The translations under genes were made by a program, and so were the position numbers. A stretch of DNA of 40,743 bases from Pseudomonadota bacterium (GTDB taxonomy: Bacteria; Myxococcota_A; Polyangia; Fen-1088). The notes beneath the pieces were generated by a model. That model was not told where the DNA came from. It was given only the letters and a program-made list of their open reading frames with translations, and did no database searches. Positions 1 to 40,743 of this stretch are shown here, one piece after another (positions within the stretch are counted from its first letter, which is position 1; each line of letters starts with the position of its first letter). The stretch covers positions 1 to 40,743 of the forward strand of contig JADGRC010000362.1 in the NCBI GenBank assembly GCA_017881245.1. The letters are read 5' to 3'.

Positions 1-1183
1 CGGGATTCAGGAACCGTTCGAACAGCAGCTTGTTAGCGATGGGGTCGATGTCGGTGATCCGCAGGCAGTACGCCACCAGCGATCCGGCGCCCGATCCACG
101 TCCCGGCCCCACCGGAATCGCATGCTCCCTGGCATAGCGAATGAAGTCCCAGACGATGAGGAAGTACCCTGAAAAATCCATCTTCTGGATGACGCCCAGC
201 TCGAGCATCAGGCGGGCGGCATAGGCGTCGCCGTCGACCTTCTGGCCGCGGCGATGGGACTCCTCGATGCGTTTTTTTAGCCCGCCCTCCGCCAGATGCT
301 GGACGTACGTACTGGCGTCGAACCCGTCCGGCACCTTGAATTTGGGCAGGTATGTGTGGCCGAGATCGAACGTGACGTTGCACAGATCCCCGATGCGCGC
401 CGCGTTCTCCATCGCCTCGGGGATGTGAGCGAAATAGGCGTCCATCTCGGCCGGCGTCTTGACGAAGAACGCCTCGTTGCGGTGGTGCAGCCGCTTTTCG
501 TCGTGAATCGTCTTCTTCTGCTGCACGCACATCAGGATCTCGTGCGCGCGCGCGTCGTCCTGATTCAGATAGTGGCAGTCGTTCGTCGCGATCAACGGAA
601 TGCCCGTCTTTCGCGCCAGCTCGACCAGCTGACCGTTGACCTGTTCTTGTTCCTCCAGGCCATTCGGTTGCAGCTCCAGGAAGAAATTGCCGCGCCCGAA
701 AATGTCGTCGAACTCGCGCGCGACCGCCTCCCCGGCATCCGACCCGCGCCGCATGCACGTCTGGGCCACCTCGCCCCCAAGGCACGCGGACAACCCGATC
801 AGGCCCTCGCTGTGCTCGCGCAGCAGTTTCTTGTCGATGCGCGGGTTGTAATAGAACCCTTCCAGGTAGCCCATCGAGTTCAAGTAGGACAGGTTCTTCC
901 AGCCAACGTTGTCCTTGGCCAGCAGGATCAGGTGGTTGCTCTTGCGTTCGGTGCGGTCGTGGCGGTCGGGGGCGACATAGGTCTCGCACCCGAAGATGGG
1001 CTTCACGCCGTGCTTGCGCGCGGTTTCATAGAAGTCGAGCGCGCCGAACAGGTTGCCGTGATCGGTGATAGCGACGGATTTCATGCCGCGCTCGAGAATC
1101 CGCGGAAACAGCTCGTCCAGCCGAATCGCGCCATCAAGCAGGCTGTACTGTGTGTGCAGATGAAGATGCGTGAACTCGGGCAC
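1..1183 (-). CDS. dnaE: DNA polymerase III alpha subunit, N-terminal part (runs off the left edge)
   Basis: Catalytic subunit of the replicative DNA polymerase. About 394 residues are visible. The product opens with a PHP domain ([18 protein letters not shown], then [26 protein letters not shown] and [18 protein letters not shown]). It passes into the C-family polymerase core with a [20 protein letters not shown]-type segment just before the window edge. The family is usually about 1,150-1,200 residues, so roughly two thirds lies outside. I placed the start at a GTG (1181-1183) because HLHT must lie close to the N-terminus and no better ATG is in frame; the ribosome site there is weak. The gene lies downstream of, and on the same strand as, the sigma/FecR pair, separated by 256 bases and a hairpin, so it probably has its own promoter. 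Confidence 0.95.
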
Positions 1184-1439
1184 GCTCTTTCGATAGCAGG
1201 AAATCGGGTCGCCGATCAGCGAAAGTTCGCTGGTTCTATAACCTGCCGAACCCGCTCGACGAACGGACACCTATCAACAGGTTTCCCACAGGGCCATTGC
1301 GAACCGGTGGACGGCTGGCTGCTGGAGAGTGGGCGCAGGCTGCGCAGCTCGTCCCCGCTGTGGCGTCCCGTGCGCCCGGGGACTGGGCGATCCGCGCGCT
1401 GTGGCCCGACCACCCGCGCCCGGGCCCGGCGCGCTGCCG
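1184..1439. other. Intergenic region between the FecR-like gene and dnaE
   Basis: This gap lies between two minus-strand genes and must hold the dnaE promoter. A GC-rich inverted repeat sits right after the FecR-like stop codon. I see no convincing ORF or RNA gene; open frames across it are antisense extensions of dnaE shadows. Confidence 0.5.
1415..1433 (-). terminator. GC-rich hairpin just downstream of the FecR-like gene
   Basis: CGCGCC (1415-1420) pairs with GGCGCG (1428-1433) around a 7-base loop, starting 7 bases after the stop codon of the FecR-like gene. There is no T-tract, so it could be a Rho-assisted terminator or a 3' stabiliser rather than a classical intrinsic terminator. Confidence 0.4.
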
Positions 1440-3026
1440 TTACTTCCAACCCACGTCGTCGACGTAGACGGCGCCGGTCCACACGCGACGTCCACCCGTC
1501 GAATGGATCGCGAGACCCAATCGATCGCAACTTGACACGGGTGACGTACCACCGACAGGGAATGGACCCGGGTTGGATGATCCCGGCACGCCGGCTTCGT
1601 TCTCGGCCTCGAACTGGTGCGAGATCGTCCACCACCGGCCGGGGACCAACTGACCGCTTGGGGGACCACTCACCCAGCTACCGCGATTGACCACGACCAA
1701 CTCGGCGGTGAACCGCGCATCGGGCGGACCGTCAACGAAAAAATGAACCATGACAGTCTTGCCGGTGAAGTCGGTGGATCGGTGCAGCTTGATGACGACC
1801 TGCCCGGTTTCCTTCGCGAAGCGCCCGAAGAAATTGCGACGCCCGGCATCGTTAAAGCTCGCGTCCACGCGCAACGACGACTGACCGCACCAGGAATGGG
1901 TGCGATCGGGGCGGGGACCGGAAAACGCGAGTGTGTAGAAGTCCGGCAGCGAGATTCCCGATTCGGCGCGCTCGAAGCGGTACTGCGCGGCATCGTGCGC
2001 GCAGGCGGCACCCCCGCCGCCCAGGCTCAAGCTCGGCGTGGGTTGTGCCGCCAGTTGCGGCGGCTGCGTGGCAACCTCGGGCGCGACCGGCGGTGGCTCG
2101 GGCGTGGCGACAGTCGTGGCGGAGGGGACCGGCGTGATCGTCGCTGTCGACGCGCGCGGAACGGAATCGCGCGAAGGAGTCGCCAGAGCGAGGTCCGCCC
2201 GGTGCGCAGCGCGGCGCGTGGACCGTACCGCTGCCAGGCCTGGAGTCGGACCGAACGGCGCGGGCGCGGCAACCAAGCGAGCACGTTCGGATGCGTGCCC
2301 AGAGGAACGGTCGACTGGTATCGGCCGCGCCTCTCGAATCTCCGGCGCTTCCGCCAGAGGCGACAGCGTCACCCGCCGATCGGCCGCGGTCGCGGTCAAA
2401 CGCTCGCCCGGATGCATGGCGACCGGACCACCCACCGACGCGCCACGAACCTGAATGCTGCCGGCGGTCAGATCCACCACCAGTTTTTCGTCGCGCGGTG
2501 ACCAGTCGAGCGTAAAGCGCGTGCCGATGACATCGACGGTAAACGGTCCCGTCGCGACGGACCAATGAGCCCCCGCGCGATGCGTGACGGCGAAACGAGC
2601 ACGTCCGCGATCAAGCGCCAACGCGGCCCCGTGGGGGCTTCTACCCACGACGCGCAATCGCGCCCCGGGGGCCAGGCCCACCTCCGTCCCTTCCGAAAAA
2701 CGAATCGACGCCGACGCCCCACCCGGGGTTCCTGATGCGTCGATGACTCCCTCGGCAATCGCAACAGTACCGTCGACCACGTACGAGATCGGTGCTGCCA
2801 GCGGCGGCATCATCACCATCGCCGCGGCGGCGGCGGCCCCCAGCGACCCGACGGCCCCCAACACCCACGCACCCCGGCGCCAACGGGACCGGCGCGCCAT
2901 CAACGAAACGAAATCCGGCAGCGGCACGGGCCCTGGCAAAAGCTCGGTCCCGAGGACCAACGCTGCGGCGGCCCGAGCGCGGTTCTCAGCGGCCATCGCG
3001 TCATCGATTGTCACTAACTCGTTCAC
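1440..3026 (-). CDS. FecR-like membrane regulator with a carbohydrate-binding-like C-terminal domain
   Basis: 528 residues. The short N-terminal part (1-50) would face the cytoplasm. A single hydrophobic segment at about 53-73 is followed by a FecR-type beta domain at about 80-215 (SYVVDGTVAIAEG, IRFSEGTEVGLAPGARLRVV, VIGTRFTLDW). A Pro/Thr/Ala-rich linker follows. A C-terminal domain of about 190 residues begins near a Cys (GGGAACAHDAAQYRFE) and ends GAVYVDDVGWK, which looks like a jelly-roll ligand-binding domain (galactose- or carbohydrate-binding type). The GTG start at 3024-3026 overlaps the sigma-factor stop as GTGA, so the two are translationally coupled. In characterised systems FecR relays a periplasmic signal to its cognate sigma factor. 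Here the extra domain could be the sensor, which is inference. No separate TonB receptor lies next to it. Confidence 0.8.
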   Translation of the reverse strand: MNELVTIDDAMAAENRARAAAALVLGTELLPGPVPLPDFVSLMARRSRWRRGAWVLGAVGSLGAAAAAAMVMMPPLAAPISYVVDGTVAIAEGVIDASGTPGGASASIRFSEGTEVGLAPGARLRVVGRSPHGAALALDRGRARFAVTHRAGAHWSVATGPFTVDVIGTRFTLDWSPRDEKLVVDLTAGSIQVRGASVGGPVAMHPGERLTATAADRRVTLSPLAEAPEIREARPIPVDRSSGHASERARLVAAPAPFGPTPGLAAVRSTRRAAHRADLALATPSRDSVPRASTATITPVPSATTVATPEPPPVAPEVATQPPQLAAQPTPSLSLGGGGAACAHDAAQYRFERAESGISLPDFYTLAFSGPRPDRTHSWCGQSSLRVDASFNDAGRRNFFGRFAKETGQVVIKLHRSTDFTGKTVMVHFFVDGPPDARFTAELVVVNRGSWVSGPPSGQLVPGRWWTISHQFEAENEAGVPGSSNPGPFPVGGTSPVSSCDRLGLAIHSTGGRRVWTGAVYVDDVGWK

Positions 3027-3802
3027 GTCGTCTCCTTCAAGTCGTCCCGCAAGTCGTCCCGCAAATCCTGCTCCGACTCGGCCTGCGAATCCTCGAGCTC
3101 CGCATCGTCCAGCCGGTCCCCTCCATCCAAGAAATCCGTCCCGGCATCCGCGCGAACCTCGACACCGGTAGGCGGGGTATTCGCACGACGAGCCGAGGCC
3201 AACTCCAGGTATCTGGCCAACGATGGATCCCGCTCGATGCGCCGATTGACGCGCGTCGTGGCGCGCGCCACGTGCCGTTTGGCCGTCCCATAGGACAGGC
3301 CATGGGTCACCGCCACTTCGGCGATCTCCATCTTCTCGAAAAAACGCGCCACGAACAGCGAACGATCCTGCGCGCTGACCAAATCCAGAATCGCGTACAA
3401 TCGCCGCAAGGCCTCGCGCGCCTCCATATCCTGCGGAACGGTCGAGACCTCCGGCAGATCTCCACTGTGCGTGAGGCGGACCCACCGGCGGACACGGGCC
3501 CGGCGCAGTTCGTTGCGAGCGACACCCAAGCAGATGCTGACCACGAACCCACGCAAGCCACTCGGGTTTCGCAATTCACCGATGCGGCGGAACAACCGTA
3601 GGAACACCTCTTGAGACAAGTCCGGGGTGTCGGCGCCGGGGCCGAAAAACCGGTTCACCAACCGTCGCACCATAGGGCCAAGCTCGATCCACGCGGCCGT
3701 GTAGGCGCTCTCTTCATGCGCGCGCAGGGCAGCCACCAACTCCGCATCGTCCAAAGCGATCCGGCGACCCTTATCTAAGATGATCAGCTTGGACTCAGCC
3801 AC
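3023..3802 (-). CDS. Sigma-70 family (ECF-like) RNA polymerase sigma factor
   Basis: About 259 residues. Region 2 is seen in PDLSQEVFLRLFRRI followed by a basic stretch (NELRRARVRRWVRLT). Region 4 is seen in SAQDRSLFVARFFEKMEI and the helix-turn-helix VTHGLSYGTAKRHVARA. After region 4 is an unusual acidic tail of about 50 residues ending DLRDDLRDDLKETT. I chose the GTG at 3802 because a GAGG lies 5 bases upstream. A GTG nine codons further out (3829) is possible but has no visible ribosome site. The stop overlaps the FecR-like start, giving a sigma/regulator pair. A long lipoprotein gene is divergent across a gap of about 195 bases, making that gap the natural place for autoregulation. Confidence 0.8.
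   Translation of the reverse strand: MAESKLIILDKGRRIALDDAELVAALRAHEESAYTAAWIELGPMVRRLVNRFFGPGADTPDLSQEVFLRLFRRIGELRNPSGLRGFVVSICLGVARNELRRARVRRWVRLTHSGDLPEVSTVPQDMEAREALRRLYAILDLVSAQDRSLFVARFFEKMEIAEVAVTHGLSYGTAKRHVARATTRVNRRIERDPSLARYLELASARRANTPPTGVEVRADAGTDFLDGGDRLDDAELEDSQAESEQDLRDDLRDDLKETT
3039..3062. repeat. 12-bp tandem repeat coding the acidic tail of the sigma factor
   Basis: AAGTCGTCCCGC occurs twice back to back (3039-3050, 3051-3062) with a decayed third copy. On the minus strand it encodes the DLRD repeat in the sigma-factor tail, just before the FecR-like start codon. Confidence 0.8.
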
Positions 3803-3997
3803 CTGTGCCTCGGTATCTATGGAGTCCACAAGGGCGTTTTTTGGCGCATGTTTTCCATGATTCGTGCCGCGACGTGACAGAAGCGTCGTCCGCAGCGCGC
3901 CCGCTGCTGGTAAGCTCGGGGCCGATTGACCACGAACGTCCAGTATAGTGCGGCGGCGCTGGGAAAAGAACGAGACGTTGGGGCGCGGCGTGCGCGG

Positions 3998-5848
3998 ATG
4001 GTGGCATCGGAAAAGACTACGACCGAGGCCGCTGGCGCCGGTGCTCGTGCCGTCATGGCCACCCTGGCGACCGTGGGCTTGGCCGCCATTTCCACCCTGG
4101 GCATGGCTGGGTGCGGCGGGGATAATTGGCCTCGAGTCGAGGTCGCAAAACCCCTGAGGCTGCTGTCCCTCCAGGACACGTTGCAGGTCAAACCAAGAGG
4201 GTCCGCCGCGGCGTCGTTTCTGTTGACGACGCTTGCCGGACTTCCCGCCGTGGGCGAGCGGCTCGATTTTTCCGTCATCGATGATCCGCAAACACCGGGC
4301 AATGATCTGGCGGGGGCGACGCTCGGAGCGTCCTCGGGACTGACCGACGAAACGGGTCAGGCCATGGTGATCGTGACGGGAGGATTCCCGACGATGTTTC
4401 GATTGAGCGCGCAACACCCGCGTGGGGGCACCGCCGAGGTGTGGGTGAATGTCAGCGAGGGGGATCAAGGGACAATCGCGGTGACGCCCACCTCCCTGCC
4501 GGGTTCCACGATCGCGTCGGAAATCGACGCGGTGGACGTCCTGTTTTTCGATTCGCTGTCCTGCGCCGAGCTGTCGGCGACGACACCGCGAAAGCCGGTC
4601 CGGGGCATCAAGACGGTGCCGCTGGGAACGGCCGCGGAGTTCAACGTCAACAACATGACGTCAAGCGCCGCTATCGCCCAGGGCCGCGACGCGGCGGGAA
4701 AACTGCGCGCGACCGGCTGTGTTGACGTTCCGAGCAGCACGATCGTGGTCGGAAATGCGGTGCGCGTGTACCTGCCGCTATCCGGAGTCGTACCCATTCC
4801 ACAGGGGACCTTCGTGCTGTCTTCTCATTTTTCGCTGGCGAAACGAGAAATTGCCGTGAGCATAGCGGCGCCCTGGCAGGATCTTTCCGACTGCCCTCTC
4901 GATCCGGGCCAACTCTGGTTGGACTGCGCTGTGGATGCGCTCGGTTCCCCTGCCGGCGACCCGCTCGACTGCGTGCCGGCGTCGACTGGCGAGGGCGATC
5001 TCGCGAATCTAATCATGTCGCGCCGTGGGATGGCGGTGGCGGGTTCGACTTGCCGCGCGACCACGATCGCCGGTACCGCCGCGCAGGGCCTCGATGCAAA
5101 AATAGCGGCTCTGTTCCCCAACCCCGCGCGGTCCCCGGCGACAGGGATCGCGGCGCTCGGAACTGCGCTGGTGTCGATTTTGGACGACGTGACGATGCGG
5201 TCGACCCTGCTGCTGGAGCCAACCGCGACGCCCGGCGCGTTCCAGGCCACGCACACCTTGCGATCGGCGGTGTTTCAGGTCGGTGGAATGCCCGCGACGG
5301 TCGATATCGTGGCCCAGGGTATTCCGGCGGCACAGGCGCGGCTGGTCCCCGTCGCCACCGCCGCGAACGTGTTGTCCATCGACACCCACAATCTGGGGCT
5401 GCGGTTGGGCAGTCTGGCGCACGCCGCGTTCTCCGATGTCGCTCTCACGCGGCACGGTTGGCCGGCGGCGACGGGACCGTACCTGGACCTGCTGTTCGCA
5501 CTCGCCTCGAGCGGCACGGGCGCGGCCCGGAAAACCGGCTGTGATGCGCTCGACGCCTTGGTCTGCACGGACGTGGGGCGCCCGTCCGGCTGCCTGCGGG
5601 CCGCGTGCATCGCGGGCCAGGCCGCCCTGGCCAAACGGTTGGACGCGGGGTTCACTTTGGCCGACGGGGACGGCGCGGATCTTCAGTTATCGGGATCGGT
5701 CGACATGGGGGACGACAATGGCGACGGGGTCGCCGATCGCCTGGGCGATCCCGTGAAGGACCTGGGCCTGTGGACCGCGCAGATCCGCGCCCACGCGGGC
5801 AACGAGATCGTCAGCGGCTCTTGGACCGGTGTTCCGCAGGTGCCCTGA
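3998..5848 (+). CDS. Large predicted lipoprotein of unknown function
   Basis: About 616 residues from the ATG at 3998. A hydrophobic stretch ends in a lipobox-like GMAGC followed by GGD, so it is probably lipid-anchored. An ATG at 4055, closer to the hydrophobic core, is an alternative start, but that form lacks a basic n-region. The first part of the mature protein looks like an Ig-like or Big-type beta domain (GERLDFSVIDDP, LTDETGQAMVIVT, FRLSAQHPRG). Later parts contain paired cysteines (CPLDPGQLWLDC, CDALDALVC, CLRAAC) and an Asp/Asn-rich stretch near the end (DMGDDNGDGVADRLGDP) resembling a calcium-binding loop. I recognise no enzyme. It is divergent from the sigma/FecR pair and may be one of its targets; that is inference. 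Confidence 0.75.
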   Translation: MVASEKTTTEAAGAGARAVMATLATVGLAAISTLGMAGCGGDNWPRVEVAKPLRLLSLQDTLQVKPRGSAAASFLLTTLAGLPAVGERLDFSVIDDPQTPGNDLAGATLGASSGLTDETGQAMVIVTGGFPTMFRLSAQHPRGGTAEVWVNVSEGDQGTIAVTPTSLPGSTIASEIDAVDVLFFDSLSCAELSATTPRKPVRGIKTVPLGTAAEFNVNNMTSSAAIAQGRDAAGKLRATGCVDVPSSTIVVGNAVRVYLPLSGVVPIPQGTFVLSSHFSLAKREIAVSIAAPWQDLSDCPLDPGQLWLDCAVDALGSPAGDPLDCVPASTGEGDLANLIMSRRGMAVAGSTCRATTIAGTAAQGLDAKIAALFPNPARSPATGIAALGTALVSILDDVTMRSTLLLEPTATPGAFQATHTLRSAVFQVGGMPATVDIVAQGIPAAQARLVPVATAANVLSIDTHNLGLRLGSLAHAAFSDVALTRHGWPAATGPYLDLLFALASSGTGAARKTGCDALDALVCTDVGRPSGCLRAACIAGQAALAKRLDAGFTLADGDGADLQLSGSVDMGDDNGDGVADRLGDPVKDLGLWTAQIRAHAGNEIVSGSWTGVPQVP

Positions 5849-5855
5849 CGCAAAC

Positions 5856-5868
5856 GCGCCTTCGGCGC
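5856..5868. repeat. Short perfect hairpin
   Basis: GCGCC-TTC-GGCGC lies 8 bases after the lipoprotein stop codon. It is the first of three inverted repeats between two convergent genes. Confidence 0.6.
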
Positions 5869-5870
5869 TT

Positions 5871-5894
5871 CGCGGGAAGGCTCGCCCTCCCGCG
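5871..5894. terminator. Strong hairpin between convergent genes
   Basis: CGCGGGAAGG (5871-5880) and CCCTCCCGCG (5885-5894) form a 10-bp stem with one mismatch and a CTCG loop. Lying between converging genes, it could end transcription from either side. No T-tract is present. Confidence 0.5.
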
Positions 5895-5929
5895 GGCCCC
5901 TCCCGACGGATCCCTAAGCCGTCGATCCC

Positions 5930-5948
5930 GGCGCAGAAAAGCTGCGCC
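5930..5948. terminator. Second hairpin between convergent genes
   Basis: GGCGCAG (5930-5936) and CTGCGCC (5942-5948) are perfectly complementary around a 5-base AAAAG loop. It is likely part of the same bidirectional termination region. Confidence 0.5.
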
Positions 5949-6003
5949 TCTGGGTGCTTGGAAAAGCTACCGCGATCGCCATCCGGAAACTTGCTTCATT
6001 CGT

Positions 6004-8007
6004 TCACATTTCGTCCGGGTCAGGCATCTCATCCTCTTCAAGGTCGCGCACTCGGGCAAGGCCGCGCGCGCGCTTCGCGGCCGCATTGCCAACAGCGCTG
6101 TCTCGTGCCTCGGTCGCCACGCGATTCCAATCGGCGATTGCTTCCGAGCGCCGGCCGCCGCGCTCCAAGGCAATCGCCCGATTCACGCGCGTCTTGGTGT
6201 CGGCCGGGGATATATCCAAGGCGCGGTCCAGGTGCGGCAGGGCGTGCCTTCCGTCGGGTGAATTCAACTCGATCGCTCCCATCCAAGCCGCGAGCGCCGC
6301 CTCGTCTCGGGGCGCCAGGCAACCGAGTACCTCCAGCGCCCGTTCGAAATGCCCGCGGGCACGCGCGGAGGCGCCACCGTCGAGATCGAACAACAGATCG
6401 CCGAGCCGGCGTTGCCATTCACATTCCGCGACGGGGGAGAGGGCCGGTTTCTGCTCCAACGGCCGTGTCGTGGCACCGCGCTCGACGGTGAAATCGAATG
6501 TCGCCGGAATCTCGCGCGCGGCGATAAGGCCACGCCATGCGTCGAGCCGGCGGACAAAGACGCGGGTATCCTCCCCGCGATATACTAAGGCCCAGTCTCG
6601 CGGATCCCACCAGGCCACGCGGCGGTTGATCCCGGCGTAGCTCAACAGGGCGCTCTGCACGCCGTATCGATTCATCGCGGATCCCCAAGTCGTGCGATCC
6701 AGATCGAACGACCCGAGCAGGCGGTGCATCTCCTCGGGGTAGGCGGGCAGGCGCGGATCGACGAACACCCGATACCGCGGATAACCTTCGAACAACAGGT
6801 AGGAACCAGTCTCGAAATCGTTGTACATCCGTTCGCGCAACCCGTTGTCCTCGACGAATCGGAGGGCCCCGAGCGGCAATTCGCTCATGTCGACGTCCGC
6901 ATCGCAGCACGGTCGACCGGCGCGAGCGTTCGCGAGACGCGGCTCGATGGTCGCGATAACCAGTGTCGTGACGGTCAGGATCGTTACGAGCGGCGATGCG
7001 GCGACAGCGCGCACGCGTGAACTTTCCGTCGCCAGCGACCCAACCAAAGATGCCAGTCCCGCGGCCATCAACGGCGCGCTCACCAAGGCCGCGTCCGCCG
7101 AGAAGCGCACGGAAACCAACCCCAAGATGCTCATCGCCAGCGGGGGCAGCAGATCCGATGTCAGGGCGACCTGTTTTCCCGATCGTCGCCCGAGGAGCAA
7201 GGACGGAACAACGGCCGCGGCCAACACGGTAAGCCACAGGAAGAAGGCCGCGTCCGACCGCCAGGTGGCCGCCCTGAATTCGTCGACCGAATGCAAAGCG
7301 GGAAGCGTGACGTGCAGGGCGAGGTAACGGGCGAGCCCCAACGGCCCCGCGGGGTTGGCCGCCGCCGCGACCGCGATGCCCAACGCGATCAACAATTCGC
7401 GCCGCGCGGCTGGCCTATCCGATCGCAGCGCGCCCAGCGCAGCCGAGATCGCGATCAAGATGCCGGAGAATACGCCGGCGTGCATGTTCGCCCAGAGCGC
7501 CATGGCCAGGAGGAATCCCACAATCCGGCGCCATGACCAGGCGCCGCCGCCCGTGCCGAGCGCCGCCAGCACAACCACCTCGCCCGCGAACGACACCACG
7601 TGAGGCCTTTCGACGAAACGCTCGCGCATGACGATCGCCGCTCCGACCAATGCCAGCGTGCTGGCCAACGGCCCGCAACCACGTCGCCGACAGACCGCGA
7701 ACGCGCCGGCGAACGTCGTGACGATCCAAATGGACTTGGCCGCGACAACGGCGCGAAAGCCACCGGCGCGATAGAGCAACGCCACCGCGACCTCGAAGGC
7801 CCACGACAAGTCCAGATCCGGATGCTCGGGCGCGGTGAACGAGAACAGATTCGTCCCTGGCAACGCGCGTTTGGCCAGGATCTCGCCGCCAACCCTGATG
7901 CGAAAGAACAGGTCGGATTCGGTCATCGGCTGCAGGCAGAGTCCCGCCACGAACAACAACAGCGCCGCGAGCAGCATCCGCTCGTGCCGATCGATCTTGC
8001 CTGGCAC
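6004..8007 (-). CDS. Polytopic membrane protein with a soluble C-terminal part (GT-C-like architecture)
   Basis: 667 residues from a GTG start. The N-terminal two thirds contains many hydrophobic helices. An early extracytoplasmic loop carries an acidic motif (TESDLFFRIRVGGEIL, then NLFSFTAPEHPDLDLSWAFE), a pattern I associate with GT-C-type glycosyltransferase-like membrane proteins. After the membrane part comes a soluble domain (ERMYNDFETGSYLLFEGYPR, VFVDPRLPAYPEEMHRLL) and then helical repeats with TPR character (HFERALEVLGC, ALPHLDRALDISPADTKTRV). A role in transferring sugars from a lipid carrier is possible, but I can point to no proven catalytic residue. The gene converges on the lipoprotein at 3998-5848 across a hairpin cluster. 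Confidence 0.7.
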   Translation of the reverse strand: MPGKIDRHERMLLAALLLFVAGLCLQPMTESDLFFRIRVGGEILAKRALPGTNLFSFTAPEHPDLDLSWAFEVAVALLYRAGGFRAVVAAKSIWIVTTFAGAFAVCRRRGCGPLASTLALVGAAIVMRERFVERPHVVSFAGEVVVLAALGTGGGAWSWRRIVGFLLAMALWANMHAGVFSGILIAISAALGALRSDRPAARRELLIALGIAVAAAANPAGPLGLARYLALHVTLPALHSVDEFRAATWRSDAAFFLWLTVLAAAVVPSLLLGRRSGKQVALTSDLLPPLAMSILGLVSVRFSADAALVSAPLMAAGLASLVGSLATESSRVRAVAASPLVTILTVTTLVIATIEPRLANARAGRPCCDADVDMSELPLGALRFVEDNGLRERMYNDFETGSYLLFEGYPRYRVFVDPRLPAYPEEMHRLLGSFDLDRTTWGSAMNRYGVQSALLSYAGINRRVAWWDPRDWALVYRGEDTRVFVRRLDAWRGLIAAREIPATFDFTVERGATTRPLEQKPALSPVAECEWQRRLGDLLFDLDGGASARARGHFERALEVLGCLAPRDEAALAAWMGAIELNSPDGRHALPHLDRALDISPADTKTRVNRAIALERGGRRSEAIADWNRVATEARDSAVGNAAAKRARGLARVRDLEEDEMPDPDEM

Positions 8008-8124
8008 TCACCGCACACTAACAGGCTGACCAAGATCAGGCCGGAACAATGCGCGAAGCGGACGCGACATCAAGACGGAGGATCCAGCATCCGTTTGCCC
8101 CGACTCCCGAGCAGCGACCTTCTT

Positions 8125-9111
8125 CTACCGAGCCCGCGCGATCAGGGTCTGTCCGATCAGAAGGCGTCCGCCGTTCCGGTCGATGGTCATCGCCGGGGTG
8201 TCGCCGCGGGCCAGCGTGCGGGCCAGCGCGGCCCGACCGCCAAGACTTTGGCCGCCCATCCCGTTGACCAGATCGCCGGGCGCCAAACCGAGGGCCGCCA
8301 GCCGACCCGGATTGATGATCAGGAAGCGCGCCTTGCTGGACGCCAGGCTGGCCAGATCGTCCGCGGCGAGCTCGGGGTACAGCACCTGTAACTTGCGCAA
8401 CTTGTCCACCGCGGCCAGTGCTCCACTGATCGCGGACCCTTCCGTACGAATCGGAACTTCGACCACCGTCGGAAGAGCCGCGCCCGCGGCCGGTATCAGG
8501 TGTGGCGCGAAACTCGTCAGCGCTTGGCGGACGGCCTGATCGATCGCTTGCTGCAAACCAACCGGCCGGCCGGCGGAATCCACGTCGGGCGCATCGGCGA
8601 ACGCGGTGGCGAAGGTTTCGATGCTGCCTAGCAAGTCGGGGCGATCGGCCCGCCGGACATCCAAACGCACGACGTAGTCGGCGAAACGGCGGACAGCCTG
8701 TACACCGCCAACGCCGGAACGCTCCACCCGTTCCGAGCGAGCGCCGATCACCGAGAACGTCAGTATCTGCTCGGGGTCCTCGCCAAGCGCCCGCAATCCG
8801 TCAGCGATCAGTTCGGGATCGACGCTTGGCAGCTCGTCGCCGAGAATCGCGTGTCCTCCGCTTGCTTGAATTACCGTATCCCCCGTGCGTCGGGCCACGC
8901 GGCGTTGATCGCCTGTGCGGCCGAAACCGAGCCGCGGGGGCAGGGCCAACACCGCCGACACATGCGGAATCAACGAAGAGGCGTCCGCGCGAGTGTGAAC
9001 GATGGCGCCCCCGCAACCCGCCGTCAGTCCCACCAGGACAAGCGCCACAAGCGCCACCGAGGGAGCCGCCGGAGCCGCTTTGGAGGGACGTGCCCGCGCC
9101 GTCATCGTCAT
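8125..9111 (-). CDS. Predicted lipoprotein with a PDZ-like C-terminal end
   Basis: 328 residues. A basic n-region and hydrophobic core end at VGLTAGC, a good lipobox, so it is probably lipid-anchored. The mature protein has two regions. The first is an alpha/beta domain with a regular pattern (ILTFSVIGARSERVERSG, FADYVVRLDVRRADRPDLLG). The last 60 residues (FLIINPGRLAALGLAPGDLV, RTLARGDTPAMTIDRNGGRL) resemble the second half of a PDZ domain, the peptide-binding fold, but the match is partial. I recognise no catalytic site. ATG codons at 9111 and 9105 are both possible; neither has a clear ribosome site. An AT-rich promoter-like region lies upstream. Confidence 0.7.
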   Translation of the reverse strand: MTMTARARPSKAAPAAPSVALVALVLVGLTAGCGGAIVHTRADASSLIPHVSAVLALPPRLGFGRTGDQRRVARRTGDTVIQASGGHAILGDELPSVDPELIADGLRALGEDPEQILTFSVIGARSERVERSGVGGVQAVRRFADYVVRLDVRRADRPDLLGSIETFATAFADAPDVDSAGRPVGLQQAIDQAVRQALTSFAPHLIPAAGAALPTVVEVPIRTEGSAISGALAAVDKLRKLQVLYPELAADDLASLASSKARFLIINPGRLAALGLAPGDLVNGMGGQSLGGRAALARTLARGDTPAMTIDRNGGRLLIGQTLIARAR

Positions 9112-9138
9112 CGGAAGAGGACATCGGTGCTCGGCCTC

Positions 9139-9184
9139 AATACTTTATATAAAAATCGTGTTTTTTATTACTATAAATATATAA
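9139..9184. promoter_or_regulatory. Strongly AT-rich intergenic segment
   Basis: Only 5 of 46 bases are G or C, in an otherwise very GC-rich window. It lies between two minus-strand genes: downstream of the barrel gene at 9221 and 28 bases upstream of the lipoprotein start at 9111. It contains several TATAAA/TATATA-like strings on both strands. It probably acts as promoter or protein-binding DNA for the lipoprotein gene. Confidence 0.5.
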
Positions 9185-9220
9185 GGACAAGTCTTGACGG
9201 GCGGCGAATCCCCCTGTCTA

Positions 9221-10096
9221 CTAGAAGACCAGCGCGAGGCCGCCGAACGCCTCGAGCTGCGTGTCGGACACGGTCACCGTTCCCGCCCGACCCTGGCCGG
9301 CGAACATACGGCGCGCGCCCACACGAATCCGAAGGTCACCGGCGTCCCGGCCGGACGTCAGCGGCAGATCGAAATGGAGGCCCAGTACCGGCCCTACGCG
9401 GGTAACGGATGGCGGACCCACGCTGGCGGTTTCCAGCGCCACGCCAAGGTTGAAGGTGACCGCCCGTCCGACGCGGTTCAGCCACAGGGTCGTCCTTGAG
9501 CCCGTGGACGCGAAGGGACGAAAAGCGAGCAACACATCGATCGCCTGCCGATCGACGGCCATGTCCGAGAGAACAACCGAGCCGGGCGTCGTCGGCACGG
9601 ACTTTTCGTGGTAACGGCCAGCGGCCTGGTTGGAAAACAATCTGCCTTCGAACCCCAGCAAACCGTCGCCAACGCCGACCTCCACCTGGAATGCGGGAAT
9701 CGCGACGGTTCGTCCCCCGACGAGGCCGCTCCGATCACGCGACACGCCCATTCCGATGGCGACCTCGAAGCGAGGTCGTCGCGGGCCCGATGGGGCAACG
9801 ACATCGATCCGCGCCAGCGTCTCCGTCTCGACAGTGGGCGGTGGCGCGATGGCGGGAGTCTCGACCGGCAGCGCGGAAGCAGGCGCCAGGGGATTGGCCA
9901 AATCCGGTACGGACGCAGGCCCGGCTGGCGCTTCCGGCTCGCCGACCGGCGCCTTCGGCTCGCCGACCGGCGCCTCCGGCCGGATAATGTCCGTGTCAGA
10001 TGCCTGTCCACGAGCCGCGACGGCGATGAATGTGCAGAACAGGCAATGCCCAATCCCCACGATCGCCGCCTTCGGTCTGCGAAGCCGGGAGTTCAC
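9221..10096 (-). CDS. Small outer-membrane beta-barrel protein with a Pro-rich linker
   Basis: 291 residues from a GTG start, with an N-terminal signal peptide ending near AVAARGQA. A linker rich in Pro, Ala, Glu and Val follows (repeats of APVGEPK/E) to about residue 95. The rest has the alternating pattern of membrane strands (FEVAIGMGVSRDRSG, PAFQVEVGVGDGLLGFEGRL, AVTFNLGVALETASV, LRIRVGARRMF). It ends in Phe (GGLALVF), the usual outer-membrane assembly signal. Function unknown. The start is divergent from a zinc-ribbon membrane protein gene across about 96 bases. Confidence 0.7.
   Translation of the reverse strand: MNSRLRRPKAAIVGIGHCLFCTFIAVAARGQASDTDIIRPEAPVGEPKAPVGEPEAPAGPASVPDLANPLAPASALPVETPAIAPPPTVETETLARIDVVAPSGPRRPRFEVAIGMGVSRDRSGLVGGRTVAIPAFQVEVGVGDGLLGFEGRLFSNQAAGRYHEKSVPTTPGSVVLSDMAVDRQAIDVLLAFRPFASTGSRTTLWLNRVGRAVTFNLGVALETASVGPPSVTRVGPVLGLHFDLPLTSGRDAGDLRIRVGARRMFAGQGRAGTVTVSDTQLEAFGGLALVF
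9931..9972. repeat. 21-bp tandem repeat in the linker of the barrel protein
   Basis: Two near-identical 21-bp units (core GGCTCGCCGACCGGCG) lie at 9931-9951 and 9952-9972. They encode two 7-residue APVGEPK/E units. In-frame gain or loss of units would change linker length without breaking the gene. Confidence 0.8.
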
Positions 10097-10192
10097 GCGC
10101 CACTTTTAACATCCCCCGGGGGGCGGGGCGCGAGATATGCTGTCACCTTCCAGATTCGTTCCATCCAGGGACATTTGGGGAGGGAGGTCGAA

Positions 10193-11272
10193 TTGGCCGA
10201 CATAGTCTGCATCCATTGTAACGAGTCGCATCCGGCATCAACGGCGTTTTGCCCCAACACGGGCGGGGCACTTCAACAACGTCCCGCTTCACCGGTCGGC
10301 CCTGGCGCCGCACCACCCGTTTCCCCGCCGACGCCGGCGGGGGCAACCCCGAGTGGCTCGCCTCGCGGCGCCACGGGAAAGAGCTTGCCGTCCTGGGTGA
10401 CGGACCCTCAGACTGCCACGCCTGACGGCGATCTGCCCGGGGATGTGTCCGAAAAGGGGGTGTTGGACCTGCTTGCGCGGGCGCTCGATCTTTACAAAGA
10501 ACACGCCAAGGTGTTTCTGACGGTCGCCGCGGTGGTGTTCATCCCCGGAGCGCTGGCTCACGCCTGTGCCCGTGCCGCCATCCTGGCCCCGACCGTCGCG
10601 TTGGCGGTGGCGGTTGACCCCGCCACGCACCTCCCGATCGCCGCGCCTTTCGCCACCACGTCCGTCGTGGCCGGCTTCACGGTGGTCTTGCTTGGACTCT
10701 TGGCTGCGGCCGTCACGGGGTTGTTCCTGCATGGCATCGTGGTCCCGTTGACCCACGGCGCACTGGCGTTGGCAGCCGCTGATCGAATTGCCGGTGGCAA
10801 CGCCGGATGGCGCGAGATCTGGGCCTGGTTGTTCAAACGCCTGGGCACGGTGTTGTCTGCCGTAATCCCAGCCGCCCTGTTGACTGGCGTGGGCTTCTTC
10901 TTTCTCATAGTGCCGGGGCTGGTGCTGGCGTTCTTTTTCGCGTTCGTCCCGACCATCGCGCTTTTCGAAGGCATCGGAGGAACCGCCGCGCTTCGCCGCA
11001 GCTACCAACTGGTCAAGTCGGACTGGCTGCGGATGTTGCTGGTCTTGATCGTCTTTGGACTGATTTCCGCCGTGGCGCAGTTCCTGGCCGGAGTGATCCC
11101 AGCCGGTCTGTTTCTTTCCCGCTTGTTACAGGATGCTCTGACGTTGCTTGCCATGCCGATTCCGGTCTTGGGATCCGTCTTGCTTTATTTTGACGTTCGT
11201 CGAAAACACGATCCGGACGGATTCAGCGATCAGAAACTGGCGGACGAGATGCAGGCCCTGCGGAACGGCTGA
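10193..11272 (+). CDS. Zinc-ribbon membrane protein of unknown function
   Basis: 359 residues. The start is a TTG preceded by a strong ribosome site (GGGAGGGAGG ending 5 bases upstream), which decides it over upstream in-frame codons. A zinc ribbon with only three obvious Cys (CIHCNESHPASTAFCPNTGG) is followed by a Pro/Ala/Gly-rich linker. Then come about six hydrophobic segments with a GVGFFFLIVPGLVLAFFFAF stretch and a cytoplasmic RRSYQLVKSDWLRMLL motif. The membrane part resembles the membrane domain found with some glycerophosphodiester phosphodiesterases and related uncharacterised proteins. No enzymatic residues are evident. CPxTG-type ribbons fused to membrane domains are, in my knowledge, common in myxobacteria. 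Confidence 0.75.
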   Translation: MADIVCIHCNESHPASTAFCPNTGGALQQRPASPVGPGAAPPVSPPTPAGATPSGSPRGATGKSLPSWVTDPQTATPDGDLPGDVSEKGVLDLLARALDLYKEHAKVFLTVAAVVFIPGALAHACARAAILAPTVALAVAVDPATHLPIAAPFATTSVVAGFTVVLLGLLAAAVTGLFLHGIVVPLTHGALALAAADRIAGGNAGWREIWAWLFKRLGTVLSAVIPAALLTGVGFFFLIVPGLVLAFFFAFVPTIALFEGIGGTAALRRSYQLVKSDWLRMLLVLIVFGLISAVAQFLAGVIPAGLFLSRLLQDALTLLAMPIPVLGSVLLYFDVRRKHDPDGFSDQKLADEMQALRNG

Positions 11273-11309
11273 GCCTTTCTGGCCACCCTGGATGAGCGGT
11301 CGCGCGAGA

Positions 11310-11339
11310 CACCCTGTTCCGGATCCCGCAGGCAGGGTG
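11310..11339. terminator. Inverted repeat between convergent genes
   Basis: CACCCTG (11310-11316) pairs with CAGGGTG (11333-11339) around a 16-base loop. It lies in the 126-base gap between two converging genes. No T-tract is present, so termination is only a guess. Confidence 0.35.
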
Positions 11340-11398
11340 GACGGCGTATGGCGTGATCTTGGATCGCTTAGAGCGGGACGATTCTCGAAGGTCGTAGA

Positions 11399-13246
11399 TC
11401 AGGGTGGACAGATCACGTTCGGAAGAGCGCAGCTGTCTCCAGACGGCACCGTGACCGCGTAGCTGCAAACCACATCCATCCCACGCCAGGTCACTCCGAA
11501 AGCGGAGCCCGAGAGATAGTGCTCGCATCTATCGAGGGCATCGTCGCAGGGGCCGAGATCCATCGGCCCGAGTCGGGCGGCCTCGTACTTCGAAGTCGGC
11601 GAGACGGCACGGAATCGCGCAGCGTCCAGCGTCCGCCCATCAAGTTTCAAGGGGTGACCGATCTCCTTGAGTACGATGACCTCGTGATCGAAGCCGGGTG
11701 GCAAAGTGAAGGGGAACTCTCCACCGGAAAGCCGCCCATCGATCCCCCACGACAAACTCGGTTCGCAATCGAGCCACTGGGCCAGCAGGATGGCTCCAGG
11801 AGCGGCGGTCGCGACGAAGTCCGCCGGAATGGTCGAGCGGGGAACGCCATCGACGGAGATGATGTCTCCGCGGGTCCAGAACGATTGGGACTGCGCAGCA
11901 CCCAGGCTGAACTTGAGATCCGTGGGCAGATTGGGACCGTCGACGGAAACCCCCACGGCCGGAGATATCGTCACCACGGTGTCCTCGGCCGCGATCACCC
12001 GCCAATGACCCACGCCCTGTCCGAAAAAAGGGTCACACCCGATCTGCGGTGAAAGGCGGGCGCCGACATACGCCAGGCCCCAACTGGCCGTGGGGGGCAG
12101 TTGCTCGACGACCAGATCGCCCCCGTTGGCTCCAGTCGAAGCGTAGCCATACGACGTGAAGACGTTTCCCGAAAAGACCGCGATGGGAAAATCGGCCGTG
12201 ACCCGGCTGCCGGTCAAGTCGCCGCCGGGTGTAGTCGAAAAAATCTGCAACACGTCGCCCTCTTGCATGGGCGGAACATCGTAGGAAAGAGGCGGCGAAT
12301 CGACGATCCCCCCCTCGGAGACCATCGCGGGCGCCGTCAAAGCCAGATGCACGTTTGTATTGGCCACCGTTGCGATCACCGTGATGGTCGCGGCACCGCC
12401 ACGGCTTCCCGGTGTCTCCAACACCGCCTCGCTGCCGTCGGCCGAGGACGTCAGGGCGAGGTAGTCAAATCCGATGGCCTGCGCGGGACGCAACACGGTT
12501 CCCCCGGAGCTGCGTGATTTTCGATCGGCGTCGTCGCTCACAATCTGAACGGCCGTCACCGGACCTTCCGTGTCGACGCGGTAAGCGCCCCCCACGGTCA
12601 CCCCGACATCCAAGACAGGACGTGCGATCTCAATGCGTGTTCCGCCGAGCACGTTGATGACGTCCGCCTGTGTTGTCACCCAGGCTCCGTCGCTGTCGCG
12701 CACCTCGATTCTCGCCCGCACGGGGACGGCGTCCGCGTTGCTGAGGAGCACCATCAGGCTTCGACCGTCGTCGTAGTCGACGTTGTCCATCTGAACACCG
12801 TAGAAGCGACATCCGCGCACGCCGTCATTGCGCTCGGTCATCGCGCACGCGGCCGTCGTGCAGCGCCCAAGGCTGCAGGCATCCGGGCACGACTCCACCA
12901 AGACTCCCGGCTGATGGTCGACACAGGAGTGAACGTCCACGCCCACGCACACGGTGCCAGAGGTCTCGCAACCTGGCATCTTCAGGCTGATCACCTTTCC
13001 GTCGTCGGGCCGTCCGCTCGGAACGTCCCCTGCCGCATCCACGACCGACGCTCCCGAATTGCTGCCTCCGCAGGCCGAACCCAGGGCCTGCAACGCCAGT
13101 GTGAAGAAAACCGCAACCTCGAGCGCGCGGACATCCCGTCCCGGCCTACCAACCTGTCGGACCCGGCTCCGGGAAGCCAACGGCCCACATGGTTGCGCAC
13201 ATGCGGAAACATCGGTGGCTTCACACCATTGATGCGTTCGTCCCAT
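11399..13246 (-). CDS. IgGFc-binding-type surface lipoprotein
   Basis: About 615 residues from the ATG at 13246, though the start is uncertain because the hydrophobic signal (VAVFFTLALQALGSACGG, Cys of the lipobox) lies about 60 residues in. A TTG at 13180 would put it nearer the N-terminus. The next part is Cys-rich (GCETSGTVCVGVDVHSC, SCPDACSLGRCTTAAC). The long remaining beta-rich region, with motifs such as DYLALTSSADGSEAVLE, GDVLQIFSTTPGGDLTGSRV and LPPTASWGLAYVGARLS, fits the IgGFc-binding N-terminal domain. That family occurs in mucin-like animal proteins and in many myxobacterial surface proteins. Likely role is adhesion or surface recognition. It is divergent from the gliding operon, so the two may share a promoter region. 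Confidence 0.75.
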   Translation of the reverse strand: MGRTHQWCEATDVSACAQPCGPLASRSRVRQVGRPGRDVRALEVAVFFTLALQALGSACGGSNSGASVVDAAGDVPSGRPDDGKVISLKMPGCETSGTVCVGVDVHSCVDHQPGVLVESCPDACSLGRCTTAACAMTERNDGVRGCRFYGVQMDNVDYDDGRSLMVLLSNADAVPVRARIEVRDSDGAWVTTQADVINVLGGTRIEIARPVLDVGVTVGGAYRVDTEGPVTAVQIVSDDADRKSRSSGGTVLRPAQAIGFDYLALTSSADGSEAVLETPGSRGGAATITVIATVANTNVHLALTAPAMVSEGGIVDSPPLSYDVPPMQEGDVLQIFSTTPGGDLTGSRVTADFPIAVFSGNVFTSYGYASTGANGGDLVVEQLPPTASWGLAYVGARLSPQIGCDPFFGQGVGHWRVIAAEDTVVTISPAVGVSVDGPNLPTDLKFSLGAAQSQSFWTRGDIISVDGVPRSTIPADFVATAAPGAILLAQWLDCEPSLSWGIDGRLSGGEFPFTLPPGFDHEVIVLKEIGHPLKLDGRTLDAARFRAVSPTSKYEAARLGPMDLGPCDDALDRCEHYLSGSAFGVTWRGMDVVCSYAVTVPSGDSCALPNVICPP

Positions 13247-13400
13247 TAAGACCCACACGGCAATCCCATCTTTTGGATGCCACGAACCAAGCACGGCAAG
13301 CACAGCAAGCACAGATCAAAGGACAACATCACGGACAACAGAAGAAGATACGCGTTTTCAAGCCGGCACCGAAAAAATGTGATGGCGCACCTTGCCAACC
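13247..13400. promoter_or_regulatory. Divergent control region between the surface lipoprotein and the gliding operon
   Basis: The 154-base gap holds three 9-bp direct repeats (AAGCACGGC, AAGCACAGC, AAGCACAGA at 13289-13315). Two copies of GGACAACA follow at 13321-13328 and 13333-13340, 12 bases apart. Spacing near one helical turn suggests a regulator-binding site. I cannot assign -10 or -35 boxes with confidence. Confidence 0.4.
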
Positions 13401-14192
13401 ATGATTGAGCGGAGCTACCGTAATGCGTTGCCACGTCTGACGATCGTTGTTGTTGTGGGTCTGACGCTCGCCTCGCGCGTGGTGGCGTTCGCTGTACAGC
13501 CCATCGAGCAACCATTCTCCGACAGCGAAGACGCAGACATCGCCGCCGATGACGCGCGCGAACAAGACCAGGGTGGCGACGATGAGGATCCCGCCAGCTC
13601 GTTGCACGCATTGTCGTGTCTCGAGGGCGAGGGCGGCAATGAGCAAGACGGCGCGCGGCGAGGCGTACAGAAACGGGACTTCATAAAGAAGCGCCGTCTT
13701 GAGGTAGCGGCGCTCGGTGGGTACTACGCCTCCGACGCGTTGTCTTCCACATACCTATATGGCGCAGCGCTTTCGTTTTTTCTATCGGAGGATTTCGGAC
13801 TGGAATTCTTGGTCACGCGCAATCCCGTGATGTTCCGCCTAGAGGAAGCCTTCAACTCGTTCGATCGAGAGCGGCACTTTCAGTCCGGCGTCGCCTGGAA
13901 TGCGCTCGGAGCCATGCTGTGGGCACCCGTCCACGCCAAGCTGCGCTGGAGCGAACGGCACATCACGCACGCCGATCTATTACTGGTCGCCGGTGCCGGC
14001 GAAACCGCGCACGAATCGGTTCAAGGTCTGACGTTCCAGGTTGGCGCGGGAATCAAATTGTATCTGGCGCGGTATGTGTCGTTGCGGTTCGACGTGCGGG
14101 ACCTGATGGTGCCGCAGGAGGTCCTGAGCCGTGGTCGCACGACGCACAACCTGGTGACGATGTTTGGCCTTTGCGCCTGGGTGCCGGGATGA
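13401..14192 (+). CDS. Outer-membrane beta-barrel of the gliding complex (GltA/GltB type), first copy
   Basis: 263 residues with a signal peptide ending near VVAFA. A charged region (about 40-90) precedes FIKKRRLEVAALGGYYASDA, the start of a myxobacterial-type outer-membrane barrel. Further strands include LYGAALSFFLSEDFGLEFLV and LYLARYVSLRFDVRDL. In Myxococcus xanthus, GltA and GltB are paired outer-membrane barrels of the gliding machine, connecting periplasmic Glt proteins to the cell surface. Assignment rests on family features and on the following gltC-G order; which paralogue is A or B cannot be decided by eye. I chose ATG 13401 over TTG 13392; neither has a clear ribosome site. It is the first gene of the operon and its stop overlaps the next start (ATGA). 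Confidence 0.75.
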   Translation: MIERSYRNALPRLTIVVVVGLTLASRVVAFAVQPIEQPFSDSEDADIAADDAREQDQGGDDEDPASSLHALSCLEGEGGNEQDGARRGVQKRDFIKKRRLEVAALGGYYASDALSSTYLYGAALSFFLSEDFGLEFLVTRNPVMFRLEEAFNSFDRERHFQSGVAWNALGAMLWAPVHAKLRWSERHITHADLLLVAGAGETAHESVQGLTFQVGAGIKLYLARYVSLRFDVRDLMVPQEVLSRGRTTHNLVTMFGLCAWVPG

Positions 14193-15004
14193 CCGATCGG
14201 AACGCGGGACGCACCACGCGCGGAGCGTTGCTCGCGACGATCATGACCTGCGCGATGGCCGTGACGACTCCTGGGATCGCATTCGGGGAGTCAAACCGTG
14301 CGGCTGCCAAGACCGACGACGATCGTACGCACGAGCTCGGGCGGGTCGAGGAGCGAGCGTCGACCTCCACCGCCGAGGTCGACGGCGCCGGTGAACTGCC
14401 TAACACCGACGCCGACGCGTGTATCGACGAGAACGTCAGGGCCGACCTGTTCGCCAAGCGCAAACGACGCGATGTTCGGGAGCGCCTGTTTCAGCAAACG
14501 AACCGACACGAGCTGACCGTACAAGGAGGTTATTACGCGTCGGACCTATTCGACGGCACGTACATTGTGGGCGGCGCCTATGCGTATCACATGACCGAGG
14601 ACTTCGCCGTCGAGGCGTCGGGCGCATGGACGCGCATCGCCTCGTCGGGTGGACCCGAGTTGGAACGAGCCTTCAGTCTGCTTGGAGACAAGAATCGCCG
14701 CTCGCTGCTCTTCGACGCCGACCTGGTGTGGGATCCGGCGCACGGCAAGTTGCGTCTGGGCGGCGCAATCCAGCACTTCGACCTGTACGCCGCCGCTGGC
14801 GCCGGCGTGGTCGATTCCGTGTTGTCCAACGACATCGCCGGAAATGTAGCCCTGGGGCTCAAGTTTTTCATCGGGCGCGCGATTGCCGTACGGATCGATC
14901 TTCGCGATCACGTGTACCGACAGCAACTTCTCATACGCAAGGAATGGGTGAATGACGTGACCGCCATGATTGGCCTAGGAGTCTTTCTGCCGGTGAGGGA
15001 ATAG
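14189..15004 (+). CDS. Outer-membrane beta-barrel of the gliding complex (GltA/GltB type), second copy
   Basis: 271 residues; the ATG overlaps the previous stop (ATGA). The signal peptide ends near GIAFGES. A charged stretch precedes ELTVQGGYYASDLFDGTYIV, clearly paralogous to GGYYASDALSSTY in the gene before. Both continue with a TEDF/SEDF motif and end in a strand containing DLRDHVY or DVRDLMV. The two barrels therefore probably arose by duplication and may act as a pair, as GltA and GltB do in the known complex. The stop overlaps the next GTG start by one base, so translation is coupled through this part of the operon. Confidence 0.75.
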   Translation: MTDRNAGRTTRGALLATIMTCAMAVTTPGIAFGESNRAAAKTDDDRTHELGRVEERASTSTAEVDGAGELPNTDADACIDENVRADLFAKRKRRDVRERLFQQTNRHELTVQGGYYASDLFDGTYIVGGAYAYHMTEDFAVEASGAWTRIASSGGPELERAFSLLGDKNRRSLLFDADLVWDPAHGKLRLGGAIQHFDLYAAAGAGVVDSVLSNDIAGNVALGLKFFIGRAIAVRIDLRDHVYRQQLLIRKEWVNDVTAMIGLGVFLPVRE

Positions 15005-15732
15005 TGACTGGCCGGGATTTGCGCTCGCTCCGGGCGACCCGTGCCCTCGTCGGCGTGGTTGCGCTGGTCACGTTGTGCGACGAGCGCTTGGGCATCGCCT
15101 CTCCCCCTTCGTCTGCCCAGGGCGCTCGCCCAGTGGGATCCCCGACGGACCGCGCGGAAACCCGAGCGGCGGCGCCACCCGAACCGGCCGGCAAGGCCGA
15201 TAGAGTCGACAAGACGGAGCACCAGGAGCCGCCTGGCAGCTCCCGCGCGGGGATGGTTCCTGATTTGGCGAAGTTGCGCGCGGAATACGATCGCATCCGC
15301 GAGGAGCTGTTCAGGGCCCGGGTGCGCAGTCAGAAAGCCGCCGAGGGTGTCTATCCCTCCAAGCTGGACGCTCGTTTGCGCTGGAAAGGCGGACCAGACT
15401 TCGTCATCCGTAAGGCGCGGTTCCTTCTCGACGGAGCGGAGCTGTGGGATTCGGCCGACCGCGCGCAGACCGACGACTTGATCGAAGTGGCCGAACGAAA
15501 CGTGAAGCCAGGCCCTCACGCCCTGACGGTCCGCTTGGAGATCCACCCCAAGACGGAAACCAAGGGCGGCACCAAGACCGGCGCCGACACACTCGGATAC
15601 ACGTCGGAGCACACGTTCGCGATCGTCGTGGCGCCGACCGGTCGTACACACCTCAGGCTGACCGGCGACGAGGACGGCGATCCACCCAACTACGAAGCCG
15701 CACTACAACTGGAGATCGAGACGGAGAAATGA
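15004..15732 (+). CDS. Small periplasmic protein of the gliding operon (gltK position)
   Basis: 242 residues from a GTG that overlaps the previous TAG by one base. An N-terminal hydrophobic stretch (ALVGVVALVTLC) acts as a signal. The Cys there lacks a proper lipobox residue before it, so lipidation is doubtful. After a disordered charged region comes a helix (DLAKLRAEYDRIREELFRAR) and then a beta domain (FVIRKARFLLDGAELW, HALTVRLEIHPKTETKG, HTFAIVVAPTGRTHLRL) that looks like an Ig-like fold. In Myxococcus the gltA/B/C group also includes a small gene, gltK. Position and size are compatible, but I cannot confirm homology by eye, so no symbol is given. Confidence 0.65.
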   Translation: MTGRDLRSLRATRALVGVVALVTLCDERLGIASPPSSAQGARPVGSPTDRAETRAAAPPEPAGKADRVDKTEHQEPPGSSRAGMVPDLAKLRAEYDRIREELFRARVRSQKAAEGVYPSKLDARLRWKGGPDFVIRKARFLLDGAELWDSADRAQTDDLIEVAERNVKPGPHALTVRLEIHPKTETKGGTKTGADTLGYTSEHTFAIVVAPTGRTHLRLTGDEDGDPPNYEAALQLEIETEK

Positions 15733-17531
15733 CGCCCGTTGTCCTGTTTTTGAGCTTGCTGGCGCAAGCCCAAGCTGAGGCCCCGGCAGGGGCCTCAGCG
15801 CCCGCGGAGCCCATCGCGCGGTACCTCGGAGATCTGGAAAAGGCAGGTGTGGTCGAGCAGCAGAGCGCGAGCCTGGATTCCCTGCGCGCCGCCCTGGTCG
15901 GCGCGGAGCAGGATCTCGCCACGGGCAACGTGCAGACGGCGACGACGCGTCTGTTTGGGTTGGTCGAATCGTCAACATACGCACGATTTAAGAACGACCC
16001 GGAATACCAGAACGCCGAGCTGACGTTGGGACGGGCACTGGTCAAGGGAGGCGCCTACGGCTCGGCGGAGCGCTATCTCGACCGCGTGCTTCGACGCGGA
16101 TCCAACACGCCGTTCTTCGCCACGGCCTACCGGGCGATGCTGGATATCGCGCTCGAAACGCACGACGAAGCCGCGATCCTGGCGCATCTGGATGAACTGG
16201 CGGGCGCCACTCGATTGCCCAAGGACAGCGCGAACGAACGGGCGTACTTGGCAGGCAAGGCTCTGTACAACTTGGGGCAATTTGCGGCGGCCGCGCGTGA
16301 GCTCTCGGCGATTGATCGTCAATCGCGGTTCTTCGCGTCTTCGTTGTATTTCCGCGGACTCGTCGATGCGCGCACGCGCCACTTCGCCAGCGCCCGCCGC
16401 AACCTGTGTGAGATCGTCGAGCAGGCTGACAGCGATCACTTCACCTTTTTCGTCGACGGCCGCTACTGGGCGATCAAGGACCTCGCGTTTCTCGCGCTGG
16501 GGCGCATCGCGCACGAGCAGGGCCGCTATGATGACGCCTATTACTTCTACTTCCGTGTTCCCGAGGATTCGGAACGCCTGCCCGACGCGCTGTTCGAGGC
16601 CGCGTGGTCGATGTTTCAAAAGGGAGAATACGAAGCGGCGCGCGCGTTCATCGAACAGTTCGACCACGCATTCCCCGATTCTCCCCTCGGCCCCGACGTG
16701 CTGCTCCTGCACGCGATGATCGATTTGAAATCGTGCCGATTCGATCGGGTTCGTTCGACGTTGGACGTGTTCGTGAACACCTACGCCCCTATCGAAACCG
16801 AAGTGGCGCGGCTGATCGCGGAACCGGAGCGCCGCCGCGCGCTCTATCGGCGCCTCCTCGGACGGCAACAGATCGGCCGCGCCCGCGATCCCATCGTCGA
16901 GCTCCTGAAGCTGGACGCACGGTTCTATCGTTACTTCGCCTACCTCACGTCGTTGGATCGAGAGGCTGGCTTGCTACCGCAGGAAATCGCCGTTTGGGAC
17001 GAGCTGACGGCCGCCCGCTCAGGAAATCGCGGAGCCACCGCCCGCGGGGCCCAGGCGACGGAAGCGGCCCAGTTGCTGGCGGATGCCCAAGCGTTGGCGG
17101 CCGAAAGCCGGAGCGAACCCGACCTGCATGACCAGGCCGCCGATCTGCTGGCCGCCGCCCACCAGGCCGCCCGACCGGTCAGTCTTCAAGGCCCATTCGC
17201 GGATGAGGCCGAGCGCCTGCAGGCCCTGTCGCAGCAAACGCGGCAACTCCGCGCACGCTTGGTCGACGCGACGAGTGCCATTGCTGAGGCGGCGCTTGTC
17301 GATCTGGACAAGCGATTGAAAGGTCTGCTGCGCCAAGCTCGCCTGACCCACATCGACGCGGTCATCGGCAAGAAGAAACGCCTGGAAATCGAGATCGCGA
17401 ATCTGGCCGAGGGGCGTTACCCCACTGAGATGCTCGGCCGTTTGGAAACCGAAGGTCTGATCGGCGACGACGAGGAGTACTGGCCCTACGAAGGTGAGTA
17501 TTGGGCAGATGAGTATGACCACTACCGATAG
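15729..17531 (+). CDS. gltC: Gliding-motility TPR protein GltC
   Basis: 600 residues; the ATG overlaps the previous stop (ATGA). A short signal peptide (MTPVVLFLSLLAQAQA) exports it to the periplasm. The body is helical with many TPR-like units (ALVKGGAYGSAERYLDRVLR, ALYNLGQFAAAARELSAI, GRIAHEQGRYDDAYYFYFRV, SMFQKGEYEAARAFIEQF). A Glu/Gln/Ala-rich helical region runs from about 430 to 560. The product ends in an aromatic acidic tail (GLIGDDEEYWPYEGEYWADE) that I associate with GltC-type proteins. GltC in Myxococcus interacts with the barrels GltA and GltB. The end overlaps the start of the next gene by 23 bases. Confidence 0.8.
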   Translation: MTPVVLFLSLLAQAQAEAPAGASAPAEPIARYLGDLEKAGVVEQQSASLDSLRAALVGAEQDLATGNVQTATTRLFGLVESSTYARFKNDPEYQNAELTLGRALVKGGAYGSAERYLDRVLRRGSNTPFFATAYRAMLDIALETHDEAAILAHLDELAGATRLPKDSANERAYLAGKALYNLGQFAAAARELSAIDRQSRFFASSLYFRGLVDARTRHFASARRNLCEIVEQADSDHFTFFVDGRYWAIKDLAFLALGRIAHEQGRYDDAYYFYFRVPEDSERLPDALFEAAWSMFQKGEYEAARAFIEQFDHAFPDSPLGPDVLLLHAMIDLKSCRFDRVRSTLDVFVNTYAPIETEVARLIAEPERRRALYRRLLGRQQIGRARDPIVELLKLDARFYRYFAYLTSLDREAGLLPQEIAVWDELTAARSGNRGATARGAQATEAAQLLADAQALAAESRSEPDLHDQAADLLAAAHQAARPVSLQGPFADEAERLQALSQQTRQLRARLVDATSAIAEAALVDLDKRLKGLLRQARLTHIDAVIGKKKRLEIEIANLAEGRYPTEMLGRLETEGLIGDDEEYWPYEGEYWADEYDHYR

Positions 17532-20500
17532 GGCCGCCCGAGGCCGCGGAGCCGCCGGACGGCCCATCCTCACGACGGTTCGCGTGGGCGCGTGTGCCGC
17601 GCTGCTTCTCGTGTGGCTCGGCGTCGAAGGAGGAGTTTCGGCAGGGTCTGTGCGCCAACCGAGCGAGGACCGGGGCCAGGACCAGGGCCAGGGCGGCCAG
17701 CAGGGCCAAGAGGCAGGGAACAAGGGCCAGAACCGGGGCCCGGGCGAAGGACAAAAGAAGGACGAGGACGTGGATGACACGCGGCCGGAGAGAAGCCTCC
17801 CGGCCGTCGTGGAGAGGGCGATCGCGGCAAAGGAGAAGGAGGTGGCGGGGGCGCGCGCGGAAGGCATTCGCCTGCTCGAGGACTTCCTGCGATCGAGCCC
17901 GAAGTCGCGCGAGACGGCGGAGGCGCTGTACAAGTTGGCGGAGTTGTACTGGGAGGATTCGAAGGCTTCGTATCTGGACAAGATGGGCGCGTACGAACGG
18001 GCAATCGCCGATTGCCGCCGCGATCGGGGGACATGTTCCCACGTGCCACGGCGGGCGCCCCGTCTTGATCTGTCGCAAGCGCAGAACGTGTATGACCGCC
18101 TCATTCGCGAGTACCCGCGCTTTCGCAAGATCGACACCGTCATCTACCTGTACGCTTTTTCGCTACGCGACCAGGGACGGCTCGGTGATTCGGTCAAGTA
18201 CTTCCAAATCATCCTGGACCGGTTTCCGCGCTCCCGATTCATCGCGGACGCGTGGATGGCCGTCGCGGAATTTCGCTTCTACGAACAGCAGGACTACCGG
18301 ACATCGCTGGCGGCGTACGAAAAGGTCCTCGAACACCCGAAGTCGACGCTGTTCTCGCTGGCGCTGTTCAAGACCGCCTGGTGCTATTGGAAGCTTGGCG
18401 ACACAACCAAGTCGGCGCAGCGGTTCAAGGACGTCCTGGATCTGGCGAAGAAGAAGGCCGGCAAGACCATCGCGGAGCAAAAACGCGCCGAGGAGCTGCA
18501 AGGCCAGGCGATGGAATACCTGGTCGAGCTTTTCACGGAGGACGACACCAAGAGCGCGCAGGACGCGTTCGAATTCCTGGCGCAGATTGGCGGTAAGGAA
18601 TACTCGCAGAAGATCTTGGCCAGGCTGGCCCAGACGGTATTCGACCAAACGCGATACGAACGGGCGGCCGAGGCCTATCACTTGCTCATCACCCTGGATC
18701 CGAACGGTGTCGAGGCGCCCGACCACCAGAGGCACGTGGTCGAGTGCCATCAACTTCTCGGTGATGACGCCGCCGCGGTAACGGAAATGCGAAAGCTCGC
18801 CACGGACTACGGACCGCGCGGTGCTTGGGCGGTCGCCAACAAAGATCGCCCCAAGGCGTTGGCTCACGCGCGCCAGATCGCGGAAGAGCAGATTCGCCTG
18901 CTGGCGAGGACCCTTCACGCCGAAGCACAGGCCAGCGAGAAGCTGAACAAAGTGCTCGACAAGGGCCGCTACACGCGCGCCGCCGAAGCCTACGACTTTT
19001 ATCTTGCGACCTTCCCCGACGCACACGACACGGTCGAGCTCCGGTACCTGCGGGCGGACATCCTTTATTTCAAGTTGGGCCGTATGGCCGACGCGGGGAA
19101 TGAATATCTGATCGTCGGCAAGAGCAAGCCGCCCGGCCAGTATCACAAGGACGCCTTGCTGCAGGCGATGACCGCGTTCGAAAAATTGCGTAAACCGGCC
19201 GGTGGCAAACGCGAGATCAGTGAATCGGACCGCAAATTCGCGGAGGCCGCCGACCTCTACGCGACGCTATTTCCCGCCGATAAAGAAATCGTCACGGTCA
19301 TTTTCAAGAACGGTCAGTTCTTCTTCGACTACGGCGACTATGACGAGGCCGTCAAGCGATTCGGCCTCATTGTCGAGGGCCACCCCGACGATCCCAACGC
19401 GGGCGCGGCGGGGGATCGCATCCTGGAGTCCCTCGCCAAGGGCAAGGACTATGAAAACATCGAAAACTGGGCACGACGATTAAAGAAGACGAAAGCCTTC
19501 GCGGCCCCGTCGGAGCAGGAACGCCTGGACCGCATGATCGTCGTGGCGGTGATGAAATCAGGTGAAAAATACGCGGCCGACGGCAAATTCGTCGAGGCGG
19601 CGGGGTTCTTCATGCGTGTCCCCCGCGAATATCCGAGGGACCCAAGGGCCCCGCAAGCGTTACACAATGCAGCGACCATTCTCGAGCGCGGCAAGAAGCC
19701 GGAAGAGGCGGTCGCCGCATACAAGGAGCTGGCCGAGAGGTATCCCCAAGCTGCCGAGGCACCGGACGCTCTGTTCACGGCCGGGCACATCGAGGAAAGT
19801 ATCGCCTCTTATGATCGAGCGGCGCTGCTGTATGAGCAAGTCGTCGCGCGTTTTCCCCAATCCAAGCACGCGGCCGAGGCGCTGCGAAACGCCGGCATCC
19901 TGCGACAAACACTGGGCGAGAACGAGAAGGCCATCCAGCACTTTGCAGACTACGCGCGGCGCTACAAAGACCACGGCGATGCCAAGGAGCTGGCGTTTCA
20001 AGTCGCGGTCGTCCGCGAACGTCAACAGGATTGGAAGAGCGCCGCGCAAAGTTTCGACGAGTACGCCCGCGCCCACCCTGGCGACGGCCGCAATGTCGAA
20101 GCACTGGCGCGCGCCGGTGACGCGTACCTGAAAGCCGGCAACGACGGCAAGGCAAAGGAGGCACTCGCCCGAGCGCTTTCCGGGGGTCGCGGTCGCAAGA
20201 GCGCCGATGGGGACACCCGCTACTGGGCGGCCGAAGCCCGGTATCTGCAGGGCGAGCTCGTGTTTCGCGAGTACGACAAGATCAAAATCGCGGGCAAGCC
20301 CAAGCAACTGGCGCGGGTCCTCGATGAAAAGGCGAAGCTCTTGGAGCAGGCCAAGCAAATCTACCTCGACGCGGTGACCTACCAGTCGCCCGAGTGGGCC
20401 ACGGCCGCGCTGCTTCGGATCGGCCAAGGTTACGAAGCGTTTGCCGGAGCCATGCGCCAGGCGCCCGTACCCAAGGATCTCAGCGCCGAGGAGAAGCAAG

Positions 20501-20748
20501 TGTACCGCGACGAGCTGGAGAAACTGACCGTCGTGATCGAGGACAAGGCCATCGATGCCTACAAGTCGGGCTACGGCAAGGCGCTCGACATCGGCGTCTA
20601 CAACAAGCACACGCAAGAGATCCGTCGCGCCCTTGGCCGCCTCGACGAAGGCAGCTATCCCAAGGAACTGGAAGCACGCGCCGGACTGCGCGCGGGCGAG
20701 CCGCCGTTGCGCATCGGCAGGCTGGAAGAGGTTCGCCGTGACCGATAG
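17509..20748 (+). CDS. gltD: Large gliding-motility TPR protein GltD (AgmU)
   Basis: About 1,079 residues from the ATG at 17509; an ATG at 17515 and a GTG at 17494 are alternatives. It starts inside the 3' end of gltC. A signal peptide is followed by a low-complexity Gln/Gly/Glu-rich stretch (about residues 55-90, GQDQGQGGQQGQ). The rest is an almost continuous array of TPR-like helical pairs, for example ALYKLAELYWEDSKASYLDK, YRTSLAAYEKVLEHP and ERAAEAYHLLITLDPNGVEA. Myxococcus AgmU/GltD is a TPR protein of similar size found in the periplasm and tracking with motility complexes. Order before gltE, gltF and gltG supports the assignment. The protein probably spans or scaffolds the periplasmic part of the machine. 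Confidence 0.85.
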   Translation: MSMTTTDRAARGRGAAGRPILTTVRVGACAALLLVWLGVEGGVSAGSVRQPSEDRGQDQGQGGQQGQEAGNKGQNRGPGEGQKKDEDVDDTRPERSLPAVVERAIAAKEKEVAGARAEGIRLLEDFLRSSPKSRETAEALYKLAELYWEDSKASYLDKMGAYERAIADCRRDRGTCSHVPRRAPRLDLSQAQNVYDRLIREYPRFRKIDTVIYLYAFSLRDQGRLGDSVKYFQIILDRFPRSRFIADAWMAVAEFRFYEQQDYRTSLAAYEKVLEHPKSTLFSLALFKTAWCYWKLGDTTKSAQRFKDVLDLAKKKAGKTIAEQKRAEELQGQAMEYLVELFTEDDTKSAQDAFEFLAQIGGKEYSQKILARLAQTVFDQTRYERAAEAYHLLITLDPNGVEAPDHQRHVVECHQLLGDDAAAVTEMRKLATDYGPRGAWAVANKDRPKALAHARQIAEEQIRLLARTLHAEAQASEKLNKVLDKGRYTRAAEAYDFYLATFPDAHDTVELRYLRADILYFKLGRMADAGNEYLIVGKSKPPGQYHKDALLQAMTAFEKLRKPAGGKREISESDRKFAEAADLYATLFPADKEIVTVIFKNGQFFFDYGDYDEAVKRFGLIVEGHPDDPNAGAAGDRILESLAKGKDYENIENWARRLKKTKAFAAPSEQERLDRMIVVAVMKSGEKYAADGKFVEAAGFFMRVPREYPRDPRAPQALHNAATILERGKKPEEAVAAYKELAERYPQAAEAPDALFTAGHIEESIASYDRAALLYEQVVARFPQSKHAAEALRNAGILRQTLGENEKAIQHFADYARRYKDHGDAKELAFQVAVVRERQQDWKSAAQSFDEYARAHPGDGRNVEALARAGDAYLKAGNDGKAKEALARALSGGRGRKSADGDTRYWAAEARYLQGELVFREYDKIKIAGKPKQLARVLDEKAKLLEQAKQIYLDAVTYQSPEWATAALLRIGQGYEAFAGAMRQAPVPKDLSAEEKQVYRDELEKLTVVIEDKAIDAYKSGYGKALDIGVYNKHTQEIRRALGRLDEGSYPKELEARAGLRAGEPPLRIGRLEEVRRDR

Positions 20749-21922
20749 AGTTCCGGCAACGCCGGCGCGGCTTCCCTGGTTGCCCTGGGTGCTGTGTTTG
20801 CCGATGGCCATGGCGTGTGGGCACCGGGCGGCTGCGCCAGGATCGACGCCCAAGCCCATCGTCGCCGCCGTGTTGCCCCAGGTTCGTCCCGAGGCAAGGA
20901 GCGAATTCGAAGCGGCGCTGCGCTCGCTGAAGCTTGGCAAGCAGCAACATGCCGACGCGCGCGCACACTTGGTCAAGGCGACCGAGCTCGATCCCAAGTT
21001 CTTCGAAGCGTGGCACAACCTGGGCTGGTTGGACGCGACCCGAGGCAACTTCGCCCGCGCGGCGGCCTCGTTCCGAAAGGCGCTCGACATCCAACCCGGG
21101 TCGCGCGAAACCGCGCTGGCGCTCGCCGAGACTTGGCGCCGCGCGGGGTACTCCAAGAAGGCCGCGAAGCTGTACGGCGATCGGTTGGCGGCCGAGCCTC
21201 AAGATATGGAGTTGCGCAACCGTTACATCCAGGTGTTGCGCGACGGAGGTGATCTGGAAGATGCCCTGCGTGAAACCAAGATTGCCCTGGGACAGGCCGG
21301 AGAAAACGTTTCGCAAACCGTTTTGGCGTACAACTCGCTTGGACTGATTTACTATAAAATGAACAAGCTGGACCTGGCCGAGACCGCGTTGCACAAGGCG
21401 CTGGCTCTCGATGGGCAGAGTGCCTTCGTTTGGAACAATCTGGGTCTGGTGGCATTTGCGCGCGGGCGCGATCAAGAGGCCTTTTTGAATTTTCAAAAGT
21501 CATCCGAGATCGATCCCAAATATGTCGAGGCGCGCCTCAATAAGGCGATCATCTTCATGGATTGCGGCGACTACAAACACGCACGGTCGGAATTGCAGCG
21601 AGCCGTGGACGCGAGTCCGGGAGACGCCGACGCGTACGTCGCGTTGGGCGTGGCGGCGCGTGGCGACGGCAAGTTGGATGAATCGCGTCGCGCCTACGAA
21701 AAAGCTCTGGAGATCGAGCCGGAGCACGCGCCCGCCCTTTACGACCTCGGAATCCTCTACATGGAGTTTGACAAGGACCCGACTAAGGCGCAGGAGTCCT
21801 TCGCGCAGTTCTTGGCCAGCGCCGACGACGACGATCCCCGGCGCAAGGACGCCACCCAGCGCATCCAGGATCTTATCGCGAGCCAGAAAAGCGCCGGGAA
21901 GTCCGAGGGCAAACGGAAATGA
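20738..21922 (+). CDS. gltE: Gliding-motility TPR lipoprotein GltE (AglT)
   Basis: 394 residues from a GTG with a good ribosome site (GAAGAGG, about 6 bases upstream); it overlaps gltD by 11 bases. The N-terminus ends in a lipobox (PMAMAC), so it should be lipid-anchored, probably in the outer membrane. At least six TPR units follow, for example FFEAWHNLGWLDATRGNFAR, NSLGLIYYKMNKLDLAETAL and LYDLGILYMEFDKDPTKAQE. AglT/GltE of Myxococcus is a TPR protein needed for adventurous gliding and encoded next to agmU, matching the order here. The stop overlaps the gltF start (ATGA). Confidence 0.85.
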   Translation: MTDRVPATPARLPWLPWVLCLPMAMACGHRAAAPGSTPKPIVAAVLPQVRPEARSEFEAALRSLKLGKQQHADARAHLVKATELDPKFFEAWHNLGWLDATRGNFARAAASFRKALDIQPGSRETALALAETWRRAGYSKKAAKLYGDRLAAEPQDMELRNRYIQVLRDGGDLEDALRETKIALGQAGENVSQTVLAYNSLGLIYYKMNKLDLAETALHKALALDGQSAFVWNNLGLVAFARGRDQEAFLNFQKSSEIDPKYVEARLNKAIIFMDCGDYKHARSELQRAVDASPGDADAYVALGVAARGDGKLDESRRAYEKALEIEPEHAPALYDLGILYMEFDKDPTKAQESFAQFLASADDDDPRRKDATQRIQDLIASQKSAGKSEGKRK

Positions 21923-22383
21923 CACTGTCCGGTGGTCTCCTCGCCTTGGCGATCGCGCTCGTGACCGCGCAAGGACCTCGCGTCGCCGGCGCCAGGCGCG
22001 CGAAACCTTCCCCCGTCCGGGTCGCGGCCGAAAAGCGAGTGAACCAACCACTGCCACCACCTTCGTCAACCCGCTCCCGGCCACCCACCTCGAAGCACGC
22101 TAGCAGCGCGGCCACGCCGCCGCCGCCGGTGTCGGCCATGCCTGGTGACAGCGCGGACGGCGCGTTGCCGGCGGCCCCGGATTCGGCGGTCGGTTCAACC
22201 ACGACAAAACCCGCAAAAACCAAGGTCTATTCCTTCGGTGCCATGGACGTCGAAGGCAAATTGAAGACGCCGCAACTCCTCTACTTCCTGAACCGGGTGA
22301 AGCTGGAATTGGACATGTCGGCCCCGGATCACCGTTCTTTCATGAAGGAGCTCGCCAAAACTGCCGAGGATCCAAATCTCTAG
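21919..22383 (+). CDS. gltF: Gliding-motility protein GltF
   Basis: 154 residues; the ATG overlaps the gltE stop. A hydrophobic N-terminus (LSGGLLALAIALVTAQG) is followed by a Pro/Ala/Ser-rich, probably unstructured middle. A compact conserved-looking C-terminal segment (VYSFGAMDVEGKLKTPQLLY, FLNRVKLELDMSAPDHRSFM) follows. The assignment rests on size, position between gltE and the PglI-like gene, and this C-terminal segment. The biochemical role of GltF is poorly known; it is counted among the envelope components of the gliding machine. Confidence 0.75.
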   Translation: MTLSGGLLALAIALVTAQGPRVAGARRAKPSPVRVAAEKRVNQPLPPPSSTRSRPPTSKHASSAATPPPPVSAMPGDSADGALPAAPDSAVGSTTTKPAKTKVYSFGAMDVEGKLKTPQLLYFLNRVKLELDMSAPDHRSFMKELAKTAEDPNL

Positions 22384-22401
22384 AGCGAAGCGTCTGTCGT
22401 T

Positions 22402-23766
22402 ATGACTCCTACATCAATGTTACAGGTCGCGCTGGTTTGGCAGGGCAAAATCCTGACGTACCGGCTATGCGGTCCCAGGCAATCGGTGACGATCGGTCCC
22501 ACGCCGCGCGCCACCTTGGTCACGCCACCGGTTCCCGGCACCAAGGACCGGTTCGCCGTGTTGGTTCCCGCGAAACCGCGCGGGCACTATCGGCTGCGAC
22601 TGACCACCGCGTTCGGTGGTGAGCTCACCGTCAAGGGCGAAAAGCGCGACGTTGCCGACGCGCTGGCGGCCGGTATTCCGTCCAAGCGCGACCCGAGCAT
22701 TCGCGAGATCGATCTCGAACCCGGCGACAAAGCCCGCCTGACCCTGGCGGACGCCGAAGGGTTGCGAATCGAGATCCGTTACGTCGAACCGCCGGCCGTA
22801 ATTCCGCGTCCAAAGGTGTCGCGCACGGAGCCGTTCTTCGCGCGTACGACGGCGCTCACCACGGCGGTCCTCGGGATCTTCGTCGCCGCCGTCTTGGTTT
22901 TCGCCCCCGAGGACGACCCGCCCAGGATGGTCCTGACCGCCGAACGCGTCGCCAAGATCTTGCCTCCCGCGCCGCCACCGCTGCCTCCGCCCCCGAGCGC
23001 GAAGAAGGACGACGAGAAGACCAAGGAAGAGTCCGGTCAGATGAAAAAGGCCAAGGATGAAAGGGGCAAACTGGGTCGTCACGACGCTCCTGCCAAGGAC
23101 ACCATCGTGACCAAGGGTGAAAAGGACATCTTGCGCGACAAGGTGTCCAAGGTCGGGCTGCTCGGTTTGATCGGAAAAGAGCGCCCCCAAGGGTCCGGGC
23201 TGGCCAAGCTTTTCGCCGAGGAGCGCGACGTCGAACAAGCCATCGCCGGCATGCAGGGCGCGCCGGTCGTGGCGGGGCGAGGATCGGGTGGACTATCCAC
23301 GACGGGCGCGGGCCTGGGCGGCGGCGGGACCGGCCTTGGCCACCTGTACGGCGCGGGTGACGTCGACACGGGAGGCCGGACGTCGCGCGGCCGCGGTCGT
23401 GGCCCGACACTGGTCAGCCGCAAGGAACGCGAGGTCAGGTTGGACATCGCGGCCGGCAACGTCGACGAGGGCGGGGGCCTCACACGGGAACAGGTGGAAC
23501 GCGTCGTGCGCGCTCACCAGAACGCGATCAAGTTCTGCTACGAAAAAGAGCTGCAAAGGAAGCCGACGTTGGTTGGCAAGATCGAGGTCTACTGGATAAT
23601 CGTTCCGGATGGCTCGGTCGAGAAATCCAAGATCGCCATAACCACCATGGAGGACGGCGCCGTCGAAGGTTGCATCGCCCGTCAGGTGAAACAGTGGGTC
23701 TTTCCCAAGTCCGACGGCCGCACCGTGGTTCAGAAGTTCCCGTTCGTGTTCAAGGGAGGCGCGTGA
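22402..23766 (+). CDS. gltG: Gliding-motility inner-membrane protein GltG (PglI), FHA-like plus TonB-like
   Basis: 454 residues. The N-terminal cytoplasmic part (about 5-130) has an FHA-like beta pattern (ALVWQGKILTYRLCGPRQSV, VTIGPTP), though classical phosphopeptide-binding residues are not obvious. One membrane helix lies at about 149-168. A Pro-rich segment (PPAPPPLPPPPS), a Lys/Glu-rich stretch and a Gly-rich region then span the periplasm. The C-terminal 95 residues (GLTREQVERVVRAHQNAIKF, CYEKELQRKPTLVGKIEVYW, ending FPFVFKGGA) form the AgmX/PglI-type TonB-like domain. In the gliding model such proteins couple proton-motive energy from the AglRQS motor to periplasmic partners. The gap from gltF is 18 bases, the only real gap among the core genes. 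Confidence 0.85.
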   Translation: MTPTSMLQVALVWQGKILTYRLCGPRQSVTIGPTPRATLVTPPVPGTKDRFAVLVPAKPRGHYRLRLTTAFGGELTVKGEKRDVADALAAGIPSKRDPSIREIDLEPGDKARLTLADAEGLRIEIRYVEPPAVIPRPKVSRTEPFFARTTALTTAVLGIFVAAVLVFAPEDDPPRMVLTAERVAKILPPAPPPLPPPPSAKKDDEKTKEESGQMKKAKDERGKLGRHDAPAKDTIVTKGEKDILRDKVSKVGLLGLIGKERPQGSGLAKLFAEERDVEQAIAGMQGAPVVAGRGSGGLSTTGAGLGGGGTGLGHLYGAGDVDTGGRTSRGRGRGPTLVSRKEREVRLDIAAGNVDEGGGLTREQVERVVRAHQNAIKFCYEKELQRKPTLVGKIEVYWIIVPDGSVEKSKIAITTMEDGAVEGCIARQVKQWVFPKSDGRTVVQKFPFVFKGGA

Positions 23767-24605
23767 CGAGCGGGCGACCTGGCGTGCGACTCCAACGCTC
23801 CCGGCACCGGCGGCTGGGCACGGCTGACGTGCGTCGCGCCATAGGGGCGACGATCCTGGCGGCCATCGGGTTGCCCACGACGGGCTGCCATCCGAATGAT
23901 CCCCACTACTTTCCCGCCGAAACCATCCTACAAACCGACGGGACCGCGACCGAGGTTCAGGAGACTCTCGCGCTCAAGTTTCGCGTCCCGACGGCGGCCG
24001 AGCAGGCGGAGGTGGACAAGCTCACCGCCCAACTCGGTTACCCGGTCCCGTGGTTACGCGAGGATCGCGTCCATCTCGAAATCCGCTACACAGTCACGAA
24101 CATGGGTGGTGATCCAGGAACGTTCTCCCTGTTCGTCGACGGCGCGACCGAGTTCACGCGTTTTGACTATCAGGCCATCGCGGCGGTGTTCATGACCGCC
24201 CGACAGGACCCACCTCCCGTCGGATTGATCGCGACCTCCAGTCACCCAATCTTGGCGCCGGGCCAAGTGTTTCAGGGCACCACTCGAGAGGACGATTTTC
24301 ACGAAGGCTCCCTGGATCTGGACGCGATGGGACGTTTCATGGCGCCGTTCGTGGCGGTGTTGATCAACCGCTCAGAGGTCAACCCAGTCGGCCTGGACAT
24401 GGTTCCGAACCGGCAGAGCCCGCCGCAACAATGGATCCTGCCGGCCCTATGGGAAATCACCCCACGCTTCAGTGCCACCCAGCCCATGACGTTGCAATTT
24501 ATCGTGCGTGTCCGCGACGACAACCAGCGATTGTGGGACAATGGCGACGATGAGTTCATGCCGAACGTCACCACGTTCACGCCCGTCCTCCCGCCGCGGC
24601 CCTAG
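23763..24605 (+). CDS. Predicted lipoprotein at the end of the gliding operon
   Basis: 280 residues from a GTG overlapping the gltG stop (GTGA). An Arg-rich n-region and hydrophobic core end in a lipobox (LPTTGC), so it is lipid-anchored. The mature protein is beta-rich (VHLEIRYTVTNMGGDPGTFS, LFVDGATEFTRFDYQAI, PMTLQFIVRVRDDNQRLWDN), like an Ig-type domain. I recognise no family. Translational coupling to gltG suggests a role in the same complex, which is inference. A hairpin downstream may close the transcript. Confidence 0.7.
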   Translation: MTSGRPGVRLQRSRHRRLGTADVRRAIGATILAAIGLPTTGCHPNDPHYFPAETILQTDGTATEVQETLALKFRVPTAAEQAEVDKLTAQLGYPVPWLREDRVHLEIRYTVTNMGGDPGTFSLFVDGATEFTRFDYQAIAAVFMTARQDPPPVGLIATSSHPILAPGQVFQGTTREDDFHEGSLDLDAMGRFMAPFVAVLINRSEVNPVGLDMVPNRQSPPQQWILPALWEITPRFSATQPMTLQFIVRVRDDNQRLWDNGDDEFMPNVTTFTPVLPPRP

Positions 24606-24681
24606 GTCCCTGCCCAATCGAAACGTTGACGAATGAGGCAAGTCATCTCAGGCGATCGACGTGCCAATCCAAGCACGGGGA

Positions 24682-24700
24682 GGTCCAGCTTTGCTGGACC
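24682..24700 (+). terminator. Perfect 8-bp hairpin after the gliding operon
   Basis: GGTCCAGC (24682-24689), TTT, GCTGGACC (24693-24700) lies 77 bases after the last stop codon of the operon. The stem is perfect but lacks a following T-tract. It probably marks the end of the gliding transcript. Confidence 0.5.
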
Positions 24701-24757
24701 GGCCTTCCCGTCGAGCTACTCCGTGGAGGTCTCGCAGGGAGCCTTCCCAAGCCCCTT

Positions 24758-24773
24758 GCGGCGGCGCCGCCGC
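24758..24773. repeat. Perfect 16-bp GC palindrome
   Basis: GCGGCGGCGCCGCCGC is self-complementary and lies 15 bases before the TTG start of the next gene. It could be an operator or a structured leader; its simple composition means chance is also possible. Confidence 0.5.
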
Positions 24774-24788
24774 CCTAGGTCGCGCTGA

Positions 24789-25412
24789 TTGGCAACCGTC
24801 GGCTGCTCACCGCTTGTCGTCGCGTCAATCGCGTTGACCGTCGGTGCGTTGGCGTGGCCGATGCCCGCCGTCGCGCAGGTCACCGAGGCCCCGAAACCCG
24901 AGCTTTTCCCGGACCCGAGCAAATTCGCCTATGGCCTTTACACCCAGGGCGAGCTGGGCGCGGTCAAGATCCTCGGTCCCGCCGGTCCGCACCTCCACCC
25001 CGGTTGGGGGCTGGGGCTGGCCGTGGGTTACGATCTCACGCGCTGGTTGGCCGTGGAAGGCCGCGCGCTGGGGTCTACACACATCACCGAATTTTCGAGC
25101 GCGCCACAGGACGGCGAGTTGCTGCAGCTCTATCAGCTATCGGGAGCCATCAAGCTGTCCTTCCGTTACCGGTACCTGGCGATTTCCGCGGACGGCGGCG
25201 CCGGCATCCTCCGCACGTCGACCAACGTCCTGGCCACCGCCGGCCTGAACGAAAAGCGTACATCACTGGCATTCGGAGGCGGCCTGGCCGCCGACTATCA
25301 CACGCTGTCGCGCCATTTCGCGTTCGGCGTTCACGCGAGTTTCTTCCAGATGCCGTCACTCGCGCGCAGTTACGCGCTCATCACCGTGGCATCGATGAGG
25401 TACTCGTTTTGA
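24789..25412 (+). CDS. Outer-membrane beta-barrel protein
   Basis: 207 residues. An in-frame stop lies directly before the TTG at 24789, so this is the most upstream start; the ribosome site is poor and a start a few codons later is possible. A signal peptide ends at PAVAQ. The mature part has barrel-like strands (WGLGLAVGYDLTRWLAVEGR, IKLSFRYRYLAISADGGAG, LAFGGGLAADYH) and ends in Phe (TVASMRYSF). It could be a porin-like partner of the operon that follows or, given its position after gltG, a functional counterpart of the outer-membrane barrel GltH; I cannot tell these apart. The stop overlaps the next start (TTGA). Confidence 0.7.
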   Translation: MATVGCSPLVVASIALTVGALAWPMPAVAQVTEAPKPELFPDPSKFAYGLYTQGELGAVKILGPAGPHLHPGWGLGLAVGYDLTRWLAVEGRALGSTHITEFSSAPQDGELLQLYQLSGAIKLSFRYRYLAISADGGAGILRTSTNVLATAGLNEKRTSLAFGGGLAADYHTLSRHFAFGVHASFFQMPSLARSYALITVASMRYSF

Positions 25413-25855
25413 GACCGCGCGTGTCTCCGTTCTGGGCGGCGCTCGTCCTTGGGTGCGGCGGCTCGTGCAGCACCGTGCATCTGGAGGATCCGCCGGCGGA
25501 CGTGAACATGTGTCACCCAAGCCAGATGTTCTTCGTCGACCGCGTTTGGCCGGAATTTCTGGGTAAAGACTACGCTGGGAAGACCTGCGGGGACGCCAAT
25601 TGCCACAACGCCAACAGCGGCCTGCGGTTGCATGTGGTGATGCCGACTTCCTCGCCGTCGTTCCCCTTCATGGCCCAATCGGATTGGGATATCAGCTACC
25701 GGTCGGTGACGGAGCAGTTGACTTGCTCGAACGCGCGCGGGAGCGAACTGTTCACCCGCCCCTCGGGTTTGCGCACCCATGGCGGCGGAAAACTGATCGA
25801 ACCCGACGGCCCAGAGGGGTTGCTCCTCGAAGCCTGGGTGGCGGCATCGCCATGA
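25409..25855 (+). CDS. Small lipoprotein with a CX4CH motif
   Basis: 148 residues from a TTG overlapping the previous stop, with GAGG 9 bases upstream; a GTG at 25421 is an alternative. The short N-terminus has a lipobox (LVLGC). The mature part contains HPSQMFFVDRVWPEFLGKDY, then AGKTCGDANCHNANSGLRLH, then a C-terminal segment TRPSGLRTHGGGKLIEPDGP. The pattern of a Cys pair followed by His and later SGLRxHGGG resembles the end of small c-type cytochrome-like domains in myxobacterial and planctomycete proteins. Spacing is CX4CH rather than CXXCH, so covalent heme is uncertain. The stop overlaps the next ATG (ATGA). Confidence 0.7.
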   Translation: MRPRVSPFWAALVLGCGGSCSTVHLEDPPADVNMCHPSQMFFVDRVWPEFLGKDYAGKTCGDANCHNANSGLRLHVVMPTSSPSFPFMAQSDWDISYRSVTEQLTCSNARGSELFTRPSGLRTHGGGKLIEPDGPEGLLLEAWVAASP

Positions 25856-26640
25856 GCCGCTCGGCGCGATTTTCGGCGGCCCTTCTGGTGGAACTGGCTG
25901 TTCTTCTGGGCGGGCCTATGCAAATCGCCCATGCGGATGAAGACGCCCTCGTACGTGTGTTATCCGAAGAAGCCAGCGTCCACACCGGGCCGGGATTTTC
26001 CTTTCGAACCGTCTACGTGGCCACCCGAGGCGAGGTGTTTCCGGTCATCGAGCGCGCGACGCGTGCCCACTGGTTTCGCGTGCGATTGCCCGACGGCACG
26101 TCGGGCTGGGTGCTCGGCGATCAGGTGTTCCCCCTCGACGTCGACACTGCGGAAGCGCACCGCGGGCCCTCACTGTGGGGCCGTATCTCGAATGCGGTGT
26201 TCTCGCCATCGCCGCTGCTCGAGGGGCGATTCGGCCTGTCGTTCTCGGCCGGGATTCTGGGGGGGGATTCCGCGTTCATTTTCAGGCCCGCCATCCTGTT
26301 CGAGCCACACATCTCGATCGAGGGCTTTCTGGGCGAAACAGTTGGAAACCAGGTGGACGTCGTCTATTTCGGGGCTGGGCCCAACGTCTTCATGTTCCCA
26401 ACCTCGCCCGTCACGCCGTTTCTGTCGGCGGCCGGCGGCGGTGCCTGGGGCCGGCCCAAGGCCGATCAATTCGCGATTCCCCATACGACCTACGCCATGG
26501 TTAACGTGGGCGGCGGACTGCTAATCGCGCTCAAAAAACGCGTCACGTTGCGCGGGGACGCCCGCCACTACGTCGTCTTTGATCCCAACCACACCCAACG
26601 AATCAGGGAGTTCACCGGTGCGCTCAGCATTGTTTTTTGA
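25852..26640 (+). CDS. Bacterial SH3 domain plus outer-membrane barrel protein
   Basis: 262 residues. A signal peptide ends near IAHADE. An SH3-type domain at about 25-90 (VRVLSEEASVHTGPGFSFRT, WFRVRLPDGTSGWVLGDQ) is the form that usually binds cell-wall peptides. The remaining 160 residues form a barrel (FGLSFSAGILGG, FIFRPAILFEPHISIEGFLG, VTPFLSAAGGGAWG) ending in Phe (GALSIVF). The protein could tether an outer-membrane barrel to peptidoglycan, which is inference from the domains. It overlaps the DUF4266 gene by 23 bases. Confidence 0.75.
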   Translation: MSRSARFSAALLVELAVLLGGPMQIAHADEDALVRVLSEEASVHTGPGFSFRTVYVATRGEVFPVIERATRAHWFRVRLPDGTSGWVLGDQVFPLDVDTAEAHRGPSLWGRISNAVFSPSPLLEGRFGLSFSAGILGGDSAFIFRPAILFEPHISIEGFLGETVGNQVDVVYFGAGPNVFMFPTSPVTPFLSAAGGGAWGRPKADQFAIPHTTYAMVNVGGGLLIALKKRVTLRGDARHYVVFDPNHTQRIREFTGALSIVF

Positions 26641-26884
26641 CTCGCGGGGGCGTTCTCCGTCGCGCACCTCCGCGTGGATGCTCCTTCTGGTCGTCGCAAC
26701 GCTGAGCAGCGTGGGCTGCGGGCACCTGGGCGTGAAACCCCACCAGCGCGAGTTGCTGGCCGACCGAATCATGAAGCTGGACGGGGACGCTCAAGAAAAG
26801 GCCGCCGACGAGCACGTCCTGTCCAATCGGGAAGGGGCCATCGGAGGAACCGGGACTTCAGGCGGAGGGTGCGGTTGCAACTGA
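26618..26884 (+). CDS. DUF4266-type small lipoprotein
   Basis: 88 residues from a GTG with a good ribosome site (GGGAG, 8 bases upstream) inside the end of the previous gene. A hydrophobic stretch ends in a lipobox (SSVGC). The mature part (GVKPHQRELLADRIMKLDGD, ADEHVLSNREGAIGGTGTSG) ends GGGCGCN, the hallmark of the DUF4266 family. Function unknown; family members usually lie next to DUF3570 barrels, as here. The C-terminal Cys pair could bind metal or be modified. Confidence 0.85.
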   Translation: MRSALFFDSRGRSPSRTSAWMLLLVVATLSSVGCGHLGVKPHQRELLADRIMKLDGDAQEKAADEHVLSNREGAIGGTGTSGGGCGCN

Positions 26885-28134
26885 GGACGCGCGCCGGCTT
26901 GGTCGCCCTGACCGTGGCAATCGCGTCGGCGGGTTGGGGATCCGCGCGCGCAGTCGAGATGGAGGCCGCGCAACGAATCACCGTGTTCACGGAGGCGTCC
27001 AACTCCCGGAGCGGAATCTGCGCCGACAAGGGCAACTGCAATCTGACCGTGCTCCATCCGCAGACCGACATCAGCGCCACGTTCGGGTCAGGCCTGAGCA
27101 TCGCGGGGGGGTACGCGCTTGATGTCGTCAGCGGTGCGACGCCCAAGGTGTTCAGCGTGGACGCCGTCTCGACAGCGACGCGGTTCTCCGATACGCGACA
27201 CCAGTTCAAGGGCGCGCTGACCTACACCCGTCCCACCGCCGACGTGACCGCCGGCTATAGCTACGGCTGGGAGAGCGACTACAAATCGAGCGCCCTCAGC
27301 GTAAACACCCGCAGCGACATATTGGACCATCAGATCACGCTCGGTTTCGCGTACACGCACAACTTCGACGATGTCTGCGATCAGGACAATCAGGCCGCCG
27401 CCGGAAACCCACTCAATCGCCTGGCACTGGCCTCATCGCAAAATTGCTTCAAGATTGTCGACGGCCCAATCGGCCAGCGGACGGTCACCCACCGACTGAA
27501 TATCGATTCCCTGGAGCCGTCCGTCACCTGGGCGGCCACCCCGCGATTGCTGCTTCAGGGCGGCGCGACGGCGCAGATCCTGGACGGCTTTCAGGCGAAC
27601 CCATACCGGCAGGTGGAGCTCGGCAGCGCGGCGCGCGCGCCGCAAGAAAGCTTGCCGACTCTGCGCCAGCGCTACGCTCTGTTTGGGCGCGCGGCCTATG
27701 CCTTTCCACGAACCCGCACGGCCCTGCAGACCATGGTTCGTGTCTATCGGGACACCTGGGCGGTGGAGGCCGTAACCGGCGAAGTCTTGCTCAACCAATA
27801 CCTCGCAAAGTTTCTGTTGTTGTCGGTTCGTGGCCGCGTACACGCGCAACGAGGCGCGACCTTCTATCGCGACGCCCACGGCTATCGTTTTTTGGGACCA
27901 AACAGCCAGTACTGGACCGGGGACCGCGAGCTGACGCCCATGGAGAACCTGCTGTTCGGTGGGAAATTCTCTTATCTGCGGATCCCCGAAACGGGAACGA
28001 CCAGCTTCTTCAGAGAAATCGAAGCCGCCGTGAAATGGGAGGGCCTCTTCTATCACCTCGACTCGACCGTGGCGCCCAACGCCGATCGCAAGCTGGCGAT
28101 GATCTTTCAGCTCGCGATCGCGTTGCGATTCTGA
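26875..28134 (+). CDS. DUF3570 outer-membrane beta-barrel protein
   Basis: 419 residues from a TTG with a strong ribosome site (GGAGG, about 6 bases upstream), overlapping DUF4266 by 10 bases. A signal peptide ends near GSARAVE. The body has many barrel strands (FKGALTYTRPTADVTAGYSY, ITLGFAYTHNFDDVCDQD, LLLQGGATAQILDGFQANPY, YALFGRAAYAFPRTRTALQT). It also carries the family motif near GFQANPYRQV, and a terminal LAIALRF. In other bacteria DUF3570 and DUF4266 are often found with ApbE-type flavin transferases; none is in this window. Likely role is an outer-membrane pore or platform for a secreted or surface redox protein, unproven. Confidence 0.85.
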   Translation: MQLRTRAGLVALTVAIASAGWGSARAVEMEAAQRITVFTEASNSRSGICADKGNCNLTVLHPQTDISATFGSGLSIAGGYALDVVSGATPKVFSVDAVSTATRFSDTRHQFKGALTYTRPTADVTAGYSYGWESDYKSSALSVNTRSDILDHQITLGFAYTHNFDDVCDQDNQAAAGNPLNRLALASSQNCFKIVDGPIGQRTVTHRLNIDSLEPSVTWAATPRLLLQGGATAQILDGFQANPYRQVELGSAARAPQESLPTLRQRYALFGRAAYAFPRTRTALQTMVRVYRDTWAVEAVTGEVLLNQYLAKFLLLSVRGRVHAQRGATFYRDAHGYRFLGPNSQYWTGDRELTPMENLLFGGKFSYLRIPETGTTSFFREIEAAVKWEGLFYHLDSTVAPNADRKLAMIFQLAIALRF

Positions 28135-28163
28135 GGGTGGTGCTCTGCTCGATCGAACCACGT

Positions 28164-29606
28164 CTACTGCGGCGTCTCGCTCGCCGGCGACGGATTGACC
28201 GTCCCGGTCGGCTGGGTGGTCTCCACGGGCTCCGGCCTGGCGTCGCTCGTCTCCACTCGAGCGAAAACGCCCTCGTCCCGCGCGTCCGTCGACATCTCCA
28301 CCGGCGCCTGCCAGCGTTCCACCGGCCGGGTGGTCGCCGTCAGGGAAACATAAAACCAGGTCTGGCGTTGATGAAACGTGACCTTGTCGGCCCGCACACG
28401 AGGCGCGAGGGCGGAACAACGCAGCCCCGTTTCGACAATAAGACTGTGGGAAACGAGATGCCGAACCGGCAAAGCGACGTCGACCAGGGTCTCGTCTGAA
28501 TTGGCGGCGGGGCCAACGATGGGTGACTTTCTCAAGCTGGTGGCGAAGGTTCCTTCCAAACCGATCGTCCAATCCGGCTCCAACAGCACCTGCGTACGGA
28601 CGACCCCGATGCCGCGGGGACCCGCGACTCGCAGGAACGGATCCACGTAGTAATCGAGCGCAGCGCTCGTCATTCCGCGCCAGGAGACACCCCGGCGTGT
28701 CAGGAACAGCCCATTTAACTCCACGCTGCCGACTGGCCTCACGAGAGATCCCCCTTGCGGTGTTGTTCCCGTCGCCGCTCCGCCCGGAAGTACCACCGGC
28801 GTCCTGCCGCGATCCTCCGCATAGCTAAAGCCGCCCGACAAGCGCAGCTCCGTGCTCCGGGCCAGCCGCGTCCGCCAGCCCACTTGCGGCGTCACGGCGA
28901 GGACCTCGATGCCGTGATCGAGAGTCCGATCCGACAAGCCGAGGGTGAGCAACAAAGAATCGCGGCGCGACACGCGCGCGATTCCGGAGGCATCGAGCCG
29001 AACGTTCGTCTGGCTGAACGATCCGAAAGGATTCTGCATCTCGGCCATCATCGTGTTTCCCAGCGTCTTGCGCCGTTCCACGTCGAGCATGGTCTCGTAT
29101 CGCCAAACGCGATCCGCGTCCCAGCGCAGTCCCGTCCCCGCCGAGACGGCGAAGATCTTCAGCACCGGAGGCAATACCGTGTTCGGTATGATCTGCGTCA
29201 GCGACTGATAGTCGGCCTCTCCGTATGAGGCGGCGGCACGTTCGATGAAGCGCAGGTTCGGCGTGGCGTCGAGGGTGACGGACAAGGTCGCTGTGTGCAA
29301 GACCAGCGTCTTGCTGGCGCCGAACGCATTCGGCCGCCGCCACAACAGCCGCGGGCTGTAATCCAGAAGAACCTGTCGAGCCGGGTTCTGGTCCTGGAGC
29401 TCGCCCATCGGTGCCAGCACCCCCACTACGGTCCAGTGGGGATCCGTGTCCAGATGGAACTCCTGGCCCGGCGGCAAATTGGTGGGCGGCACCTGATTTC
29501 GCTGAAACGGCGCCTGCCCGACGCGGCCTTCGGCGGAGAGGCCGGCAAACGCACCGAACTCGCCCGACAGGAAGAGCAGTCCCGCCAGCGGCACAAGCCC
29601 CAGCAT
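28164..29606 (-). CDS. Large outer-membrane beta-barrel in the exopolysaccharide locus (Wzp/EpsX-like candidate)
   Basis: 480 residues with a signal peptide (MLGLVPLAGLLFLSGEFGAF). After a short N-terminal part the sequence alternates barrel strands with polar loops (TATLSVTLDATPNLRF, DSLLLTLGLSDRTLDHGI, STELRLSGGFSYAEDRGR, SLIVETGLRCSALAPR, TWFYVSLTATTRP). It is long enough for about 18 strands. The C-terminus is not aromatic but a Pro/Thr/Glu-rich tail of about 40 residues. It starts 5 bases after the short Wza-like gene stops. Myxobacterial exopolysaccharide systems are known to pair a short Wza with an 18-stranded barrel; this pair fits that pattern by position and size. Confidence 0.7.
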   Translation of the reverse strand: MLGLVPLAGLLFLSGEFGAFAGLSAEGRVGQAPFQRNQVPPTNLPPGQEFHLDTDPHWTVVGVLAPMGELQDQNPARQVLLDYSPRLLWRRPNAFGASKTLVLHTATLSVTLDATPNLRFIERAAASYGEADYQSLTQIIPNTVLPPVLKIFAVSAGTGLRWDADRVWRYETMLDVERRKTLGNTMMAEMQNPFGSFSQTNVRLDASGIARVSRRDSLLLTLGLSDRTLDHGIEVLAVTPQVGWRTRLARSTELRLSGGFSYAEDRGRTPVVLPGGAATGTTPQGGSLVRPVGSVELNGLFLTRRGVSWRGMTSAALDYYVDPFLRVAGPRGIGVVRTQVLLEPDWTIGLEGTFATSLRKSPIVGPAANSDETLVDVALPVRHLVSHSLIVETGLRCSALAPRVRADKVTFHQRQTWFYVSLTATTRPVERWQAPVEMSTDARDEGVFARVETSDARPEPVETTQPTGTVNPSPASETPQ

Positions 29607-29611
29607 GTTCC

Positions 29612-30235
29612 TTATTCGGCGACGACGACGTCCCCGTCGCGCAAGCGAAACGGGGCAATCCGCGGCTCTGGCCCGGTCAATTCCTGGGCCTTGAAGCGGA
29701 TGCGCAGATCTCTTTCGCCCACTCGAACGACGAAGATACGGTCACTCGACGCGAAGACCGTCAGCCACCCCGCCGCGGCCAAGGCGGCCGTCACGCTTCG
29801 ATCCCGCGTCAGCTCGTAAGGGCCCGGCGCCTTGACCTCGCCGACCACGTTCACGCGCGCCGGGGCCTTGCGGGCAACGGAGACCATGACCCGCGGATTG
29901 ATGACGACGTTGGTCAGTCGAATCTGTAAAAACTCGGCGACTTGCGTTGGGGTCTTTCCCTCCACGAAGATGTTCCCCAACGTCGGGTGCAGGTAACCGC
30001 CGTCCTCGCGAAGCACGAATTCACCCGACAGGGGCGCCTGGTCCTGAACCTGAACCACAATCGTGTCGCGCGCATGAATCACCGCTTCGGGTTCCGCCGC
30101 GACGGCGGGCAGGTCCCGCGCCCAAATGAAGGGACGCTCCGTCGCGCACCCCGCCACGGCCAGCATCAGCAAGGTGGCAATTCCCAACGCACCAAGCCGA
30201 ACCGACCGGCGCCGGACCAAACGTTCGCTATTCAT
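29612..30235 (-). CDS. Short Wza-like polysaccharide export lipoprotein
   Basis: 207 residues from ATG 30235. A basic n-region and hydrophobic core end in a lipobox (LAVAGC). A polysaccharide-export (PES) domain follows (IVVQVQDQAPLSGEFVLRED, GGYLHPTLGNIFVEGKTPTQ, VVINPRVMVSVARK) and then one SLBB-like domain (RVNVVGEVKAPGPYELTRDR, VTAALAAAGWL, FVVRVGERDLRIRF). It stops there. The further SLBB repeats and the C-terminal amphipathic helix that forms the outer-membrane pore of E. coli Wza (about 380 residues) are absent. It therefore cannot cross the outer membrane alone and probably works with the barrel encoded immediately downstream. Confidence 0.85.
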   Translation of the reverse strand: MNSERLVRRRSVRLGALGIATLLMLAVAGCATERPFIWARDLPAVAAEPEAVIHARDTIVVQVQDQAPLSGEFVLREDGGYLHPTLGNIFVEGKTPTQVAEFLQIRLTNVVINPRVMVSVARKAPARVNVVGEVKAPGPYELTRDRSVTAALAAAGWLTVFASSDRIFVVRVGERDLRIRFKAQELTGPEPRIAPFRLRDGDVVVAE

Positions 30236-30269
30236 CGGATGCCCCCATCTTTCAGCTGGTGCTGCGTGA

Positions 30270-32135
30270 CTAGCGTGCATGCGGAGGTCCACGATAGCCG
30301 AGCGACGTCGATGGACTGCTGACGATCCGGCGCCCCTCGCGAAACGCTATTGCGATGGCGGCCGCTACCAGGCCGACAAACAGTCCCAGCAAGGATCGCA
30401 ACGCCAATATCTTCAGAGTCTTGGACTTCTCCAAACGAGGCGACGTGATGATGTCATAGCGAGATTCGGCCGAGACTCGCTCGATGCTCAGCTGCAATTC
30501 CGCTTTCTTCAACCTCTCGAAAAGCTGACTGTGCAAGCGATTGGTGGCTTCCTGCGTGTGATTCATTTCTTGCACGCGCTCCTCGACCCGGGGCAAATCC
30601 CCCACCACCTTACGAACTTGGCTCAGGCTTTTTTCCGTGTCGTCCAAGTCGCTGCGAGCGGCGTTCAGTTGAGCCTGCAGCGTCTGGACGCGATTCTCAA
30701 TAGTTACCAGACCGGCATTCGATTCCCGATCCACCTGGGTGGTTTCCGCGTGCATCTCATCGTTGATCAGTTTCTCGATACGGTTCTTTTCGTCCTTGAG
30801 CTGCCGCACCTCCGGATGTCCGTCCGCCAAGCCAGAGGCGTAAGCCTCGCTAAGCTTCCTGTTGATGGCGGCCAGCGAGTCCCGATAGACCTGGGACGAT
30901 TGACGCCGTGACTGGGCGAGCGGAGATTCCGTCGCCAATTGGCGCCGCTCGGCCGCCAGATCACCCTGAAGACGCCTGACCTGTGCCATTAGCTCCGCGC
31001 GGCGACTCTCTAGCTGAAACCGGCTCGAATGCGTCTGCAGGGACTCCTCGGGCAATCGATCGGCGTTGGCCTGGCGAAAACGCGATCGGTCAGCGGCGAT
31101 CTGCGCGAGATCTTTCTCCACCGACTTCAACTGATTCCGCAGGAATTCGGCCTCGGCGCTGAAGACGCGTAAAGCCTTCTTGATCTCGGACTGCAAATAG
31201 TTGCGCAGGTGAGCATCCAGAAATACGTCTGGCGCCGGTCGCCCGCGATCAAACCAACCATCGTGGTATGTGGCGCGGTACGTGTGCTCATCGAGTGGGT
31301 CGAACTTCAGGCGGCTCGTTATGGAAGCGATCCGCACCTCATCCGGGTCCACGCCATCGAGAGTCAACAGGGTCGATCGGACCAGCTCCGGATGTGTGAA
31401 CGCGTGCTCGGCACCCCTGAAGAACTGCAACGAATCGTCGGTGACTCTTTCCGGCTCGACGGGGTTGGATTTCATCTGCGGCTGCAGCTTCACCTCGCAA
31501 AACGCGGCGCGGGCCGGAGGAAACACTAAGATCGACGCCAATCCGACGCCGGCTCCGGTGGCCAACAACGCGGCGATCAGCCGGAAGTGGTGTCCCATGA
31601 ACCGATAGATCGCCACGATCCCATAAACCACCTCGGCGAACGACGCGCTCTCCTCTTCATCGGTGTTAACGGATGGTTGGAACTGCGTGGACGACAGGCG
31701 CGGTGGGGGCTGCGGAAACCGCATCATCGCGCCCCCGCCGGTCGCGCGGGACGACCACTTTTGCGGAGAAATCAGAGCGACTGTGGCGTCGGACCGACTA
31801 CCCATTACGAACTTGAACTCAATTGTCCCCACCAGCACGAGATCGCCATGCTTGAGCCTGGCGCTCTTGACCCGGTCACCACCGACAAAGGTGCCGTTCG
31901 TCGAATTGAGGTCCTCGATCTCGAATCCGTGGCTGCCGTTGATGATCCGTGCGTGGCTTCCAGACACCGATGGATCGCCGACGTGTACATCCGCATCGTC
32001 GTTGCGCCCGATGACGGTGGTATTGCGCTCAAGCGGATAGACCTTGCCCGGCTGATCCCCGCTCACGGCGATCAAGAACGCGTGTGCCTCGCCACCGAGC
32101 ACAGCTTCATCGAGATCGCCGTCCAGATCACTCAT
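30270..32135 (-). CDS. FHA domain fused to a Wzz/GumC-type chain-length protein
   Basis: 621 residues. The N-terminal FHA domain (about 22-110) shows classical phosphothreonine-binding residues in TTVIGRNDDADVHVGDP, SVSGSHARI and DLNSTNGTFVGG. A linker follows, then a membrane helix at about 184-206, then a long periplasmic coiled coil with LRNQLKSVEKDLAQIAADRS and LERLKKAELQLSIERV-type heptads. A C-terminal membrane helix (LRSLLGLFVGLVAAAIAIAF) closes the protein. Wzz/GumC proteins set polymer length and link synthesis to Wza export. There is no Walker-type BY-kinase domain, so the usual tyrosine-kinase control is missing and an FHA domain takes the cytoplasmic position. It lies 34 bases before the Wza-like gene. 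Confidence 0.85.
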   Translation of the reverse strand: MSDLDGDLDEAVLGGEAHAFLIAVSGDQPGKVYPLERNTTVIGRNDDADVHVGDPSVSGSHARIINGSHGFEIEDLNSTNGTFVGGDRVKSARLKHGDLVLVGTIEFKFVMGSRSDATVALISPQKWSSRATGGGAMMRFPQPPPRLSSTQFQPSVNTDEEESASFAEVVYGIVAIYRFMGHHFRLIAALLATGAGVGLASILVFPPARAAFCEVKLQPQMKSNPVEPERVTDDSLQFFRGAEHAFTHPELVRSTLLTLDGVDPDEVRIASITSRLKFDPLDEHTYRATYHDGWFDRGRPAPDVFLDAHLRNYLQSEIKKALRVFSAEAEFLRNQLKSVEKDLAQIAADRSRFRQANADRLPEESLQTHSSRFQLESRRAELMAQVRRLQGDLAAERRQLATESPLAQSRRQSSQVYRDSLAAINRKLSEAYASGLADGHPEVRQLKDEKNRIEKLINDEMHAETTQVDRESNAGLVTIENRVQTLQAQLNAARSDLDDTEKSLSQVRKVVGDLPRVEERVQEMNHTQEATNRLHSQLFERLKKAELQLSIERVSAESRYDIITSPRLEKSKTLKILALRSLLGLFVGLVAAAIAIAFREGRRIVSSPSTSLGYRGPPHAR

Positions 32136-32306
32136 TCGTAGATTGGCCCGAGGTTACCATGGGCATGCTGCGTCGCAACGTGCTTTCCCTTGGTGGTGAT
32201 CGTCCACCCCTACGCCAAGAGCCTGCGGGACCGGTCAATCAACTGGGGAGCGGGCCGAACGTCACGACCTCGATCGCATGCTTTTTTCCAGCGCGGAGTC
32301 ACGCGA
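32136..32306. other. Intergenic region in the exopolysaccharide locus
   Basis: This 171-base gap separates two minus-strand genes, the sugar transferase and the FHA-Wzz gene, and may hold a promoter for the latter. I see no convincing hairpin or ORF. A CTTTTTT run at 32281-32287 lies on the plus strand, the wrong strand for terminating the upstream gene. Confidence 0.4.
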
Positions 32307-33722
32307 TCAGTAAGCGCCCTGGTTCTTCTTGGAACCGAGCATGGTCATGAAGATGATCTTCAAGTCGAGGGCCAGGTACCACCCGGTGATGTAGTCGAGG
32401 TCGTAGCGGACACGCTGCTCCATCTTCTCCAGCGTGTCCGTTTCGCCGCGCAGCCCATTGACCTGCGCCCAGCCCGTGATGCCGGGTTTCACCTTGTGGC
32501 GCAGCATGTAACCCTGAATCAGAGACCGGTAGGCTTGGTTGTGGGCGACGGCGTGCGGTCGCGGACCGACGATCGACATCTTGCCCGTGAGTACCTGAAG
32601 GAACTGCGGAAGCTCGTCGAGTGACGTCCTGCGCAGGAAGCCTCCGATGGGCGTCAGTCTCTTGTCACCCCGCTTAACCTGTTCGATCTCGGTGCCGTCC
32701 TCGCAGACCGTCAGCGTCCTAAACTTCAAGACCCTAATTTCCTTGGCGTTTAGCCCGAAGCGACGCTGTCTGAAGAACACCGGACCGGGGGACGTCATCT
32801 TGACCGCGATAGCCACCGCGATCATCGGAAGAGCGATTAGCGCGAGGATAATCGTGCCGAGGACCAAATCCTCCGCACGCTTCAGCCACCCGGCGACGCC
32901 GTGAAACGGCGAATCGTAGATGCTGACCACGGGAATGTTGGCCACCTGATGCCACCGCCCGTGCATCAGATCGTAGGTGAAGAAGTCCGCGGCCAGATAG
33001 ACGGTGGCGGTGGTGTCGGCAAGCGCCTTCAAGACTTCCCCGATACGCCCCTCGGCCCGCAAGGGCAAGCCGATATAGATGATGTCCAGCTTGCCAGCCC
33101 GCGCGTCCTCGACCAGTTGATCGGACGTGCCGACGAACTGACAATGCTGTCGTGAAAAACGACGCCGTCGCCTGGGTGAACGATCGTCGTACAGCCCCGC
33201 CAGCCGCATACCAAGCCACGGCCGGTCCACGATGCTATCGCACAGCCTTTCGCTGATCTTCGTCGCCCCGAGGATGGCCACTGAGCGTGTATTGCGACCC
33301 TTGCTGCGAAGGTATCGCAATAGGACGCGGGCGCCCATGCGCCATGCGCCGAGCAGAATCGGCGTCGACAAGAACCACCCCACGGAAACGGCGCGGGAAA
33401 AACTGGCGCTGGTCTTGGTGATGAACCCCAGCGCGAACAACATGATCGGAACGGCGAGCCAAGTCGTAAACGCCGCCTCCAGTTCCCGAGCGATGCGTTC
33501 GGACCGCCACGGGCGGTAAAGGCCCCGCCATTCCGCCAGAAGGTTGAAGGCAACCAGCGCGATTGCCGTGGCGGCCGTCATGGGCGCGCGCCACTGGTCC
33601 CGATAGAACACGCACGCGATGTAATGCGCGACCGCGATTGACAGGAGATCGGCGAGCCGCTGGAAGGCGCTCAGCAGCTCCTCGTTTCCCCGCAGGAAAC
33701 CTCTCGAAGGATTTCGGCTCAT
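32307..33722 (-). CDS. Polyprenyl-phosphate sugar-1-phosphate transferase (exopolysaccharide initiation)
   Basis: 471 residues. The N-terminal half has about four membrane helices and a nucleotide-binding-like domain (SVAILGATKISERLCDSIVD). A further helix (DLVLGTIILALIALPMIAVA) leads into the catalytic bacterial sugar transferase domain with family motifs FFRQRRFGLNAKEIRVLKFR, RRTSLDELPQFLQVLTGKMS, IVGPRPHA and PGITGWAQVNGLRGET. The enzyme transfers a sugar phosphate from a UDP-sugar to undecaprenyl phosphate at the inner membrane, the first step of repeat-unit assembly. It resembles WcaJ/WbaP and the Myxococcus EpsZ type; sugar specificity is not readable. The ATG at 33722 follows an AT-rich region with an inverted repeat. 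Confidence 0.92.
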   Translation of the reverse strand: MSRNPSRGFLRGNEELLSAFQRLADLLSIAVAHYIACVFYRDQWRAPMTAATAIALVAFNLLAEWRGLYRPWRSERIARELEAAFTTWLAVPIMLFALGFITKTSASFSRAVSVGWFLSTPILLGAWRMGARVLLRYLRSKGRNTRSVAILGATKISERLCDSIVDRPWLGMRLAGLYDDRSPRRRRRFSRQHCQFVGTSDQLVEDARAGKLDIIYIGLPLRAEGRIGEVLKALADTTATVYLAADFFTYDLMHGRWHQVANIPVVSIYDSPFHGVAGWLKRAEDLVLGTIILALIALPMIAVAIAVKMTSPGPVFFRQRRFGLNAKEIRVLKFRTLTVCEDGTEIEQVKRGDKRLTPIGGFLRRTSLDELPQFLQVLTGKMSIVGPRPHAVAHNQAYRSLIQGYMLRHKVKPGITGWAQVNGLRGETDTLEKMEQRVRYDLDYITGWYLALDLKIIFMTMLGSKKNQGAY

Positions 33723-33930
33723 ATTCCGCCCGCCCTATTAAGCATGTGTTTATGGTTCCGGATTACACGTAATTATGTGCCATGGATTACATCGGCTTGA
33801 GCCAAAAGTAAAGGGCTTAGGCAGTCACAATCGCAAACTGTTCGGTGACGACTTGATTCGGACGGCTTTCTCGGTCGGTTGCGTCCACCCCGCGACCGAA
33901 GGAGCGACGCGGCGTCTAACCGGTGACGAC
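33723..33930. promoter_or_regulatory. Promoter region of the exopolysaccharide sugar transferase, with an inverted repeat
   Basis: This 208-base gap includes a locally AT-rich stretch with ATTAC-AC-GTAAT (33762-33773), a perfect 5-bp inverted repeat, and another GATTACA at 33784-33790. The elements lie 40-70 bases upstream of the ATG, a sensible place for an operator. No known regulator consensus is recognised and the repeat is short. Confidence 0.35.
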
Positions 33931-36255
33931 CTAATGAGGCGAAGCGGCGTCGGGAAAGTTGGAAGGACGCGCCGGTACCGACTGCGGTCGGGAGAGCAAC
34001 AAATTGGAAACAAAGTATCCGATCGTGAGGGTCACGGGTAGAGCCAAAAGGGCCGAGACAATGACCACGTTCCAAGTCCGCCAGAAGTTCTTTCTCCGAG
34101 GCCCTGCCGTCAAGAAAATCGTGCGTGAAGGTAGCGCTCGATTTGCGCCGAGCTTGGGGGTCGGCGAGTTCTTGTAGGAGTCAAGGACAGCGGTGGCCGC
34201 CGCGGGCCGCGATCCGAAGGGCGTGTTGACGCGACCTGACGACATGGGCGTGTTGACTCGACCCGGCGACATGGGCGTGTTGACGCGTCCTGGTGACATG
34301 GGCGTGTTGACCCGTCCTGGTGACATCGGTGTGTTGACCCGACCCGATGACATCGGTGTGCTGACGTGCCCAGAGGGAGCCTTTTGGCCGGGAAACATCA
34401 GCTGAATCCGTCTGCGCAGCTCAACAAGGGTATCGCCCGACTCTCGCCGGACCCACTGGCCCACCTCCGTGGTGGAGGCGAGCAAGTCTTCGTTGGACGC
34501 GACGCGAAACAGATCTCGCGCCATCTCGTCCGCCGTGGCATAGCGGCCCTCCTTCGAGCGAGAGAGGGCCTTGAGGCAGATCTCGTCAAGGGATGCCGAA
34601 GCCCCGAAGGCGCTTGGAGGTGGAATCTTCTTCTTCAAAACCTTGATGATGGTTTCGTCGTAGCTCTCCCCGGCGAACAGCTTCTGACCGGTCAGCGCGT
34701 TCCACATCAGGACCCCGGTCGAGAACACATCGGTTCGGGCATCGAGTGGCTCGGCTCGCAGTTGTTCGGGCGACATATAGGCCGGCTTTCCAGTCACGAC
34801 CCGCTTTGGATCGACGGCCTGGCCCTCTCCAGTAAAGCTGGCGCTGCCGAAGTCGGTCAGACGAGCCACGCCGTCAACGCCGACCAAGACATTTTGGGGA
34901 GACACGTCGCCATGCACCAATCCGAGCGGAGTCCCGTTGCCATCCGCGAGCGTATGCGCACGTTCCAGGCCGCGCAGCACATCCAGCAGAATCGAAACGA
35001 CCACGCGAAAGGGAGCACGCCGGTCATCGGAAACGAGATCCGACAGGCTCGTCCCCTCGACATAGTCCAGGATCAGAAACGGCTGGTCCTTGTACGAGCC
35101 CACGTCGAGAACGGTCTGGAGGTTCGGATGGCCGAGGAGGGAGCCGACGTGCGCCTCGCGCTTGAAAGATCGAACCGCCTCTTCCCGTTGCGCGGAATAC
35201 TGGCGGACCACTTTCAGCGTGAACAAGCGCTGAAATCCGCTCTCTCCGGCGCGCCTGCAGACGTAGATTGACCCCATCCCCCCTTGGGCGATGCGGGTCG
35301 CGACCTCGTAGGCACCCACGCGAAACGGAACGGGCGCGCTCGGCACGGGGCCACCCGCGGCCCTTGGCACCCCATCCGATACTGACGCGCGACCGGATGC
35401 AAAAGGCGGATCCGGCATTGGGGGCGATCCCTTGACGACCACGGTGGGACCCGAGGAGCTGGCCGGGGAAGTGTCGGACGCCCCAGCGTCCGCGACCGTG
35501 GAAGTCGTCGCCTCCGCAGCCGGCGGTGGGCTCGCGAAAAGCTCGGCGGTCATCGCCGGTATCCAGAAGGCCGTCACGTTCGGTCGAAACGCCGGCTGGT
35601 TCGGCTTCGACGTCGCGGGTCCCGCCGCCTGCGGCTCGGTCGACGGTTGGTCGAGTGCTTGCCGCGTCGCATCCGGAGCAGCCGGCGCCCCCCACGCGGA
35701 GCCAGCCTCCACCCGACCGACCACCTCGGCGGCGCCTCCCAACGCCGGGGCCGTGGCGTTGCGCCTGGTCTCTTCCTCCGCCAGGGCCGCGCTGGTCAGC
35801 GTGGTTGCCGCCAGTTCCAAATAATCGTCGATGGCCTTGGTCAGAGCGCTCGGGCCGTCCGTTGAGAACGGGGCCTCGTCCGTTTCGGCTGCCGCGGGGC
35901 GCGGCGGCTCCGGCTCGAACGTGAGGCCGCCCGTCAACTGAATCAGAATGCCGCGATCTCGCAGCGAACGCAGATACTTGTGGACCACGGGGCCGGACAT
36001 CGTCGACAGGCGGACCACTTCCTCAACGGAGCGCTGGCCGTCCACCAGCGACAACAATTCTCGCTCCTCGTCACGCAAGGTCGGAAGCGCGATGGTTCCT
36101 CCCGAGGTCAAGGAGACCCCCCGCCCCGTTCCCATCCGTCCGCTGTCCTCGGCACTTCCCGCGTGCATCGTGACCCGAGAATTCAAGGTCAACACCACGT
36201 CCGAGTCGAGGACGCCGTCGGCCTCCACACCGCTTTCCCGAATTTTCGTGTTCAT
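33931..36255 (-). CDS. Membrane-anchored Ser/Thr protein kinase with S/T-P repeats
   Basis: 774 residues from ATG 36255, supported by GGAG 6 bases upstream; a GTG at 36267 is less well spaced. Residues about 30-110 look like a winged-helix domain (LPTLRDEERELLSLVDGQRS, VVHKYLRSLRDRGILIQL). A long Pro/Ala/Thr linker leads to the kinase domain: Gly loop RIAQGGMGSIYV, Lys in LFTLKVV, catalytic loop VHGDVSPQNVLV, DFG in LTDFGSASF, and PAYMSPEQLRAEP. The usual HRD Arg is Gly, so it is a non-RD kinase but keeps the catalytic Asp. After the kinase come six 9-residue repeats and one membrane helix near the C-terminus (VVIVSALLALPVTLTIGYFV). It is upstream on the same strand as the exopolysaccharide genes. 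Confidence 0.9.
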   Translation of the reverse strand: MNTKIRESGVEADGVLDSDVVLTLNSRVTMHAGSAEDSGRMGTGRGVSLTSGGTIALPTLRDEERELLSLVDGQRSVEEVVRLSTMSGPVVHKYLRSLRDRGILIQLTGGLTFEPEPPRPAAAETDEAPFSTDGPSALTKAIDDYLELAATTLTSAALAEEETRRNATAPALGGAAEVVGRVEAGSAWGAPAAPDATRQALDQPSTEPQAAGPATSKPNQPAFRPNVTAFWIPAMTAELFASPPPAAEATTSTVADAGASDTSPASSSGPTVVVKGSPPMPDPPFASGRASVSDGVPRAAGGPVPSAPVPFRVGAYEVATRIAQGGMGSIYVCRRAGESGFQRLFTLKVVRQYSAQREEAVRSFKREAHVGSLLGHPNLQTVLDVGSYKDQPFLILDYVEGTSLSDLVSDDRRAPFRVVVSILLDVLRGLERAHTLADGNGTPLGLVHGDVSPQNVLVGVDGVARLTDFGSASFTGEGQAVDPKRVVTGKPAYMSPEQLRAEPLDARTDVFSTGVLMWNALTGQKLFAGESYDETIIKVLKKKIPPPSAFGASASLDEICLKALSRSKEGRYATADEMARDLFRVASNEDLLASTTEVGQWVRRESGDTLVELRRRIQLMFPGQKAPSGHVSTPMSSGRVNTPMSPGRVNTPMSPGRVNTPMSPGRVNTPMSSGRVNTPFGSRPAAATAVLDSYKNSPTPKLGANRALPSRTIFLTAGPRRKNFWRTWNVVIVSALLALPVTLTIGYFVSNLLLSRPQSVPARPSNFPDAASPH
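34213..34374. repeat. Six 27-bp tandem repeats in the kinase gene
   Basis: Six contiguous 27-bp units encode, in protein order, SGHVSTPMS, SGRVNTPMS, three PGRVNTPMS and SGRVNTPFG. The inner units are nearly identical at DNA level while the outer ones have drifted, a usual sign of slippage or recombination. Each has a Thr-Pro and most a Ser-Pro at the junction. Confidence 0.95.
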
Positions 36256-36430
36256 GCTGGGCTCCACTTCTCCGCCCGACTCGGCCTGATCATCGACAAG
36301 CGATGGACGACAACACCCAGGCGTTTCGTTTTCTGCTTGGCGAACGCTTCGACCGCGTATCTTGCATCATATTCACGGCCGCGGCCAAGGCCACAGCCAC
36401 GTTATGAATCCAAATCGCGCCAGCACCGCT
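36256..36430. other. Intergenic region between the kinase and the phosphopantetheinyl transferase
   Basis: Both flanking genes are on the minus strand. The 175 bases should contain the kinase promoter and the transferase 3' end. A GGCCGCGGCC palindrome occurs near 36381, but no clear terminator or ORF is seen. Confidence 0.4.
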
Positions 36431-37150
36431 TCAGCGCGAGACAACTACCGCCGTCCGAACCAGCTCTTCGTCCAGGCAAAACCGTCCCGTCCAACAGCCG
36501 ACCCCCGGTCCCAGGGCCGGGGCCCCCGCCACACGCATCGCGAATGCGCCACGCGGGATGTCCAGATCCACCTCAACATCGTGAAAGCCGACCATTTGCC
36601 CAGTGAGGGGGAACTGGGCTTTGTAAAAGGATTCCTTGGCCGAAAAGATGACTTTCGCCAGCAATCCTCGGCGCTCGGCATCTTGGGCGCCCAACCAGGC
36701 CCGCTCGGCCGTTGTCAGGACGAATCGCCATAGATGCACGGGAAGCCCATCGGCTTTTTCGGCATCGAGCCCGATCGTCAACGTGGTATCCGCTCGCGCT
36801 ACGGCCACCGCGCAATAGCCCCCCGGAACGTCACCCGTATGCGTCAGGGAGCCGACAATGCCGGGCGGCCACTGCGGCGCCCTTCGGGCGTCGTTCCGTA
36901 AGATGAACGCATCGATGCCCAGGCGCGCCAGGGCCCGGCGAGCGCACAGCCGGCCCGTGGCGAACTCCACCCGCCGCCGCGTGACGGAATCGGCCACCTG
37001 CACCGCCTCCTCTGGTGGCATCGGGGGGGGATCGGGGGGCAGGCGTGCCTCCTCAATGATCACCGGCCAAGGGGCAAGCATCCGCGCAAGTGAAGAAAGA
37101 GCGGCGGCCGAAACATGTTCATCAACGTATTTCTGCCGCTTCGTCACCAT
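36431..37150 (-). CDS. 4'-phosphopantetheinyl transferase (EntD-like)
   Basis: About 239 residues. The family motifs are present: RRVEFATGRLCARRALARLG in the N-terminal half, GSLTHTGDVPGGYCAVAVA, the Mg-binding GLDAEKADGLP, and the C-terminal FSAKESFYKAQFPLTG. The enzyme moves the phosphopantetheine arm of CoA onto a Ser of carrier proteins, activating NRPS, PKS or fatty-acid carriers. The closeness to the NRPS start 3 kb away suggests it serves that cluster. Start is uncertain: ATG 37150 is used; ATG 37081, nearer the expected family N-terminus, also fits, and neither has a strong ribosome site. Confidence 0.9.
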   Translation of the reverse strand: MVTKRQKYVDEHVSAAALSSLARMLAPWPVIIEEARLPPDPPPMPPEEAVQVADSVTRRRVEFATGRLCARRALARLGIDAFILRNDARRAPQWPPGIVGSLTHTGDVPGGYCAVAVARADTTLTIGLDAEKADGLPVHLWRFVLTTAERAWLGAQDAERRGLLAKVIFSAKESFYKAQFPLTGQMVGFHDVEVDLDIPRGAFAMRVAGAPALGPGVGCWTGRFCLDEELVRTAVVVSR

Positions 37151-37409
37151 GTCCAACAATCTCGAAGAGGTGGCGAAGAGTAAAGTGGAACCCAAGCACC
37201 CAGGGTGGCTTTCGCGCGGCGCGGCTGCCTCGTCACGACCACCGACGGGACGGCGCGACGGGGCGAGACTGCATCGCATCGGGCCCGGAGCTCCCGCCGA
37301 TCTCCAGAACCCAGAACAGAGATGCAAAAGAGCGTGTTAAAGTGACGCGGCGTGTATCCCGAAGATTCCAATTGGAGACCTAGGAGACTAGCGAAGGAGT
37401 TCCATCCAC
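37151..37409. promoter_or_regulatory. Divergent promoter region of the natural-product genes
   Basis: These 259 bases lie between the phosphopantetheinyl transferase (minus) and the asnB operon (plus). An AAGGAG 10 bases before the asnB ATG is the ribosome site. A TTAAAG string at 37338-37343 could be part of a promoter. I cannot place -35/-10 boxes firmly. Confidence 0.45.
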
Positions 37410-39074
37410 ATGTGCGGCATAGCCTGCATACTCGATATCAAAAGCGATCCTAAGGCGCTCCGCGAACGGGCGATGTCAATGGCCCGACTGGTGCGACACC
37501 GCGGGCCGGACTGGAGCGGGCTCTACGCGGACGACCACGCGGTCCTCGCCCACGAACGTCTCTCCATCGTGGATGTGGAACACGGTGCCCAGCCGCTGAC
37601 CAACGAAGCCGAGGACATGATCCTCGCGGTCAACGGCGAGATCTACAACCACAAGAAATTGCGCGGCGAGTTCCCCGAGTTCCCCTTCAAGACGGACTCC
37701 GATTGCGAGATCATCATCCCGCTGTACGAGCGCCATCGCGCGGATTTTCTGAACAAGTTGAGCGGCATCTTCGCTTTTGTGCTGTACGACAAACGCACCA
37801 ACAATTTCCTGATCGCCCGAGATCCGATGGGCGTTGTCCCCCTTTACTACGGTCACGACGAGCACGGGAATCTGCATACAGCGTCCGAGATGAAGGCCCT
37901 CATCCCCTCCTGCCGACACATCGAGGACTTTCCGCCGGGCCATTACCTCACGAAGGGCATGCAAAAGCCCGCCAAGTACTACGACCCCCAATGGCGCAGC
38001 TACGAAGCGGTGAAGGATACGGCCCTCGATCTACCGAAACTCAGGACCGCTCTTGAAACAGCCGTGCACCAGCAGCTGATGTGCGACGTGCCTTATGGTG
38101 TGCTGATCTCGGGCGGTCTCGACTCGTCCGTCATTTCGGCCATCACCCAGCGCTTCGCGCCCAACCGCGTGGAGGAGGGCGACAAGGTGGCCGCTTGGTG
38201 GCCACGCCTGCACTCTTTCGCCGTGGGTCTGGAAGGCTCGCCGGATGTCGCGATGGCCCGCAAGGTCGCGGCCGCGATCGGCACGGTGCACCACGAATTC
38301 CTATTCACGGTTCAAGAAGGCTTGGATGCCCTGCGCGACGTCATCTATCACATCGAAACCTATGACGTGACCACCATCCGGGCCTCGACGCCGATGTTTC
38401 TGATGGCGCGAAGAATCAAGGCGATCGGCATCAAGATGGTGCTATCCGGCGAAGGCGCTGACGAAGTGTTCGGCGGGTACCTTTACTTTCACAAGGCGCC
38501 CAACCCACGGGAGCTGCACGAGGAGACGGTCCGCAAGTTGGATTCCCTTTTCAAATACGACTGCCTCCGTGCCAACAAGACCATGGCGGCCTGGGGCATC
38601 GAGGTTCGCGTACCGTTTTTGGATCGCGACTTCTTGGACACCGCCATGGCGTTTAACCCCGCCGAAAAAATGGTGGGCGAACGCAAGATCGAAAAGTATC
38701 CCCTGCGCAAGGCCTTCGAAGGCTACCTTCCCGACGAAGTGCTTTGGCGGCAGAAGGAACAGTTCTCGGACGGCGTGGGGTACCGCTGGATCGACAGCCT
38801 CAAAGCCACCGCCGAGGAGCGCATCAGTAATTCCCAGATGGAGAACGCCAGGTACCGCTTCCCGTACAATACGCCCCCCACAAAAGAGGCCTACATGTAC
38901 AGGGAGATCTTCGAAAGCCACTTCCCGGGCGAGGCCGCCGCGCAGGCGGTGCCGGGGGGGCCGAGCATCGCATGTAGCACGCCGACGGCGATCGCCTGGG
39001 ACGCGAGCTTCGCCAAGAACGCGGACCCCTCCGGTCGTGCCGTGCTGGGCGTCCACCAGAACGCAAAGGTATAG
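37410..39074 (+). CDS. asnB: Asparagine synthetase, glutamine-hydrolysing
   Basis: 554 residues, the same length as E. coli AsnB. Cys2 (MCGIACIL) is the glutaminase nucleophile; other class II amidotransferase motifs are RHRGPDWSG, HERLSIVD and AVNGEIYNHKKLR. The synthetase half has the ATP-binding loop LISGGLDSSVISA and SGEGADEVFGGY. It makes asparagine from aspartate, ATP and glutamine. Heading an operon with an acyl-CoA dehydrogenase and an NRPS, it could either supply Asn as a building block or act as an amidotransferase on the product. The last 50 residues (from about 505) are low-complexity and less conserved in appearance. Confidence 0.93.
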   Translation: MCGIACILDIKSDPKALRERAMSMARLVRHRGPDWSGLYADDHAVLAHERLSIVDVEHGAQPLTNEAEDMILAVNGEIYNHKKLRGEFPEFPFKTDSDCEIIIPLYERHRADFLNKLSGIFAFVLYDKRTNNFLIARDPMGVVPLYYGHDEHGNLHTASEMKALIPSCRHIEDFPPGHYLTKGMQKPAKYYDPQWRSYEAVKDTALDLPKLRTALETAVHQQLMCDVPYGVLISGGLDSSVISAITQRFAPNRVEEGDKVAAWWPRLHSFAVGLEGSPDVAMARKVAAAIGTVHHEFLFTVQEGLDALRDVIYHIETYDVTTIRASTPMFLMARRIKAIGIKMVLSGEGADEVFGGYLYFHKAPNPRELHEETVRKLDSLFKYDCLRANKTMAAWGIEVRVPFLDRDFLDTAMAFNPAEKMVGERKIEKYPLRKAFEGYLPDEVLWRQKEQFSDGVGYRWIDSLKATAEERISNSQMENARYRFPYNTPPTKEAYMYREIFESHFPGEAAAQAVPGGPSIACSTPTAIAWDASFAKNADPSGRAVLGVHQNAKV

Positions 39075-39096
39075 GAGATAGGGGATAAGAATCGCG

Positions 39097-40248
39097 ATGG
39101 CTTCCGAGACCTACGAATCCCCGTGGACGAACGACGGAGTAGACCTGTTCCGCAAGACGGTTCGCCAATTCATTGACCGGGAATTCGTGCCACGCCAAGG
39201 CCGATGGCGCGAGCAGCACCATGCCGATCCCGAGGCCTGGCCGCTGGCAGGCAACATAGGAATGTTGCTCCCCGACGTGCCCCAAGAATACGGCGGCGGC
39301 GGCGGCACCTTCGCCCACGAGGCAGTGGTGTTGGAGGAACTCGCTCGGGCGGGTGTCCACTTCGCTTCCAGTATCCAGAGTATCGTGGCGCACTACATCC
39401 TCGCCTACTGCACCGAGGAGCAGAAGCGGAAGTGGCTCCCTCTCATGGCGCGCGGCGAGTTGTCGAGTGCCATCGCCATGACAGAACCCGCCGCCGGATC
39501 GGATCTTCAGGGCATCAAAACCGTGGCGCGCCGCGAGGGCGACCACTACGTCATAAACGGTTCGAAGACATTCATCACGAATGGCTTACGGGCAGGGCTC
39601 GTCTGCCTGGCGGCGAAAACGGACCCCAAAACGACGGGGCCAAAGGGCACCTCCCTCATCCTCGTCGAGACGCAAGATCTGCCCGGGTACCGTGTCGGAC
39701 GCCCCCTCGAGAAGGTGGGCAGACACGGCCAGGACACGGTCGAGCTGTTTTTCGACAACGTGCGCGTCCCGGCGTCGCACCTCGTGGGAGGCACCGAAGG
39801 CATGGGCTCCTTTCAAATGATGGAGCAGTTGGTGTACGAGCGTCTTTCGGTCGGTGTTGCCGCGGTCGCCGCGATGGAAAAAGCGGTGGACATCACGACC
39901 CGCTACGTGAAGGAGCGCATCGCGTTCGGCAAACCCCTGATCGAGTTTCAGAACACGCGCATGAAATTGGCCGAGTGCAGGACGGAAGCGTATATCGGCC
40001 GTATCTTTCTCGACGATTGCATCGAGCGTTTCTTGAAGGGTCGGCTTACCCCGACAGCGGTCGCCATGGCGAAATACTGGCTCACGGACCGCGAGTTCCA
40101 CGTCGTGGACGAATGCGTCCAATTGCACGGTGGGTATGGTTATATGAGTGAGTATCCGATTGCCCGCATGTGGGCCGACAGTCGCGTGCAGCGCATCTAT
40201 GCCGGTACCAATGAGATCATGAAGGAGCTGATCGCATGGGCGCAGTGA
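39097..40248 (+). CDS. Acyl-CoA dehydrogenase (long-chain type)
   Basis: 383 residues, normal family length. Motifs seen are AIAMTEPAAGSDLQGIKTVA (FAD/substrate region), YVINGSKTFITNGLRAGLVC, ERIAFGKPLIEFQNTRMKLA and CVQLHGGYGYMSEYPIARMW. The C-terminus YAGTNEIMKELIAW resembles long-chain acyl-CoA dehydrogenases, which place the catalytic Glu in an internal helix rather than in a YEGT motif. The enzyme oxidises an acyl thioester to the enoyl form using FAD. Its gene overlaps the NRPS start by 13 bases and lies 22 bases after asnB, so it probably modifies an acyl or aminoacyl chain for the product. Substrate is not readable. Confidence 0.9.
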   Translation: MASETYESPWTNDGVDLFRKTVRQFIDREFVPRQGRWREQHHADPEAWPLAGNIGMLLPDVPQEYGGGGGTFAHEAVVLEELARAGVHFASSIQSIVAHYILAYCTEEQKRKWLPLMARGELSSAIAMTEPAAGSDLQGIKTVARREGDHYVINGSKTFITNGLRAGLVCLAAKTDPKTTGPKGTSLILVETQDLPGYRVGRPLEKVGRHGQDTVELFFDNVRVPASHLVGGTEGMGSFQMMEQLVYERLSVGVAAVAAMEKAVDITTRYVKERIAFGKPLIEFQNTRMKLAECRTEAYIGRIFLDDCIERFLKGRLTPTAVAMAKYWLTDREFHVVDECVQLHGGYGYMSEYPIARMWADSRVQRIYAGTNEIMKELIAWAQ

Positions 40249-40743
40249 CCCCCCCGATGCGGGCCCAAGGCGGCGACACCCGAGGGGATCGAGACAGCAA
40301 AGACGCCCCGGGGGAGGATGCCGTACCCCATGCGGGCGCTAGGCCGGCCCTCTTGGAAGCCGAGCGAAGAATGATCCTCCATGAATGGAATGACACCCGC
40401 GCGGACTACCCAGATCTCTGCGTGCACCACCTATTCGAGCAACAAGTCGAGCGCAGCCCCGACGCCGTTGCCGTCGTCTTCAAGGATCGTCGGCTCACCT
40501 ACCGAGAGCTAAATCAGCGCGCCAACCAGGTCGCGCACTTCCTCCGCAAGCAAGGGGTCGGACCAGATATTTTGGTGGGCGTATCGCTCGAGCGAACCCC
40601 GGAGCTGGTCGTCGGCCTGCTCGGCGTATGGAAAGCTGGCGGAGCCTACGTCCCGCTCGACACGGCGTATCCACAAGAACGGCTCTCGTTCATGGTGCAA
40701 GACGCCGGGATCCGCATGTTGCTGACGGAGGAAAAGTGCAGGC
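40236..40743 (+). CDS. Nonribosomal peptide synthetase, N-terminal fragment beginning with an adenylation domain
   Basis: 169 residues to the window edge. The ATG overlaps the acyl-CoA dehydrogenase end; AAGGAG 9 bases upstream supports it. After a charged 40-residue leader, the sequence ILHEWNDTRADYPDLCVHHL and FEQQVERSPDAVAVVFKD opens an adenylation domain. Core motifs follow in LTYRELNQRANQVAHFL and VWKAGGAYVPLDTAYPQERL. No condensation domain precedes it, so this looks like a loading module that activates the first amino acid. Specificity residues lie beyond the edge. Confidence 0.93.
   Translation, partial: MGAVTPPMRAQGGDTRGDRDSKDAPGEDAVPHAGARPALLEAERRMILHEWNDTRADYPDLCVHHLFEQQVERSPDAVAVVFKDRRLTYRELNQRANQVAHFLRKQGVGPDILVGVSLERTPELVVGLLGVWKAGGAYVPLDTAYPQERLSFMVQDAGIRMLLTEEKCR

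Follow-up and report, generated by a model that had tools for sequence, protein, structure and literature searches.

An FHA domain fused to a polysaccharide co-polymerase and inherited with a Ser/Thr kinase clade suggests a polymer switch without the usual tyrosine kinase

The control of secreted-polysaccharide polymerisation in bacteria has been described as tyrosine phosphorylation by a BY kinase or, recently, as a phosphorylation-independent scaffold provided by a pseudokinase. In Wzc and CapAB, ring assembly of the polysaccharide co-polymerase (PCP) is set by the BY kinase via tyrosine phosphorylation. The stretch of DNA analysed here (40,743 nucleotides, hereafter the window) encodes a PCP that begins with an FHA domain, and a Ser/Thr kinase is encoded close by. 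This raises the question of whether such a co-polymerase is controlled by phosphothreonine in place of a BY kinase, and the sequences examined make phosphothreonine/FHA control the best reading. Related loci are designated L and their genomes G.

The fusion protein and its exopolysaccharide locus

The open reading frame of the FHA-PCP has zero internal stops and encodes, in this order, an N-terminal FHA domain, a linker and a Wzc-like PCP part (Table 1). The FHA domain matches PF00498 with 67.7 bits (cut-off 20.7, residues 40-103), and its phosphate-pocket residues are all kept (G43, R44, S58, H61, T79, N80 and G81), in agreement with a preliminary description that had recognised a complete domain from its GR, SxxH and NG residues. 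No residue that a phosphothreonine reader should have is missing, and a capacity to bind phosphothreonine is predicted. The same description had called the remainder Wzz, which is right as remote homology: the label "Wzz-like PCP" is correct, and in the window copy it is based on structure and distant relationship. The protein has no match to the Pfam Wzz model (PF02706) and scores 66.6 bits against the chain-length determinant model TIGR03007, under that model's cut-off of 278.85; in homologue L074, PF02706 matches at the expected place with 23.3 bits, slightly under its cut-off. In the AlphaFold model (mean pLDDT 76.9) long helices at residues 184-204 and 573-606 flank the coiled-coil domain, so that the predicted arrangement, two transmembrane helices either side of an extended periplasmic domain, is that of PCP-2 (Wzc-like) proteins. 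Foldseek matched the PCP part to Wzc (9r68, E 9e-9; 7nhr, E 4e-7) and the FHA part to GarA-type FHA domains (E 4e-10).

In this exopolysaccharide operon the gene order, on the minus strand, is Ser/Thr kinase, WcaJ-type transferase, FHA-PCP, short EpsY-like outer-membrane export (OPX) protein and outer-membrane beta-barrel. The OPX gene overlaps the PCP gene by 23 bp and is encoded alongside it, as expected of a PCP-2 co-polymerase; its product scores 114.4 bits against the EpsY model NF041843, short of the cut-off of 320. The AlphaFold model of the barrel has 17 long strands, compared with 18 in the EpsY/EpsX translocon, and AlgE is not among the Foldseek matches listed. An EpsX-like barrel gene adjoins the PCP gene in 15 loci. 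Overall, the parts list of the window locus resembles the Myxococcus xanthus eps pathway. No flippase or polymerase was identified inside the window; the related locus L035 encodes a pair of acyl-transferases (MBOAT, AlgX) and matches Wzy_C weakly, and a Wzx/Wzy-type pathway, initiated by WcaJ, is therefore likely.

Other genes were noted in passing. A 4'-phosphopantetheinyl transferase gene lies in or beside the polysaccharide locus in the window (36431-37327) and in L030, L031, L032, L034 and L089, and in the kinase-less branch it stands directly before the PCP gene. Elsewhere the window encodes a protein with an IgGFc-binding-like domain (PF17517; 11399-13312, minus strand) and a run of TPR proteins (15444-23766, plus strand) upstream of a protein of 454 residues (22402-23766), which has no Pfam match and looks TonB/AgmX-like.

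Table 1. Positions of the FHA-PCP, its parts and the neighbouring genes in the window
Feature	Position	Strand	Basis or remark
EpsX-like outer-membrane beta-barrel, probable partner of the short OPX	28164..29606	-	AlphaFold; Foldseek to outer-membrane barrels
Short EpsY-like OPX protein	29612..30292	-	PF02563, PF10531; 226 aa
FHA-PCP fusion protein	30270..32135	-	621 aa; ORF, Pfam/NCBIfam, AlphaFold and Foldseek, conserved family
PCP module	30318..31586	-	AlphaFold and Foldseek to Wzc; short cytoplasmic tail, without BY kinase
PCP TM2	30318-30419	-	AlphaFold model
PCP periplasmic coiled-coil domain	30420-31523	-	AlphaFold model
PCP TM1	31524-31586	-	AlphaFold model
Candidate phospho-acceptor and FHA-ligand motif D-A-T118-V-A-L	31773..31790	-	Directly after the FHA domain
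FHA domain	31794..32084	-	Residues 18-114; PF00498; nearest solved relatives GarA and Bdellovibrio DgcB FHA
WcaJ-type undecaprenyl-phosphate glucose phosphotransferase, initiating enzyme	32307..33722	-	TIGR03023, 513.9 bits, over cut-off
Partner Hanks-type Ser/Thr kinase	33931..36267	-	778 aa in the longest frame; PF00069, 115.2 bits
Kinase transmembrane helix near the C-terminus	34012..34068	-	Hydropathy scan
Juxtamembrane motif S-R-T716-I-F-L, candidate autophosphorylation site and FHA ligand	34111..34128	-	Just before the kinase membrane helix
GRVNTPMSP-type repeats, kinase juxtamembrane linker	34210..34374	-	Sequence
Kinase catalytic domain	34474..35319	-	Residues 317-598

Distribution of the fusion and of its partner kinase

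A search for the fusion and its linkage to Ser/Thr kinases had been suggested in the preliminary description, and it recovered both. Of 29 high-scoring PCP homologues read to the N-terminus, 27 carry the FHA domain; the two that have lost it (L030 and L031) belong to one genus, and L088 was excluded from these counts because a contig end cuts its N-terminus. Four family groups within the class have the fusion. In the window's family, the only one of its order in this collection, 9 of 18 genomes have relatives of the PCP part. Across the class, a threshold of E<=1e-8 gave such relatives in 27 of 318 genomes, and the few with the lowest scores are fragments or distant matches. A sample of the phylum (379 genomes) gave full-length matches of at least 480 bits in this class only, and none of the other matches opened in that sample has an FHA domain, these PCPs having either a fused BY kinase or neither module. 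In the tree, a branch with full support (100/100) sets the FHA-PCPs apart. A scan of contigs yielded just one relative, from the same genus, and an unrelated FHA match. As the architecture recurs across many independently assembled genomes, the fusion is not an assembly artefact.

Variants of the architecture were also seen. The pocket is degenerate in L032-L034, L074, L075, L087 and L089, where the domain itself is retained. At L030:8508-11069 (minus), L031:1419-3968 (minus), L032:8823-11324 (plus) and L074:4597-7167 (minus) a single open frame encodes both PCP and OPX, joined by a lipobox-like segment (e.g. LLLVLTMAGGCAHEP), all four in the branch that has a degenerate or lost FHA domain and no kinase. 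The PCP gene at L093:3981-5944 (G118) is split over two frames, by a frameshift or an assembly error, and its FHA domain and linked kinase look intact. In the window's own genome, close relatives of the window FHA domain (L002, L205, L209 and L212) are apparently fused to GGDEF-like sequence, as in DgcB, and are a possible source of the module.

The Ser/Thr kinase that had been reported 1.8 kb upstream on the same strand is indeed present, the WcaJ-type transferase gene lying between. A Ser/Thr kinase adjoins the FHA-PCP, or is one gene off as in the window, in 12 loci. In L028, L029, L035 and L077 the kinase gene is directly upstream; the spacing is 56-150 bp in some loci, and the two genes of L077 share 4 bp. 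The FHA pocket is intact in all 12 kinase-adjacent loci, and a kinase is adjacent in none of the nine loci with a degenerate pocket or no FHA domain, several of which are on short contigs (Fisher p 0.003 over loci, 0.005 over genera). FHA degeneration maps to about three events on the tree, and a tree-corrected test of the same association found three independent pairs in the expected or a neutral direction, too few for significance.

The 12 linked kinases form one clade (100/100), apart from 33 others, 31 of which are from the window's own genome. All 12 keep the catalytic Lys, HxD, Asn and DFG without variation, with the arginine of HRD replaced, and the partner kinase is apparently catalytic. 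When 20 genomes were searched for the clade, members scored 410-503 bits, with no other kinase above 350. Counted over genomes, most of them incomplete assemblies, 15 of 18 with an intact FHA-PCP have the clade versus none of six with only a degenerate or lost FHA domain (Fisher p 6e-4). It includes unlinked members where adjacency is missing (G111, G112 and G295, and also G119, whose FHA domain is cut off), and the three intact-FHA genomes without a clade match, G002, G092 and G102, are about 70%, 89% and 71% complete. The unlinked kinase of G295 has the lowest clade score (410 bits) and no juxtamembrane motif, and may not be a true orthologue. These patterns suggest a Ser/Thr kinase clade that is dedicated to the FHA-PCP and inherited together with it, pointing to a polymer switch without the usual tyrosine kinase.

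Candidate phosphothreonine sites

Two threonine motifs were spotted by eye before any testing; the controls and the unlinked orthologues are separate data. The first, T[VIML]x[LIV], typically D-[AS]-T-V-x-L-P, follows the FHA domain within 40 residues in 15 of 20 intact-FHA proteins (missing near the domain in L078, L079, L083 and L092); shuffling gives an expectation of 1.55, and none of 5000 shuffles reached 15. It was found in one of seven degenerate-FHA proteins, and after one of 25 other FHA domains of the same genome (Fisher p 6e-7 versus 15 of 20). The second, S.T[IMTSV].[LIV], precedes the kinase membrane helix in 8 of 12 linked kinases and none of 55 paralogues; L035, L077, L080 and L093 do not have it in exact form. 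Unlinked orthologues fetched afterwards have it in three of three cases (SRTSLL, SMTMML and SQTMMI), G295 not being counted. The FHA domain of Bdellovibrio DgcB reads phosphothreonine in its own tail and has been solved with that tail, EKpTSIV, the pThr and the hydrophobic +3 residue, a valine, occupying pockets with the same S-T-N residues (PMC6733907). Because they share this register (pThr and a hydrophobic +3 residue), the linker and juxtamembrane T-phi-x-L motifs are plausible candidate ligands of the window FHA domain.

The preliminary description had offered both the repeats and the juxtamembrane region of the kinase as ligands. The GRVNTPMSP repeats were not seen in the other linked kinases and were rejected as the ligand, whereas the juxtamembrane proposal gains from the recurrence of S-x-T-phi-x-L in most linked kinases. 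Motifs of the type G-[RK]-T-x-x-P, sometimes repeated, were also observed before the FHA domain at the N-termini of L078, L079, L081-L085 and L093; these belong to one family (f17), and the motifs are in a position like that of the N-terminal pThr of GarA, OdhI and DgcB.

We consider it rather probable that the FHA module replaces the BY kinase in the control of the PCP. The membrane-anchored, dedicated Ser/Thr kinase would phosphorylate the T-phi-x-L threonines at two places, the juxtamembrane segment of the kinase itself and the PCP linker that joins the FHA domain to the membrane helix. The pThr bound by the FHA domain would belong to its own protein, to an adjacent PCP protomer or to the kinase, and this contact would determine how the PCP ring assembles and, through it, polymerisation and export of the polymer. 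More tentatively, the FHA domain of one protomer may bind the phosphorylated linker of its neighbour, or its own, and so do the ring-assembly job of the BY kinase and its tyrosine tail.

The juxtamembrane motif could instead serve docking, the FHA domain mainly holding the autophosphorylated kinase (SRpTIFL) close to the export machinery. The kinase would then have other targets there, for example WcaJ, glycosyltransferases or the flippase, and the PCP would not be switched. The presence of the juxtamembrane motif in linked kinases, with none in paralogues, and the four loci with the kinase gene directly upstream are consistent with this, as is the control of capsule synthesis by PknB beside CapAB in Staphylococcus aureus (PMC6441080). 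We regard this reading as unlikely, since docking on its own leaves the conserved threonine motif in the PCP linker (15 of 20) unexplained.

Control of the co-polymerase and comparison with known systems

The FHA-PCP has no BY-kinase domain and stops shortly after the second membrane helix. No BYK-like open reading frame below E = 1 was found by hmmsearch, with all filters off, in the 29 FHA-PCP neighbourhoods, and no BY-kinase match exceeded the model cut-off in the window's genome. Nothing credible having turned up in any neighbourhood, a hidden nearby BY kinase was rejected, and the wide co-occurrence of the fusion with BY kinases in one locus, which the preliminary description had named as the observation that would count against its proposal, did not appear. 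Genomes of the same family have ordinary Wzc-type BY kinases elsewhere. The FHA-PCP is like Escherichia coli Wzc and S. aureus CapAB (PCP-2a/2b) in the pair of membrane helices that flank its periplasmic coiled-coil domain and in its cytoplasmic, putatively phospho-regulated module, and like Wzc in having an OPX partner. It differs in the module itself, an N-terminal FHA domain plus a Hanks kinase as opposed to a C-terminal BY kinase with a tyrosine tail.

PCPs without a BYK domain are known in M. xanthus EpsV/EcpK and Caulobacter crescentus HfsA/HfsB, for which a pseudokinase has been proposed as scaffold (PMC12004946), so that doing without a BY kinase is no novelty in itself. This qualifies the preliminary proposal that Ser/Thr-kinase control has taken the place of BY-kinase control, the core of which gains much support: the fusion is conserved, the kinase clade tracks the intact FHA domain and no BY kinase was found in the PCPs or their neighbourhoods. 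Like EpsV, the FHA-PCP has a short OPX and a beta-barrel in its locus; unlike EpsV/EcpK and HfsA/HfsB, it combines an FHA domain with a Ser/Thr kinase that is apparently catalytic. The EpsY/EpsX composite translocon (PMC9601211) has the same succession of short OPX gene and beta-barrel gene and a long coiled-coil PCP, whereas several FHA-PCP relatives have the OPX fused to the PCP.

It is conceivable, then, that the PCP still uses an EcpK-like BY pseudokinase scaffold encoded elsewhere, as with EpsV/EcpK, the FHA domain being an extra localisation module. EpsV and HfsA are BYK-less PCPs with just such partners, EcpK is not encoded next to epsV (PMC12004946), and the EpsY/EpsX-like parts of the window locus resemble the eps pathway. 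We judge this improbable, less likely than docking: no BY pseudokinase was found in the FHA-PCP loci, although a distant one could escape such a search, EcpK being divergent and devoid of Walker motifs, and the co-inheritance of the kinase would be left unexplained. It is very improbable that the FHA domain binds an unphosphorylated partner or is a structural spacer with no phospho-control; the seven loci that retain the domain despite a degenerate pocket would fit, but a spacer needs no pocket, yet the kinase-linked loci keep all of its residues. Chance adjacency, to be expected at perhaps one locus in ten by our estimate for a kinase within a few kb in a genome of 6.17 Mb with 85 kinase and 30 FHA matches, is hardly credible and was rejected on the kinase tree and the presence/absence profile, as all 12 adjacent kinases come from one clade, the presence of the clade matches FHA integrity, and the motifs are shared.

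Phosphothreonine control of the PCP would also have parallels among FHA proteins. The GarA/OdhI type is the best match of the window FHA domain in sequence and fold and is switched by Hanks-kinase phosphorylation; unlike the FHA-PCP, GarA and OdhI are soluble regulators of metabolic enzymes. The FHA domain of DgcB (FHA-GGDEF) is likewise close in sequence and structure, but the output of DgcB is a diguanylate cyclase and its tail is N-terminal to the FHA domain, whereas the output in the window is a co-polymerase. The open-licence full texts searched, with subscription papers outside the search, contain no description of an FHA-PCP fusion. Ser/Thr-kinase input to polysaccharide synthesis is already known, S. 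aureus PknB restraining capsule synthesis (PMC6441080), but not via an FHA domain in the PCP.

The analysis singles out R44 and S58 of the FHA domain, T118 of the PCP and T716 of the kinase, and the relatives that have lost both the FHA pocket and the kinase are natural controls. If the proposed reading is true, the pairing of a conserved FHA-PCP with a kinase of its own would add a third way of controlling polymerisation, and it would link biofilm-matrix production to the Hanks-kinase signalling that is abundant in these myxobacteria-related soil bacteria.
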